The notes under the pieces were generated by a model, which did no database searches, was not told the DNA's origin, and saw only the letters and a list, made by a program, of their open reading frames with translations. Below are positions 1 through 64,000 of a stretch of DNA of 64,000 bases, one piece after another; position 1 is the first letter of the stretch; each line of letters opens with the position of its first letter. Source of the stretch: Siniperca chuatsi (taxonomy: Eukaryota > Chordata > Actinopteri > Centrarchiformes > Sinipercidae). The DNA lies in the NCBI RefSeq assembly GCF_020085105.1, contig NC_058045.1, forward strand, positions 19,174,333-19,238,332, in the 5' to 3' direction. A program made the translations under genes and the position numbers.

Positions 1-2532
1 TTTTGTGTTGCAGTCCAATAAACACAATATTAGTTGCTACTGTATATTAATGTGATTCTTTATTGATCCCTGCAGGAAAACTCTCTTTTTGCTTGCTGCT
101 ACAGCAAGAGTACAGCAGTGGAGATTCTTGCCTACTCAGGTTTTGAACCCTAAACCTCTCAGCTTGAGGGTGATTGTGCTCCTCATCCTGCTAACAAGCC
201 TCCATCTTCAAAGAATTTTGTCATGCTATTTTACTTTATTACGATGGCAAAAAAAGAAAAATATCTTAACATTCCAAAGTCAATCGCTCCCTTTTTTTTC
301 TGTTGTCCATGCACATGCAAATCACTGATGCAAGAGGAGCTTGCACTTACACGTTGCTCTCCCAGGAGGGGAGCTGTCAAGTGTGACCCCCTGTCCAAAT
401 GACCACACAAACCATTTGCAGAACAACTGGTTACTTGACCTTTGAACATCTTGGCTTGAGCAAGTTTTTTGTTCCATAAATGTGTTTGAGCTCCTCTTTC
501 ATCTACTCTGACCTCTGCACCTCTGTTTTAAATGTGTGAATATAGTTCCATTATATATAAAAAAATTCAGACATGTCTATAGCCGATATCTCCATAACTC
601 ATCAACTCACACCAAAACAATCTAGATGGATAAATAGCACTACAAGTAAGAGGAAAAATAAGTATTTTTGATTTTGGGGTGAACTGTCCCTTTATATGAT
701 GGATAAACAGCTGAAATAGTTAGTTAAAAGTAATGGATAAATGGTTAAAATAAATAAGGTAATGGATAAATGGTTACCTTAAAGTGATGGATTATGGTTG
801 AACTAAATAGTGGTGTCAATGAAGAGGTACTTGAGTTCATCTGACAGGACTTTGTGGTACATCTAACAAAATAGGTTGGGAGCAACTAGTGTAAATTAAC
901 AGTGTGCTATTTTGCATTTCCCAATATCACCATGCACCTCATATTTGTTACAAGTATTGATGAGACTGATATTTGTCAGCACAGTTAAGGAGACAGAAAG
1001 CGGTTGCCGGTATTGAGTGCAAAGAAATGGATAATTAGCTGATGGCTGACTCAGGCCACTTTCAGCTTTGTGTGTCAGGGTGGGGATGGAAAAACCGATG
1101 AACCGCATCTCTGCGGGTGTCATAAAGCTTTGCTTTATGGCCAGTTTATGTAGCCTTGCAGATTAAGTTCAAAGAAAGACTGCCGCTCTTTTCTCCATGC
1201 ATCTTAAATCCTGTTTCTCCTTAGCTGGATCTTTAGATCAATTCTTTGGGCTGTGCCGAGATATCCCTGGTGTCAGCAGCTATAGGGCAGCTACAGGAAG
1301 GATGGGGAAGACTGAGTGTCTAAAAATACATTATGATTATTGAAGGGACAAATTCACCTCAGATTTAATAGCGCTCACAGAGCAGCATGACTGTTCCACT
1401 CAAATTGCATACTTTCCTTCACTCTGGAGTGGCGGCATGAGTATTAAAGCTCACAGCTCCCAGCAGGCTAGAATTGCAGCCTCCATAGGAAGATGCAATG
1501 CTCGCATTTGAAGGGCAAAAAAATTACAGTCAATCAGTGGTTCTGCTATGATTCATGCAACAAGTTCTTCCTCAGAAACTACTTCCTGCATTTATCTCAA
1601 AGAGCAGTTCCATGTGGAAATAAATGGGCTGGTGTCTGGAGATGGCACGCTTCCTTTTTCAATTGGTGGAACTGGCAGAGAATCTGCAGCTGTCTAAATC
1701 TCTGACTATACTCCACAGCAGATCACTACTGAATGAGCCTGGTATTATTCTTTTTAGGTTCAAAGTTAACTCAAAATGAATCACAGTGTGAGCAGCATGT
1801 GTTCTCGTGAGTCAAAAACATATCTGTTACTACAGGCACATTAACAATTTGGCTAAAGACAAACCAAATACAGAGGGATTCCAATGAATTTGCAGAATTC
1901 TCTGTTTTCAGTACTAAAACTCAAGCACTTATCTACTTTATCAGGATTGAAGAAATAAAAAAACAAATCAAACAAATGTGGTTGCAAGAAGATTTCAGCA
2001 GTGTGGTAGACATGTATTACTTACATATGAATAATTTATTTTAAAAAGTCTAAAAAATATAAACAGTATAGTTACACTGACAAAGATGTCCAAACACATC
2101 CAGTACATAACATTTGCACACTTGAAATGCAACAGTTAATCAGTATTTACAGAATTTAAGTGTTTATAGTAAAGAAAAAACAAATATATTCTCATACTCT
2201 GGACATCTTCACATAGAAATTAGAGCTGCTGTGCGCTGCAGAAGATTGCACCAGTGAGGATTTTCTACCTACAATGTGACATAATCCTTTTCCAAGATGC
2301 ATTAGAGACGTTTAGGGGGCGAGCCCTATAATTTCTTTTTTCTTTTACAAATAAATCCCCCTCTTTTCCTGTGTGTCTTTTTTTCTCGTACAAACTTCAG
2401 TGTAAACACTGAAATTGTGAGAACAGTGAATCATGAAAAAAAACAGCATTATAACTTAATCACATCAGGATGCTGTGTTTTGCTGTACAAGTACAAGGAG
2501 AGTTTTCAACCAACACATACAGCAGTATAGAC
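1..2532. other. Intergenic DNA, no gene seen
   Basis: No open reading frame here resembles a known protein and none has a convincing exon structure. About 57-130 contains a TTTATTGATCCCTGCAGG tract that resembles the 3' end of a teleost retroelement; a similar tract recurs near 39,856. About 555-700 ends in a 'gggtgaactgtcccttta' tail of a kind common in fish dispersed repeats. The rest is AT-rich single-copy-looking sequence. It lies downstream of the minus-strand sulfotransferase gene, so the part nearest 2,530 may include its 3' untranslated region. Confidence 0.6.
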
Positions 2533-2538
2533 TTTATT
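2533..2538 (-). promoter_or_regulatory. Candidate polyadenylation signal of the sulfotransferase gene
   Basis: AATAAA on the minus strand, about 220 bases beyond the sulfotransferase stop codon. It is the first canonical hexamer I noticed downstream of the gene. It fits a short 3' untranslated region, but longer transcripts are possible. Confidence 0.4.
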
Positions 2539-2759
2539 TTGGATCAATACCTTTTCCAGCATAACACACACTTGAAATTTGGCACTTTTAATATCTTTAA
2601 CAAAATCATAAAAAGTGAAAATACAAGTGATATTAAATTACTTATTAGGCATTATTCAAAAATAAGATAAATTACATTCATTTTATCAGCATCATGACAG
2701 AGAGGAAAGTCAGCAGAAATAAATATGACAGCAAGATTCTTTTAAACCTTTAACCAAAT

Positions 2760-4943
2760 CTACCATGTGACTGGTTGAACGGTCCTGTGTTCCACCAAAC
2801 TCTGGGACAAGTTTCTGAGTTCAGCTGCAGAGTGAGCCTGCTTATATCCCAGCAGAGCCAGAGTGTCATTGCACAGATTCTGCACAGTCCTCACGATGTC
2901 AAAGCCGAGACGAAGCCTCCAGCTCTCTGCTGTGGCTCTGGAGTCTCTGGTGGTGGAGTACCTGTAGTTCCACTCAGACGGAGACGACATGTTACTGTTG
3001 GTGTTCTTTGCAATCCACATCCGCACCCTGTCCTCCATCTCCAGCCCGACAAACCTGTAGATCTCAGAGGCCTTGTCCTTCGGGTTGAACGCCAGGTCCT
3101 CGTACCGCACCAGCAGGTAGCGTCCACGCAGCCATGCCGGTCTTTGCAGGCCTGTTTCTGCAGAGGCCACCATGTCCTTACAGGTGCTAGTGATCTGCGA
3201 CAGGTCGACATATCGAGGCTGCCGTCCTGTCGCATTCCATATTTTCCAAGCACGGAATTGATCTGAAAACGCCATCATGCGTGAGGCCAGTATGGCTCTG
3301 GGGTCTCTCACCAGGTGGATGATCTTTAGATCCAGACGTGGATCTTCTGTCAGGGTACGCAGGTCCCCCACCTCAGGGACCCGCACAGTCTTTATGGCTA
3401 TATGTCCCCTTGACAGACATGACATAGAGGCTAAGGTGAGGTTCAGGGCCCCACACTTCTTAGGACACCAGGTTTCATCAGGCGGATCGGAGGCCACTAC
3501 ATCCCCTCCTTCCAAGCACACAGGAGGGGAACAGAGGGCGTGGCTGGAGCTTCTGCGGAAGAAGGCATTTGTGACGTGGTCCTGGGGCTCCGGACGGATG
3601 TAATTCTCAATGAAGTGAAGGTCACAGGTGTACAGGTTGAGGAGGAGGTCCCTGTATGCTCCCAGTAAGGCCCGGCGGTCCAGGGTGCGACGTAGTCTGC
3701 TGCTGGAGTTGGTGAAGGCCTGCTGGACATGGTAAAGAGGTTCAAACACATAGAATATCCCTGGGTGCTGGTTGAGGAGCTGCCCGGTGAAGGAGGAGCC
3801 ACTGCGAGTCGTGGCAAACAGCAGGATGTGCTTCCGAGGTGACTCGTCGGGCATCCAACTGTCATCGCACAAGGCTCTCCACCTGGAATCTTGAAGAAAG
3901 AAACAACAAAGCCATATGCTTTACGTTTATATTATGTGATACTGACGTTAATTGCATCATGTTTTCTAACAATAGAATAAATAACAGTTTTAAATAACAC
4001 ATTACACAACCTGTTTTACCTGTTGCCTACTTTCAAGATCTGGTAAAAGATGAGTCATTACACTTATTTCAGAAGACTCCGTTTTGTTTCCGACATAACT
4101 TCAAGCCAGGAAAAAGGGAACTACTGAATCAAGCCAATAAAGCTTAAATAATTTAGAGGGTAAACATGCATGAGTAAGTTGCTTGTCTGCTGGTGGTTAC
4201 TGAGGGGGTTTATGAAATGGTGGATCTCTAAATATAGCGCAAATAGCTAACGTGTAATTACTGCTGATGAGGAGTTGATTGCAAAGGGGATATTACTTTT
4301 GTACACAGGAGCTCAGCGCTGGTAAGCTACAGCTGCGCTATGAGAGGAGATTAATGGAGATAAATTGGAGGATAACTGTAAAATGAATCACACATATTTA
4401 ATTTCTCTGTCCTCCCCACTTTTTGGGAATTCCCTCATTTAATGATGTGCTTTTCTATTTATTTTGCTTCAGTCACAACATGGTGCCACAGCTTGATTCT
4501 TGATGCTGTCTCTTTCTTTACTGAATCTCTTTGCATTAGGCTTTCCTCCAAACTGCTAAAATATAACTAATATTACCAATATTAACATTATCAATCAAGT
4601 GTTGAGTGTGTGTCTGTGTACGCCCTCTGCTGGTGCTGTAAAACCAAAGTCTGTAACAATCCACATACATTTCACATTATTTGTTACTTTTACAATAAAT
4701 ATGAGCATACATCTATATACAGCAACAGCTATACACACTTTATGCTCTCTTGTAGCAAGGCAGTACAGTATGTGGGACAATCTTGACTGGCTGTCGAGGC
4801 GTACCTCTGTGGTATCTGGTCTGGCAGTGGTAGGCTCCCTGACAGGGTCCAGACAGCGAGTCCCTCAGGGTGCGGATAGCCGTGTACTGGACCCCCAGAG
4901 ACGCACACACCAGCAGCAGCACCGTCTTCCAGGAGCACTCCAT
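2760..4943 (-). CDS. chst1-like: Carbohydrate 6-O-sulfotransferase, CHST1/CHST16 type (two coding exons)
   Basis: Coding exons are 4943-4805 and 3889-2760. The donor reads AGAG|GTACGC and the acceptor TTCTTCAAG|ATTCC, phase 1, giving 422 residues against 411 for human CHST1. The N-terminus is a type II membrane anchor (MECSWKTVLLL, residues 1-22) that closely matches the CHST1 start. The 5' PAPS-phosphosulfate loop is TTRSGSSF (73-80). KTVRVPEV follows at 213-220 and the 3' phosphate-binding region VRDPRAILASR at 240-250. The family are Golgi enzymes that move sulfate from PAPS to the 6-hydroxyl of galactose or N-acetylhexosamine in glycans such as keratan sulfate. The body of the protein is more diverged from CHST1 than the anchor is. 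Unlike human CHST1, whose coding region I know as one exon, an intron splits the anchor from the catalytic domain. The gene order (CRY1-type neighbours) favours CHST16, the ohnolog lost in amniotes; that is inference. Family membership is certain, the exact paralog is not. Confidence 0.92.
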
Positions 4944-4982
4944 CCTGCCCCCCCCTCTGGCTCTACATCCTTCACGCTGACG
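4944..4982 (-). other. 5' untranslated part of the sulfotransferase start exon
   Basis: The minus strand has a strong acceptor, a pyrimidine-rich tract ending TTGCAG, immediately before position 4982, 39 bases upstream of the ATG. This implies at least one upstream non-coding exon. The ATG context (GCAGGATGG) is favourable. Confidence 0.4.
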
Positions 4983-4989
4983 CTGCAAG

Positions 4990-7511
4990 GGAGGAACAGA
5001 GACACACCAGTGAGATTTCATTTTGATGCATTTTTTCAGCTTCATACATGTGCAGCTCCCACTCAGCCTGCAACCTGCTACTGATGGTCAATGAGCAGCT
5101 CTTGCTGGAGCAGTTAGGATTATTGCTCAAGGGTATTTAGACATCAGAGGGTAAAATATGTCCCATTAACTTTTCCCATCCAGATTTCCCCTGCCAGTTC
5201 AGAATGTGAACCTTTGTCCTACAATTTGAGTAGCAACAGCATTTTCTAGTGATGTAAAAAAGTAATTTGAGTGAATAAAGTATATACCTTTGGGCAGAGC
5301 CAGGCTTGCTTTTTTCTAGCAAGGTAGTAAATAAGATTATTTACCAAAATGTCAAACTATTCCTCAAAAACACATATGCAGTGTTTCTTAAAAAAATACA
5401 GATTCGAGAAAAGGTTGCTCTCTCTCTCCAAGCAGAGCAGACAGCACCTTTCAACATTTCTAACATAAGTAGCTTAAATTCTTTGAATAAACCATTTAAA
5501 AGTTTGGGATTTGTCTCCTAAAAGATCCACAGATTTGTTCTGCAGGAAAAAATGACTCAAAGGTCAGACCTTCGCTGGAAAATGGTAGCAGTAATGTCCC
5601 TATCTACAATAGCTCCACTATTCAGGATACCGTGCACACAGTTGCATAATTACATTTCATTTTTGCTTTCCTCTCTTCTGGGCAATTAAGTCTCTAAGCC
5701 CAGAAAAGAGCTACATACCCAGATAAATATAGCTGTCTTCACATAGAGGTGGATAAGTTTCCTTTGTACACTTCCAAGTACTTTGCCAATGGGCATGAAA
5801 GAGCAAAGGGAGATGTGATTTTCCAAATGGATTTTAGAAAAAAAGGTGCTGCCATTCATTTTTCCCTATGCACCAAACTGATGGTAGGTAATCACACGAG
5901 ATCCTGGGCGCAAACTGTGTCTCCATCACTCAAAAAGCGGCTGCGCAAAGGTAATCATCATCAAAACCACAGGTAAATATACATCATATTACTGACAAAA
6001 ATAAATATCGCCTTCCTGTTTGCTTCCTCACCCTCTTTCTGTCACTCTGTCTCTCTCCAGTCTGCCTCTTGTTCATTAATGATGTTTATGTGTCCCTGGC
6101 AGACTCATGTCCTCAGGAATGCATCACACTGAGCTGAGATTGGCTTTTGATGTTCCATTAATCACAAACAGTGCAAAACCAAAGACATTTACCCTGTTGG
6201 TGACGGGAAAAGAAATCGAGCTGACATGAGCCATTCTGTTTGAATATGGCTTAAAAACAGCATTCGCAGAATGAACTCATCAGGGAGAGAAACTTTGTTT
6301 CTCCGACTGGTAGTTGCAGACAGGATGACAGAAACAGGGACACTGTCTCTTGTTTCTGAACAACTTTAAAGCTGCTAGTTCTGTTTGTGCGTTTTTTAAA
6401 GGACACGAGAGATGGATGAAAAAGCTGAGAAATATAAGCACGAATGACTGCAGATAATAAGAAACTTTGACCAAGCTTCTTACCATCTCTGACACTTAAG
6501 AAAAAGAGAAAAAAAAATCTATCAATTTGACAGTCCTCCCATCCATACCCTACATGTACTGCACAGCTGGCTGACCAAGGCACATATGATTCCTCAGTGA
6601 CAGTTTTTTTTTTTCCTTTCCAGTCGTGATAAGGGCTCAGAGCTCCTCTGCTACACTCCCAGCCGCCCTCTGGAGAATGAAGACAGATGCTTCAATGGAT
6701 TAAAGCAATTTGATTTGTAAGTCCTCCTTTCTCTCTGGCTTATAACTCCTACCGCACCGGGACTCACACCAGGAATAAAAGACACTCTGTCAACAGCTGG
6801 AAGGGGACTGCAAGCTTCAGATGGTCTCAGGTTTTATATCCATCATACAATAACAGTGCTTACAGGGGATAAAAGCCTCTGGGACAGGATCAACCAAAGA
6901 TTACACTGTGCAGTGCATGGGCCTCTGGCAGATATGAGTTGAAATTCAATGAGCGCAGGCATTGCTGCTGCTGAGATAACATAGCTAGCAGCAAAAGTGT
7001 TGGAGATAATGACATTTGTGCATGGTGCAGGAAAGGCAATTGCCTCTGTGGAAAATAAAGGCAACAAATGAGGTTAGATGTTAGTGATGAAGGTGGGACT
7101 GAGGGATTTGGGATGCAAGTGATTGAGGGATGTGACAGTGCCAAAGATTTTTCTATTAAGGCACCTCAGTGTGCTCACAGATCCTCTGAGTGAGGCTGTT
7201 TATTGACAAAGCCTGATGATCAATCAATCTGGGGAAAAAACACAGAGAGAACTGAGCAACAGTAGCAACACCAGGAGGAGCTTCACGTCTCCAGTTAGTC
7301 TTTATCGCTCTGCTCTCCATCTATCTATCCATCTTTCCCCTTGCCTTTCTCTCTCTAAACCAACACCACACATACACACTCGCGCGCACAGAGTGCCACA
7401 GGCGGAGAGCAGAGCGCTGCAGCGCGCAGAGGAGCTGCATCGGACCCCGGGCTACAGAGGAGCTCCTGTGATACGAGAGAAGATGAATCTTGTACTACAT
7501 GACTCCTCCAG

Positions 7512-7562
<51 letters not shown>

Positions 7563-8307
7563 ACATAACGGAGTAAAGGCACTGAGACGAGAAGAAGGAA
7601 GAGTGAAGGAAAAGGTCAACGCTTCATCTGATCTTGTCTGTGGTGAATATATTTCCCTTTCCCTTATAGGATGCTGACTGTACTGTCGGTTGTTCTCACT
7701 GCGTGCTTCATTCACAAACAGAGAGGAAGAGTGAGCAGTGCGGGTTGTTGTTAAGTGAGAAAATAATGTCAAGTTTAGTAATGATGAAATGAAGGAATAG
7801 ACGATAAAATAGGTGGATTAGGAATAAGAGACCTGCAACTTCTGATCTTAAACACGACACTGTTAGTTCGAGTCGTCTCAGTGGCTGTAACAGTGATGAA
7901 GAGCATTCATTTGCATCTTTTACACTGTAAAAATAAATTTACAGCGTTTAATACCAAAATAAACGCAATTTTCCTCTCGGGTTATCACTTAAAAACAACT
8001 GTAGTATTATTTTAATAAATGTTAGAAAAACAAAATAAACAGATATCACCACCAAACGAAGCCCATGTTATAGTAAAACCACAGCCGATAAAGTAAGAGG
8101 TCACTATAAACTCACCATTGAGTACCGCGGGCGCACTTAAAATCGCTGTGTGGAGAAATCATTGGCACATTTACTGATTTGACTCCTCATATCCTCACTG
8201 TCATGATACTCTATGTCAGATTGGAGCATCTTGTTTGTTAGCTAACAGCTCGCTGCGCGTAACATGCACAACAGATGAAAAAAAATAAAAATAAAATGTT
8301 GCCTTAC
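4990..8307. other. Probable 5' intron of the sulfotransferase gene; no coding exon seen
   Basis: If the acceptor at 4982 pairs with the donor GATG|GTAAGG at 8308/8307 (minus strand), this whole stretch is intron. It contains AT-rich sequence, a CpG-richer patch around 7,380-7,460 and a CA microsatellite at 7,514-7,566. The several 60-150 codon open frames are low-complexity or lack coding character. I see no recognisable protein. Confidence 0.35.
7514..7566. repeat. CA dinucleotide microsatellite
   Basis: About 20 uninterrupted CA units preceded by a short GCGC tract and followed by a degenerate CATA end. Both strands form spurious open frames through it. Confidence 0.95.
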
Positions 8308-8365
8308 CATCAACGCACTTGATCAGATTTCTCCGGCCGGTCCAGTCCTGCATTTGTAAAAGTAC

Positions 8366-8405
<40 letters not shown>

Positions 8406-8480
8406 CGGTGTCCAGAGCCGAAGTGGATTCAGAGCTGGAGATGCGCCATGGATGGAGAGAGGCGAGAGGCTGAGTGAGGA
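8308..8480 (-). other. Possible non-coding first exon and promoter of the sulfotransferase gene
   Basis: On the minus strand a strong donor (GTTGATG|GTAAGG) ends a CpG-containing stretch that includes 'ccggccgg' and a CA/TG run at 8,369-8,404. Together with the clean acceptor at 4982 this is a plausible first exon, with transcription starting somewhere near 8.4-8.6 kb. No TATA box was found, so the 5' limit is a guess. Evidence is splice signals and composition only. Confidence 0.25.
8369..8404. repeat. TG dinucleotide microsatellite
   Basis: Eighteen uninterrupted TG units, possibly inside the first exon of the sulfotransferase gene. Confidence 0.95.
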
Positions 8481-8884
8481 GGCTTGTCTCATCCCTCCAG
8501 AGACCACACAGGCTACTGGAGCTGAGTCTCTAGATTGGATGCAAGATTGCCTTGCCGTGCATTACGCTTTGATGCCGTAGGGTACGTTTCATTGCGCCTT
8601 GGAAATGCATGTGATCTCAACAGGCAGTAAACAGAACCAACATCGTGAGATATCACTAAGTCCAAACTGAAATTTGATCCTGCTTCTGTTGCTATCATAA
8701 TTTAATTTGTTTTCCACAAGTAAGAGGACCAGAAATGTCTCATATTTCATGGAGGCAGGTTTCATCAGGTCCAGCCATGCATCAACAATCACTTCAGCAT
8801 CCCACCATGAACATCAGTGTCATCCCCCTTCTCTGTCACTGTCATGCTCTCTGCAGGGATTCTCACTATACCCTCAAATGGAGC

Positions 8885-8886
8885 AC

Positions 8887-8921
<35 letters not shown>

Positions 8922-8925
8922 ACAC
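8885..8925. repeat. CA microsatellite, imperfect
   Basis: CA repeat with one AA interruption near 8,915. Confidence 0.9.
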
Positions 8926-10431
8926 CTCTACCATGAGATTACAGTGGCATAATGACCCCTATTTTTGCTCATTCGAGTGAGGATGACTGCTATCATCAGA
9001 TGTGTGGCCCTCTCCTCACTCTGCTACTGACTCCCCAGTGTGAAGGGATGGGTGCCATATCATTATCCCTGGGGTCATATTTAGCCAGAGACAGCTCCAT
9101 TACTCCTGGGAATGGAGGTCGATTCTGTTTGCTGGCTTTGAGATGTATCTTCTGCTGTGGCTAAAGTGTGTCTTTACTGTGAGTAAAGTAGAGATTGGTG
9201 AAATAATGTTGCTGTCTTTGCTGCATCTCAGTTCTCACTTGCATACTCTCTGCTGTTGGATGAAATGCCAAAGCATTAGAAGCCTTAAACCTCCTATCAA
9301 TGGGGGGATTAGTTCCAACTTTTCTGTCCTTATCGAACTTGTGTTTAAACCTTTCAGGCAGTGCAAGTGAATACACCAAAGCAAAAGGCAGGCAGAAATT
9401 ATCTCAGAAATGGGAAACCGGAGGTGCTGGAAGTCTACCTACGCAGATAAAGAACAAGCTTTTTCTGGTGATATGGGGCTGAGGCACATTACCAGCCAAA
9501 GGTCTTAGCGTGCAAGCACACAAAGGACGACAAGCTGCCAAGAACGCCCGGTGAGTGATACAAGAGTGTCCTGTCCTCCGCACCTCTCTCCGCTGATCCC
9601 TGGCTCTGCCTGCCTACAGCATCCATTCCCCGGCTCTGAGCAGCCGAACGCCCCCACACCTTCTTGGTGAGATTTGAAACAGGCAATAAGAAAAAGTAGA
9701 ATTTTCTGTGAGCGAAAACTGAATCCTCCACGGGCCTCCCTGTTTAGCTATACCCACACTCACCACGCACACATGCAAAGTGCACAAAATCAAATGAGCA
9801 ATAAAGATTTGGAGTGCCTTTCATTTTTCTTAACAAATGCCTCACCAATCTGCACTCTTTCTTCCCCATATCTCTCTGATCCATCCCATATCTGATCTTT
9901 AACATGACAGCAGTCTTTCATCATAAAGTGGATGGAAATGCTCAGCTGAAATCTCTCTACTGTTCAGGATAACCTTGTCTCCTTAGCTCACTGACTGATT
10001 TTCTATATCTGGGCTTGCCTGGCAACTTCTGCACTTTCCCACTTTCTTTTAAAGACGCGATCCATCAGTCAGATTATCTGTCAGTCAGCTTGTCACAAGA
10101 GAAAGCAGGTCTCAAAAAAGTTATCTAAGGGAAGAATTTTGCCTGTGGAGGAAAGCTGGTGTTTCTATACACTCCGTCTCATTTAAGGGAGCTAAAAAAA
10201 AAAGCAGCGCCTTTATTCAGCCCTCCCTCACTATAAGTGCAATAAGCAAGTGAAAGGAAATCTCATTTCGCCCACTAGTATGCCAGCAGAGACAGCTAAA
10301 TTTAATTCAGCAAACAACCAGCACACTTTCTCAATTTCTCACTGGTATTGCATTGGCAACATCTAAAACTTATCCAAAGCTATTGTGGCTTGGACAGTAA
10401 TAACACCATGCAGACACACAACTATTTCATT

Positions 10432-10910
10432 TAAAGGAAGAGTTTGACATTTTGTGAAATAAGCTAACTATGAGCTGTGAGAAGACCCATACCATGGTAA
10501 ATATATGGCTACAGCCAGCAGCTGGTTAGCTTAACTTAGCACAAAGACTGGAAACAGCGGGAAACACCTAGCCTGGCTCTGTCCAAAGGTAACAAAATCT
10601 ACTTACCACCATTTCTAAAGGTGTGTTCAGACAGAAAGCAAAGCGAATTTTCGCTCAGAGCCAAGATAGCTGGTTCCCCCTGTTTCCAGTCTTTATGCTA
10701 GCAAGCATGTTAGCTTAGCTTAGCACAAAACATGGAAACTGGGAGAATAAGCTAACTTGGCTTTGTGTAAACATGACAAATTGTGGTTTCACAGGGGAGT
10801 TATGGTTCCCATCTTTATCCTAAGGTTAGCTAACTGGCTGCTGGTTGTAGCTTCATATTTAACGGACAGACATGAGAGTGGTATCAATGTTCTCATCTAA
10901 CACTGCCAGA
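10432..10910. mobile_element. Non-autonomous fold-back element (TTAGCTTAGC family), rearranged copy
   Basis: The left arm runs from 'tttaaaggaagagtttgacattt' through 'ttagcttaacttagcacaaagactggaaac'. The right side carries the same motifs in the opposite sense, ending in 'tatttaacggacagacatgagagtggtatc'. The same family occurs at 14,600, 55,182 and, complete, at 59,979-60,550. Arms facing each other and no coding capacity suggest a MITE-like element. This copy appears rearranged, with the TTAGCTTAGC segment repeated. Confidence 0.6.
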
Positions 10911-13047
10911 GAGGGAATCCATATGTCCTAAATTGGCGAACAATAATGAAATCATCAAAATATATACTGAGTGGGATTATCTTTATGTAATTTTTGCTCT
11001 CATTTTTTCAAACAATGAGAAGGCTTGTAATCAGGCTTTTTTCCTATTTTTTCCAATAGATATGGAGTTGTTTTTTGTTTTTTTTGCCTTATATTTCTTG
11101 ACCGGGAGGTCATGACTGAATGGGAGGTCATGGCTGAATTCAACGATGCTGACCCCAATCAGACTCAGTGTCTGAGTCTCTTTGACTGCTTGTCATCCTG
11201 AAGCCCACAGAACTCCTGACCCCGCACGCCTCAGTACAGTATTCAGTGTTCAGTGAGCCATTTAGGGAGAGGATCATCTAGCATAAATGTGTCTCTCCCG
11301 TAGACACTCTCATCGCTGGCTGTTTTCTATGAAAACTCCAAATTACAGAGGGAGGTGACCATTTTTATAAACCGAAGCCTTTAGCTAACATTTACCCAGC
11401 CGTGGTGTTCCCACCCTGCTTACCAATTTTGTAAGGCTTCATTTATTAAATTTAGGCGTGACGGGTTGCAAGCCGAGGTGCTTCGCTGTTGGCAGAGTGA
11501 GAGACATCCGTTGAGTGACAGACGAGATGAGGAGAGGAAGAAAGAATGTGGGACATGAGGAATGAGAGAGACAGAGAGAGAGATTACAGTGGAGAGGAAG
11601 AGCAGGAGGGGGAACGAGAAAGTTTAAACACGCCATCTGTGCATCAAAGGTGTGGCTGTGCTGGCTTGCTGCGTTCACGATGCTCATCGGTGTGATTGTT
11701 TTTGAACGAGGGATCTCTTGAATATAGATGGTCTCATTTTCACTCCCCTGTCTACTGAGATCCCCCATTATTTTTTTTTATTCCATCTGCACATGAGTGA
11801 ACAAGTCGGCTCTGCTTTTGTGTTGTTGAACCCTGCTGTGTGCAACAAAAAAAAAAGACTTAATATCTAATTCGTAATTATCTGCTGTATGCATGCAGGT
11901 AGCCGAATGTCATTCAATGAAATTAAAACTTTTTTCCTGTCTTTAAAGTTTTCTCCTAGAACCAATCAAGACTTTCATAGGCGACTCTTTTGTTCCTTAC
12001 ATGCCAGAAGAGCCATTTACATGACTAAGAATTTTCTAGTCTAACCAATTGATAGCTCTTTTTGCTTGCAAGAAGATTCCCTTCACAAAATGTTCAATTA
12101 CGTTGCATCACACATCAATGCATAAAAAGGTAGATAAACTACTTTTTGCTTGTAAACATCAGAGAAGCAGCACAATCATGCCAGGGGATTAAAAAACAGA
12201 ATGATGACTTGTAATGCACCTTCTGCTCTCCCACTGTTTCATCACACAGGGGAGTTGAAGTTTTACAATCTGAAAGAGAGCGAGTATCACAGCATCTCAG
12301 ACTCACGCCCACTAGTTTCTAGGTTATAGACTTCAAATCAAATCTACTGAAAGCCTTTGAGACTTCCAGAGGAAAGTCAGTTTTATTGAGAGCGTTTGAT
12401 TGGTCCTGGTCTCGCTTGGATTGCCCCTCTGAAAATAACAGACATAAATTCCTGCGTGGCTGCAATCCAACCAGACACCTGCACATGTCCGGGTAGCGAG
12501 CAGACCGCCATTAGGGAAGAATAGCCCCAAGTGGCTCGTCTCCCTCCTGTCTCTAACACCCTTTTCTTTCTTCTGGTTTGTTTTTGGACCCAAAGGCCTC
12601 CCTCTGCAACCGTTTTTTCCCCATCACTTTCGCTGTGAAACCAGTCCATCAGCAGTCCTGTCTGGTGCATAATTGGTGCCATTAGCACGACGCATCACAC
12701 ACTCTCAGGCACTGTGGCTGGACAGCAGCAATAGCGAGGTACCCTGCTCTCTCCCTCTTTCCATCTCTCTTGCTCTTTATCCCACCAACTGTTTCACACT
12801 CACAGGGCTCGCAGCCATCACATTTGTGGGAGTAATGGGCCTGGAAAATTACAGCAGATCGGGCCTCAGCAGGTTCAGCCCTGCAGCCACCAGGGAGCAC
12901 CGAGCAGACGTGCTGATTCTACAGAACATGGCCTCCTGATCGGACAGAAAGAGGTGCCCTGGGAGGGAAGGAGGGAGGGAGCCAAGGAGGGATCATGTTA
13001 ACATCCGCTGGCTGTGATTTTGATTGTTGCATTGGTGAGAGACATGG

Positions 13048-13050
<3 letters not shown>

Positions 13051-13087
<37 letters not shown>

Positions 13088-13090
13088 AAA
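13051..13090. repeat. TG microsatellite joined to AG run
   Basis: About 14 TG units passing directly into AG repeats. Confidence 0.9.
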
Positions 13091-14599
13091 CTTTAGATAA
13101 TCTTCAAATTGGAAGTCTAGTCACACATCTTAGTGTGTTCTGCAGAAGTTGTACAATCCCAAGCGAACACAAGAGACTTTGAATAACAACTTGTCTAAAC
13201 ACAATTTCCTGGCTGATTTCATTGATTATTTCTCTAACTTTCTGCTCTGTCACCGCGATGGCTCACAGTTTGCTTAAACTCAAACGCACATGCAGCACAG
13301 ACAGAGACAGACATGCACTCGCAGCTCAAACACGCCCACCCACACACACACAGATGGTCTGAGAGATGCTTCGACAATTAAGCTGATCCATTTAAAGTAT
13401 CTCACTGTAACAAGCTGAAGGAAGCCTGCTGCTAGATCTTGCTGTTCTCTGAGGCGTGCTGATTCCTTGTCGCTCTGTCGGGCCTCCCGGGGGCCTTTCT
13501 GTGTGACCGAGCCCTTTCTTAATTACACCTGAGAGCACAGAACAGCTGCTCCTCTTCCACATCTGTGTCTCCATCAGTCAGGCCTGTGAAGGGGCTTATG
13601 TAAAGCAAGCTGGCAAATATGGAAGACCCTCTCTCTCCCTCCCCCTCCCTCCTTCTCTCTTTCGCTCATCTGATTCCTCTGTGCTTCACAAGTAACAAAT
13701 GTCTGTGAAAGTCCCATGATTTTGTATCAAGTTGTCAGCTACACTTTGACCTGACCTTTTTTCTCTGGCAACAGACATTGCTCAACTTGTCCTGAGAGCG
13801 TTGATGATCATGAATGTCGTAATAAAGTTATTTTTGCAAACAAAGCATGACCTTGTGGGTAGAAGGTCTGAATTTCTCCTCTTACTCATAGCTATCGTGG
13901 TTAATACATAGCTCACCTCCATGACGCTTTTCATAAAATTGGTTGATTTTTAGCCCACGTATTTCTAACACTTTGGATGCATTTTTAATAGAAGTGCTTC
14001 ATCCCAGGGTTCTACAACTGTGGGCTGGGAGACAATAGCAGAGAGCACAGAGCGGGGAAAAAACAAGAAAAGGTTTCTGAAGGACATCAACATTGTATTT
14101 ATTTTTTTATCTGTTTTATAGAAATAATACCAGTAATACCAAATGGACCAGAAGGTCCACCTATTCACTGAAGCTGCAGTATCAGATATTGGCCCAACAT
14201 CTAATTAACAACAAAGATGGAATAAGATTTAATGTTTTATATTTATCAGCTGAGCAAATATTTCCTAACAGAAACCATATTTCTTCTTTGAATGTATTGG
14301 CACTGCTGTGGAACATAAATATTTATCGGGGCACCAAAAGGTTAAGTGTGTGGGAGTAATAGAATCTGGCAGCTGAAAATATTGCTGAAAAACAACATCT
14401 CCAGATTGTTTTTCAAGATGAAGAGCTTCAAGAATATACCAGTGCTTTTTTGCATTCATCACTGGTTGCATTTTGGACATGCAAGAGTGCAGACTGTGAT
14501 TTGAGCTCTGCATGTCAGAAGTAATGTAGCACCATAGTGTTAGGCCTACAGTTAGAGGTAATGTGGTTTATTCAAGATAGTGGAGGCAGAGGAAGACTT

Positions 14600-14781
14600 T
14601 TTGGAAATATGCTTATTCGCTTTTTTGTGTTTCCAGTCTCTGTGCTAAGCTAAGCTAACCGGCTGTTGGTGTTAGCTTCATATTTATTGCACAGACATGA
14701 GAGTGGTATCGATTCTCTTATTTAACTGTGGGCAAGAAAGGGCATTAGCACATTCTCATAATGTCAAACTATTCCTTTAAT
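14600..14781. mobile_element. Single arm of the TTAGCTTAGC fold-back element
   Basis: Matches the right arm of the element at 59,979-60,550: 'gtgctaagctaagctaacc', 'catatttattgcacagacatgagagtggtatc' and the end 'aatgtcaaactattccttta'. No opposing arm is present, so this is a solo or truncated copy. Confidence 0.6.
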
Positions 14782-15894
14782 GCATTTGATTATTTGCTGA
14801 GGTATTGTGACATAGAAATGTAAATGTTATATACATGTGTAACTGCAAACCAAATGTATTGATCAATTTAATGACCTGCAGCTATCTGAGACAGACAGCA
14901 GTCATGCAGATGCACTTTGTATACAGGGAAACATACACTGAACATTTGACCTAGAGAAAAAACATTGCTGAGAACATAAAACTCTTTGAAAGGTCTCCTT
15001 AATGTGTCATATTAAGAGGATATTGAGCTGGGGAACATAGGACTCCGGGAGCATAGAACCTTGGGAACATATATACGCTCCCCTCAACGATTGATGGATG
15101 ATTGATTAAATGGATAATTGCAGTCTCATGATGCAAGAATGAGATGAGCATTTGTTCTCTCAGTTCTGAAGTTCTTCTAACTGAACAAATCACAATCAGA
15201 TTGCAGGATGATGATGAACCATTTTCCAGATCCTAGTTTGAAAGTATTTATTCAAATTCCCATGAGCTTGCTACAAAAGAGACATGAAGTACCTCCGTTT
15301 CCTGAGCTTGACACCATAACAAACTGAGCTGCTCAGTTTTGTGCCAGCTGCTCATATTTTGTTAATAGATAAACTGCACATCCTAGTGTATATTATCATG
15401 TATAATAAAATGCACAATCAATATGAACACAGTCAGCTAGTCAATAACACATACGATCACGTTATATACTGTATCTCATTTTGTGTTTCACAAACATAAA
15501 CTGCAATATTGGATCAATAGTGACGTTCACTCTGCAGCAGTGTGCTGCTGAACTTGCTCAGTACTCATCAGCTACACCAGATATTGATTCGATATTACAG
15601 TTTATGTGTGTAGTGTTCGATGAGATAGCCTAAGGTATGTTTTGATCAAAGATAGGAGAACTTGCACACAGAAATGTAAGATACTTAAACATGTGCATTT
15701 GTCAAGTGCACTGTTCTGCTTGCTTTTCATAGTCAAATAACTCATTCCAGCCTTTTGGAAACATTGAAGTAGTGGTGACAGCTCGAGTCCTCTTGATTCT
15801 CTTAGTTTTTTCTTACAATGAAAAAAGATTATACATGCAGTAAAAGGCCTGGTTCATTCTGAGTTTTTGAGGAATGCACTTAAAACCCATTTTG

Positions 15895-16165
15895 TATGGT
15901 AACTTTATTGTTTTGGTTCACTGTCATCTCTCTCATCAATCTTGACTCCAGGAGCAGCTGTTTTCAGTCAAAAGCTCTAAAACTGATTGTACACTACACT
16001 ATGTTAGCGACCAGCTGGTGGAGCATAGTGGAGCACTTACTGTAGCAGCTAAAGAGCAGTTATTTCTCTGAGGAGTTGGTTAAGAGCAAAAAAGGAGAGT
16101 GAATATTGGTCTTACATTCATCAGGTGACCAGAAACACAACTCAAAAAGTCCATCTGCACTTATA
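15895..16165. repeat. Dispersed repeat, copy 1 of 3
   Basis: Shares a series of blocks with 54,040-54,290 and 56,190-56,650: 'ttattgttttggttcactgtca', 'gcagctaaagag', 'aaaggagagtgaatattg' and 'ttcatcaggtgaccagaaacac'. No coding capacity. The class is unknown to me. Confidence 0.6.
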
Positions 16166-16653
16166 TTCAGTACTTTAATACTTTAATGTGCAGCACAGTA
16201 AAAGTGTCAGTGTCACAGCGAAATGACTTCCTGTTGTCTTTTGACACAGGACCTTCAGGTATTTTTTAGCCGTTATGCTCTGCCTTATTGGCACCAAGCA
16301 ATCTGTTGACAGGTGAGCAGCCTGACTGGTTTTTAATCATCATTTAATGTCACGTTACAACCATACCCCATTGTCGGGCCATCAGATAAGTTCAAAACAC
16401 GGTATAATTTTTTTTACACTGTCTTGGGTGAAAGAAAATTTTATCAGATTCTACTGTAAAAAAATCCAGTATTAGTCATTAGCACTTAAGAAGAAGAGGA
16501 GAGAAAGATGGCATGGACACGAAACTGAAAGTATAAATACGACCGTTTCATAATCACCAATCATTCTCTATCCAACTGAAAACAACTGGATATAAAGATG
16601 ATTTACGGACAGATTTCATAGCACAGTTAATTTAGATATATAATGCCTTGGAG

Positions 16654-18327
16654 CTACTTTACAAAAGCACCATATTCATCATTATGGGTTAACCTCTCAG
16701 TACAATCAGGATTCACATTCATTTTTATGTCCATGGTCGTGTTTAATCCAGACCAAGAGGCTTCTTTGCTCTGCCTTGGTGAGGCCTTTGTTCTCCTCTT
16801 TATTGCAATCACTGCTACAATCACTCCCAACACCAACAGCCCCACCAGTCCTGCCCCCACGGCATATGGAGTAACATTAGAGGCTGCTGACAGCTCAGCT
16901 GTATGGCTAAAGTTTCTGGTCTCTGGTTTAAAGGTCTCAGACACTAAATCATGTCTGCGTATTGTCTTCATTAAGTATAAAGAGATCTCCTGTTTAAAGA
17001 TGCACCTGTGTGTGTCATGCCAGTATTCATCACTGAATTCATCTTCCCCAGTAACCTTCTCAAAATAATCATCTATGAAATTATCATCCAGGAACTCAGG
17101 GCCTCCTAAAACAACACACCGGTACACCCCTTTATCTTCCATCTTCACGTGGGAGATCGCCAGCGAGGCGCCTTTGGCAGACAGAGTCAGTCTGCCATTC
17201 AAATCCTCTGGGATGGGAACAGACTCGTCGTTTGAGTCACAGATAAGTTCATATTCACCTGATGGCTTTAGGCGGTGCCACTGCACCCTTTGGGAATCAT
17301 TTTCTTCGCCAGTACCACAAACTAGCAAGACATTCTCGCCTTCAAAAACAGCTTTGTCTAGGGATTTCATTTTGGGGCAAAGAACCAGCAAGTACTGCAT
17401 TTCAAGCGAAGGGGAGATACATGAATAGTCCCCAATATGTTCATCAGAGACCACAGGAATTACCAATGAGAAGTCCTCTGATTTGTCACCAAATGATATG
17501 TACATGTGATTGTACGTCACGCTGCTAGCATTGATACTCCCCAGTGGTGTCTCCCATTGCTGGTTGTTACCATCAGAGGAGCAATTTAGTACCACTCTGT
17601 CCGCGAGTGAGGCAAAAATTTCCCTACTCTTACTGTGGTCTGGTAGGTACATATTTTGGAAACTGAGACAATTCTTATCTTTGATCACAAGACAGTAAAA
17701 GTGGTGGTTATTCTTTAACACGCTGTTGTCAAGCACGAGCAATGCTCCACTGTCTCTGACTTCCATGACGCCCTCCTCCAGCACAGGGTCCAGCGACACG
17801 CTGCTATCCAGGAAGAGTGTGAGCTTATAAGACGGATACTTTTCATGGTACCAGCGCACAGAGGTTCCCTCCAGACCAATGGAAGTGCTGTTGCACAGAA
17901 GCTCGGTCCCTACATCTTCTTCCTTCACAATGATCTCTTCAGATTCAACCTCCTCATCGCACACAGAGAGCTGCTGTGTGTGCTGGCTGACTAGTTTCTG
18001 GTTCTTCCAGCATTCCCTCCTATAAATCCCTGAGTCCATGTGTGTGAGGTGACTGATCAGCAGCCCTGGCAGGTGCTGATGTTTGCTGATGCGGATGCGG
18101 CCCTGGAGGTCTGCAGGAAGTGTAATGGGTGTGTTATTGTCTGAGGAGTTGCCAAGCAGCTGGTCTCCCTCTGGAGCACACCTATAAACAGCAATATAAT
18201 CCACTCCGAAACAATACCCCATCTCGATAGCGCTGCCCTCTGCTCTGAACACGGGCTCTGCCTCCTCACTGTAGACCTGGTGGACCAGGAAGAAAAGCAG
18301 AAACTCCAGAAACCTGATGGAGGTCAT
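16654..18327 (-). CDS. Intronless four-Ig-domain type I membrane protein, family unassigned
   Basis: One uninterrupted 557-codon frame. Residues 1-20 are a signal peptide. Four Ig-like domains follow. D1 is about 22-122 (Cys39/50/106/123, DSGIY at 98-102). D2 is about 128-230 (Cys145/Cys212, Trp159). D3 is about 232-316 (Cys249/Cys303, Trp258, DYSC). D4 is about 318-452 (Cys337/Cys404, Trp350, DKGVYRC). In D4 a strongly acidic insert (411-438, 12 of 28 residues D or E) carries Tyr421 and Tyr435. Several N-glycosylation sequons are present. The membrane segment is about 487-509, followed by KRR and a tail of about 48 residues ending DEYGAFVK; YGAF fits a YxxPhi sorting signal, and no ITIM is present. 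Family knowledge: teleosts have many Ig receptors, but these normally have one exon per domain. A single exon suggests a retrocopy or ancient intron loss. A cell-surface recognition or adhesion role is inferred; the ligand is unknown. Confidence 0.85.
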   Translation of the reverse strand: MTSIRFLEFLLFFLVHQVYSEEAEPVFRAEGSAIEMGYCFGVDYIAVYRCAPEGDQLLGNSSDNNTPITLPADLQGRIRISKHQHLPGLLISHLTHMDSGIYRRECWKNQKLVSQHTQQLSVCDEEVESEEIIVKEEDVGTELLCNSTSIGLEGTSVRWYHEKYPSYKLTLFLDSSVSLDPVLEEGVMEVRDSGALLVLDNSVLKNNHHFYCLVIKDKNCLSFQNMYLPDHSKSREIFASLADRVVLNCSSDGNNQQWETPLGSINASSVTYNHMYISFGDKSEDFSLVIPVVSDEHIGDYSCISPSLEMQYLLVLCPKMKSLDKAVFEGENVLLVCGTGEENDSQRVQWHRLKPSGEYELICDSNDESVPIPEDLNGRLTLSAKGASLAISHVKMEDKGVYRCVVLGGPEFLDDNFIDDYFEKVTGEDEFSDEYWHDTHRCIFKQEISLYLMKTIRRHDLVSETFKPETRNFSHTAELSAASNVTPYAVGAGLVGLLVLGVIVAVIAIKRRTKASPRQSKEASWSGLNTTMDIKMNVNPDCTERLTHNDEYGAFVK

Positions 18328-21300
18328 GTTGTCCGTCTATCTGTCACAATCTGGTCTGTACTTTCAGTAAGCCTATTTTAATGTATCCACTTTTGGTTTG
18401 TCACTTCAGTTACGCCTCCAGCTAATAAAAGTTTCCTCCTCTTCCACATTCTTCCGTTGGCTTGCACAAATACACTCAGCCTCAGAGTGACAGGCGTAGC
18501 AACACACACATACGCAAACACATCCATACTGGCATGCAGGCACACAGACACGTTAAGTTACTTAATGAGTGACAGGAGTGGGTGGAGAGGCATTGAAGTA
18601 ATTTATGTATTTGTGATAAGTCTGAGACAACTAATAAGGCTAAACAAAAGCCAAGAGACAGAACATAAAAATAAAAAGTTAAGCTCCAGGTTGTGCATTA
18701 ACTGTGCAGCTGGACAGGTTTTCACTCAGCTGTGGGCGTGGTGATTCACCATGCAAGGTCGGGTGACAGCAGTTAGAGGGAGTGTTTATGTGTTTGCAAA
18801 TGCACGCAACAATGCTCTTATTCGTTGAGCAAACTAATCTGAACTAAATCGAGACGTATCAGGTAATCTGTCTCTGTTGCCTGGCAGTTACCGCTTCTTT
18901 TGCAATGTGAGGAAACTAAAGATTCACTGTGTCTTTCATACTGTGCAAGAGTTGAGTAATATTATGTGCAGCATAAAAGCTATAAAATCAAAATGTGTCC
19001 TGTTGTTTCATAATACCATCAAGTCAAACAATATTTAGGAATAGATACATTTGTGCTCATCGCTGCTTCTACTACTGGCCTCATAATGTTGCACTTTGCA
19101 TCATAACAAATGTGTTTCATGTTGTTCATATTTTGTTAAGCTTTTATATTATAACTCTTGTCATTGTTAATGTGTAATCTGGTTTTTAATGACACAACAT
19201 AATGGGAGATCATCTGCCCAATCTGTTAATATGTCACCACAAATGAAAAGTTTGAAGACTTTGATCTGCCATAAAAACAACAGGACCCAGCTGTTATGTT
19301 ACTTGTCATATTACTTGACTTCTTCACTCTACGAAGCTGTAACAGCTCTTAAGCTCCGGCTCCGGCTAATAAATAGCACAAACTAACTGTACTACTCTAA
19401 AAATCAATACTTCTCTCATTGGTGTTTCATTCAAGGTCAAATGCCTGCTTCTTAATTGCACATCAAGAAAATCACAATAGGAAAAACACAAGGTTAAACC
19501 TGTGATATACAATGTAAAGCAGAATTTGCAGCAAGGATGATGATTGTTGTTGAAATGTGAAACAATGACAGGTTTGTTAGTCTGCTTATCAAGAACTCCA
19601 GTGTCCTCATGCTCTTGATAAAGCAGGCTCTCTATCTCTCTGTTTTGGTTTCTCTGGTTGCTAATGCCTGGGGCTTGCTCTATTATTTGGTGACAAAGGA
19701 CAAGCACAACGCCTGGGAAAACCCCGTACTTTAGGCCCCTGTGCAGGAAGAGGGTCAGGTGGTGGCTTTGGTATTATGTAGGGAAATTACGCCGTTTGCT
19801 TTACGAGATCTCTGGCCAGGTTTTAAAAGGTCAGTGAAATTGATGGACTGTGGGAAAAAACCCCAGGGCTCCTACCTGAAGGAGAGATTTTGAGAGTGAG
19901 ACAATGGAGTCGCTTAGCATAGCCAGTGTCTGGAAGACGCCGCCACCATCCTTGTGTAGTAAGTGGACAAGAGAAACTGGAAAGTTCTCTGGACCTTTGT
20001 GATGAGGCATGTTTTACTTCTAAACTCCACAAAGCAGCACCCAGTGTGTGAGCATCTGCAAGAGGTCTGACAGCCTGTGCCACATTTTGCTTGTGTTGCC
20101 CAGTGGCAGTTTGGAAAAGCTTCTCCTTTCCTCTTCCAGTTTGTTGCCTTTGTGCCAACATCTCGTCTGAAGGTTTCTATTTTGTCTCTTGTTGATGCTA
20201 TTGTTCTTTGTGTTTTGGTGACTGTCATGTAACCGTGTTACAGTTGCTACTTTCATTTTTGTGCAACCCCCACAGTGTTCCGGTAATAAAACCAACAAAT
20301 TTACGATAATAATGGGCCGATTTTAATCTATGTTTCAAGTCTAAGCAAGTTATACATTTATCAGAGGGGCTTGACAAAAACTCATAGTCTCTCTGTATTC
20401 AGTATGGACATAATGGATCACAAACACAGCATGGAGCTTGGATTGGATGATTCTTCATACTGACTGTCTCAACTAAGCATTTTTTTTTTTTTACAGCTCT
20501 TGGTTCTGTCTGTCTGCCCACTTTGCTCTGCCAGTGACTTTCGCAGTGATTTGTCTTGCATTTAGTCCTTTCGATTTTTTAAAAATTCCTGCTTATGTTT
20601 TTAGTTCCTCATTCCTGCAGAAACCACAGGAGCAATGTAGCAAGAGAGGGTAGATAATGATGGCGTGACTTTGCTCAAACCCTTGATAAAAGCCATGGAA
20701 ATTGTTGCTGACTGCCAATAAGAGAACAGTGAATGACACTGTTTACTCTGCAGGCCCACATGTTATTCCACACCCCTGCGTCCACTATAAAGAAAGCTGT
20801 CTCCCATGAAACACATGCAAAATCTAATCTATGTCTCCCTTTTCTGTGTTTGTGCTTGGACATGATCTGTCTGAGATACAAACTCTTAATAACAAGATTA
20901 TCAGTAGGCTACACTCTGATGACCAGCTCACTCCTGTCAACTTAGTGGGTATTAAAAAAGAAAGAGGCACCAACCTGTTTTCCTTTGAGGCACATCATAT
21001 GTTTACTAGTACATAAACTATAATGAACCCGGCGACCCACTCAGCAGCAGCAGCAGCTTCTGCGCTGCTGAGGGAACAGCTTGCAGAGCTGGTGATCAAG
21101 CATCATGATTAAGCACCAACTGCGAGAAAACTCTCCGTGTGTTCAGTCCAATTCAGCCCAGTGCTGATTACACTCATCAGGGCCCCGTATGCTGCAGGGT
21201 TTGGAGACGCACCAACTGCTATTTGAGATACAGATTTTTGCCAAAAATATTTAATTACTGGACATATGGGCTGCAATAAAAAGCAGAGCTTTGAAAGGAG

Positions 21301-23177
21301 GAAATAGGGGCAATGGGAGCAGAAAATCAAATAACGCTCACATCGCTAAATCGACTTTTCTACATTCTGCATGAAATTTTTTATTTTTTTTTTTAAATTA
21401 AAGCTATTTCAGGTCACATTTAAATGTATAAGGTCTTAGTTGTTCTGTACCCGTCACCGCCTCTGTGTGACGCTGTAGCACACAAGACAACACAGATAAC
21501 AGCAGAAGAAGAAACCAGTTTCATAACAGAACGTCACATCCTTTGACCGAAGCTAAAGGTAACTCAATTTCTAACAAAACTGTCGATATACTAGCTAGAC
21601 TCTCCACATATCTACACACCTCTGTCAATTGTAACTGGTAGTAATCATGTTAAATCACGCGGTCAAATGACATGATGTCCCGCGATGTAGCGGTACTGCT
21701 CTTGTCTCTTCTAGCAGTTAACTAACTAGCAAGCTAAATACCTCCCATGTTTCTTCAAATAAAATACTGGAGTTAATTCAAGGAGACTTTTATTTTGAAA
21801 TTGTTGACTAAATGTATTTAGTTATCCTCGCAACCTCTGGAAGGATGTTAAGATGGATTTACTCTGCTCAGCGTGACAAGTGCCTAAGTTACACTAAGGC
21901 ACTTAATTATGCTTTTGAATGTGTTATCTGATTCTTATTGGCAATTGGTCATTGACTGTGACCGATGTTTCGGTTCGCTCGTGCTTTCCCACTCTCCCCT
22001 ATGGAACATCTGGAACCAGCTGCACAGAATAACCGTTATCTTCTATCAAATAATGTGTGTTGTGTAGGCAAGGCTGTGATGAGGGACATTACCCATAACA
22101 GCATTAAAAAAAACATCTGGGTACTCCCTGTGTCAAAGCAGGGAGATTAAATTACAAAGTGCTTTTAAGAGATTTAATCGGTACCTAAAGAGTATGTCAG
22201 TTTAAAAATAATACAGGTTGGAGTCCTAAGGTTTTCTGGTGGAAAATGAAAAATGAAGAGACATTTCTGTGAGTATTCTGCCAATACTTTTTTAAAAGTG
22301 AAATTTCATATAAGTAGCACTACTGTGTTTGTTTGTTAAGATGTACTTTTCGTCAATGTGTTTTCTGTGAGAAAGGCCTCTTTGTTTCATCTCCACAATG
22401 TACAGGTCTGTGCATTCCTCATGGATGTGTTTCTGTCTTAGAGTGGGGTTTAAAAAAAACACAAACATATCTTAATTGAATTGTTTGTAGTGGCATGGAC
22501 GGGAAAACCCACTTAAATGGAGTGGAGATGACACATGAGGCGGCAGGTATGACTTTATATGACAGTCAAGTCAATTTTATTTATATAGCCCAATATCACA
22601 AATTTGCCTCAGGGGACTTTAGAATCTGTACAGCATACAACACCCCTATCCTTAGACCCTCAATTAAGATAAGGACACCCCCCCCCCCAAAAAAAACCCT
22701 GGAAAAGAAACACTGGCTGGTAATGTGCATAGGAGGGCACAGAGGGAGACAATAGGAAACTCCCAGAAAGCTCAAGTTCAAGTGAAACTTGAGCCACTGT
22801 GTTTTCACTTGAACCATTAACAGGAAGCTCCAGAAATATCCCCTGGCTGTGCGTAAAGTCAGGATATTGCTGTACAGCATGATATTTATGTGAATAGTGG
22901 AACAAACAATATGAAGAGAGTCGCGATTGTCAGTCTCCTGTTCTGACGGAAGCACATGACTGGCCATGCTAGGCCTCTGGCCTTACAGAACATCACTACA
23001 GCTACAATTGTTTGATTAACGTGTTACTGTGCATCACTTCAACTCTCTGCTCAAGCTGTGATTGTCTAGCTCCCTCTGCTACTTCAGAAGGTGAAGCTAG
23101 TATTTTTAGTAAGTAGTTATGTTAGCTGCCTGCTTGGTTGTCACCCACTGCAGTTCCTTCTTCTCTCTCTCCCCTAG
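18328..23177. other. Intergenic DNA between the Ig gene and mterf2
   Basis: No coding exon is recognisable. The first 150 bases upstream of the Ig gene presumably hold its promoter; no TATA box is clear. About 21,470-21,558 looks like a possible non-coding first exon of mterf2, ending in a donor CTAAAG|GTAACT, with a matching acceptor at 23,177. A dispersed-repeat block duplicated at 27.5 kb occupies 22,359-22,828. The rest is AT-rich, with a GCA run near 21,040. Confidence 0.5.
22359..22828. repeat. Local duplicate block A (partner at 27,455-28,206)
   Basis: Almost the same sequence recurs 5.1 kb away. It includes 'ctccacaatgtacaggtctg', 'ggaaaacccacttaaatgg', the teleost-typical 'ttttatttatatagcccaat' block, a C-run followed by an A-run, and a terminal hairpin formed by 'ttcaagtgaaa' and 'ttttcacttgaa'. 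Relative to its partner this copy lacks about 130 bases near 22,485 and about 130 bases near 22,727. Confidence 0.8.
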
Positions 23178-23203
23178 GTGTTCAGCCTCAGGACTTTTCA
23201 TCA

Positions 23204-24330
23204 ATGTTGCGCTTGTTCAAAACGTCCCTGTGCCTCCGGTGCAAACGTGTCACAGCTCTACCATTAAACCTAAGGCCATGTGCAACACTGAACTCAGCAG
23301 AGAACCAGCAGACCGTGGAGGCTCTCTACGATCTCTCTGTGGACATCCAGAAGGTCCGGAAACTTAACGGCTGGGTCCTGCATCAGAGCCCAGCCTATAC
23401 TAAGGAGGTAGCTGACCTGCTGCAAGACATGGGAGCCTCGGGCTCCATCATTGCCCGGATCCTAGCGGTTCACCCTGAGGCAGTCCTCTGTCACCCAGAG
23501 CAGATGCAGGCTCAGAAGGAGCTGTGGATGTCTGTGTGCCCAAACCAGAAAGAGCTGGTTGGTATCATTGAGAAATTCCCAGCCTCCTTCTTCACCTCCT
23601 CCAGCCACCATGACAACCAGCGGAACAACATCGCTTTCTACCAGAGCTTAAACCTCAACAAGCGAATCATCACCAAGCTCATGGCGAGCGCTCCCCAGAG
23701 CTTCAGCCGGCCAGTAGAGCAGAACGAGGTGATGGTGCGCACCCTCCAGCAGGCCTACCAGGAGCTTGGGGGGGAGGAGGCCAACATGAAGATCTGGCTT
23801 CAGAAGCTGCTGAGCCAGAACCCGTTTGTTCTCCTCAAGCCTCCCGAGGTGCTGAGGCAGAACCTGCTGTTCCTGAGAGACAAGGGCTTCAGCACGGCAG
23901 AGCTCCTCCGCCTCCTCTCCAAACTCAGGGGCTTTGTCACAGAGCTGAACCCGAAAGCATGCGCTGCACCCTGGCGTACTCCCAGGACACCATGGGCTGC
24001 TCCGAGGCAGAGCTGCGGAACATCATCCTCAACTGCCCAGCTCTGCTTTACTACCCTGAAGCAATTCTGGCTGAGCGCTTTAAGGGCCTCCTCAGTGCTG
24101 GGATCAGCATGTCTCAAATCAGAGAGACTCCAACCGTTTTGGAGCTGACCACGCAGATAGTGAATCATCGCATCGAGCTACTGAGGGCTCATCTTTATGA
24201 CGTACGGACAGGTAGTCTGGAGGTCCTAAATGGCACTAAGAAGGACTTTGAGATGAGCTATGGAAAACTACAGCTACGGCGAGAGAGACCACTTTTTAAC
24301 CCTGTCGCCCCTTTAAAAGCAGATGACTGA
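23204..24330 (+). CDS. mterf2: mterf2, mitochondrial transcription termination factor 2, with one apparent frameshift
   Basis: The ATG at 23,204 lies 26 bases inside an exon that begins after a strong acceptor (CTCTCCCCTAG, ending at 23,177). The frame starts MLRLFKTSL, a mitochondrial targeting-like N-terminus. Repeated mTERF helices follow, with strong matches to vertebrate MTERF2 such as VDIQKVRKLNGWVL, EANMKIWLQKLLSQNP and the C-terminal RPLFNPVAPLK. The family binds mitochondrial nucleic acid and supports mitochondrial transcription and respiration. Near 23,950-23,952 the frame breaks: the sequence has AACCCG where AACCCCG would restore frame, so reading passes from frame 2 (to about 23,950) into frame 1 (from about 23,951). 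With that one base the product would be 375 residues (human 385). Both halves are otherwise fully conserved and free of other stops. An assembly or sequencing indel in the C-run therefore seems likelier than an old pseudogene, though a recent loss-of-function allele is possible. Confidence 0.9.
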
Positions 24331-24358
24331 CAGAGGCTGTATGGACTAATGCAAGTGA

Positions 24359-24364
24359 ATTAAA
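24359..24364 (+). promoter_or_regulatory. Candidate mterf2 polyadenylation signal (ATTAAA)
   Basis: ATTAAA lies 29 bases after the mterf2 stop codon. It is a common variant hexamer. It would give a very short 3' untranslated region, so a further downstream site may be used instead. Confidence 0.25.
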
Positions 24365-27300
24365 GCTGCAACTGGATGTATACTGTTCTTGTATTTATTT
24401 ATAGGTATATTATGTCAGCATCAGATCAAAGTGTCTTAAGTCTAAAGGTGCACTCACTTCAAGCTTTAATTTATAATCAGATATATGTGTTATGTGTATA
24501 TGTTCCTATAGTTTCTGATGCCATTTGAACTTGACAGTGAATCTTGACAGTGAGAGTGCAAACTGAACTGACTACAGAAAACAATCTCAAAATGCTTTAC
24601 AATTTAATGGGTGAAAGACTTAAAAGGCTTAAATTCAGGTTTTTCGTCATGTTAGGAGGGATCACACTTAAGCAAAGTTACAGTGAAGAGAATTTGTTTT
24701 GACTCCCTTTCTGCTGCCAAAATCGCCAACCTTGTGGAATGAAAATTAATCAAAATCCAATTACTACTTTTTATTTTTCAAGCCCTGGTTTTCATCTAAT
24801 TAGGTAGTGTGAGTCTTAACACCAAATGCAAAAATGTGTAAAATTAAATTTTTCAGTTGTAATCCGGACCAAAGAACATTGTGTTCACAGCTAATTTATC
24901 AGTGAGTCTGATAGTATTCCACATGAAAAGCTATTGCAGGTGTAAGTTCATATTGTAAGAGATGAGGATGGTTATGTAACGACTTCTCAGAGTGTTATCA
25001 GGAAGTGAGACAAATGCAATGGTATCTTAATGTGTCACGCTTTTTAGGGAAGATGCAGTCCCTTGCCAAATATAGAATATTTTTTTACAGCTTATTTACC
25101 TCATCACAATAACTTCACATAAAATACTGCATGTAATGACAGATGTGCTGACTCGTCTATCAAATGCATTACTGAGTATAACTGAGGATTTTTAAACCAT
25201 TTTATTTACAGCCTGTGCAAGTGTCTCATTTTCACACAATGTTCTTGGCAGCATAACTGTTCCCCTCAGGGACGAAATCTAACTGTCTCAGATTTTCATT
25301 GTTACTTTACAGATGGAGACACTTTATTATAAGCTATTTCACTTCTGAAATGTCATTATCATTTCAAATGAATTCAAATGCACCCACATGATGCGATTAA
25401 AAAAAAGGGGCAGGAAAACACATTTCCTTTTGATTTGGACTGGAAGTGGTTTATTTGAACGCACTCTGCAATCTTATTCAAAAAGCAGTTGAGTTTCAGT
25501 TCATTAATGCAAAATAGATTTTCCATTATGTGTGGGTTTATTAATAAGCTTTTCATGTCTATGTACGTCATATGGAGGTATAAAGACTGCTTTGAGTTAG
25601 TACCCACATCTATTTTAGTGTAAGCCACAAAATCAATTTACAATCTTACTGAGCTTTGTCTAAACCAAGAGAGGGCATGGTAAAATGTTCCCCGTCTCGT
25701 TTTGAAATGTTTTTAATGTTTCAAAGCCAGGAAAAGCCCTTGAAACATGCTTTTTTTTCGGCCTTTTAATGGGAGTGAGCTTCCCAGCTAATGAAGCCAT
25801 GACTTTATGCCTCAAGGTTCCCTCGCTCTCGTAATATGGACGATGGGGGTCACAACAAAGAGAGAGGACTTGTGTGTCCAGAGGGAGGAGGGTTATATAC
25901 GTTAACAACTTCCACTTCCCATCTGCTGCCGTCTGCATCACTCAGCATGGCTCCGTAGTCATGGCGATAGCCACTGGGCAGATGATGCGAAAGTGAGTGC
26001 ATTTGGTAATGAATCTGAGCTCAGATGGATGCTTGACTGGAGTTCATTTTCAAGCCATTCACAACATGGATCCCCTGAGGGGCTACAACAGTACCTCAAA
26101 TACACTGCAGCTGACGTACTGAAGGTTACTAATAACTGACATTTTCTTTAATGCATCATGTTGCAAGGTTATTTCAGTGGTGCTAAGTAGTATATACAAG
26201 GAGTTAATCAGGATGTATCAAGGCGAGGCAGATGAGACAAGGCCTCAGGTGTATAAATGCAAGTCACCTCTATTTCTTATCCACTGTCCTCTTGTCCTCT
26301 GTCGAGTGCGGTGTCGTCCCGCGCCATGCTCTTGAATTACACAGACAAGCCAGAGAGGTTAATAAGAGGGAGTATAAATAGTCCTTTTTCATTTCAAACA
26401 CGACACTGGTTGATATTAGCCACACTTAACATTTTGCTTTTATGGGTCATATCTCACCAGAAACAGACGACATCTGCAATTAAAAGCTATGATATCCAGC
26501 TGAAGCCAGAGCATGGTCGGCCACTGCTGCAGTAAATATTCCTTATTTGAAGTCAGCGTGAGTTAAGCTCAAGTCCTGGAATTATTATTTAGAAGTATAT
26601 TCATCAAAAGCAGCTAATGTAGGAGAAAAATAACCTTGTTTGCAACTTAAATATTCCATCACAACTATCTTGTGTTCCCCACAAAGAAAAATCTAAAGTT
26701 ACAATATGCATTTAAAATTAATGTTTGGTTTCCATACATATTCATTTTCAGCATAAAAAATACCCATAACCTGAAATTGTTATTGCTCTGGTGTTTCTTC
26801 CCTTATATTAACATTTGCATCATAGACTGGGATGTCAGTGCCCACTCAACTTTCATCTCCCCACCAACACCAGAAAGTTTGTTTTCTGTCATTACTCGTC
26901 TCTCAAAACACCCTGATGAGATAACACAAATATATCGTGCAAGCTGCGGGAGGAAAATAAATGTCACATTGATGGACGTTCAGTGCACAAAAGATAAATA
27001 ACTTTCTATATTGAACATTGTAACTGAGATTCACAACTTTGAAACACCTGTCACTACTGGTAATTTTGCTTGTGGTGAGGTGCAGTCTATTGGGATCACA
27101 TCGCCGGCAGTGTCACTCCATCTTTTGAATCATTCATGACTGATTTTATCACGTCATTGACCGTTTAAAGCAGTGGTTGTCAATGCTCATCCTTGAGGCT
27201 CAGACGGCTCCTTTTGAGATCTACAGTACTGTGAATTAATAGGCCTTTTTCACACAAGACATCTTAATGTCACAGTAGGAAAAGCACAAGTGTCACTAAT

Positions 27301-27454
27301 AAAATTAATGATGACTGAACTCATGGCATGATGGCTGCTTCAGTTTCAGGGTCCTGGTATTGTTCATGCTGCCTCACTGGGATGCTTGAATAGAGCAGAG
27401 CCATCATTAATGTTATTAGTAACACCTGCGCTTTTCCTGCTATGACAAGTTAAC

Positions 27455-28206
27455 GTGTTTTCCAGTGAGAAAGGCCTCTTCGTTTCATCTCCACAATGTA
27501 CAGGTCTGTGCATTCCTCATGGATGCGTTTCTGTCTTAGAGTGTGGCTTAAAAAAACACAAACATATCTTTATTGAAAATCCTTCAGATGCGCTACAGCC
27601 ACAGTGACCTCTGCTCAGGTTAACGTTGGGTGAAGCTATGTTGGGAACCACATGAGGCCACCAGACTCCATGTAATAAGGATGGCTGTGCCTTGTGCTGA
27701 ATGTTTTGATGTGGCATGGACGGGAAAACCCACTTAAATGGAGTGGAGATGACACATGAGGCGGCAGGTATGACTTTATATGACTGTTGGTAAGCAAACA
27801 GTCAAGTCAATTTTATTTATGTAGCCCAATATAACAAATTTGCCTCAGGGGACTTTAGAATCTGTACAGCATACAACACCCCTATCCTTAGACCCTCAAT
27901 TAAGATAAGGACACCCCCCCCCCCCAAAAAAAAACCTGGAAAAGAAACAGTGGCTGGTAATGTTGCTGAAATGCAATACAGTGCCATACCTTTATCATGT
28001 GTTCAGATTTTAGAGCTGATAAAGGTGAAAGTTGTCTGTCTAATTCTCAGAAGACGTCTATAAGCAGACTGGTGTCTATTTGATCTGACGGGAAAGAGGG
28101 AGACAATAGGAAACTCCCAGAAAACTCAAGTTTAAGTGAAACTTGAGCCACTGTGTTTTCACTTGAACCATTAACAGGAAGTCTTCTGGGAGTTTCCCAT
28201 CAGATC
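27455..28206. repeat. Local duplicate block B ending in a nested inverted repeat
   Basis: Partner of 22,359-22,828 in the same orientation, with extra sequence at about 27,585-27,710 and 27,965-28,095. The right end is palindromic: 'ggaaactcccagaa' at 28,109-28,122 faces 'ttctgggagtttcc' at 28,184-28,197. Outside these, 'gatctgacgggaaa' at 28,083 onward faces 'tttcccatcagatc' ending at 28,206. An inner hairpin is formed by the 'aagtgaaa/ttttcactt' arms. The shape suggests a fold-back (MITE-like) insertion within a duplicated segment. Confidence 0.75.
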
Positions 28207-28533
28207 TAACCATAGACATCTATGGAGCTAATAGACAATTAAACTTCTTGAAATCACTCAGGTCTCATAGGCTAACTTTATGTTTTATTGTTCTGATCTT
28301 TAGTCAGGTCTGTTTTCTTGTAGAACACATCTAAAAACAACACATATTGACCAAAGTGCTTTGACAAAGGGGTTCAATTAATAATTATTTATTGAGTATT
28401 TAAAATCCCTGACCTCCTTGTACATCTGTTTCTTTATTTTTCTTGAGTATGTTTCTTGTTACATGTCACTTTTCCTGTTTACTGTTACTGTCTTATATCA
28501 TTTTGATTTATTCTGTAGTAAAGTTGCTATGAC

Positions 28534-28566
<33 letters not shown>
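28534..28566. repeat. ATT trinucleotide microsatellite
   Basis: About 11 uninterrupted ATT units. Confidence 0.95.
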
Positions 28567-28567
<1 letters not shown>

Positions 28568-29526
28568 ACATTACCATTACAAAACCATGAGACCATCAAT
28601 ATCCAACAGATATAGAGCTTTCTGAAACAGTTAACTCCCTCTGTGTGTGTGTCTGTGTATGCGTGCATGTGTAATCCAAATGAAAAATGGCTTTGATAGA
28701 AGCTGGTGATGAAATCTGGGACAATCAGCTACCAGCAGCATAAAGGTGGGCTTTCTGGAGTCTCTGGACTCATAGATATGCCTCCATCTAGTGGCAAAAA
28801 TGATTAAATACAACCAGATGAATAAGAATAATTTTATTATTATATAGTGAAAAATAAAGTCACAAAATGTCAATTGTTTCTCAATTTTCATGAAAAACCT
28901 CCTATATTCACAAAACAAACTACACAGGAAAAATCTTCATCAATAAATATGTGTCTTTCCATTTCTAACCGCAACAAATTACAAGATGTAACATTTCTCC
29001 ATGTCTATCTAAATAAGCCAGCCATTATAGTATCAAAGCAAACCAGTAGGATAAATCACTTGTCACTATATAAACCGACATCTGTCATGTTAGCTTAGAA
29101 AGGAGCAGATCTGCTGTGCTACCTGGGGTGCAGGCTGTCAGTGACGTAGGCCGCTGACTGACTCACTGACGAGCATATTTTGTGAGCAGCTGCGATATTA
29201 TTAAGGAGGAGGACGAGATGGGAACGCTGACAAGTGACAAAGTGACAACAGAGGGTGGCATGGGGATTTTTTTTTTTGTCTTACCAAACAATAGTGATGG
29301 GGAAATAATTGTAAGAGTAAATAAACATAAAAACTTGGGTAGACAAACTGGACCACTGTTAAAGTGTCTGTGCTCACAGTGTTTCAGGTTTTTCATGGAT
29401 TACAAAGAGTATAAGGTCATATTTACATTGGTTGGAAGTGACAGTATTACAAAGAGTGTTAGCAAGACTTTGGCATTCCTTGAATTTCTAAAGATACAAG
29501 ATCTCTTGATTTCCTCTGTTGGTTGT

Positions 29527-31152
29527 CTACACTGCATCACCAGTCTCTCTCTTGAATACTTGGCATTTGTACTTAATGTCGTTCTCCTCTTGAATTCCAC
29601 TCGGTACATCAGGAAATCTTGTTTGGAAACAAAAGAAAGAAGGTTTTGTGAGTTCATTACAGGACAAAAAACAAACAAACAGTTAAATATAAGAATTAAA
29701 TGTATAAACTATTTAATACAACAATCACAACACTAGCCAGGGGGGTAGAGCATAATCATCTTCAAAACCACGAAATGGAATATAAATGAGCTTTTATTGT
29801 GCAAGAAAACATAAAACAAGTAAAATATTCAGGCTTTTTCAGTAACACTAACAATCAATCATTTATTGCCTTCAATGATAGAAATCCGAGATAATATAAG
29901 TAAGAATCTACCTTTTGAACATCATTTACTAATTTACTATTTAAGTGCAATTGAAGTAACATTGCTCTTTAAAAGAATATCACAGCAACCAGCCATGGGG
30001 AAGTCAGCAAATCCTTTTGAGCTGAACAATTTAAACCAATGACAATGCAGAGAGTGCTGATGTTTGCTTTGTAACTCCTCTTTGTACTTTGTACACTTTC
30101 TCATGGGGTGGCAGCAAAGCTTGACGTGTTTATAGACAACTTTGCATGTAAAAATCACTCTTCTGTAACTGTTTAATGCACCACTGAGTTCAAGGAAACA
30201 CCATTTAACACCAGCGGGTTCAGATGTGGCATCACAGCACTCCAGGTCAGGACGACCTGTCCTACAATGGTCTGAGGATGAGATAAACACGTACCTTTCT
30301 TGTACTTTAAATATTCCTCTGTCAAACTCAGGGAAGAAAACGTCGCAGTCAAAGTCCGCCATGACTTCTGTCAGGTAAACCATGTCACACCACGGGTGCT
30401 TCAACGCATCCTGATCAGAAACAAGAAGCAACAGAGATTCTGGTCACAGTATTAACAACGTGCTTTCCACGTGTAATTCAGCACAATATTAACACGGAAG
30501 GAATCTAAGCTGCACAAGACCACTTCGCATATTAGTGGCTCCAAAATTGAACATTTTCCTGTTTACCAACCCTGCTGGTGCAGTATCATTTTAAAAGGTT
30601 CAAATCAACACTGAACTACAGATTGCCTGCTGTTTAGAGTTTGAGTTTGGTGCATTTCTGTGCAGACCACAAGGTCTTGTAACAGCCTTTCACACCAATT
30701 TAAAAAAAGTGTTTAATTAGTCTGTCGGATTAGGCCTGCTTGAAGTTGGGCGGATAATGTGATGTCACAGCAGGTGTTGCCTTAACAGGCTTTAAACAGT
30801 ATTCCAGTGTGGGAATACTGGTTAGTTTCTGGGACTCCAGACAGACTGGATTGGGGGAAACATGTAAAGGGGAGTTCAATAGGGGCCCACTTTCAATAGG
30901 CTTCAATGTGCTGCTTCAACTAGTTTACCTTGTAGACCTGTGTCCCACCAACACTCCAGATGGTCTCAATCAGGTCAGCGAGAGGGGGCTGGGAAGCCAG
31001 GCGGACGGCACTCTCAAAGTCTTGACACAAGAAGTGGGCATGATCTGGAACCGTTCTGTAAGAGGGGAAATGCCCAGTAGATTGAAAAGGATGAATGACT
31101 AGGATTGGTTTCTGGATTACCTCAAATATCTTACTCCACTTGCTGATGCAGA

Positions 31153-31196
<44 letters not shown>

Positions 31197-32911
31197 CGAG
31201 AGAACACTCACTTCAGTGTTGTACTCAGCACCACATGCAGAACATTGGCCAGTGGGAAAATGGTTTCTGGGTGGGAGTACCAGCACAGTTTTCCCCAGAC
31301 CACCATGTTCATCTTTCCTGAAATAGATACAATCAAATATCTGACACTATACTCCACATGTCAGCTGTTCCCAGCTCTCACGTCTCTTCTTATGTCACAT
31401 AGCACAGGACTGGGTTTTAAAACCATAAAAGTTTGGAGTACTAAATGACTTGTCCCCATAACAAAGCGAGAAAACTGTCAAGTAGATGTGGGTGATATGG
31501 TTGGTGCTCAAATGCAGGCAAAGTGGATGGACAAATCTCAAACTTTGTATGTGAAGATGGAAACTATATTATCATTACTATCTCTATCTGCTGTTTACAT
31601 TCCACCAGACGCAAATTCAAAAAATGCACTGCAGAATTATTTCCTGGGTGTTTACAGGGGGTACAAACTGTATAACTATAAACCCATCTCTACTGTCAAG
31701 TTGGCCAAAAATGCCTTTGTCATATTTACTCATTCTTTAATCAGCTATTTCCTGATTTAATAATATTCTGCACAGTTGTTGTAAATATTTAGCAATGTAA
31801 GGATTTAAAGTACCAACATACAGATGTAGGTTTGGCTCCAGCATTTAAAAGTTTTGACTGATACCCAGCCCTATATGAAGTGGCTATAACATGATGTAAT
31901 ATTGATGTTGAGGAATACCTGGTCTTGACACCCTCGTGACAGTGTTCAGAAAGTACTGGAATTCAGATCTGTAAGAGTCACATTTTCAATATTAAATGAA
32001 GCAGAACACAGCCAGCTGTTATTAATTTCTTAAGTATGGCTGCTTATAGTTTCCACATGGTGCAAAGAATGTATATAGTTATATAACACATCAAAATACA
32101 TAGTCTCTTCTTCTTCATCATCTTCTTCTTCTATTTTACCCCATGAGGCACCACTTTTATAACTGCTGCTCTTACTACTGTCTACTACTAGCAGTTCCTC
32201 CACTGCTGCTGCCTGCTCTTCTGCACCACTACTCTCCCCACTACAGTACAAGTGCTGCTGCTTCCACTGTTACAACTTAATATCACTGGTAACTTCAGCA
32301 TTTACTGCTAGTCCCTTTGCAACCCTTTGCTGCTGTTACTGCTACTATAACTGCTACTTTTTGATTAATCAATTACATAATCATCTAAAAACGAATCTGA
32401 TGACTTTATTGTCATTTGTCAGTTAGAAATACCTCTGTTTTCCTCTATGTCTCTGTACCATCATTGTATGTGTACTTTGTTTTGTCTGTTTTTGGCTTTT
32501 GATCCAACAAAGTAAGCATTTTATCATACATCACTTCGGGCTCTTCTGGTATACATTTATTAATCCATATTGGACTGTCATTTCATAGGTTATATAAACT
32601 TTTCCTCATAACTTTACATAGAGCTTTGTAGAGGATGGGATACAACGAACTATAGCTATACAGTTTTTATAAAGCGACGCTATTGATATACATGTATAAT
32701 ATCAAAACAATTGCATTGTTATGTACCATATGGAAAATAAAGTTTGCGTGTCCAAACTGAATCAAGCATTTTAAAGACCTCGTCACAAATGGTTTCACTC
32801 TTACGGTAAATGCCAGGGCAGTTTTCCATCTTTCCCGATGCCCATGTCATTGCAAGCCGCTGCAATGAGGCGAACAGGTTTGTTCTGCACTTTGTCCCGA
32901 TTGGTTTCCAT
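29527..32911 (-). CDS. Dihydrofolate reductase family protein, diverged (six exons)
   Basis: Exons are 32911-32805, 31968-31919, 31317-31212, 31055-30929, 30410-30295 and 29617-29527. All have GT-AG borders and join in frame to 198 residues (human DHFR 187). Family signatures: MGIGKDGKLPW (23-33), catalytic-type acid Glu38 with Phe39, VGG (123-125), Thr144 matching human Thr136, and a C-terminal QEEN-IKYK block. DHFR reduces dihydrofolate with NADPH in one-carbon metabolism. Several ligand-contact positions differ from human DHFR as I align it. GKKTW is GKLCW (62-65 plus G61), so Lys55 and Thr56 become Leu and Cys. The Arg70 that holds the folate glutamate is Val78, and Arg77 is Thr85. A second, diverged DHFR paralog with altered substrate use or function is therefore more likely than the housekeeping enzyme. 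The frame is intact and the splice sites are good, so it is probably expressed. Its 5' end lies about 0.7 kb from the presumed 3' end of the cryptochrome. Confidence 0.9.
31157..31202. repeat. TG/AG microsatellite beside a DHFR-like splice donor
   Basis: About 13 TG units followed by AG repeats, in the third intron of the DHFR-like gene. The AG part comes within about 8 bases of the donor at 31,211. Confidence 0.9.
32100..32360. repeat. Trinucleotide-rich low-complexity tract (CTT, CTG, CTA)
   Basis: Irregular runs of CTT, CTG and CTA triplets in the first intron of the DHFR-like gene. They create a spurious acidic/serine-rich open frame on the minus strand. Confidence 0.7.
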
Positions 32912-33029
32912 CTCCAACAGCAGGTCAAATTAAACAAGCAAGCAGCCAGGAAGCACAGGCTTAGTTTCTGCAACAGTCACTGAGTCTGTGTGTGCGTGGA
33001 GACAATTTATTCAGGTTTGAGCTCAACTA

Positions 33030-33056
33030 TCACCGCCCACCGCCCAGCTATTGGAC
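33030..33056 (-). promoter_or_regulatory. Compact GC-box/CCAAT promoter of the DHFR-like gene
   Basis: On the minus strand a CCAAT box (33,050-33,054) is followed by two tandem GGGCGG Sp1-type boxes (33,033-33,045). They lie 120-145 bases upstream of the ATG. A GC-box-driven TATA-less promoter is typical of vertebrate DHFR genes. No E2F site was seen. Confidence 0.5.
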
Positions 33057-33616
33057 ACTACGCAGTTTCTGTGCATCCCAGCCTTTCCCCACCCCATGGT
33101 TACTCTGTGATCAGCGGCGTGACTGCCGTAATCATTGATTATATAATCATTTATGACTTAATTTAAGCTTATCGTCACTTTTATGAAACAGTTTACAAAC
33201 TGTGAGAAAGACAGTCAGGACAAGTCAAGCCCTTTATGGACACTTCCCTTAAGCAGGCACAGAAAAACTCCAAAATGAGATTTTACTACCCTTGTAGTAA
33301 AATGCGATAAGGCATTGACAAAGTGTTAACCGGTAAAGACTGGATGTCTTTTTAGGAAGTGCATGTTGGTAATTAAATAAATGAATAAAAATAAGGTTGG
33401 TAATTAACAGATATGAGGCAGGCCTTCTTGACATGGAACATTTTACTACTATACTATAAAATTGTATAAATATCGTTTCAGGAAAACGGGATAAAAAGGT
33501 CAAAACCTATGGAAAATTATGTCATAAGCAACACACTATCTCAAACTGTTTGGCTCGAAGTTCACCTAGTGCAATAAAGAGTTGCTGGTCAATTAGCACA
33601 GCATTCAGAGAATACG

Positions 33617-33720
33617 TTTATTGAACGCTTGTGAACAAAATTGGACACCAGTTGTGGTGGCATTATAGTGCAAATACAAAAAGATAAATCAAGATTATCA
33701 CAAGGTTTCTGTCTTTTATT
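33617..33720 (-). promoter_or_regulatory. Candidate cryptochrome polyadenylation signals
   Basis: Two AATAAA hexamers on the minus strand, at 33,617-33,622 and 33,715-33,720. They lie between the cryptochrome coding exons and the DHFR-like promoter. Either could end a 3' untranslated region of about 1.6-1.8 kb. Confidence 0.35.
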
Positions 33721-35493
33721 GCCATTTCAATACAGTTAGAATTTGGTCATTCTTTATACAAAAATAACAGACTTACAGTCACATGGGAAACAAAAGCACA
33801 TGCATTCACAGTATAACTTTTGAGTTTTGGTAAGAAATTCTTTACAAAAGGAGTTGTGAAATCCCATAACCAAATATACAAAAGTGGGAAATCAAAATCA
33901 ATAAATATGTACAAATATTTATTTCTTTTAAGGCCTCCCTTTTGCCAAAAATTAACAGTATTGCGTCTAATATCCTTTACTACTGTACATCACACCTTTG
34001 TGTATTCAATCTTTGAAAAAAATGTTCTCACATGTACATTCGTGACAGTGCGACTTCATATTCTTGATATGTAGGGGCTTGTTTTTGAGAAAAGACAACT
34101 ATGTTTTATCTCTTCGGCATTTTACTGCATGTCCCTGTTTTATCCAGGTCATCTTATGTTAGCGTGCTAACAGTGAATGAGGGTGTCAGCTGTACATAAT
34201 CAGGTGACTGTGTGGAAGATGTGTTGTGTTATAGGTTCCCATCACTCAGATGGGAATCAGATTTCAGATTTTGACATTTTCACATTAAGGTGTAGAGGCC
34301 AAAGCGCTCTAATAAAATATTTAAGCTTTAAGCAAAATGTTCAGTTCACCGTCGACGAGAGCTGATGCTTAGATAAACATCCAGCTGACTGAATAACTGA
34401 TGTAAAGATGGAGTTTTGCCTCCTGATGACACAATTTCACCCTGATGATGTGGTGTTGAGGGGAAACAAGGGCAATAATGATTAGTGGTTTCATCACTTG
34501 TTTAGTTACGCGCTGTAGTGGAAGACAACAAGTGGCCCCACAACACCCTGATATGAAGATCAGTTGTTTTTTGCCTTTTATATACACTGGTGTTCTTTGT
34601 CTTCAATATTAGTATTTTCTCTCTATTCCTTCCTCTGTTCCTGAGATGTGCGATGTGTCTTATTTGGAGACTAAGACATGTTAACAGAATCCAACTTCTG
34701 ACAATCTGATTACAAATATCATGTAGTATTGAGAGTCCTTTAGACAAACTGATAATAGTATCAGCTGGATCCAAGCGCCCCATTCTGTCTCTTAGTTGCA
34801 GTTACAGTGTGATAACTGAGGCCACTGCAGGGGTAGATGCTATCCAGAACGGCCAAGGGACCATTTGTAATTCTGCTTTTTTACACTATTTGTTCTTCCT
34901 CCAGGCTTTAGAGCTGCATTCAAGTGGAGCCTCTTCACAGCGCCGCTTCTGCGTGGACTGTCCTCTTTCTGCATTAAAACATGCCACAGAACAACCGTCA
35001 GGAAATTATTTCAAATTTATTTGGAATCCACTAACATTTTTGTTTTGTGAATTGTATATACAAACATAACTATAACAGTATAACACAAACATAAATACAG
35101 TGAAGTGAATATATCTAAGAAGCTATTCTTCCTTTTGTACTTCCTTTTGCACTGTGCCAACTTGGCTCAGGGCATTTTATGGTTTTTCAGTATTTCTGGC
35201 TTGTTTTGGCAGAACAACAGTAGTTTAGTTATGCTCTGTAATACAGTCCAATATTCAGTTACCAGTTCTCAAAGACCAACAGCAATCCTGCAGGCGAGAG
35301 ACAGCAAATATTTGATATCACGCTGCCAACTGACCCAGGACTCATGGGTATTAATTTTAGCCATGAGTGTGACTTTGAGTAAATAAAATATTAGAATATT
35401 GTCTGCATTGTGCAATCTAAAATGTATGCATGTATTAATGTGCAAAGAGCTGTATTTTAACCAAAGACAATGTTAACCACCCAACCTGCATAC

Positions 35494-38400
35494 CTGTTTG
35501 AGGCATTCCTTCGTGTATGGAGCGGTTTTCAGAGGAGCCTCCTGGACCTTGACTAGTCCCTGTGTTGACACCTCCGACATTACTGCCATTTCCACCATTG
35601 CTGGGATTTGCAGGTACTGTTGCCAACAGGCCTGCAAGGGGACCAAAGCATTTTAATTTACCAACTCAATCAATAAGTGCCTTGATAAAGCTGGCACTGA
35701 AACACACAAAAAACAGCTGACTGGTGATAATTTTGTATGGTAATTAATAGATATCCAAATCACTGCATGAATAATATTTGCAGAGAAGAAAATGTGAAAA
35801 TTGGTAGCCAGTTGTTTTGTGCTTGTATAGTTGCTAACGTAGTTTAATACAACAGCAGAGGTATTGCGGGGATGCCATCTGTCAACAGCCCCTTATCAAT
35901 CACACACACTAAAACAGTAGCATTTATCTAGCTGTGGTGTGTTCTGATGCACTATTGAGTAATGCGCATTACTTAGGCAAAGCAATTGCTCTGAAGCAAA
36001 CAGCAGGTTAGCTTTTAGATCTACTGCCCATCATGGTGTATGGGGTTGGATCTCATAACAGGTTTCATAGGGAATCCTGGATTGCAGGAATGACTGAAGA
36101 ACTTGACTATAAAACAGAAAAAGGCCTTTTTCTTTGAAATGTTTTCATCTGTAGAAATACAGGTAACATTTCCAGATATTTAAAAATACATTACAATGAT
36201 GGCATAAAAGTGTGAGTTTGATGTAATCTGTAACTGGGTCATGTCCCTACCCAGTCCTCTGTAGCAGGAAAGCTGCTGGTAAATTTGCTTCATCCTCTCT
36301 ATGTTGAAGCGGCTGGCCTCAGCATGGTTCACCATGGGGTTGGGGTAGTGGACTCCTATGATACACTTGGCTGTCTTCTGCACTTCCTCTGGGGCATTCC
36401 AAGGATCATAGATGTATTTGGCTGGAAAGCCCCTCAGTATGGGCAAATAACGCCTGGGAACAGCATTACCACCATTAATTCTGTGTACTGAGTGTGAAAG
36501 CTCATTCTCTGTTTTCCATTAATATTAACACTGTAAATTAGGTCACACAATTTTCATTGCTGTTTACCAGTTACTACACATGATTGTTACACATTTCACA
36601 TTTAGGACTCTCTGTGATGTTATGCAGATAAACTACACTATAACAAATACTCCTAAAATGATATGAAGTTTTAAACAATTTGTTGATATTTTTGGAATCC
36701 TGATGCAACCATGACAAATCATGTCCCCCATGTGAGGCTACAAAAGAGCACAAGCTAACCATGAGATTTTATTCTATTTCGTACGTGCTTCGCCCTCTAA
36801 CGGTCTTCACTATTGGTTCCTATTTGAAATGACTGCAGGGGGTACAGATACCCACAACACTGTCAGCTTATGAAAGGCCAGTGTTTTTATATTCATGTGA
36901 TGCAGATGAAAGTACTGACTGACCGTATGTAGTCCCCGTTGGGATCTGTGCGTCGTCCAAATCCCACGGGGCAGTAGCAGTGGAAAAACTGCTGGAAAAA
37001 CGAGCTGCAAGAAAGCCATATCCAGCTGCCAGCATTTACACTCCAGTCCACATCTATGAGCAACTCTTCAAACGCCTGTACAAGACACGGACAGTGGACA
37101 GTTAAGACAAAGCAAAGTAGTCATTTGAATGAGAGCAAGAAGCATCGGCTAGGTAACTTCATTTATTCTAACTTTTCTTTTAATGACCTTTCAAACTGTG
37201 GTAATTGATGAAAAGTGTGAACCTTATTTACTTAAATACTTGATCCCCTTTTCTCTATTCTTACCTTCATGCCTTCCTCCCAGCTGATCCAGAGGTCTCC
37301 CCTGGTGAGGAAGCAGGCCACAGCGTGCCTCGCCAAATGATGGATCCACCCCTCCTGCCTCAGCTGGGTCATAATTGCATCTATCCAGGGAAAGCCTGTC
37401 CGTCCCTCTGCCCACTTGGCCAGTGCCTCTGGGTTTCGGTCCCAGGGAATCTGGACACACACAGGGTTTCCCTCCATCTTGTCAAAGCAGGGGTTGTTGC
37501 TGGCAGTCGCATAGAAGAACTCCCTCCACAACAGCTGCCCATACAAGGAAAGTGGTGGGGTGTTGTTCTTCTTGACCTGACAAAACAGAGCGCACCATGG
37601 CAACAGAAGTTTATCATCTGCAGGATAGACTGGTTTGACTCCTTGACCATCACACAAATAAAATGGCTGGAAGAAAGATGGTAGTTATCATGACTTAACA
37701 AGATTTAAATGCCCATATTACAGTGTCAACATAAAACTAATCTGAGTAAAAACAAAACGTAAAATGGCTTATTCCACATATAAATTGTTCGTATTGTTTC
37801 ATGTCTTGTCTGTGGTCATTCGTACCTTCCTATACAGATCAGTAAGTTTGAAGTAGAAGAGCCGACAGGAGAGACATCCAAAGCGCAGGTAGGGGCTGAG
37901 GCCTGTGGGACTGGCCAGCAGGGAGTTGGCGTTCATACGTGGACGCTCAAAGTTTGCCACCCATGCCTGTAAAAAGATGGTCAGTCAGCATTTAACTAAA
38001 TAATACCACTGTGATTGCTGAGAGAAAAATCTGCAACTGAATAAATGACAGACAAATCAAATGAGATATGTTTGAGTCTCAGGCCTCAGAAACAAAGATG
38101 CAGTTACACTTTATTTGGATAGTCCGCTAACAGATAGTTTATGGAGTATTTGTAACATTTCAACAGCTTATTAGTTGAAATTCAACAATTCAACTGTTTC
38201 ACAAATAAAACTGTTTTCTAGGTTTGGTTAGGTTTAGGCACGAAAAACATCTTTGTTAGGTTATGTTAGTGAATTGTCACATATACTCTATTGATAATCT
38301 GTTAAACATCTACAGACAAAGCGAAACAGTTGAAATGTTACTCTGTAGGCGGACTATCCAAATAAAGTGGTACCAAAGATGCTGTTGATGCTGATATAGC

Positions 38401-41400
38401 ATACAACTGGTGGAGTTTATCACTTGAAGCAAGATGTCACAGCTGAGATGTCTAAATCTTCGATTCAGTTCTAGCAATCTTTTAATGTGTTGATCATGGT
38501 TTATTGGTTTTCTGTTCCTTTGCTGAGAAACTACATCAAGTCATCCAAAATGTTTTCTGATGACACATCATTGTTCATTTTGTAGTGGCCATAATGAAAA
38601 TCTTGGTCGGTATACAGCTTTCACCAACATATCAGGTATTTATAACACAGATCTAAATCTCTTTTCTAATCACTACACATTTAACAGACTCTCCATTCTG
38701 GCAACAGGCGCTGTGTCAGTGAGAAAACTTCAAGGATGTGGGAAAACATTAGTTCTCTGCTGCCTCTTGCATTTTTTATTTTTTTAAATGGAGATAAGCA
38801 AACATGTCAAAGAATATTTATTTTCAAAATCTATTAGAAAATAGACTGCGTACCAAATCAATCTTTGTGCACATTAAAAAAAGGCACATGACACATTATG
38901 GCAAAGCCTCAGTACAAAGAAGAAACCATTGAAAAGGAAAAAAAATCATGACCCGATTTTCCAGCAAAAGCAAATGGACAGAGAAAGACAACCACGCTTT
39001 CAATGAACTTGTGTGAAAGATGTGTTACACTGATCATCATCATCATCATGCTTTACCTGCGTCTATCTGTCTCGGATTAGTCTTCATATTTATGTTATGA
39101 CTTGAGCTAGCTGAGTGGTCAGTCAGCTAAAGCCAAAGTTAATGGTTACTATATTCATTTCTTATTTTGTGCATATACTGTGTAGTAATACCGTCTTTTT
39201 ACCTTTCTCTCCAGATGCCGCTCTAGCCTCATGAGGGCTTCTGTTTCTCCACCTGGCCACACTGCTGTAGTCAGGCCCTCCGTCTCAAAACCTGAAAAAG
39301 CAAAATATACACAAGTATAGGCGATTTGTTCATTTTTAAACTGGATGGATCACACACACCCCCCCCCGGTGCCTATTTTTTGCCCCTTTAACTGATTTTT
39401 AGGGGCATTTACTAAACTCTGAAATAATGTATAATTATTACGTTATACTGTCAACTAAACACTCAATTTGTTTTATTTGAAAAAATAACAAATGAGAACA
39501 GCAAAAAAACAAAAACAAAAAAACCCGTTATGAGCATTCAAAGGCACTTTTGCTTCAAACTGTGTTAATTTCTGACCCAGCCTCTGTCATGCTGCTACCG
39601 CACTCTCTTTCCCCGTCTGCTGTAGAGAATATCGATCAATTGTTGAGAATTATTCAATTTTTATTTTAACTGGCTCAGCTTTTCTAGCCTTTACAGCGCT
39701 GGTTTAGTTGCCTGCGAGTCGAGTCAGTGAGTGAAGTACACACACACACACACACGGAGAGTAGAGACGAGATGAGTGGGAGAAATTATTTCACATGGCG
39801 TGCTCTAAAAAGAGAAAAGCAGACAGCGTAACTCTTACATGTGCAATTTCAGAAATACTTTATTGATCCCTGAGGGCTCCCCGAGGGGAAACTCTTTTCC
39901 CACAGGCAATTCAAAACCAGTATGTGTCAAATGTTCAGAGACCGTGGCGATTATTAAAAGCGGCAATGTGAAGCTCCACTACAAGACAAAGCACAGAGCA
40001 TCTTTTGAGCAGGTTAATGAGGGGGATGGATTTTGGTAATTTTGCTAACAACGGTGATGGCATCCTCCCTCATATCGCCTACTGAGTATAGATTAAAAAA
40101 TTGTTCGAAGTCTGTGACTTTGATACTGAGAAATAAGCTGGATAGTATTTGTGTATATACACCACGACCAGTGTATTTATGCACACAATATACAGACACT
40201 TACAAATAAAAAACAAAAAACTTACCAAGCTCTTCCAGGGAGGGCACCCCAAACTTGTCATCATGGTCATCACTGATGGGTGTGGCACATTTTTTGATAA
40301 CCTTAGACATGATCGTCTCTGCAGGGAGCTCCACAGCATCCATACGGTTGAGGAGGGCCTGGAAGCGCTTGTACGTAAGAGGAGGCTGACCATCATTGAG
40401 TTCTATGATCCTGTAGGAAAGAAAAATGTAAAAGGGAAATGTAAAGGGAATCAACACAAATCTTCACACACACAAACACAATATGTGACAATACACATTG
40501 TTTCAAACAGGTTAATTACTATGGGACATTTGTTTCAACTAATCAGTCACTCACTTGTCCAGATTGTAGAGGGTGTGTGAAATCCGCACCATGACCTCTA
40601 CCCCAGCCTCGCTGGCTAGTTTTTGGATGGCAGCATCACGTTCCTTACCAAACGGCTCAGAGTCATATTCATAAGATAGACGGGTGATCTGCCATTCCTG
40701 AGGAACAAAGTAATTTATTGTTCAGTTGTATAAAGGAATCCATGATGAACTGATAGTGACAGAGACCACAATGTTTATGGTAAATCTTATTTTTTATTCA
40801 AGTATCATTACAACAACTTGGTTCTGAGTGATTAACCTCAAACTTGGGTTCAGGACCTGGCTTAGTGGCAGAGCGGGTCGTCTACCAATCGGAAAGTCGA
40901 TCCCGGCTTTCCCCAGCCCACATGGGCAAGACAATGAACCCCAAATTGCTCCCAAAGGCTGTATCTTAGGTGTGTGAGTGTGTGAATGATTAGTTACTTT
41001 CTTTGGATAGTGCCTGCCATCAGTGTGTGAATGGGGTGAATGTGATATGTAGTGTGAAGCGCTTTGAGTAATTGGATGACTAGAAAGGCGCTATACAAGT
41101 ACAGTCCATTTACCATCCTATGTAATCGATTTGGAGGGCCACTGCATGAGTTCACTGCAGTATCAAAATCTTACATTGTTTTTCAGCCACTGTTTAATGA
41201 GCTATAACCTTATGTTAAAATGAGTTACAGTGCTAGTTTATTTGAGAACAAAGCTAAGATAAAATGGCATCTTCTACTCTATTCCATCTCTCATACCTTA
41301 AAAAGACGAGGGAAGACATTTGTAGGCTGGCCTCTGATTACAAACAGACGGGAGTTGAGTTTGCGCAGGCTGGCGTCCAAGTCCTCTAAACAATGCAACA

Positions 41401-44400
41401 AAAACCTGGAACCAAACAGACAGAAGGATCAATTAATTCATTATACAGCGGAGATAAACTCCTCCCAGAGACAACGGTTACACAAAATGCAATCATGAGA
41501 CCACTAATCATCAGCAGTGTAGCTGCTCATGGCATTTCATGTAGCAATACAGTAATGGCTCCCAATTGTACTTAGACATGCAATTGTTGCTTTAGTAGTA
41601 AGAGTCAGCGCCTCAGACTGTTGTTTAGCATGTGTGGCAGTTAATGGCAAGTTTATGGCCATGTTAGGAGCACTATGAAGCTATAACACTTCCTTACATA
41701 AAGCAACCGAATTAATCCCAACCAAGTTATCTATTATCAGCATTACAGTACGTAACAATAGTTAGTGTCACTATTATTTTGACAACACACTAATTAGAGA
41801 AAGCATCACATGGGCTATTTTTTTTTAATCAAAACTTAAAATTAAGACATAATGATAACATTCAACTGCACAAAGGCCATACAATTGAAACTGTATGTTC
41901 CAGTAATTAAATATCAAGCTTGGAATTAAACACTAAGACGACGGCACGAGAAAACCAAAAGATCAGATGTTGTCAAAATAAACATTATGATCGTCATTTC
42001 ATTATCATGAGATAAAGACAATATCCTATATACAGACTCCAGAACAAAATCTCACATCAATGAAGAGAGTGCCTGAAACATAAGATTCAAGTGTTTTCGT
42101 GTGAACAGACAGCCCTCTTCTGGTGAAGTCTTTTTAGACACACAGTCCCCCATACACGGCACTTGCAGAATGTTACTAAGAACAGTAGCAGGCAGATAAC
42201 TACACACACACACACAACAGAGAATGTGCCGTCTATAATTGAGGTCACTTCCTGACATTTATTAAAGTGAGAGGCAGAAAACATAGAAGTGCTTTCATGT
42301 ATATGATATATGCTTCAGCATTTAAATCAAACTTTTTCTCTCTAATAAAACCAGCACAATGACAACAAACCTGTACTTGCTCAAAACATGCATAAATTGT
42401 GTGAGGTGCTGTGTTTGACTATTTGGTGAAAGTATGAATTGCTCTTTTATTCACACTCCATGCCACTGGACTACTTTATTGCGCTTTTATTTGTCTCATT
42501 AGTAATATTGGATTTATTATAATCCTAGCAATGGACCGATTTATTTTATTTTTTTGTAACAGATAACTATCAAGAATCGGTTCCAAATTCATACGAACCA
42601 GGGTTTGTTGAGAAATCTGCCTTTTGATTTGGTTTATTGGTTCCTAAAGGCAAGTTTAGACCTTAAAATAGGCCAGAATAACAATTGCTACCGTCTCACA
42701 AAAAACAGGTTGACATCCAGGTGTCCTTATCTACTTGATAACTTAAAGCCTTATTTGAATAATAGCCTCCTGTCTCAAAGAGTGTAGTGGTCTAGTAAAC
42801 AACAGCATCGTTGAAGGAAATTAGTCTCTTCTGTTATAAACACAATACTGATCATTAAGTTCTGTATATTCTTGCAAAAAATCTTTTAGACTCCCCATCT
42901 GAACTGTCAATTATCACTCTCTTGTCCTGGGCTTTCTTCAACACTTGGTATTACAAATTAATCATTACATTATTTTTCCACAAACACGCTGCATGCCCAC
43001 TACATTAAAACAGCAGCACTAATCTCAAAGCACTGACCAGTTTACAATGCTTAGGCATGTCTTGGTGATGAGGGACAGAACCACCATAAAAACGTCAACT
43101 GGTTCAGATTCAGTGAAATATATAAGTGGTTCTATTGTGTACAGAAACTCAGCAGATATACTGACTACCATTAAACTTTGAAAAGCTGTCAAAATGCCCA
43201 CAGCAATGTCGGAAAATGTGAATTCAAAGTAGATATAGAACTGCATAGTTGTACAATATGTGGCTAAAGATATAATGAGCCATCTGAACATCAGCAGAGG
43301 ATAGATTCAGGGAAAATATATATATATATATATATTTAACATGTATTCTTATTAAAGGTGCTATTGATAACATTAATAACATTCAGCCACTAGATGACGC
43401 ACTCCCCCTCCCCCCAGTGTTTGCCAGTTCATTGCACAACCTGCATATTTCATGGTCGAGTGGAGTGGGACTCAGACTCACTCATATCAAGTGATAATTC
43501 TCTCGTGATAGAGTAATTAATTCATTTTGCAACATATAGCTATACATTAGATTACTATTAAAACCCATAACTCTAGACGTTAGACAGACAGCTACAGTAA
43601 AAGTTGACGTTAGCTAGTGTTAGTGTTAGCGTAGTGTTGACCTAACATTAGTCGAAGTGTTTTCTTGCCAAAAACAAATGCCATAGCAGATTGTAAAAAA
43701 CAGCTGAGCGCCACACAACAACAATGGCTACAGGGAGAAAAGACGACTGTATGATCATATTACATAAGTACTTTCAGATTTTTATATTAACGTGAGTACC
43801 GTAGCTGTTGAGCTCAACGCAGCTGGCTACATGGCTAGCTAGCCACAAGTACCTCAGCAAAGTGTCTCATAACAGGCCTTAAGTTAGACTGCTATATGAG
43901 CTGACACCCTCAATAACAGTCATGTTTTGGGTCTAAACAGTATAATGAGCAGATTTACATTAATTTAACTTCAACATGACACATTGGTAAAATATTGGGA
44001 TCCCATGTCCACTCCGTTCTTAAAGAAGAGCGACCGTCTTTTCATAAGAGTATCAGTCCGCCACTGGCCCGGGATGGACCAGTGACTGGTCAGAACTATA
44101 ATTTTATGTGTTATTGTTGTTCGGACGATTAAGCTAAGATAGCTAATATGTGCTAACGTCAGTGTCGGTTTTTTGCAACACTAACTGGCAACTATACCAT
44201 GTGATACCAACACCGTTATACTATTGGCTCATGAGCCTTGTTAGAAGCAGGAACCAAACGTCAGACATCTCACACAGAGATAAACAAAACATTAATTTTG
44301 GACCCGTCAACATTTTTTAAATGATTAATTCACAATCATATTTTTTTAGGAAAAGTGATACTTTTATTCCACACCTTTCTAAAAGCTCTACGGATTTTTT

Positions 44401-45495
44401 TTAAATATTCGTCTACATAAAAATGTTAGCAACATAACCTTTAATTTTATTTGCGCAAAAGGAGTAGCTCCCTGTCTGCAGCTATTTCCTAAAGCTACTG
44501 AGCGGCTCACTGATACAATCACGCCAAAGGTTGAATTAAAGCGACAGTCAAAGAGAGACAAATGAAGTTGCCATGCTTATCAAGCACTGTGGATTCTCAA
44601 TCAACAGTGTTATGCTAGAAAGACTATCAAAAAAAAAATAAAACAGATACTCTCAGTCAACATTTAACATCCTGTATTTTTGTATTTTTCTGTTACCAAG
44701 TAAAGCCAAAACCAAACAAAACAAAAAGATACAGATACTGGTTTTTTTTGGGTTTTACCTACAACTATTGGCCTAGGTCATTATCACTAATGATTACACT
44801 ACAGTTGCAGCGAACAGACTGTATATTGATTGAGGGTATGAATTGTTACGTGTTTTTCTTGTTTCTTTGATATTGAGAGAAAAGCTAACAAATATCTTTT
44901 AAAAAATAAAAATTAAAAAGATTATTAGATCATTAGAATCGACAGTGATTGGTATGACATACTGGACAGTCAGTGGTCTGCTAATATTGAACAGTGGCCA
45001 AATTGAGTTTCCTGATATACTGTATGTGTCTATGTACATTGCCACATAGGCAGTAACAAAGTCACCTGAAGGCACATTAGACACCAGGATTAAAGCAGGA
45101 TTTGTCAGCCTAATCAAAATCATGCGAACTTCAAATAAATGAGTTCTAGTTGCCTATGAACAGTTTTTAAAAACATATTTAGATTTTATTTCATTCAGTA
45201 AACTGTATGCTGGGTTAGTTAACGTTACGTAGCCCGTTAGAAAGCATCGCTTTGCACTTCTTCTCTTTATCCTTATGCAGCCTGTTAAGTTTTTCAGTAG
45301 GATTTTGCAAGTTCTGACATTCTGTCCCACCCCTTACCTCCACCTGTTGATGCCCACATTGGAGGACCCTGCGAACCATGGGTCCAGGATGTAAATGCAG
45401 CGCAGGGTGTCCGATCCCTCGATAGAGTCCCTTAAAGACGGGTTGTCGTGCAGCCGCAGTCCCTTCCTGAACCAGTGGATAGTGTTTACCACCAT
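35494..45495 (-). CDS. cry1: Cryptochrome, CRY1 class (ten coding exons; 3' end not settled)
   Basis: Exons are 45495-45338, 41405-41297, 40697-40555, 40410-40226, 39291-39203, 37966-37826, 37576-37265, 37075-36924, 36453-36251 and 35631-35494. All junctions are GT-AG and in frame, giving 543 residues plus a tail. The N-terminal alpha/beta domain starts [19 protein letters not shown]. The FAD domain includes [19 protein letters not shown] and [15 protein letters not shown]. The CC helix [13 protein letters not shown] ends the conserved core. Class: [12 protein letters not shown] and [17 protein letters not shown] are CRY1-like rather than CRY2-like. CRY1 represses CLOCK/BMAL1 in the circadian loop. 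Teleosts hold several CRY1-type paralogs (cry1a, cry1b, possibly cry3), which I cannot separate here. The tail exon is Gly/Ser/Asn-rich. It may read to a stop at 35,435, or splice at CAG|GTATGC (35,494) to the acceptor CTCGCCTGCAG before 35,295, giving a stop nine codons later. Two changes from human are NNPRF to NNPCF and SRYRG to SCYRG. Confidence 0.95.
39739..39755. repeat. Short CA microsatellite
   Basis: Eight CA units just before the transposase relic. Confidence 0.8.
39795..40020 (+). pseudogene. Broken 5' fragment of a hAT-type transposase (BED-like zinc finger)
   Basis: An ATG at 39,795 opens [11 protein letters not shown], typical of the start of SCAND3/ZBED/FAM200-like hAT-derived proteins. 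The frame then hits a stop inside a short retroelement-like tract (TTTATTGATCCCTGAGGG, about 39,856-39,900). It resumes in another frame as [18 protein letters not shown] and [12 protein letters not shown], a CxxC...H-x4-H zinc finger. The rest of the transposase is absent. It lies antisense in the fourth intron of the cryptochrome gene. It is a relic with no expected product. Confidence 0.7.
40857..41115 (+). mobile_element. tRNA-derived SINE
   Basis: The head is tRNA-like: 'ggcttagtggcagagcgg' resembles an A box and 'gtcgatcccggc' a B box, with a GTCTACC anticodon-arm-like segment between. The tail 'gcgctttgagtaattggatg' and 'gaaaggcgctatacaagta' ending 'gtccatttacca' is a hallmark 3' region of teleost SINE/LINE partners. 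It lies antisense in the second intron of the cryptochrome gene. Confidence 0.75.
41406..45337. other. Cryptochrome first intron
   Basis: 3.9 kb, the longest intron found in this gene. No coding exon was seen. It holds the TA run at 43,314 and a D-box-like TTACGTAG at 45,225-45,232. It also holds what looks like repeat-derived sequence around 43,340-43,460 ('cactagatgacgcactccccctcccccc'). Confidence 0.6.
43314..43336. repeat. TA microsatellite, short
   Basis: About 11 TA units in the first intron of the cryptochrome gene. Confidence 0.85.
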
Positions 45496-46089
45496 GTCAC
45501 CTGCCTTCTTTATTTAGCACTGGTGGGGTTAGAAGAGGGGGTGTCCAATATACAACAAAAAGACGCGCTCTTATGTTGTCATCCGAGGACGACGTAGTTT
45601 TTAACCCGGTCAGTAAGACAGCGTTAAAGGTTTGTTTGATCTCAACCTTGTTCCATGAATTTATCCACAGAGTTGAGTCTCCTGACCAGCGGTGGCTGCA
45701 TGTGTGGACAGCAGGTAACCACACAGCAGACGCAGGAAAACGGGCACAACTCTCCTCTGGATTAGTACCAACGATGAAGTGAGCACATTTGAGAGAATAA
45801 GTTCCGAAGAAGCCCGTTTTCAGCCAGCAGCGATAGTTAAACTCTAAATAGTTTTATTTTCGTAAGCTATCACGCGAACACAAGCTACTATGCTAGCTCG
45901 CAAAAAGCACAAACGCGTAAATATTTCCGGGTTGTTTCCACATGTTAATCTACACTAAATTAACACACTAGACCTCGCCGACATGTTAAACACTGTGTAT
46001 AAATTGTAACGCCTAGTAAACTCGAGCACCAAGACATCCTTTCTTTATCAACAAATCCACCCACAGGAAAGCGCTGAAGGAATGGAACG

Positions 46090-46140
46090 CTCTGATTGGT
46101 CAGAATCAACCGTTATACAACTTTTCCTCCGTCACGTTTC
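46090..46140 (-). promoter_or_regulatory. Likely cryptochrome promoter elements (CCAAT, E-box-like)
   Basis: About 600 bases upstream of the cryptochrome ATG. A full NF-Y-type CCAAT box reads CTGACCAATCA on the minus strand (46,092-46,102). CACGTT, the non-canonical E'-box used by clock genes, lies at 46,133-46,138 on the plus strand; a second CACGTT lies near 46,488. No canonical CACGTG was noticed. Function in clock regulation is inferred. Confidence 0.4.
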
Positions 46141-48427
46141 CATAATGCGCTTTCTTACACCTGCTTACGCGTTGCCTACGTTTGTTTTAAATGATCCAAA
46201 CTTCGATATTCGGTCGTATTCTCTCAACATTGTGTGTCAGGGTTCACTTTAGGAGAGCAGAGATAAAAAAAAAAAAAAAACCCTAAAAGTTTCTGATAAA
46301 AGCAGCTAATCGGAGGCTCAGGGTTGAGTTACGTGTGCACTCAGAAGTACCCGGATGAGCACATGCCGCGCGGCGAGGCCTGCCTTGAATCAGGTGTGCT
46401 CGATTTATCATACTGACCGCACCGCTCACATTGCAACGGTGCATGTACCTCGCCCACTCTCAGCAGCGGTAATCTGTAAACAATGTGAGCCACGTTAATT
46501 TACATAAAATAGTAACTAAATAAGTAAATTGTGACCTACAGGCGCTAACCATACAAGTTGTCTGCGGCAGTTAGTTATAAGATCAAACAGTTCAAGCGGA
46601 AATTATTCTGGACAATGTCAACAAAGACATACACAAACAGTAGGCCTCTCTCTGATAAAAAAAAAAAAATCAGCATCAGCACCTTAAATTGATTATGTTT
46701 GTCTATGAACATTAGTATCCGACTTCATGTAATCATTTAATTGTTAGAGATAATTTAAAGGAGTTTTATTTGAATATTGTGCTTAGCTGTGAATTAAATA
46801 ATGTCACCTTGCACAGGCTACACCAGTAAAATCATGATAGGTGCTGCGATTGTGTTCCAGGGGTTGCTGTTTTAGGATTTGTCTCTAGATCTTCTTCATA
46901 AAAATATGTCTCTCTCTAGAGATTTGTATGATTATGTGAAAATTAAGAAAATTAAAAATAAGTTAGACAGTAGCCTACTGTGACTTCTAATGTAGGTTGG
47001 ACATTACCTTTAAATAACATTGTAAGCATACAGCATGGCAATATTTAATTTATAGTTTTCTTTGTTTGTTGTAATTCTTGCATATGAGTAAATGTATATG
47101 AGGTGTAACTTAAATATTATTTTACGCAAATTTCTCTCTACTCCACAATGAATGTTTGATTTTAATTCATTACACTCTTAATCAAAATGCCAATATTTTC
47201 TAAAAGGGGTATTGTGAAAAACTGTTAACTGTTCCTGCTGTTTTATATCACACAGAAATGCCACTGTAAGAGGAAAGACAATGTACTGTGCTGTAAGAGG
47301 AACATACTGTATCACCCTGGAGCAGGATGTCAAAAAATATTATTGCCACAGACCCAGGCCTGTGGAGCAGCATATCTACTATTATAGTATCCATCTTTAC
47401 AGGCTTTTAACTTGTTCAGAACATTACACCTGACAATTTCTATTGCTGTTGTAGTCATCTAGGATAGACTAATGGGAAAACAGATCAGCTTGGCTTGAAA
47501 CAGCCTGCTCAGTGATTCAGACACAGAGGTAGTCTGTACTGTAGCTATTCCATAATAATGCCTGGATTGTCATGAGATCAGTTTCTGCAGCTTTCTAACC
47601 CAAACAAGCTGTTTTTTTTCAGCTGCAAAAGAAACTGCCGTAGTGGGCTAGTATTCCTGGACCGACACATCCCTCACTAACGGAGTAAATTATAGTGGAT
47701 GTGCCTAAACCTACAGCATGCTGTTTCTTGGGGCATACCCTGGCTTTCCAGCATCACACAGTCAAAGGGGTTTGCTCAGGCCATGTTACTGTAGAAGATA
47801 GGAGGGGTGATGGACCACGACACTGCAGCGACTCAACTTCTGGGTTTGTGCTGATTGTTTTTGGTGGAAATGCAAATTATTGGCCAATGTCTGGTGCCAT
47901 TTTCCATTCCTTCTCCTAACTTCTCAATCATACACCTGATCACTGATCAACCTTTCCTGACTTCCAATTTAATCCATAGTTTTCACTCTCCTCATAACTA
48001 ATGAATTATAGTAATTTCTATTTATTTTGATTGCTCATGTCAAAGACTTGGTTACACCCAGTTTCACCATAAACACGTTGCTGAAATAGGCTGTTTGAGT
48101 TAATTATGCAGCATCACTGTTGTAGGTTATTGTCATCAGAGGTAATAGCTGCTCTCATAAGACAAGGCCAGCTTCACTGATTAAAGACAAACATAGAAAA
48201 CATGCAGTTGCATGGAGGTTTGCAAGTGGACACTAGATGGCAGTCTTAACCAGGAATTGAAATGCCTTGGAATCCCCTTCATACCATTTTTCAAGGTATT
48301 TATTTGTTTTGGTTAGAGTAGTCACAGCTTTGGCCAGTGTTTGACTATGACATAAAGAGCAGGTTTCAGCTATACTGTCCAACATATGTTCATTCAGTAT
48401 ATATATACATACTATATGTATAACTAT

Positions 48428-48428
48428 G

Positions 48429-48499
<71 letters not shown>

Positions 48500-48517
48500 A
48501 TATATATATATATATAG
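48428..48517. repeat. Long TA microsatellite
   Basis: About 40 TA units with one TGTGTG interruption near 48,493-48,498. Such tracts are unstable and length-polymorphic. Confidence 0.97.
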
Positions 48518-48565
48518 TTGTAATTTAGCAGAATATGAGTTTTGCAGGTATTTGTCATAAAACAT

Positions 48566-48710
48566 TTGGCCTGATGATGGCGCTAGAGGATCAGATAAAT
48601 CCTCTGGGCACCATGCCTATCTGTACCAAACTGTATGTCAATCCATCCAGTTGTTGTTGAGATATTTCAGTCTGGACCAAAGTGGTAGACCGACCAACAG
48701 ACTGTCAGAC
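48566..48710 (+). mobile_element. 3' tail of a teleost non-LTR retroelement
   Basis: Contains the blocks 'ttggcctgatgatggcgctag', 'cctctgggcaccatg', 'caatccatccagttgttgtt' and 'tttcagtctggaccaaag', followed by 'accgacc'. I recognise these as a very common fish repeat 3' end. It is 5' truncated with no coding sequence. Confidence 0.7.
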
Positions 48711-49197
48711 AAACATTAGCATCCTTATAGCCATGCTGATAGCATGGCTTGAAAACAGGTCGCTTGGTTTGTGCTTAGGCTCCTAATGGGTTTTAACTAG
48801 AAAAAGGCTTTTGCCACAAAATCACCGTTTTTTAATTACCTCATTCCGAGTTGTGCTCCCTCTGACATACTGCTCCTTCTAAATTAAGTTTGATTAAAGC
48901 AGTCCCTCAGCTAGAAGGGCTAATTTGCACCCAGCATAGACATGAAACTGTGATATTAAATGATCCTAGGACTATATAAGACCTTCAAGATGAGTTTTAT
49001 AACCCAATTTAGCTACTTTCATCTTACAAGAATTTAATTCTTTGGTGCCCAACATCGTAATCTTTTTTCTCTCTCAAAGGATAGAGCTGTCATAGAGCAA
49101 CCGGTGAGGTTCCTGAGATAACATGATTAAAATCAATCAATCTCTCTGTCCTTCTCCCTGAACCTGTAGAATGAGGACATTTCTGTAATAAAGCCAG

Positions 49198-49230
49198 GTC
49201 TCTCCCCTTTTCTATGGAAAGGGGAGAGAC
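49198..49230. repeat. Perfect short hairpin
   Basis: GTCTCTCCCCTTT and AAAGGGGAGAGAC face each other across a 7-base loop (13-bp stem). It abuts the left end of the inverted-repeat element that follows. Confidence 0.8.
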
Positions 49231-49985
49231 TATTTTCAAATGATAATGTAAACTTGAAAATAAAAATGTAATTCCACAATAGCATTATAATTTTCCACAT
49301 GTGTATGTGTTATTTAAGTATAAATGAAAATGAAATAATCTAATTTTCATTTCCACATACTTGAATGGGCGTTCTATGACTATATTAAAATTAAAATGGA
49401 AAAGCTGTTTGACATTTAATTTTCAAAGTGGTAACACGCTGTACAGTAGACAATATTCTATTCAAATGTTAATTCAAATTTGAAAATGAAAATGAAATAT
49501 AAACAATGTAACCTGATTTTCCATTTATGCAAGCAATATTTAAGTCAAAATTAAAATGAAATATTCAAAGACTTAACCTGCTGTACAGTGGACAATATTC
49601 AAATGCAATAAGCAAAACAGCGCCCCCAGTCTTTGCATTTACATTTACCATGACACCAAGCTTATTTGGGGTCAGCATGAAAATGAACATGTAATCTGTC
49701 AGTGTTCTCATCAAGGCGGGTCTTCAGTTAGTACTCACTTGCTTGAACATTTGCTGCATTTGCTCATGTGTGTAGTCCGCCTGTGGCAGAAAGGTGAGAA
49801 GGCGGCCTCACTGACTACTGGATTACTGTACAAAAACACAACTTTATAACTATAGTTACTAATTTTGTTGAAACTAGTTACTGAATGTGTTTGGTTTTTA
49901 CAGGTTTTGCTTATTATTATTATGATGCTATTGTGGAATTACATTTTCATTTTCAAGTTTACATTATCATTTGAATATAGTCCTG
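49226..49985. mobile_element. Candidate MITE with terminal inverted repeats of about 60 bp
   Basis: The left end 'ttcaaatgataatgtaaact', continuing to 'tgtaattccacaatagcat' (to about 49,287), is repeated in reverse complement at about 49,918-49,980. The interior is AT-rich and contains degenerate 'aaatgaaaatgaaat' units. It has no open frame of note. The structure fits a non-autonomous DNA element of about 0.75 kb. Confidence 0.65.
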
Positions 49986-50779
49986 TATACGCTTCCATAC
50001 TTTTACCTGTTTTTTCCATTTAAACGATAGGATTACTCCAGAGAGACATCCAACCTGCTGTCAAATGGACATTTTACAGTTATTTGCACTGAACTGGTTT
50101 TGTCAGTATTGCAGTATGACTGCAGTTATGTTATGTTCAGTACATATAACTTAAACCAAGTACCCCACTGCTGTTGTTTGAGAATAAAGAATATCTCAAC
50201 CATCTTTTAAATTGTACTTGCACGTGTGTCCATTGTGGCTTTCATTTAAGGTGGACTAGGGTTCATGCAGATTTCACAGAGCTTGGGTTTAGGGGAAAAA
50301 AACAAAATTGCTAGGTTAGGCCATGTGAATGATCCCAGCTAATGACCTTGAAAGTAATTCGGATCTTTTCAATGAGTTCTCCTCCAGAGGAACAGAGAAG
50401 GATACATTATGCATGCAATCTATTATTAATGGTCTTGAGTCATGTTACGATCAGACATGGGCACTCAGAAAATATCTGAAAGCCCGGATCCTCTGGATGA
50501 CTTGTCCTCTAAACATGGTTATATAAATGCAGTTACTTCTATATTATGTGATGTATTATTTACTGTAATTTCTGTCTTTCACATTTTACTTTCACATATA
50601 ACATTTGGCAGGATTTCTGTATTTATACAATTCCAAACTTTTTCTCCAAAAGTAGGCTATAGACAATAAAACAAGCATTGTGCTCAGTGTTGACATCGCC
50701 TTTTTATTAATAAGCCTTATAATGGGCTACATCAATGACGTTTATTGATCCTGTAAAGCGATCCAATTGAACTCTTTGC

Positions 50780-50880
50780 TACTTCATCCCGAGAGTCCAT
50801 TGGCTGACAGCTGTTCTCGGTTCTCCACGGCCCCGCCTCCATCTGTCAGGCACTGCGCTGGTACAGCACTGTGTGTCTGT
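50780..50880 (+). promoter_or_regulatory. btbd11 promoter region
   Basis: Contains an inverted CCAAT (ATTGG, in 'gtccattggctgac'), a CAGCTG E-box and a GC box (GGCCCCGCCTCC). All lie about 180-280 bases upstream of the btbd11 ATG. No TATA box was seen. The transcription start is probably near 50,870-50,900. Confidence 0.45.
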
Positions 50881-51046
50881 TGATGCACTGTAGTGAGATA
50901 CTACTCTTTAACTTTATACGCCTTGGATGGACTTTTCCTAAAAGACTGAATACTGTTTGTCAGCAGAGCTTGTGCAAGGCGCGTGCGTATCCAAACTCCG
51001 CCGTCTTGAATATTTTTCTCCACTTTCCCAAGCCCTCTTTTACAGT

Positions 51047-51920
<874 letters not shown>

Positions 51921-52970
51921 TGAATACTGTAAGTCCATGCAACAGGGTCTTTCTCCACTTCATATCCTTTCCACACATCCACACATTTTATATTCCTATG
52001 TGTAATTTGTCACTTGTAGAGTACCCCTCACAACCCACAGTAGATTTTTAGGCTACATCAGTAGGCTATAACAAAGTAAAGGCTTCTTCATTGGATTTAC
52101 TTCAAACGACCATATAAACATAAAAGGTGGTACTGATCCAACCAAGTCTCACCTTGCACCTGCTCCATAAATGACACAATTATCAGCACTGCATTTATGA
52201 GGATTTATATAAAGAGGTCCCTCAGATTCACTTGCTGCCAGATCTCTGATATGAAAAGGTTACACCACAATCTCTCAATCTCTCTCTTGTTGAGGAACTG
52301 TGAACTTGAACTCAAAGACATCAGTGAATGAGCATTTCTGCAGCTGAAACAGTTCTTCCTTTTCTCAGAGTGCAAGGCAGCTGCAGAAGCTGCAGGCAGG
52401 TGATGACTGACTGAGACCAGGATGGGAGAGAGTGGTCCTCTTAAGGCCAGCTTGCCTCCTCTGTCTTATACTGTATGCTATACTGTGTGTGGCTGTTTTG
52501 TTAATGCACAAAATGATGAAGCAGGGCTTGATACCCCCAGGCTTTATGCCTCACTTTGAGAGCTTTCAGTGAAAGGGCCTCTTCCTGTTGGTTTCCTACA
52601 ATGATGCCCTGCAGAGATGAGTTTTATTCTTTTCACCCAAAGAGGAAGGAGGTCTTCATTCCTGTGTACATTTGCTGATTCTGGTACACACAATACATCC
52701 CCGGTAGTTTTCACATCGGCCTTCCAAATTTTGAGAAACCGTTTTTGGTGTGTGCTTTGAAAGTAACTGTAATTGTATTCAGACTTCACTGACGCTTAAG
52801 CAGCAATACATCACAAACCACTCTAGCACATGTTTGCCCCTGTTTTGATGGATGTTGTAAAAGTGCTGCTGAGGCTCCTCTTGCAACAGGTTTACGTAAT
52901 GAAAGGCCTTGGGGGACCTATGTGCTATCATGCATTATGCAGAGTGATGTGAATAAAACTGAGTTATAGA

Positions 52971-53034
52971 GTGAGTGAGTGAGAGAGATAGAGAGAGAGA
53001 CAGACAGGCACACAGAGAGAGAAACTTAGAGAGA
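52971..53034. repeat. GA-rich low-complexity tract
   Basis: Imperfect GTGA, GA and CAGA repeats. Confidence 0.85.
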
Positions 53035-53399
53035 CTCTGTGACCGTATTGATGAATCACCAACAGAAGCCTGGCATCATGAGAAGAGCACTTTATTTCAC
53101 TGTAACTCTTTGTTTTAAAAAGGTACAGTGAAACCTTTTTGTTAAACATCCATGTCAGTTTGTTTACCCTTTCTATGTCTATTTGCTTACAACAGTAGGC
53201 TACATGATTGGAAGGCTTCAGCTGCACAGTTAGAATCAGACTCACATAAATGTGCATTCATTTGTAGTGATGACAACATAGTACAGTATTATATTATTAT
53301 ATGTCTTGACACATAGGGTTAGGGTAGTGCATTGGGCGGTGAATAGGATGAGACACAAGAAGAACGTCTGGAGCATGTGGAATATTGTTGTAATTGTTG

Positions 53400-53845
53400 T
53401 GGTTCAGTTCAGGAGGTGGACCCAAATGCAGACAATACACACAGAGATGGTGGAATGAACGAAAGATGACTGTTACTTAATACAGACGAACACAAAAACA
53501 ACTGAGGGTGGCTGAGAAGTGCAGGAAAAAGTCCAGCAAGAGTAACAGAAGTCTAAACAAAGAATAATCCAAAAGGAGTCCAGGGAGCAGGGAGAATCAC
53601 AGACACACTAGGGAACGAACGCAGCACACATGGTGGACCGACAATCTGACCCAGAACAACGGAAGACACTCATTGAAATACACACAGTGAGGGGAGACAA
53701 CGAGACACAGGTGAAACTGATCAAGACACAGGTGAAAATAATCAAAGCAATCAAAGACAGGAAGCAAAACTAAAAGACACATGAGGGAAGGAGACTATTT
53801 CAAAATATAATAGGTAATGAACATAAACCCAAAACTATGACAGTA
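53400..53845. repeat. Dispersed repeat of uncertain class
   Basis: A-rich, pyrimidine-poor sequence from 'ggaggtggacccaaatgcag' to 'aaactatgacagtaatg', including two near-identical 'gacacaggtgaaa' units. Such 'gacccaaatgcagac ... ctatgacagta' sequences recur in teleost genomes as non-autonomous elements. I cannot name the superfamily. Confidence 0.5.
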
Positions 53846-54039
53846 ATGCCCAAGGCTAGAAAAGTAGCATAGTGCATGAAGTCCATGGTGTTGTTCAGTA
53901 TTGTGTAGTTCATTAGATGGTAATTACTGGGATAAAATTAACTTGAAAACTGCTAAAATCTAGATTTTTATAATAACAATGCATCAAATGACCATGTGTG
54001 ATGTGAAGAGAGCTTTATAGTGTCATTTTACTCATTGTT

Positions 54040-54290
54040 TTGGTTTTCCGCAACTTTATTGCTTTGGTTCACTCTCACTGCTCTCTGACTGTACACAGTA
54101 CCGAATGCTTAGTGACTAGCTAAGCATTTAGCAGCTAAAGAGATAAATTTAATTGGTGGAGACCAAAACAGAGCTAAAAGGAGAGGGACTATTGAACTTT
54201 CATTCACCAGGTGGCCAGAAACACGACTCCAAATGAATGTTGCTCCATATCTGCTGGATGTGTAAATAGGCAACTTTATGCTAATACATT
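54040..54290. repeat. Dispersed repeat, copy 2 of 3
   Basis: Same blocks as 15,895-16,165 and 56,190-56,650: 'gctttggttcactctcactgctct', 'gcatttagcagctaaagag', 'ccaggtggccagaaacac' and 'gactccaaatgaatg'. Confidence 0.65.
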
Positions 54291-55181
54291 AGCCATATCA
54301 ACTTAAAAGGTAATAATATGGCACTGTTGTGTTCAAAGCTTGTTTCTGCTGCCCTCAAGTAGTCTCAGGATGTTCAACAGAATAATACAGTATTTTGGCA
54401 GACTTTAAGAGGCACAGTGATAAATCTACTTATTAGTTTGTTTGGAGGTACACATGTGTATGTGTGTTGTGCTGTGTCTGATATTTTTTCCCCACCAACA
54501 TTGCCAGCTCTGGAGTTTGCCATATCAACTTAAAGGGTGAAAGTATGTCAGCGATGTGTTCAGAACTTGTTTCTGCTGCCCCCAATTGGCCAAAAAGTCA
54601 ATTATTGCAGATTTAAGACCAATAGGTTTACAGACAGCAGAGGGGAGCGTCTGTTGGGGCATCAGAGAATGACTAGCTGAGTTAATATAGGAAATTCCAT
54701 ATTGTGGAAGATTTCCTCCACCACATTTCTTATTGTGACACTGCAGGACATCTAAACTTCAAGATACCCTCTATCTGCAGTGACAGATAAGGCTGCGACA
54801 CAGCTGCATCATTTGTTGTCTTCCCAGTAAAACCAAACAGCCAGTCAATCCGAGGGTGGGTTGACCTTAACCGAGTCACTGCCTGCCAAATTGAACTTCT
54901 GTATCGCTCCATCCATTCTCTCCGTCTCTCTCTGCCAAGTGGGAGTAATTGAGGTGATTCTTCCATATTATGCTAACGCTGGTGACCAAGCTTTGTCAGG
55001 AGGCCTTTATGAATATCTTTATTGCATCTCTTGCACCAAAGCTGATTTTCTTTTTGGTGCTGTCACAAATTCAATAAGGTAGTTATTTCATTGGGTGTTT
55101 GCCTTTCTGAACTTTTTAGCTTCTATCGGTTACCTTAGTAATGAGCTTTTGGAGGACCTTTTCTCTTCCGCAGAAGGTTAA

Positions 55182-55300
55182 AGCAATAGTTTGACATTTT
55201 GGGAAATGCTCGAGTTAGATTGATACCACTCTCTGTACCATATCTATATGGTAATTATATAGCTACAGCCAGTTGCCAGTTAGCTTAGCTTTGCATAAAG
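55182..55300. mobile_element. Truncated TTAGCTTAGC fold-back element (left arm)
   Basis: Begins 'agcaatagtttgacattttggg' and ends around 'gttagcttagctttgcataaag', matching the left arm at 59,979. The opposing arm is missing. Confidence 0.6.
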
Positions 55301-56189
55301 TTATACTTAAAGTTACATAAGTTATAGTATACTGTATGTTATATATTGCTATGCATGGATTTATTTCTTTGTAGTTCATCAATTTATACAAACAATGGGA
55401 GAAAGCTTGTTCTTGGTTGTTTCATGAATTGATAGCTTCAGGCCTCAACACAGGATCCATAATTACCCTATGCTATGATGTCTGTTCTCACATACTACAC
55501 CTCACAGTTCTGCATTGGCACATCTAGCATGTGGCGGGCCTCCCACACACAAGCCCAACACACACATACTCACTCCCCGACATACGCATACATCAAGATG
55601 TCAATTGCTCTTCTCACCATGTCTGACTCCCTTTGGGTTTCCCTTCTTCGGCTGTGGTATCCTGTCTGAACAGTAAACGACTCTATATGGTGGGATATTT
55701 CTTATGGCTCCCACTAGACCCAGGAACACAGTGCTTCTTTGATTTCCTTAACGACGTGTGCATGTCACAGAAAATGTCTAATGGAACATGATATCCAGTG
55801 CTCAGGCATATGCACCACCCTGAGGACGAGTTTTTAATCACACTTTAGGTGTGAGATGACTTTCAAGTCTGGCCAGAGCTGGTTTGGTTGAAAGATTTAA
55901 AGGAAAATTTCACCCTAAAGCCATTTTAAACAAATGTAGGTAATGTACCTTGCACTTCCAAGCCCATTTTGTTTCATGGTGATGTTTTTTTTTTTTATTC
56001 ATATGGACTGGTGGCCAAACATGCATGACTTGATGTTGAAATATTTCCAGTGCAGCAACAGTTAACAGAACATTTTTTAGCAAACTAAAACATCAAGAGT
56101 ATACTTTCTTGACGTACAAAGCAGACCATTTCTGGAACTCTACAAGGTAGCCTTAAACTGGTGGGTAAATATGACATATTTAAAGCTGC

Positions 56190-56650
56190 TATAATCAATA
56201 TTTTTACATTGGTGAATTGTCTATGTGTAATGTGAAAGGGGTTCTCTCATAGTGACAAACCCACAGAGAATTATCACCCAGCTCTGTAGTTCCCCTCAGC
56301 TCTACGGAGCATTTAAGCTTCTTTTAGCTCATTGTTTTGGTTTTCTGGCCCGCAAATTTACTGTTTTGGTTCACTCTCACTGCTCTCATGAGCATCAATT
56401 CAAACCGCAGAAAGCTATTTTTAGAAATAAAGCTCTGAAAAGAGCAGACAGACAAGTTTGCGACTAGCTAGTGAACATACAGTAGCATTTAGCAGCTAAA
56501 GAGCCAGATATTTCCCTCTGGAGGTGGTGGAGGCCAAAATAGAGCAATAAGGAGAGTGAATATTGTACTTATATTCATCTGGTTGCATGACTCCAAATAA
56601 ATGCTAATGTTGCTCAGTGTCTGCAGGATAGGTGAAAAGGCAACTGTTGC
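56190..56650. repeat. Dispersed repeat, copy 3 of 3 (longest)
   Basis: The fullest copy of the family. It has an added 5' part ('gctgctataatcaatattttt', 'tgtgtaatgtgaaaggggtt'), then the shared 'ttttggttcactctcactgctct', 'agcatttagcagctaaagagcc' and 'aaggagagtgaatattg' blocks. Orientation is the same in all three copies. Confidence 0.65.
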
Positions 56651-59600
56651 AATGATAATATTTCAGTGTTGTTTACAACTGGATCAACTGCCCCTAAGCA
56701 GCCAAATAAATCAATCAATTTACCCAGGTTAAAAAAAGCACGCAAAAAGATCATTTTTAACAAAAAAAAAACCCCATTTGTAACCTGTAAATGTACTGCA
56801 CTTTTACTGTATATAGAATCTGGTCTAATATTTTTTTTAGTTGTGGGGACCTGTGGTGGAAACTGGCAAAAGCTATAATTGATGTGGTACATATTTGCTA
56901 TGTTTGGTCAATGTGCCTGCACCTGTCCCTCATCCAAAGACATGGTGAAAGAAAACGTTAATGTGTTTCTAGTGTCAATCCTGCAGAATCAACAAGCAAG
57001 GGTTTCTTTGTAGACTTACCATTTCACATTGACATTCAACAATCATACAGAGGGCAATCCATCATAGAGCAGTCAAAGATTCTTCTCCACCAATGGCAGC
57101 CTCAATTGAAATTCAATTCAGCCACAACTTGCATCTTTGTGGATCTGTTGCCAGTAGCATATGAAATATAACCCTGTTGCGGGTAATTTGAGGTAATTTG
57201 AACAACTGGGCATGCTGCTCTGTGGCATTGTTCTCTCTTCACTCTTACTTTTTCTTGCCTGGAAAACCTTCTTTGCTATCACTATCAGTGCTCTGGGAAA
57301 TGTGGAAAATCAACAACTCAACAGATTGAGCAAATTTGGGGAAAGTGGGTACAAAAATTGTAAATTACAGCAATGTAGCACATCCCCTGGAAACCACTGA
57401 ATTATTACAGTGTGAAGTGTGTAACCGAGGTGGGACTTTCCTTTTAGAGCCTTATGTTGTGATCTGGATGACCCTACACTTAGCATTTAACACTTAACAC
57501 TAAATTTCCCAGATGCAGACATCATGCGTGAAAACCAGAACAAATGGGGAACTTGTTGAGAGTATGATGTGTGTGCTGTTAGAACAGTGACACTTTACTG
57601 TTCTTCTGCAGGGTAGCGTTGTGCAGTTTTAGTAGCGCTTCACGGGGGTGAGGGAGTGCAGGTCCCATTCCATTCACAGGTCTTTTGTTCCTTATCCAAT
57701 AGTAGGCGTTGCAGTGTGAGGTCGGTGCCTGGTGCACACATGCTGTGGGGAAGGCAGGCAGACAGGAATGACTGCGGTCTGCAGTGGTACCACTCTGTAC
57801 CGATGGAGACCAGTCCCCATTATGTCTGGGAGTGATGCTGGGGAAACCCTTACACAACAGCATACCCTTGGGCATGTAAGGCAGCAACATACACAGACAG
57901 AATCATACACACAGAGAGGGGCACACTCACAGAGTCACACAGGGCCCAGGAGCGGATCTGGTATTAATTGCGAGTTTGGGAGGGCAATGAGGAATGCTGA
58001 TGTTACATGGAGTCTGGGACGGCGAGGGAGAGCTCCAGCTAAGTTTACTTCAGTTGATTAAGAGGAGACAGGTGATAGAATACAGTTAATTCTGCACTCA
58101 GCTGGCAGCGCTTAAGATGGATCGGGTGTCTTTTTTTCCTTCTGTAACAATCCTTTTTTCTCATGCACCTCAGAGGATTGTATAAAAATGTTCAGGTGCA
58201 CAATGTTGCTCATTGCTGTGTGTGTTGATACATGCAGCTGGTGGACTGGCATTAAGTTTAGTATCAGTCAGCCACTATGTGAATGTGACTACAGCCATTG
58301 TATACAATAAACAGACAAAAAAAAGTATAGTTTAGTATCCTTGTTCAGGATCTCTTCAGTGGTTATTCAATGCAGACATCCTGTTTTTAACTTTTAAAGA
58401 AAAAGAACCGAATATTGCAATCTGGGCCAATTTAATCAATATTTATGAATATTTCTTCAAGGCTAAAAACCACAGCACCATTCTGTTATGTCATTTGAGA
58501 AACCGTTGCTGGAGCTGCTGCAGCTAGGACTAATTTTGTAGATTTTTCAAATTTTCATGCGTGACCTTTTACGCCGATATGAGATTTACTCCATTATAGC
58601 CCCGACGATGTCAACCCAGAAAATGTGCACTTTTTGCTTTACTCTGCATAATGTGTTTAGCTTCGTATTTACTGTCAGTATTTTTATCTCTGGGTGACAT
58701 TATCGAGGGAGCTCTAGCTGCTTTATTCCTGTCTTTGGGAGAGACTTGTTTCCCTCTGGACTAAATCTTCTGGGATGATTGTGAAGTTCCCAATGCACAG
58801 GTAGCAAATTCACCTTTACCTTTTCCCAGTATTCTATATTAGCTCTTCGTTAGGTAGACAATTTGGAATATACCAATGCTAGACCAGAATAGTTTAACAA
58901 TTACTCTGCACTATGAAGCCAAATCCAGTGAAGCCGTGGCTAAGAATGAATTGTTCATGATGTCGACTTTGGAAGAAAAGCAGAGGGAGAGATAGAGGCA
59001 CAGATGGCAAGGATCAAAACAGGAAAATCCATAAGAGAAGCTGTGGGTGACAGATGAGACCCAGACAAGCAATGCCTATTTCTTACTATAGCAGGAAGAA
59101 GACTCTGAGCAAACAAGTACCAGCAAGTGGATTAGTTAGGTGAAGCATCAGTATGTATCACACTGTTTTTCTGCAGCTCTGCATTCCTATTGTTATATGG
59201 AGGGAAATTATCATGTTTAAATAACAGCCAGTCTGGCTGGAAATTATGAAGAAGATACTGGTAAACAAGCTTTTTGACTTGTCTTCCCTCTTTGATGTGA
59301 GCTGAGCAAAATTCAGAAACTGTCTTGTTACGATTAGAAAAGTGATATGTCTGATAGAGAAAGCTGCATGTCAGGACACGTCAAGATACTTCTGGATTCA
59401 CAGTTGGTGAACTGTGGACCAAATTCGTCCACAGTCTGTTGGGAACAGAACAGGTTTTCAGCAAATACACGCTGCTGTCTCATACCGTGACCAGCACCAG
59501 TCACAGGCAACACTATGCTAATCCAGTGACTCGTACATCATCTCACCTGTTGTTGTTTAATCACAGTAACACAAAGATGACAGTCAGAGGACCTGCCAGC

Positions 59601-59978
59601 AGCTACATCGCTGATAAGTTCATTACTTGTTAGAAAACCATCTGCAGTGACAGTTAGCCTTCTCTGGCTGTGTGTGGTAATCCTCAGCGGATAATACTCA
59701 TATCAGGGCATCATTTCCCCAAATCAACCAGCAGTCCAGCGCCACACAAAGCGAGTCAGTCAGTCAGTGAATCAGTGTGAAGAGAAGCTCTTATCTGCCC
59801 AGAGCACCAGTTGAGACCTATTTGAGAACAGCTTAGATGAGTTCTTTGGGATGGATGGAGACAGTCATTGGAGAGCTCCCTCTTTTCCTACTTTTTGTCT
59901 ATCTCGCTTCAGCTTCAGTAGCTCACACAATGTGGACCACTGATTGTCAGAACTGAAAATGATATTAAGTGGATTCAG

Positions 59979-60550
59979 TTAAAGGAATAGTTTTGGGAAA
60001 TATGCTTTTTCTTGATACCACTCTCACGTCTGTATGTTAAATACAAAGATACAGCCAAGAGACAGTTAGCTTAGCTTAGCATAAAGACTGGAAACAGGAG
60101 GAAACAGCTAGCTTGGCTCTGTCCAAAGGTAATAAAATCCACCTAGCAGCACCTTTAAAGCTCACTAATTACCATGTTATATCTCGTTTGTTTAATAAAA
60201 AAAAAATTTAAGGTTTTGTGTGGGACTGTTTCTTGGCTGGACGAAGTTTCTTTCTGGATACTTCTGTCACTGCGAGGTTGCCAAGCAACCAGAAGAGAAT
60301 CCAGGAAATAAAAAGATATACCATATGACAATTAGTGAGCTTTTTGGTGCTGGTAGGTGGATTTTGCTATCTTTGGACAGAGCCAGGCTAGCTGTTTCCC
60401 CCTCTTTCCAGTCTTCATGCTAAGCTAAGCTAACCATAGCCTTATATTTAACAAACAGAAAGACATGCGGGTGGTATTGATTTTCTCATCTTAGTCTCGA
60501 CAAGAAAGAGAATAAGTGCATTTCCCAAGATGTCAAACTTTTCCTTTAAA
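59979..60550. mobile_element. Complete fold-back element with arms of about 220 bp
   Basis: The left arm (59,979-60,190) and right arm (about 60,325-60,550) are imperfect inverted copies. Both carry, in opposite sense, 'aaaggaatagtt', 'gttagcttagcttagcat', 'aagactggaaa', 'gaaacagctagc', 'ggctctgtccaaag', 'aaaatccacct' and 'aaagctcactaatt'. About 130 bases separate the arms. No coding sequence. This is the reference copy for the fragments at 10.4, 14.6 and 55.2 kb. Confidence 0.75.
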
Positions 60551-63329
60551 GATCATTAATCATATTTTGTCCCTGAAGAAGATTACTCAAGAAAATTTGC
60601 TCCCATATACTCTCTGAGCTGCCAATGGTCAACTCTCCTGCAGTTTTCGCTAATCCATGGCTATAGTGCAGTACGCCGTGGGGGTGCGAACATGTCTGGG
60701 ATTTCTGAGGTGATCATGGGGAGCTGAACTTCTATTATTTCAGTCTTCCATAAACCACTTTATGCGTGTTTCCTCTGCACATGACGAATACAGAGCCATC
60801 AGCTGTATAAACACAGAGCAGATATAGTTCATGTGAGAGAAATAAACACACTCTGCTTCTGACATGCCAGCATTTCCATGGAATAAACATATACTTTCAC
60901 TGGAGGACATAATTATCCTTGGAAATATACACTGGTTTGTGCTGATCACTGCTGCCGTCTGTTGTGTCATTAGTGAATCTTTTACAAGCTGCTTGGAGGT
61001 TTGGAGTCAAAAGGAAGTGTGGATCCTTAAATTCTGAGATAAGTTTTAAAAAAAAAAAACCTGCTAAACATTATTACATCCTCTGAATATACCCACTTCC
61101 TCTCAGTCAGCCTCATCTACAGTACTTGTAAATCATTAGCTGGTTTCCCACATTTGCCAGAATGCCTTTCAGCAATCCCCAGGGTGTGCCTGAACTTGTA
61201 TTTACTTGCAGGTGAGTAGTGAAGGTCATAGTGACAATGACACCAAGAGAGCAAGTTTTTCTAGTTGAGAAAAACTCGAGAGTTGCACCTCTTCCTCAGA
61301 ACTCGTCTTGTGGCTGCATTGCATTCTAGTCTGTTGAGGGATCTGTAGGTAAAGTATATACAATAACCGGAGCTTTAGAAATACTGAGGTCAGTATAAGT
61401 ACTGAGGGTCCAGATTTCTCCACGCACATGAAAGTCAATGAAAAGTGAAAACAAACACACAAATTATAAGTAAACTTAGCTAGTTTTCTGTAGGAAATAG
61501 TGTCAATTTAACTCACATTTAGCATTTAGTAAGATTACAATAGTATTAAAACTATGTAGAACAAAATTCAGAGGACATCAACTCAGTGTCACCTCACAAT
61601 GGATTTCTCCCTGTTTTTTTTGAGACAATACATGCAAAATTCACAGTATATTCAGTCACAGAAAGATTTGCTGTGTTTCAGGTTGGAATTGTCATTTTAA
61701 TGGTTGTCTTTAAAGTATGTAGGTTTGCTTGTGAACAATGAAACGACATGAAAAAAGGCACACACTGGGGCTTAGTAGCATTCTAGGAGGCGTTGAATCT
61801 GCTGATGCGCTACTGATTCTTTTCCAATGGACCGGTATTACATTACCTCCCATGAGAGCTTAGAGCACTGACCTTCAGAGTATGTGTGTGTCATTGCATA
61901 TATACTGTATGCATGTTTGAGTCAAGTGAATATGCCATTCCTCTTTCTATTTTCCAGTGTGCAGTTGCCTTAATCAGAGTTTATGACCTGAAAAATTTGG
62001 CCAGATTATTTTAATAAGACTAATCAAGATGTGAATAACTGGATGTCTTCTATTTGTCTCTCTTCACTTGCTCTCTGTCTTTGCCCCTCTGTCTCATTTC
62101 TGCTGCTCTTTTCTCATTCTCTCTGTCTTGCGTCTTAATTTTCTCTTCTCTGTTTCAGTCCAGCTTTCTTATTCTGTTCAGATATAATGAGTTCACATTC
62201 TGCCACCGCTTTGATGTAGAGTTAATGCTGAGTTGAGGTAACCTTGTCCTGTCCTACATGTCTGGCAGCGCTCTAATAGTTCTGTCAATCCAGACATGGA
62301 AGGCCCCGCTGGGGACCCTCGGCCGAGCGCACGTTGTAAACAGACACATGTGTCTGAACCGTGACAGATCTCCTCCAGATCGAACTACAATCTGTAACTG
62401 TAGTTTGTACTGCAGAGTGGGCGGGGCAGTATGTGGATGATGTGAGAGAAAGTCAATGAGAAATGTGCCAGAGAACAAGACTTTCTTGAGTATCAATCAA
62501 CATTTTTATATTAGATCTACATATCCAGTGCCATCCAGGTTTTCTCAAACTCTGTACTTCAACAGCTGAACATTGGACGTCTTCTCAATCCTTCACTCAA
62601 ACTGAGTGAGTTTGCTCAACCCCCAGCTGAACTAGCGGCATATGGTACAGATTACCACAGGAGAAGGTGTATGTCTATTTTGTTCATGACATTTTTCATT
62701 AATAACATATGCTTGTTCCTGCTTTACTCCACTTTCATTCGTAAAGTGGATGAGAGACGGATGACAGAATAACAACCACACTGTGAAAAGACAGATGCAA
62801 GCAGCGACTGTAATTTCTGCCCTTCACTTTATTAGAAAAACACTCAGATATCTCACTGTATATTTTGTTACGGCAGCCAAAGCAGTGTATAGTACCTTAA
62901 ACCCAGAAGATAAATATTTTCTTGCAGTAATATTGTATTCATCATTCCTCTAACATTCCTGTAGGTAAATTATCTTTATTTGGCACATATGCTCTGCTAA
63001 ACCCCACATACTTGTTAGGCTTTAAGTCTTCAAGGGAGATCATTAACTAATGACACACTTATGTAATGATTATAGATGAAGTAGATCTTTCCAAAACATT
63101 TCTGACAACGGGATTTAGAGAAAGGCAGTGAAAAAAAGAAAAATGTTTGCCTACTGGTGGTGCCATAGTTGCAGTTCCAGTTTATCTTTACCTAATTCTT
63201 AACTATATAGAATAATTCAATATATGGCAATTTGAGATGACCCCGTATTGTTCTACCAGCACGTGTGCAACGATGCACAATCACAGTTTAAACTAAACAT
63301 ATTTCAGTGGGTCACAGGCAGTGTACAGC

Positions 63330-63470
63330 AGCAACGCATTACTTGGTAGGCCTAACTCGTTACAGTAATCATTGTGATTATTTTTTTCAGTAACGAGTGA
63401 TGTGAAACAACGTGAAATTCAGTAATTATGTTACAGTTACTAATCCCAGTAAGACTGTTACTTGGATATA
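63330..63470. repeat. Dispersed repeat with ACGCATTAC / TAACGAG motifs
   Basis: Contains 'caacgcattacttggtagg', 'aactcgttacagtaat', 'agtaacgagt' and 'ttatgttacagttactaa', with partial inverted symmetry. Similar sequences are frequent in fish genomes. Class not assigned. Confidence 0.45.
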
Positions 63471-64000
63471 TTGCGTGGTTGACATGTTTGCTGTCTTACT
63501 GGGAGTTTGATAGAAGGTTAATATCAGTTCGGTCTCTGCATTCAATGAAGAGACTTGTCAGGTACATGTTATTTTGGTTCAGGAGCTGAGGTGTGGGATC
63601 GAGGCAGTTAGCCTCTGTACCACGAGAGGAGTAATACGCTGTCTTATGTGCTTGAGTCGGAGTTGGAGGGTGCACGAACACTAGATTCACTGTGAGGACA
63701 GAACTTCTGAAGTGTTACTGCATGCAGTCGCTAGTGCTAACGTTAAGCTAGCTGTTGGTCAGTAAATACCTCCAAAACGTGGGCTGACTGCTTGTTAAAT
63801 CACAATTTATCATTTTCTATGTCTGTATCTGTTAAAAACAGAGGATGCTAAGTGTGGGTGTGGAGGTTTGAGTTGTTTAAAATCTAATTATCTATCTTAT
63901 TACTTTAGCTGTTGAGTAATTTCAAAGAGTAAAATGTTACGAGTTAACAAGTAGCTTTCCCAATAGGCTGGGAAAAAGGTTCAGAGGGTGGTAGTTGTTG

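Follow-up and report, generated by a model that had tools for sequence, protein, structure and literature searches.

The window (the whole stretch of 64,000 nucleotides from Siniperca chuatsi that was analyzed) harbors on its minus strand a single-exon coding sequence (CDS; 16654..18327) for a type I membrane protein of 557 residues, as delineated by ORF reading and comparison with shuffled sequences. The CDS starts with an ATG at position 18327, continues uninterrupted for 557 codons and ends with a TAG stop codon at 16656-16654. The stop-free stretch comprises 16657-18336, with three codons separating the ATG from an in-frame stop upstream. Because of this stop, the frame cannot extend any further in the 5' direction at the genomic level. 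The predicted signal peptide is encoded in the same exon as the remaining protein. By "one exon" we mean one open frame in the genomic sequence, with reference to the coding part.

The 557-codon frame is not due to chance. While the CDS is intact, none of 1000 dinucleotide shuffles of it was free of stops (mean 29.9, minimum 14), and the longest stop-free run in mononucleotide shuffles reached 213 codons for the whole window (n = 100) and 216 codons for the CDS (n = 1000). The remaining two frames of the minus strand contain 32 and 49 stops across the CDS. In addition, the third-position GC content of the CDS is 0.534, compared to a GC content of 0.409 for the window, and a codon-position bias in GC was seen in the first five of six 100-codon blocks, while it was missing from the last, shorter block. 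A pattern scan revealed two ATTAAA hexamers about 310-320 nucleotides past the stop codon (16332..16348, minus strand) as candidate poly(A) signals; further ATTAAA and AATAAA hexamers lie downstream of these two, which may represent chance occurrences.

Pfam supports a sulfotransferase, presumably CHST1-like, at 2763-5087 (minus strand) and an mTERF gene at 23126-24145 (plus strand), and the gene resides between the two. Beyond these neighbors lie what we take to be a DHFR exon (32804-32929, minus strand), CRY1-like exons (35476-45513, minus strand) and the first exon of a BTBD11-like gene (51060-51923, plus strand). Pfam returned no family for the BTBD11-like exon or for the presumed first CHST1 exon, and neither Rfam at gathering scores nor a tRNA scan of the window yielded a match.

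Predicted domain architecture

When the entire 557-residue protein was compared to Pfam, the V-set family (PF07686) matched in two stretches with an E-value of 9.1e-17 and 61.7 bits (cut-off 26). When used alone, the fourth Ig-like domain, D4 (residues ~319-462; 16942..17373, minus strand, as all features of the protein), reaches 42.9 bits with V-set and thus lies above the cut-off. The first domain, D1 (residues ~23-123; 17959..18261), reaches 17.1 bits by itself (below the cut-off of 26) and is a putative V-type domain that also resembles D4. Indeed, the local alignment score of D1 and D4 was 85 (shuffle mean 25.4), with 0 of 500 shuffles as good. The second domain, D2 (residues ~124-232; 17632..17958), gave no Ig match when compared to Pfam by itself; it contains Cys145, Trp159 and Cys212, together with Cys220, and its similarity to D4 (score 54, shuffle mean 28.3) was likewise not attained by any of 500 shuffles. 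The other four domain pairs were unremarkable, since 66 to 319 of their 500 shuffles scored equally well or better. The third domain, D3 (residues ~233-318, Cys 249/303/317; 17374..17631), matched Ig_3 with 20.8 bits and an E-value of 5.6e-4 when used alone (cut-off 30) and could be aligned with a relative on contig C7 (see below). Four Ig-like domains are therefore likely, D4 being the only one that is certain by profile.

Both D1 (Cys 39/50/106/123) and D4 (Cys 337/363/404/442) carry extra cysteines. In D4, 37 residues separate Cys404 and Cys442, and this part of the domain is acidic, with 14 D/E and 6 K/R among residues 407-460.

The putative signal peptide (residues ~1-22; 18262..18327) was recognized by eye as a hydrophobic N-terminus, coincides with a helix over residues 3-19 in a poor structural model and has been given a tentative cleavage site. 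The transmembrane segment (residues ~486-509; 16801..16872) is followed by the sequence KRR; hydropathy windows for it begin at residues 484-495, the poor model contains a helix at residues 488-513, and no charged residue occurs within 486-509. Support for the signal peptide and for a single membrane helix thus comes from prediction by hydropathy and from helices in the poor model. The remaining 48 residues (510-557; 16657..16800) would form a cytoplasmic tail with one Y-x-x-hydrophobic motif (YGAF at residue 552). A pattern search located seven N-glycosylation sequons, of which one lies in the tail. The motif scan detected no ITIM in the tail, the single match to the ITIM pattern being located at residue 42 in the ectodomain. 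Hence, neither of two marks of paired immune receptors, a tail ITIM or a charged residue in the membrane helix, was found, which argues against the classical paired-receptor routes.

AlphaFold2 models computed from the single sequence had a mean pLDDT of 36.6 for the whole protein and of 36.7 for D2 alone, and were therefore too poor for a fold search. In a PDB search with the whole protein, the 60 of 933 matches listed were generic V domains, including those of antibodies and of PD-1; the best-matching stretch among these covers residues 326-424, i.e. part of D4. With D1 alone or D2-D3 alone, the best E-value in the PDB was not under 0.05. Neither Pfam nor the PDB thus provides a specific family name, and both return generic Ig domains only, in agreement with the preliminary description, which could not assign the protein to a named family. 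That description had also claimed an intact, intronless frame of 557 codons, and its coordinates proved exact. Of the architecture it had put forward, the signal peptide and the membrane segment (both as predictions), the tail and the presence of Ig domains hold, whereas a count of four Ig domains has to be toned down to likely, with D4 alone passing the Pfam cut-off.

Ig-encoding exons elsewhere in the genome

Vertebrate Ig receptors are usually built from one-domain exons, an arrangement that allows domain shuffling and alternative splicing. The protein encoded in the window resembles V-set type I receptors (PF07686) in combining a V-set domain above the curated cut-off with a predicted signal peptide, a membrane helix and a tail; it differs from them in that all these parts are encoded in one coding exon. 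Elsewhere in this genome, open frames around V-set matches comprised up to 258 residues, compared to 560 at the present locus (150 matches scored among 1542 candidates). The 150 scored matches do not include the gene itself and, with three exceptions (on contigs C32, C9 and C8), lie on contigs C13, C15, C17, C21 and C22; they are an unfair sample of Ig-superfamily (IgSF) receptors, since they derive mostly from V-gene clusters. One such cluster (C22:6449523-6562037) contains ten listed V-set matches, nine of which have open frames of 244-258 residues. These frames are about twice as long as one V domain, which might mean that each gene has two domains, or else long exons.

Among Ig_3 matches (150 scored of 2338 candidates), many frames were short, yet long ones occurred as well, the longest spanning 2861 residues on contig C12, which we take to be titin-like. 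Two or three Ig_3 matches shared one frame on contigs C7 (527 residues), C13 (373), C24 (533) and C12 (358). The frame on C7 (C7:19974591-19975925) is a multi-Ig exon with two Ig_3 matches and another weak Ig-like match. On C13 (C13:12246992-12248008), three neighboring Ig_3 matches share a frame length of 373 residues, which places three Ig domains in a single exon. Having a V-set receptor encoded by one exon is thus unusual in this genome, whereas exons with several Ig domains are not unusual in themselves. The initial expectation of one domain per exon fits the scored V-set matches, dominated as these are by V-gene clusters, but other Ig classes include multi-Ig exons.

A broken relative and the search for a parent

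In a search of the genome with the whole protein, only two places attained an E-value ≤0.001, the gene itself and C7:28096988-28097773. New here is that this relative on contig C7, as judged by alignment, is about 25-27% identical and, although broken, keeps the order from D1 to the membrane segment with no introns in between. The protein query matched it over residues 61-339 (E 3.5e-12, 27% identity) with three stops. When tblastn was run on 200 kb around it, residues 69-337 were matched (24.6% identity) in a single frame that runs on for 765 bp with no intron-sized gap, followed 95 bp further on by a second match to residues 378-406 in a different frame. A gapped alignment with the window gene revealed the same order of domains, common cysteines and the shared motifs ECW and YLLV-x-CPK. 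The D4 piece of the relative, in the second frame, scored 27.4 bits with V-set (cut-off 26), and a third frame contained a hydrophobic segment and then RTRRG. The matches thus leave no space for introns between mid-D1 and the membrane segment; the signal peptide and early D1 were not recognized, and the intronless layout holds from mid-D1 on.

The strong part of the relative contains 3 stops in 255 codons, while dinucleotide shuffles contained 13.3 on average, with 0 of 2000 having three or fewer; a wider alignment passes through two additional upstream stops. The other frames of the strong part contain 15, 17, 13, 6 and 16 stops, the one with 6 being located on the opposite strand. As 3 stops contrast with 13.3 expected by shuffling, the C7 locus probably remained coding during most of the divergence and broke later. 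The low identity implies that the copies separated long ago. We infer from comparing the two sequences that two intronless genes of this kind were functional in an ancestor, hinting at a small, old intronless gene family in the fish genome. The segment from YWC to NQC of the relative is far shorter than the acidic D4 stretch of the window gene, so that the acidic loop would represent either a gain in the window copy or a loss in the C7 copy.

By ORF reading, the relative lies among what we presume to be AQP11-, CLNS1A-, RSF1- and PAK1-like genes. We considered whether the two loci are ohnologues and found no support for this idea, as queries with CHST1-, MTERF-, CRY-, DHFR- and BTBD11-like sequences gave only weak matches in the surrounding 200 kb (best E 0.31). 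About 60 kb from the relative (C7:28032001-28038782), long frames resemble, by eye, the reverse transcriptase of a non-LTR retrotransposon.

The genome (719 Mb, 65 contigs) was searched exon by exon with seven protein queries, i.e. the whole protein, D1, D4, D2-D3 and three pieces of the C7 relative. None of them revealed an intron-bearing gene of the family, the best match outside the two loci having an E-value of 0.018. Of the six piecewise queries, D1 recovered the other copy, whereas the remaining five missed it. A diverged parent or more relatives may thus have been missed. Weak matches in the genome were read as open reading frames by way of a motif filter, and on visual inspection those shown resemble common V-set exons with one domain, except for L017 (C10:15252086-15252331). 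The latter is a 247-residue open frame that weakly resembles the V-set domain D4 (E 0.257), with unfamiliar cysteine-rich sequence upstream. No Ig-like frame of interest was seen at L006, L009 or L011, nor in an unrelated frame of L007.

As expected for a retrogene, the coding sequence is intronless, i.e. one 557-codon open frame. The flanks of the gene contain neither a poly(A) tract nor a convincing target-site duplication; their longest shared exact repeat is one 12-mer, and the single long A/T run consists of 8 T. Retroposition or intron loss, as originally envisaged for this gene, is nevertheless plausible because the C7 locus has the same layout from mid-D1 to the membrane segment; no parent was found, at limited sensitivity, and the flanks lack the above marks.

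Origin and possible role

Taking these observations together, we consider it fairly probable that the locus is a functional host gene, encoding an intronless type I receptor or adhesion protein of the IgSF that is old, has a decayed paralogue and goes back to a retroposed ancestor. The whole coding sequence would constitute one exon for a signal peptide, four Ig-like domains with V-type domains at both ends, a membrane helix and a short tail. The intronless form appears to be old, given a paralogue on another contig with the same layout. The introns of the ancestor were most likely lost when a spliced mRNA for a multi-Ig protein was retroposed; the parent gene would by now be gone or unrecognizable.

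Alternatively, introns may have been lost in place or the gene may always have been intronless, in which case the family would have had a single exon from the outset, and duplication or translocation of DNA would have given rise to the C7 locus. In favor of this scenario, introns are missing from both known copies wherever they can be compared, the window gene bears no retrocopy hallmarks and the genome queries found no parent. However, reverse transcription of a spliced mRNA is the simplest route to losing all introns together, and the hallmarks of retrocopies are expected to decay with age, so that their absence says little. We regard this alternative as rather unlikely, though well ahead of the following two.

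A host gene might also have become intronless by passage through a large DNA virus that captured and later returned it. Endogenous herpesvirus-like elements of fishes carry host-like surface proteins. Such traffic is possible, as PMC5601938 describes a CD276 antigen-like gene in Teratorn of medaka. Against a viral detour, two scans of viral contigs contained no relative: these scans and one of prokaryote genome contigs gave 1, 14 and 17 pattern-matching stretches, none of them confirmed by tblastn, the short exact peptide patterns reaching mainly close relatives. Moreover, none of ten chosen ORFs at 4.7-20.2 kb of the window matched a Pfam family above cut-off, and the neighbors of both loci read as host genes (two by Pfam, the others by eye), which together render this route very improbable. 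A young, still-open but non-functional retrocopy or a chance frame is equally improbable, since the searched genome contains no close parent and an old, unselected stretch of equal length would be expected to have accumulated about 30 stops.

As to the role of the protein, it would most likely serve as a ligand-binding or adhesion receptor. Its outer V-type domain might contact either a soluble ligand or a partner exposed by another cell. The single tyrosine motif of the tail might mediate internalization or recruitment, in place of signaling through an ITIM or a charged-helix adaptor. LITR, SITR, NITR and DICP are teleost innate Ig receptor families, consisting of type I or soluble Ig-domain proteins in fishes. 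Compared to these families, the present gene was found as a single locus with one broken relative instead of a cluster, and its product differs by the missing tail ITIM and the uncharged helix. AMIGO, LINGO and LRFN are LRR-Ig proteins with a single coding exon, in which an Ig domain and a membrane segment are likewise encoded together; they contain leucine-rich repeats, whereas the Pfam scan detected no LRR family in the window protein.

In a survey of the European sea bass (PMC8207432), 312 of 1,585 single-exon genes are reported to have paralogues with several exons. The window gene is likewise an intronless coding gene, but searches of limited sensitivity found no intron-bearing paralogue of it. 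Among the titles and opening lines of abstracts listed from open-licence literature, none describes this gene or an intronless multi-Ig fish receptor, which is weak evidence of novelty.

More tentatively, and as a possibility that we rate somewhat short of probable, the two loci may represent an undescribed, old family of intronless four-Ig surface receptors in fishes. It would comprise at least two ancestral loci, one beside MTERF/CRY1-like and one beside AQP11/PAK1-like genes, with one copy intact and under selection and the acidic D4 loop missing from the other. The gene may well be annotated already as uncharacterized in public genomes, and it would be ordinary if it were merely one among many uncharacterized annotated IgSF genes. 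If our reading is true, an entire receptor would be fixed in one exon, providing a clear-cut example of how a receptor that was retroposed or stripped of its introns has turned into a lasting surface gene. Fish biology would also gain a candidate receptor that is as yet unstudied.
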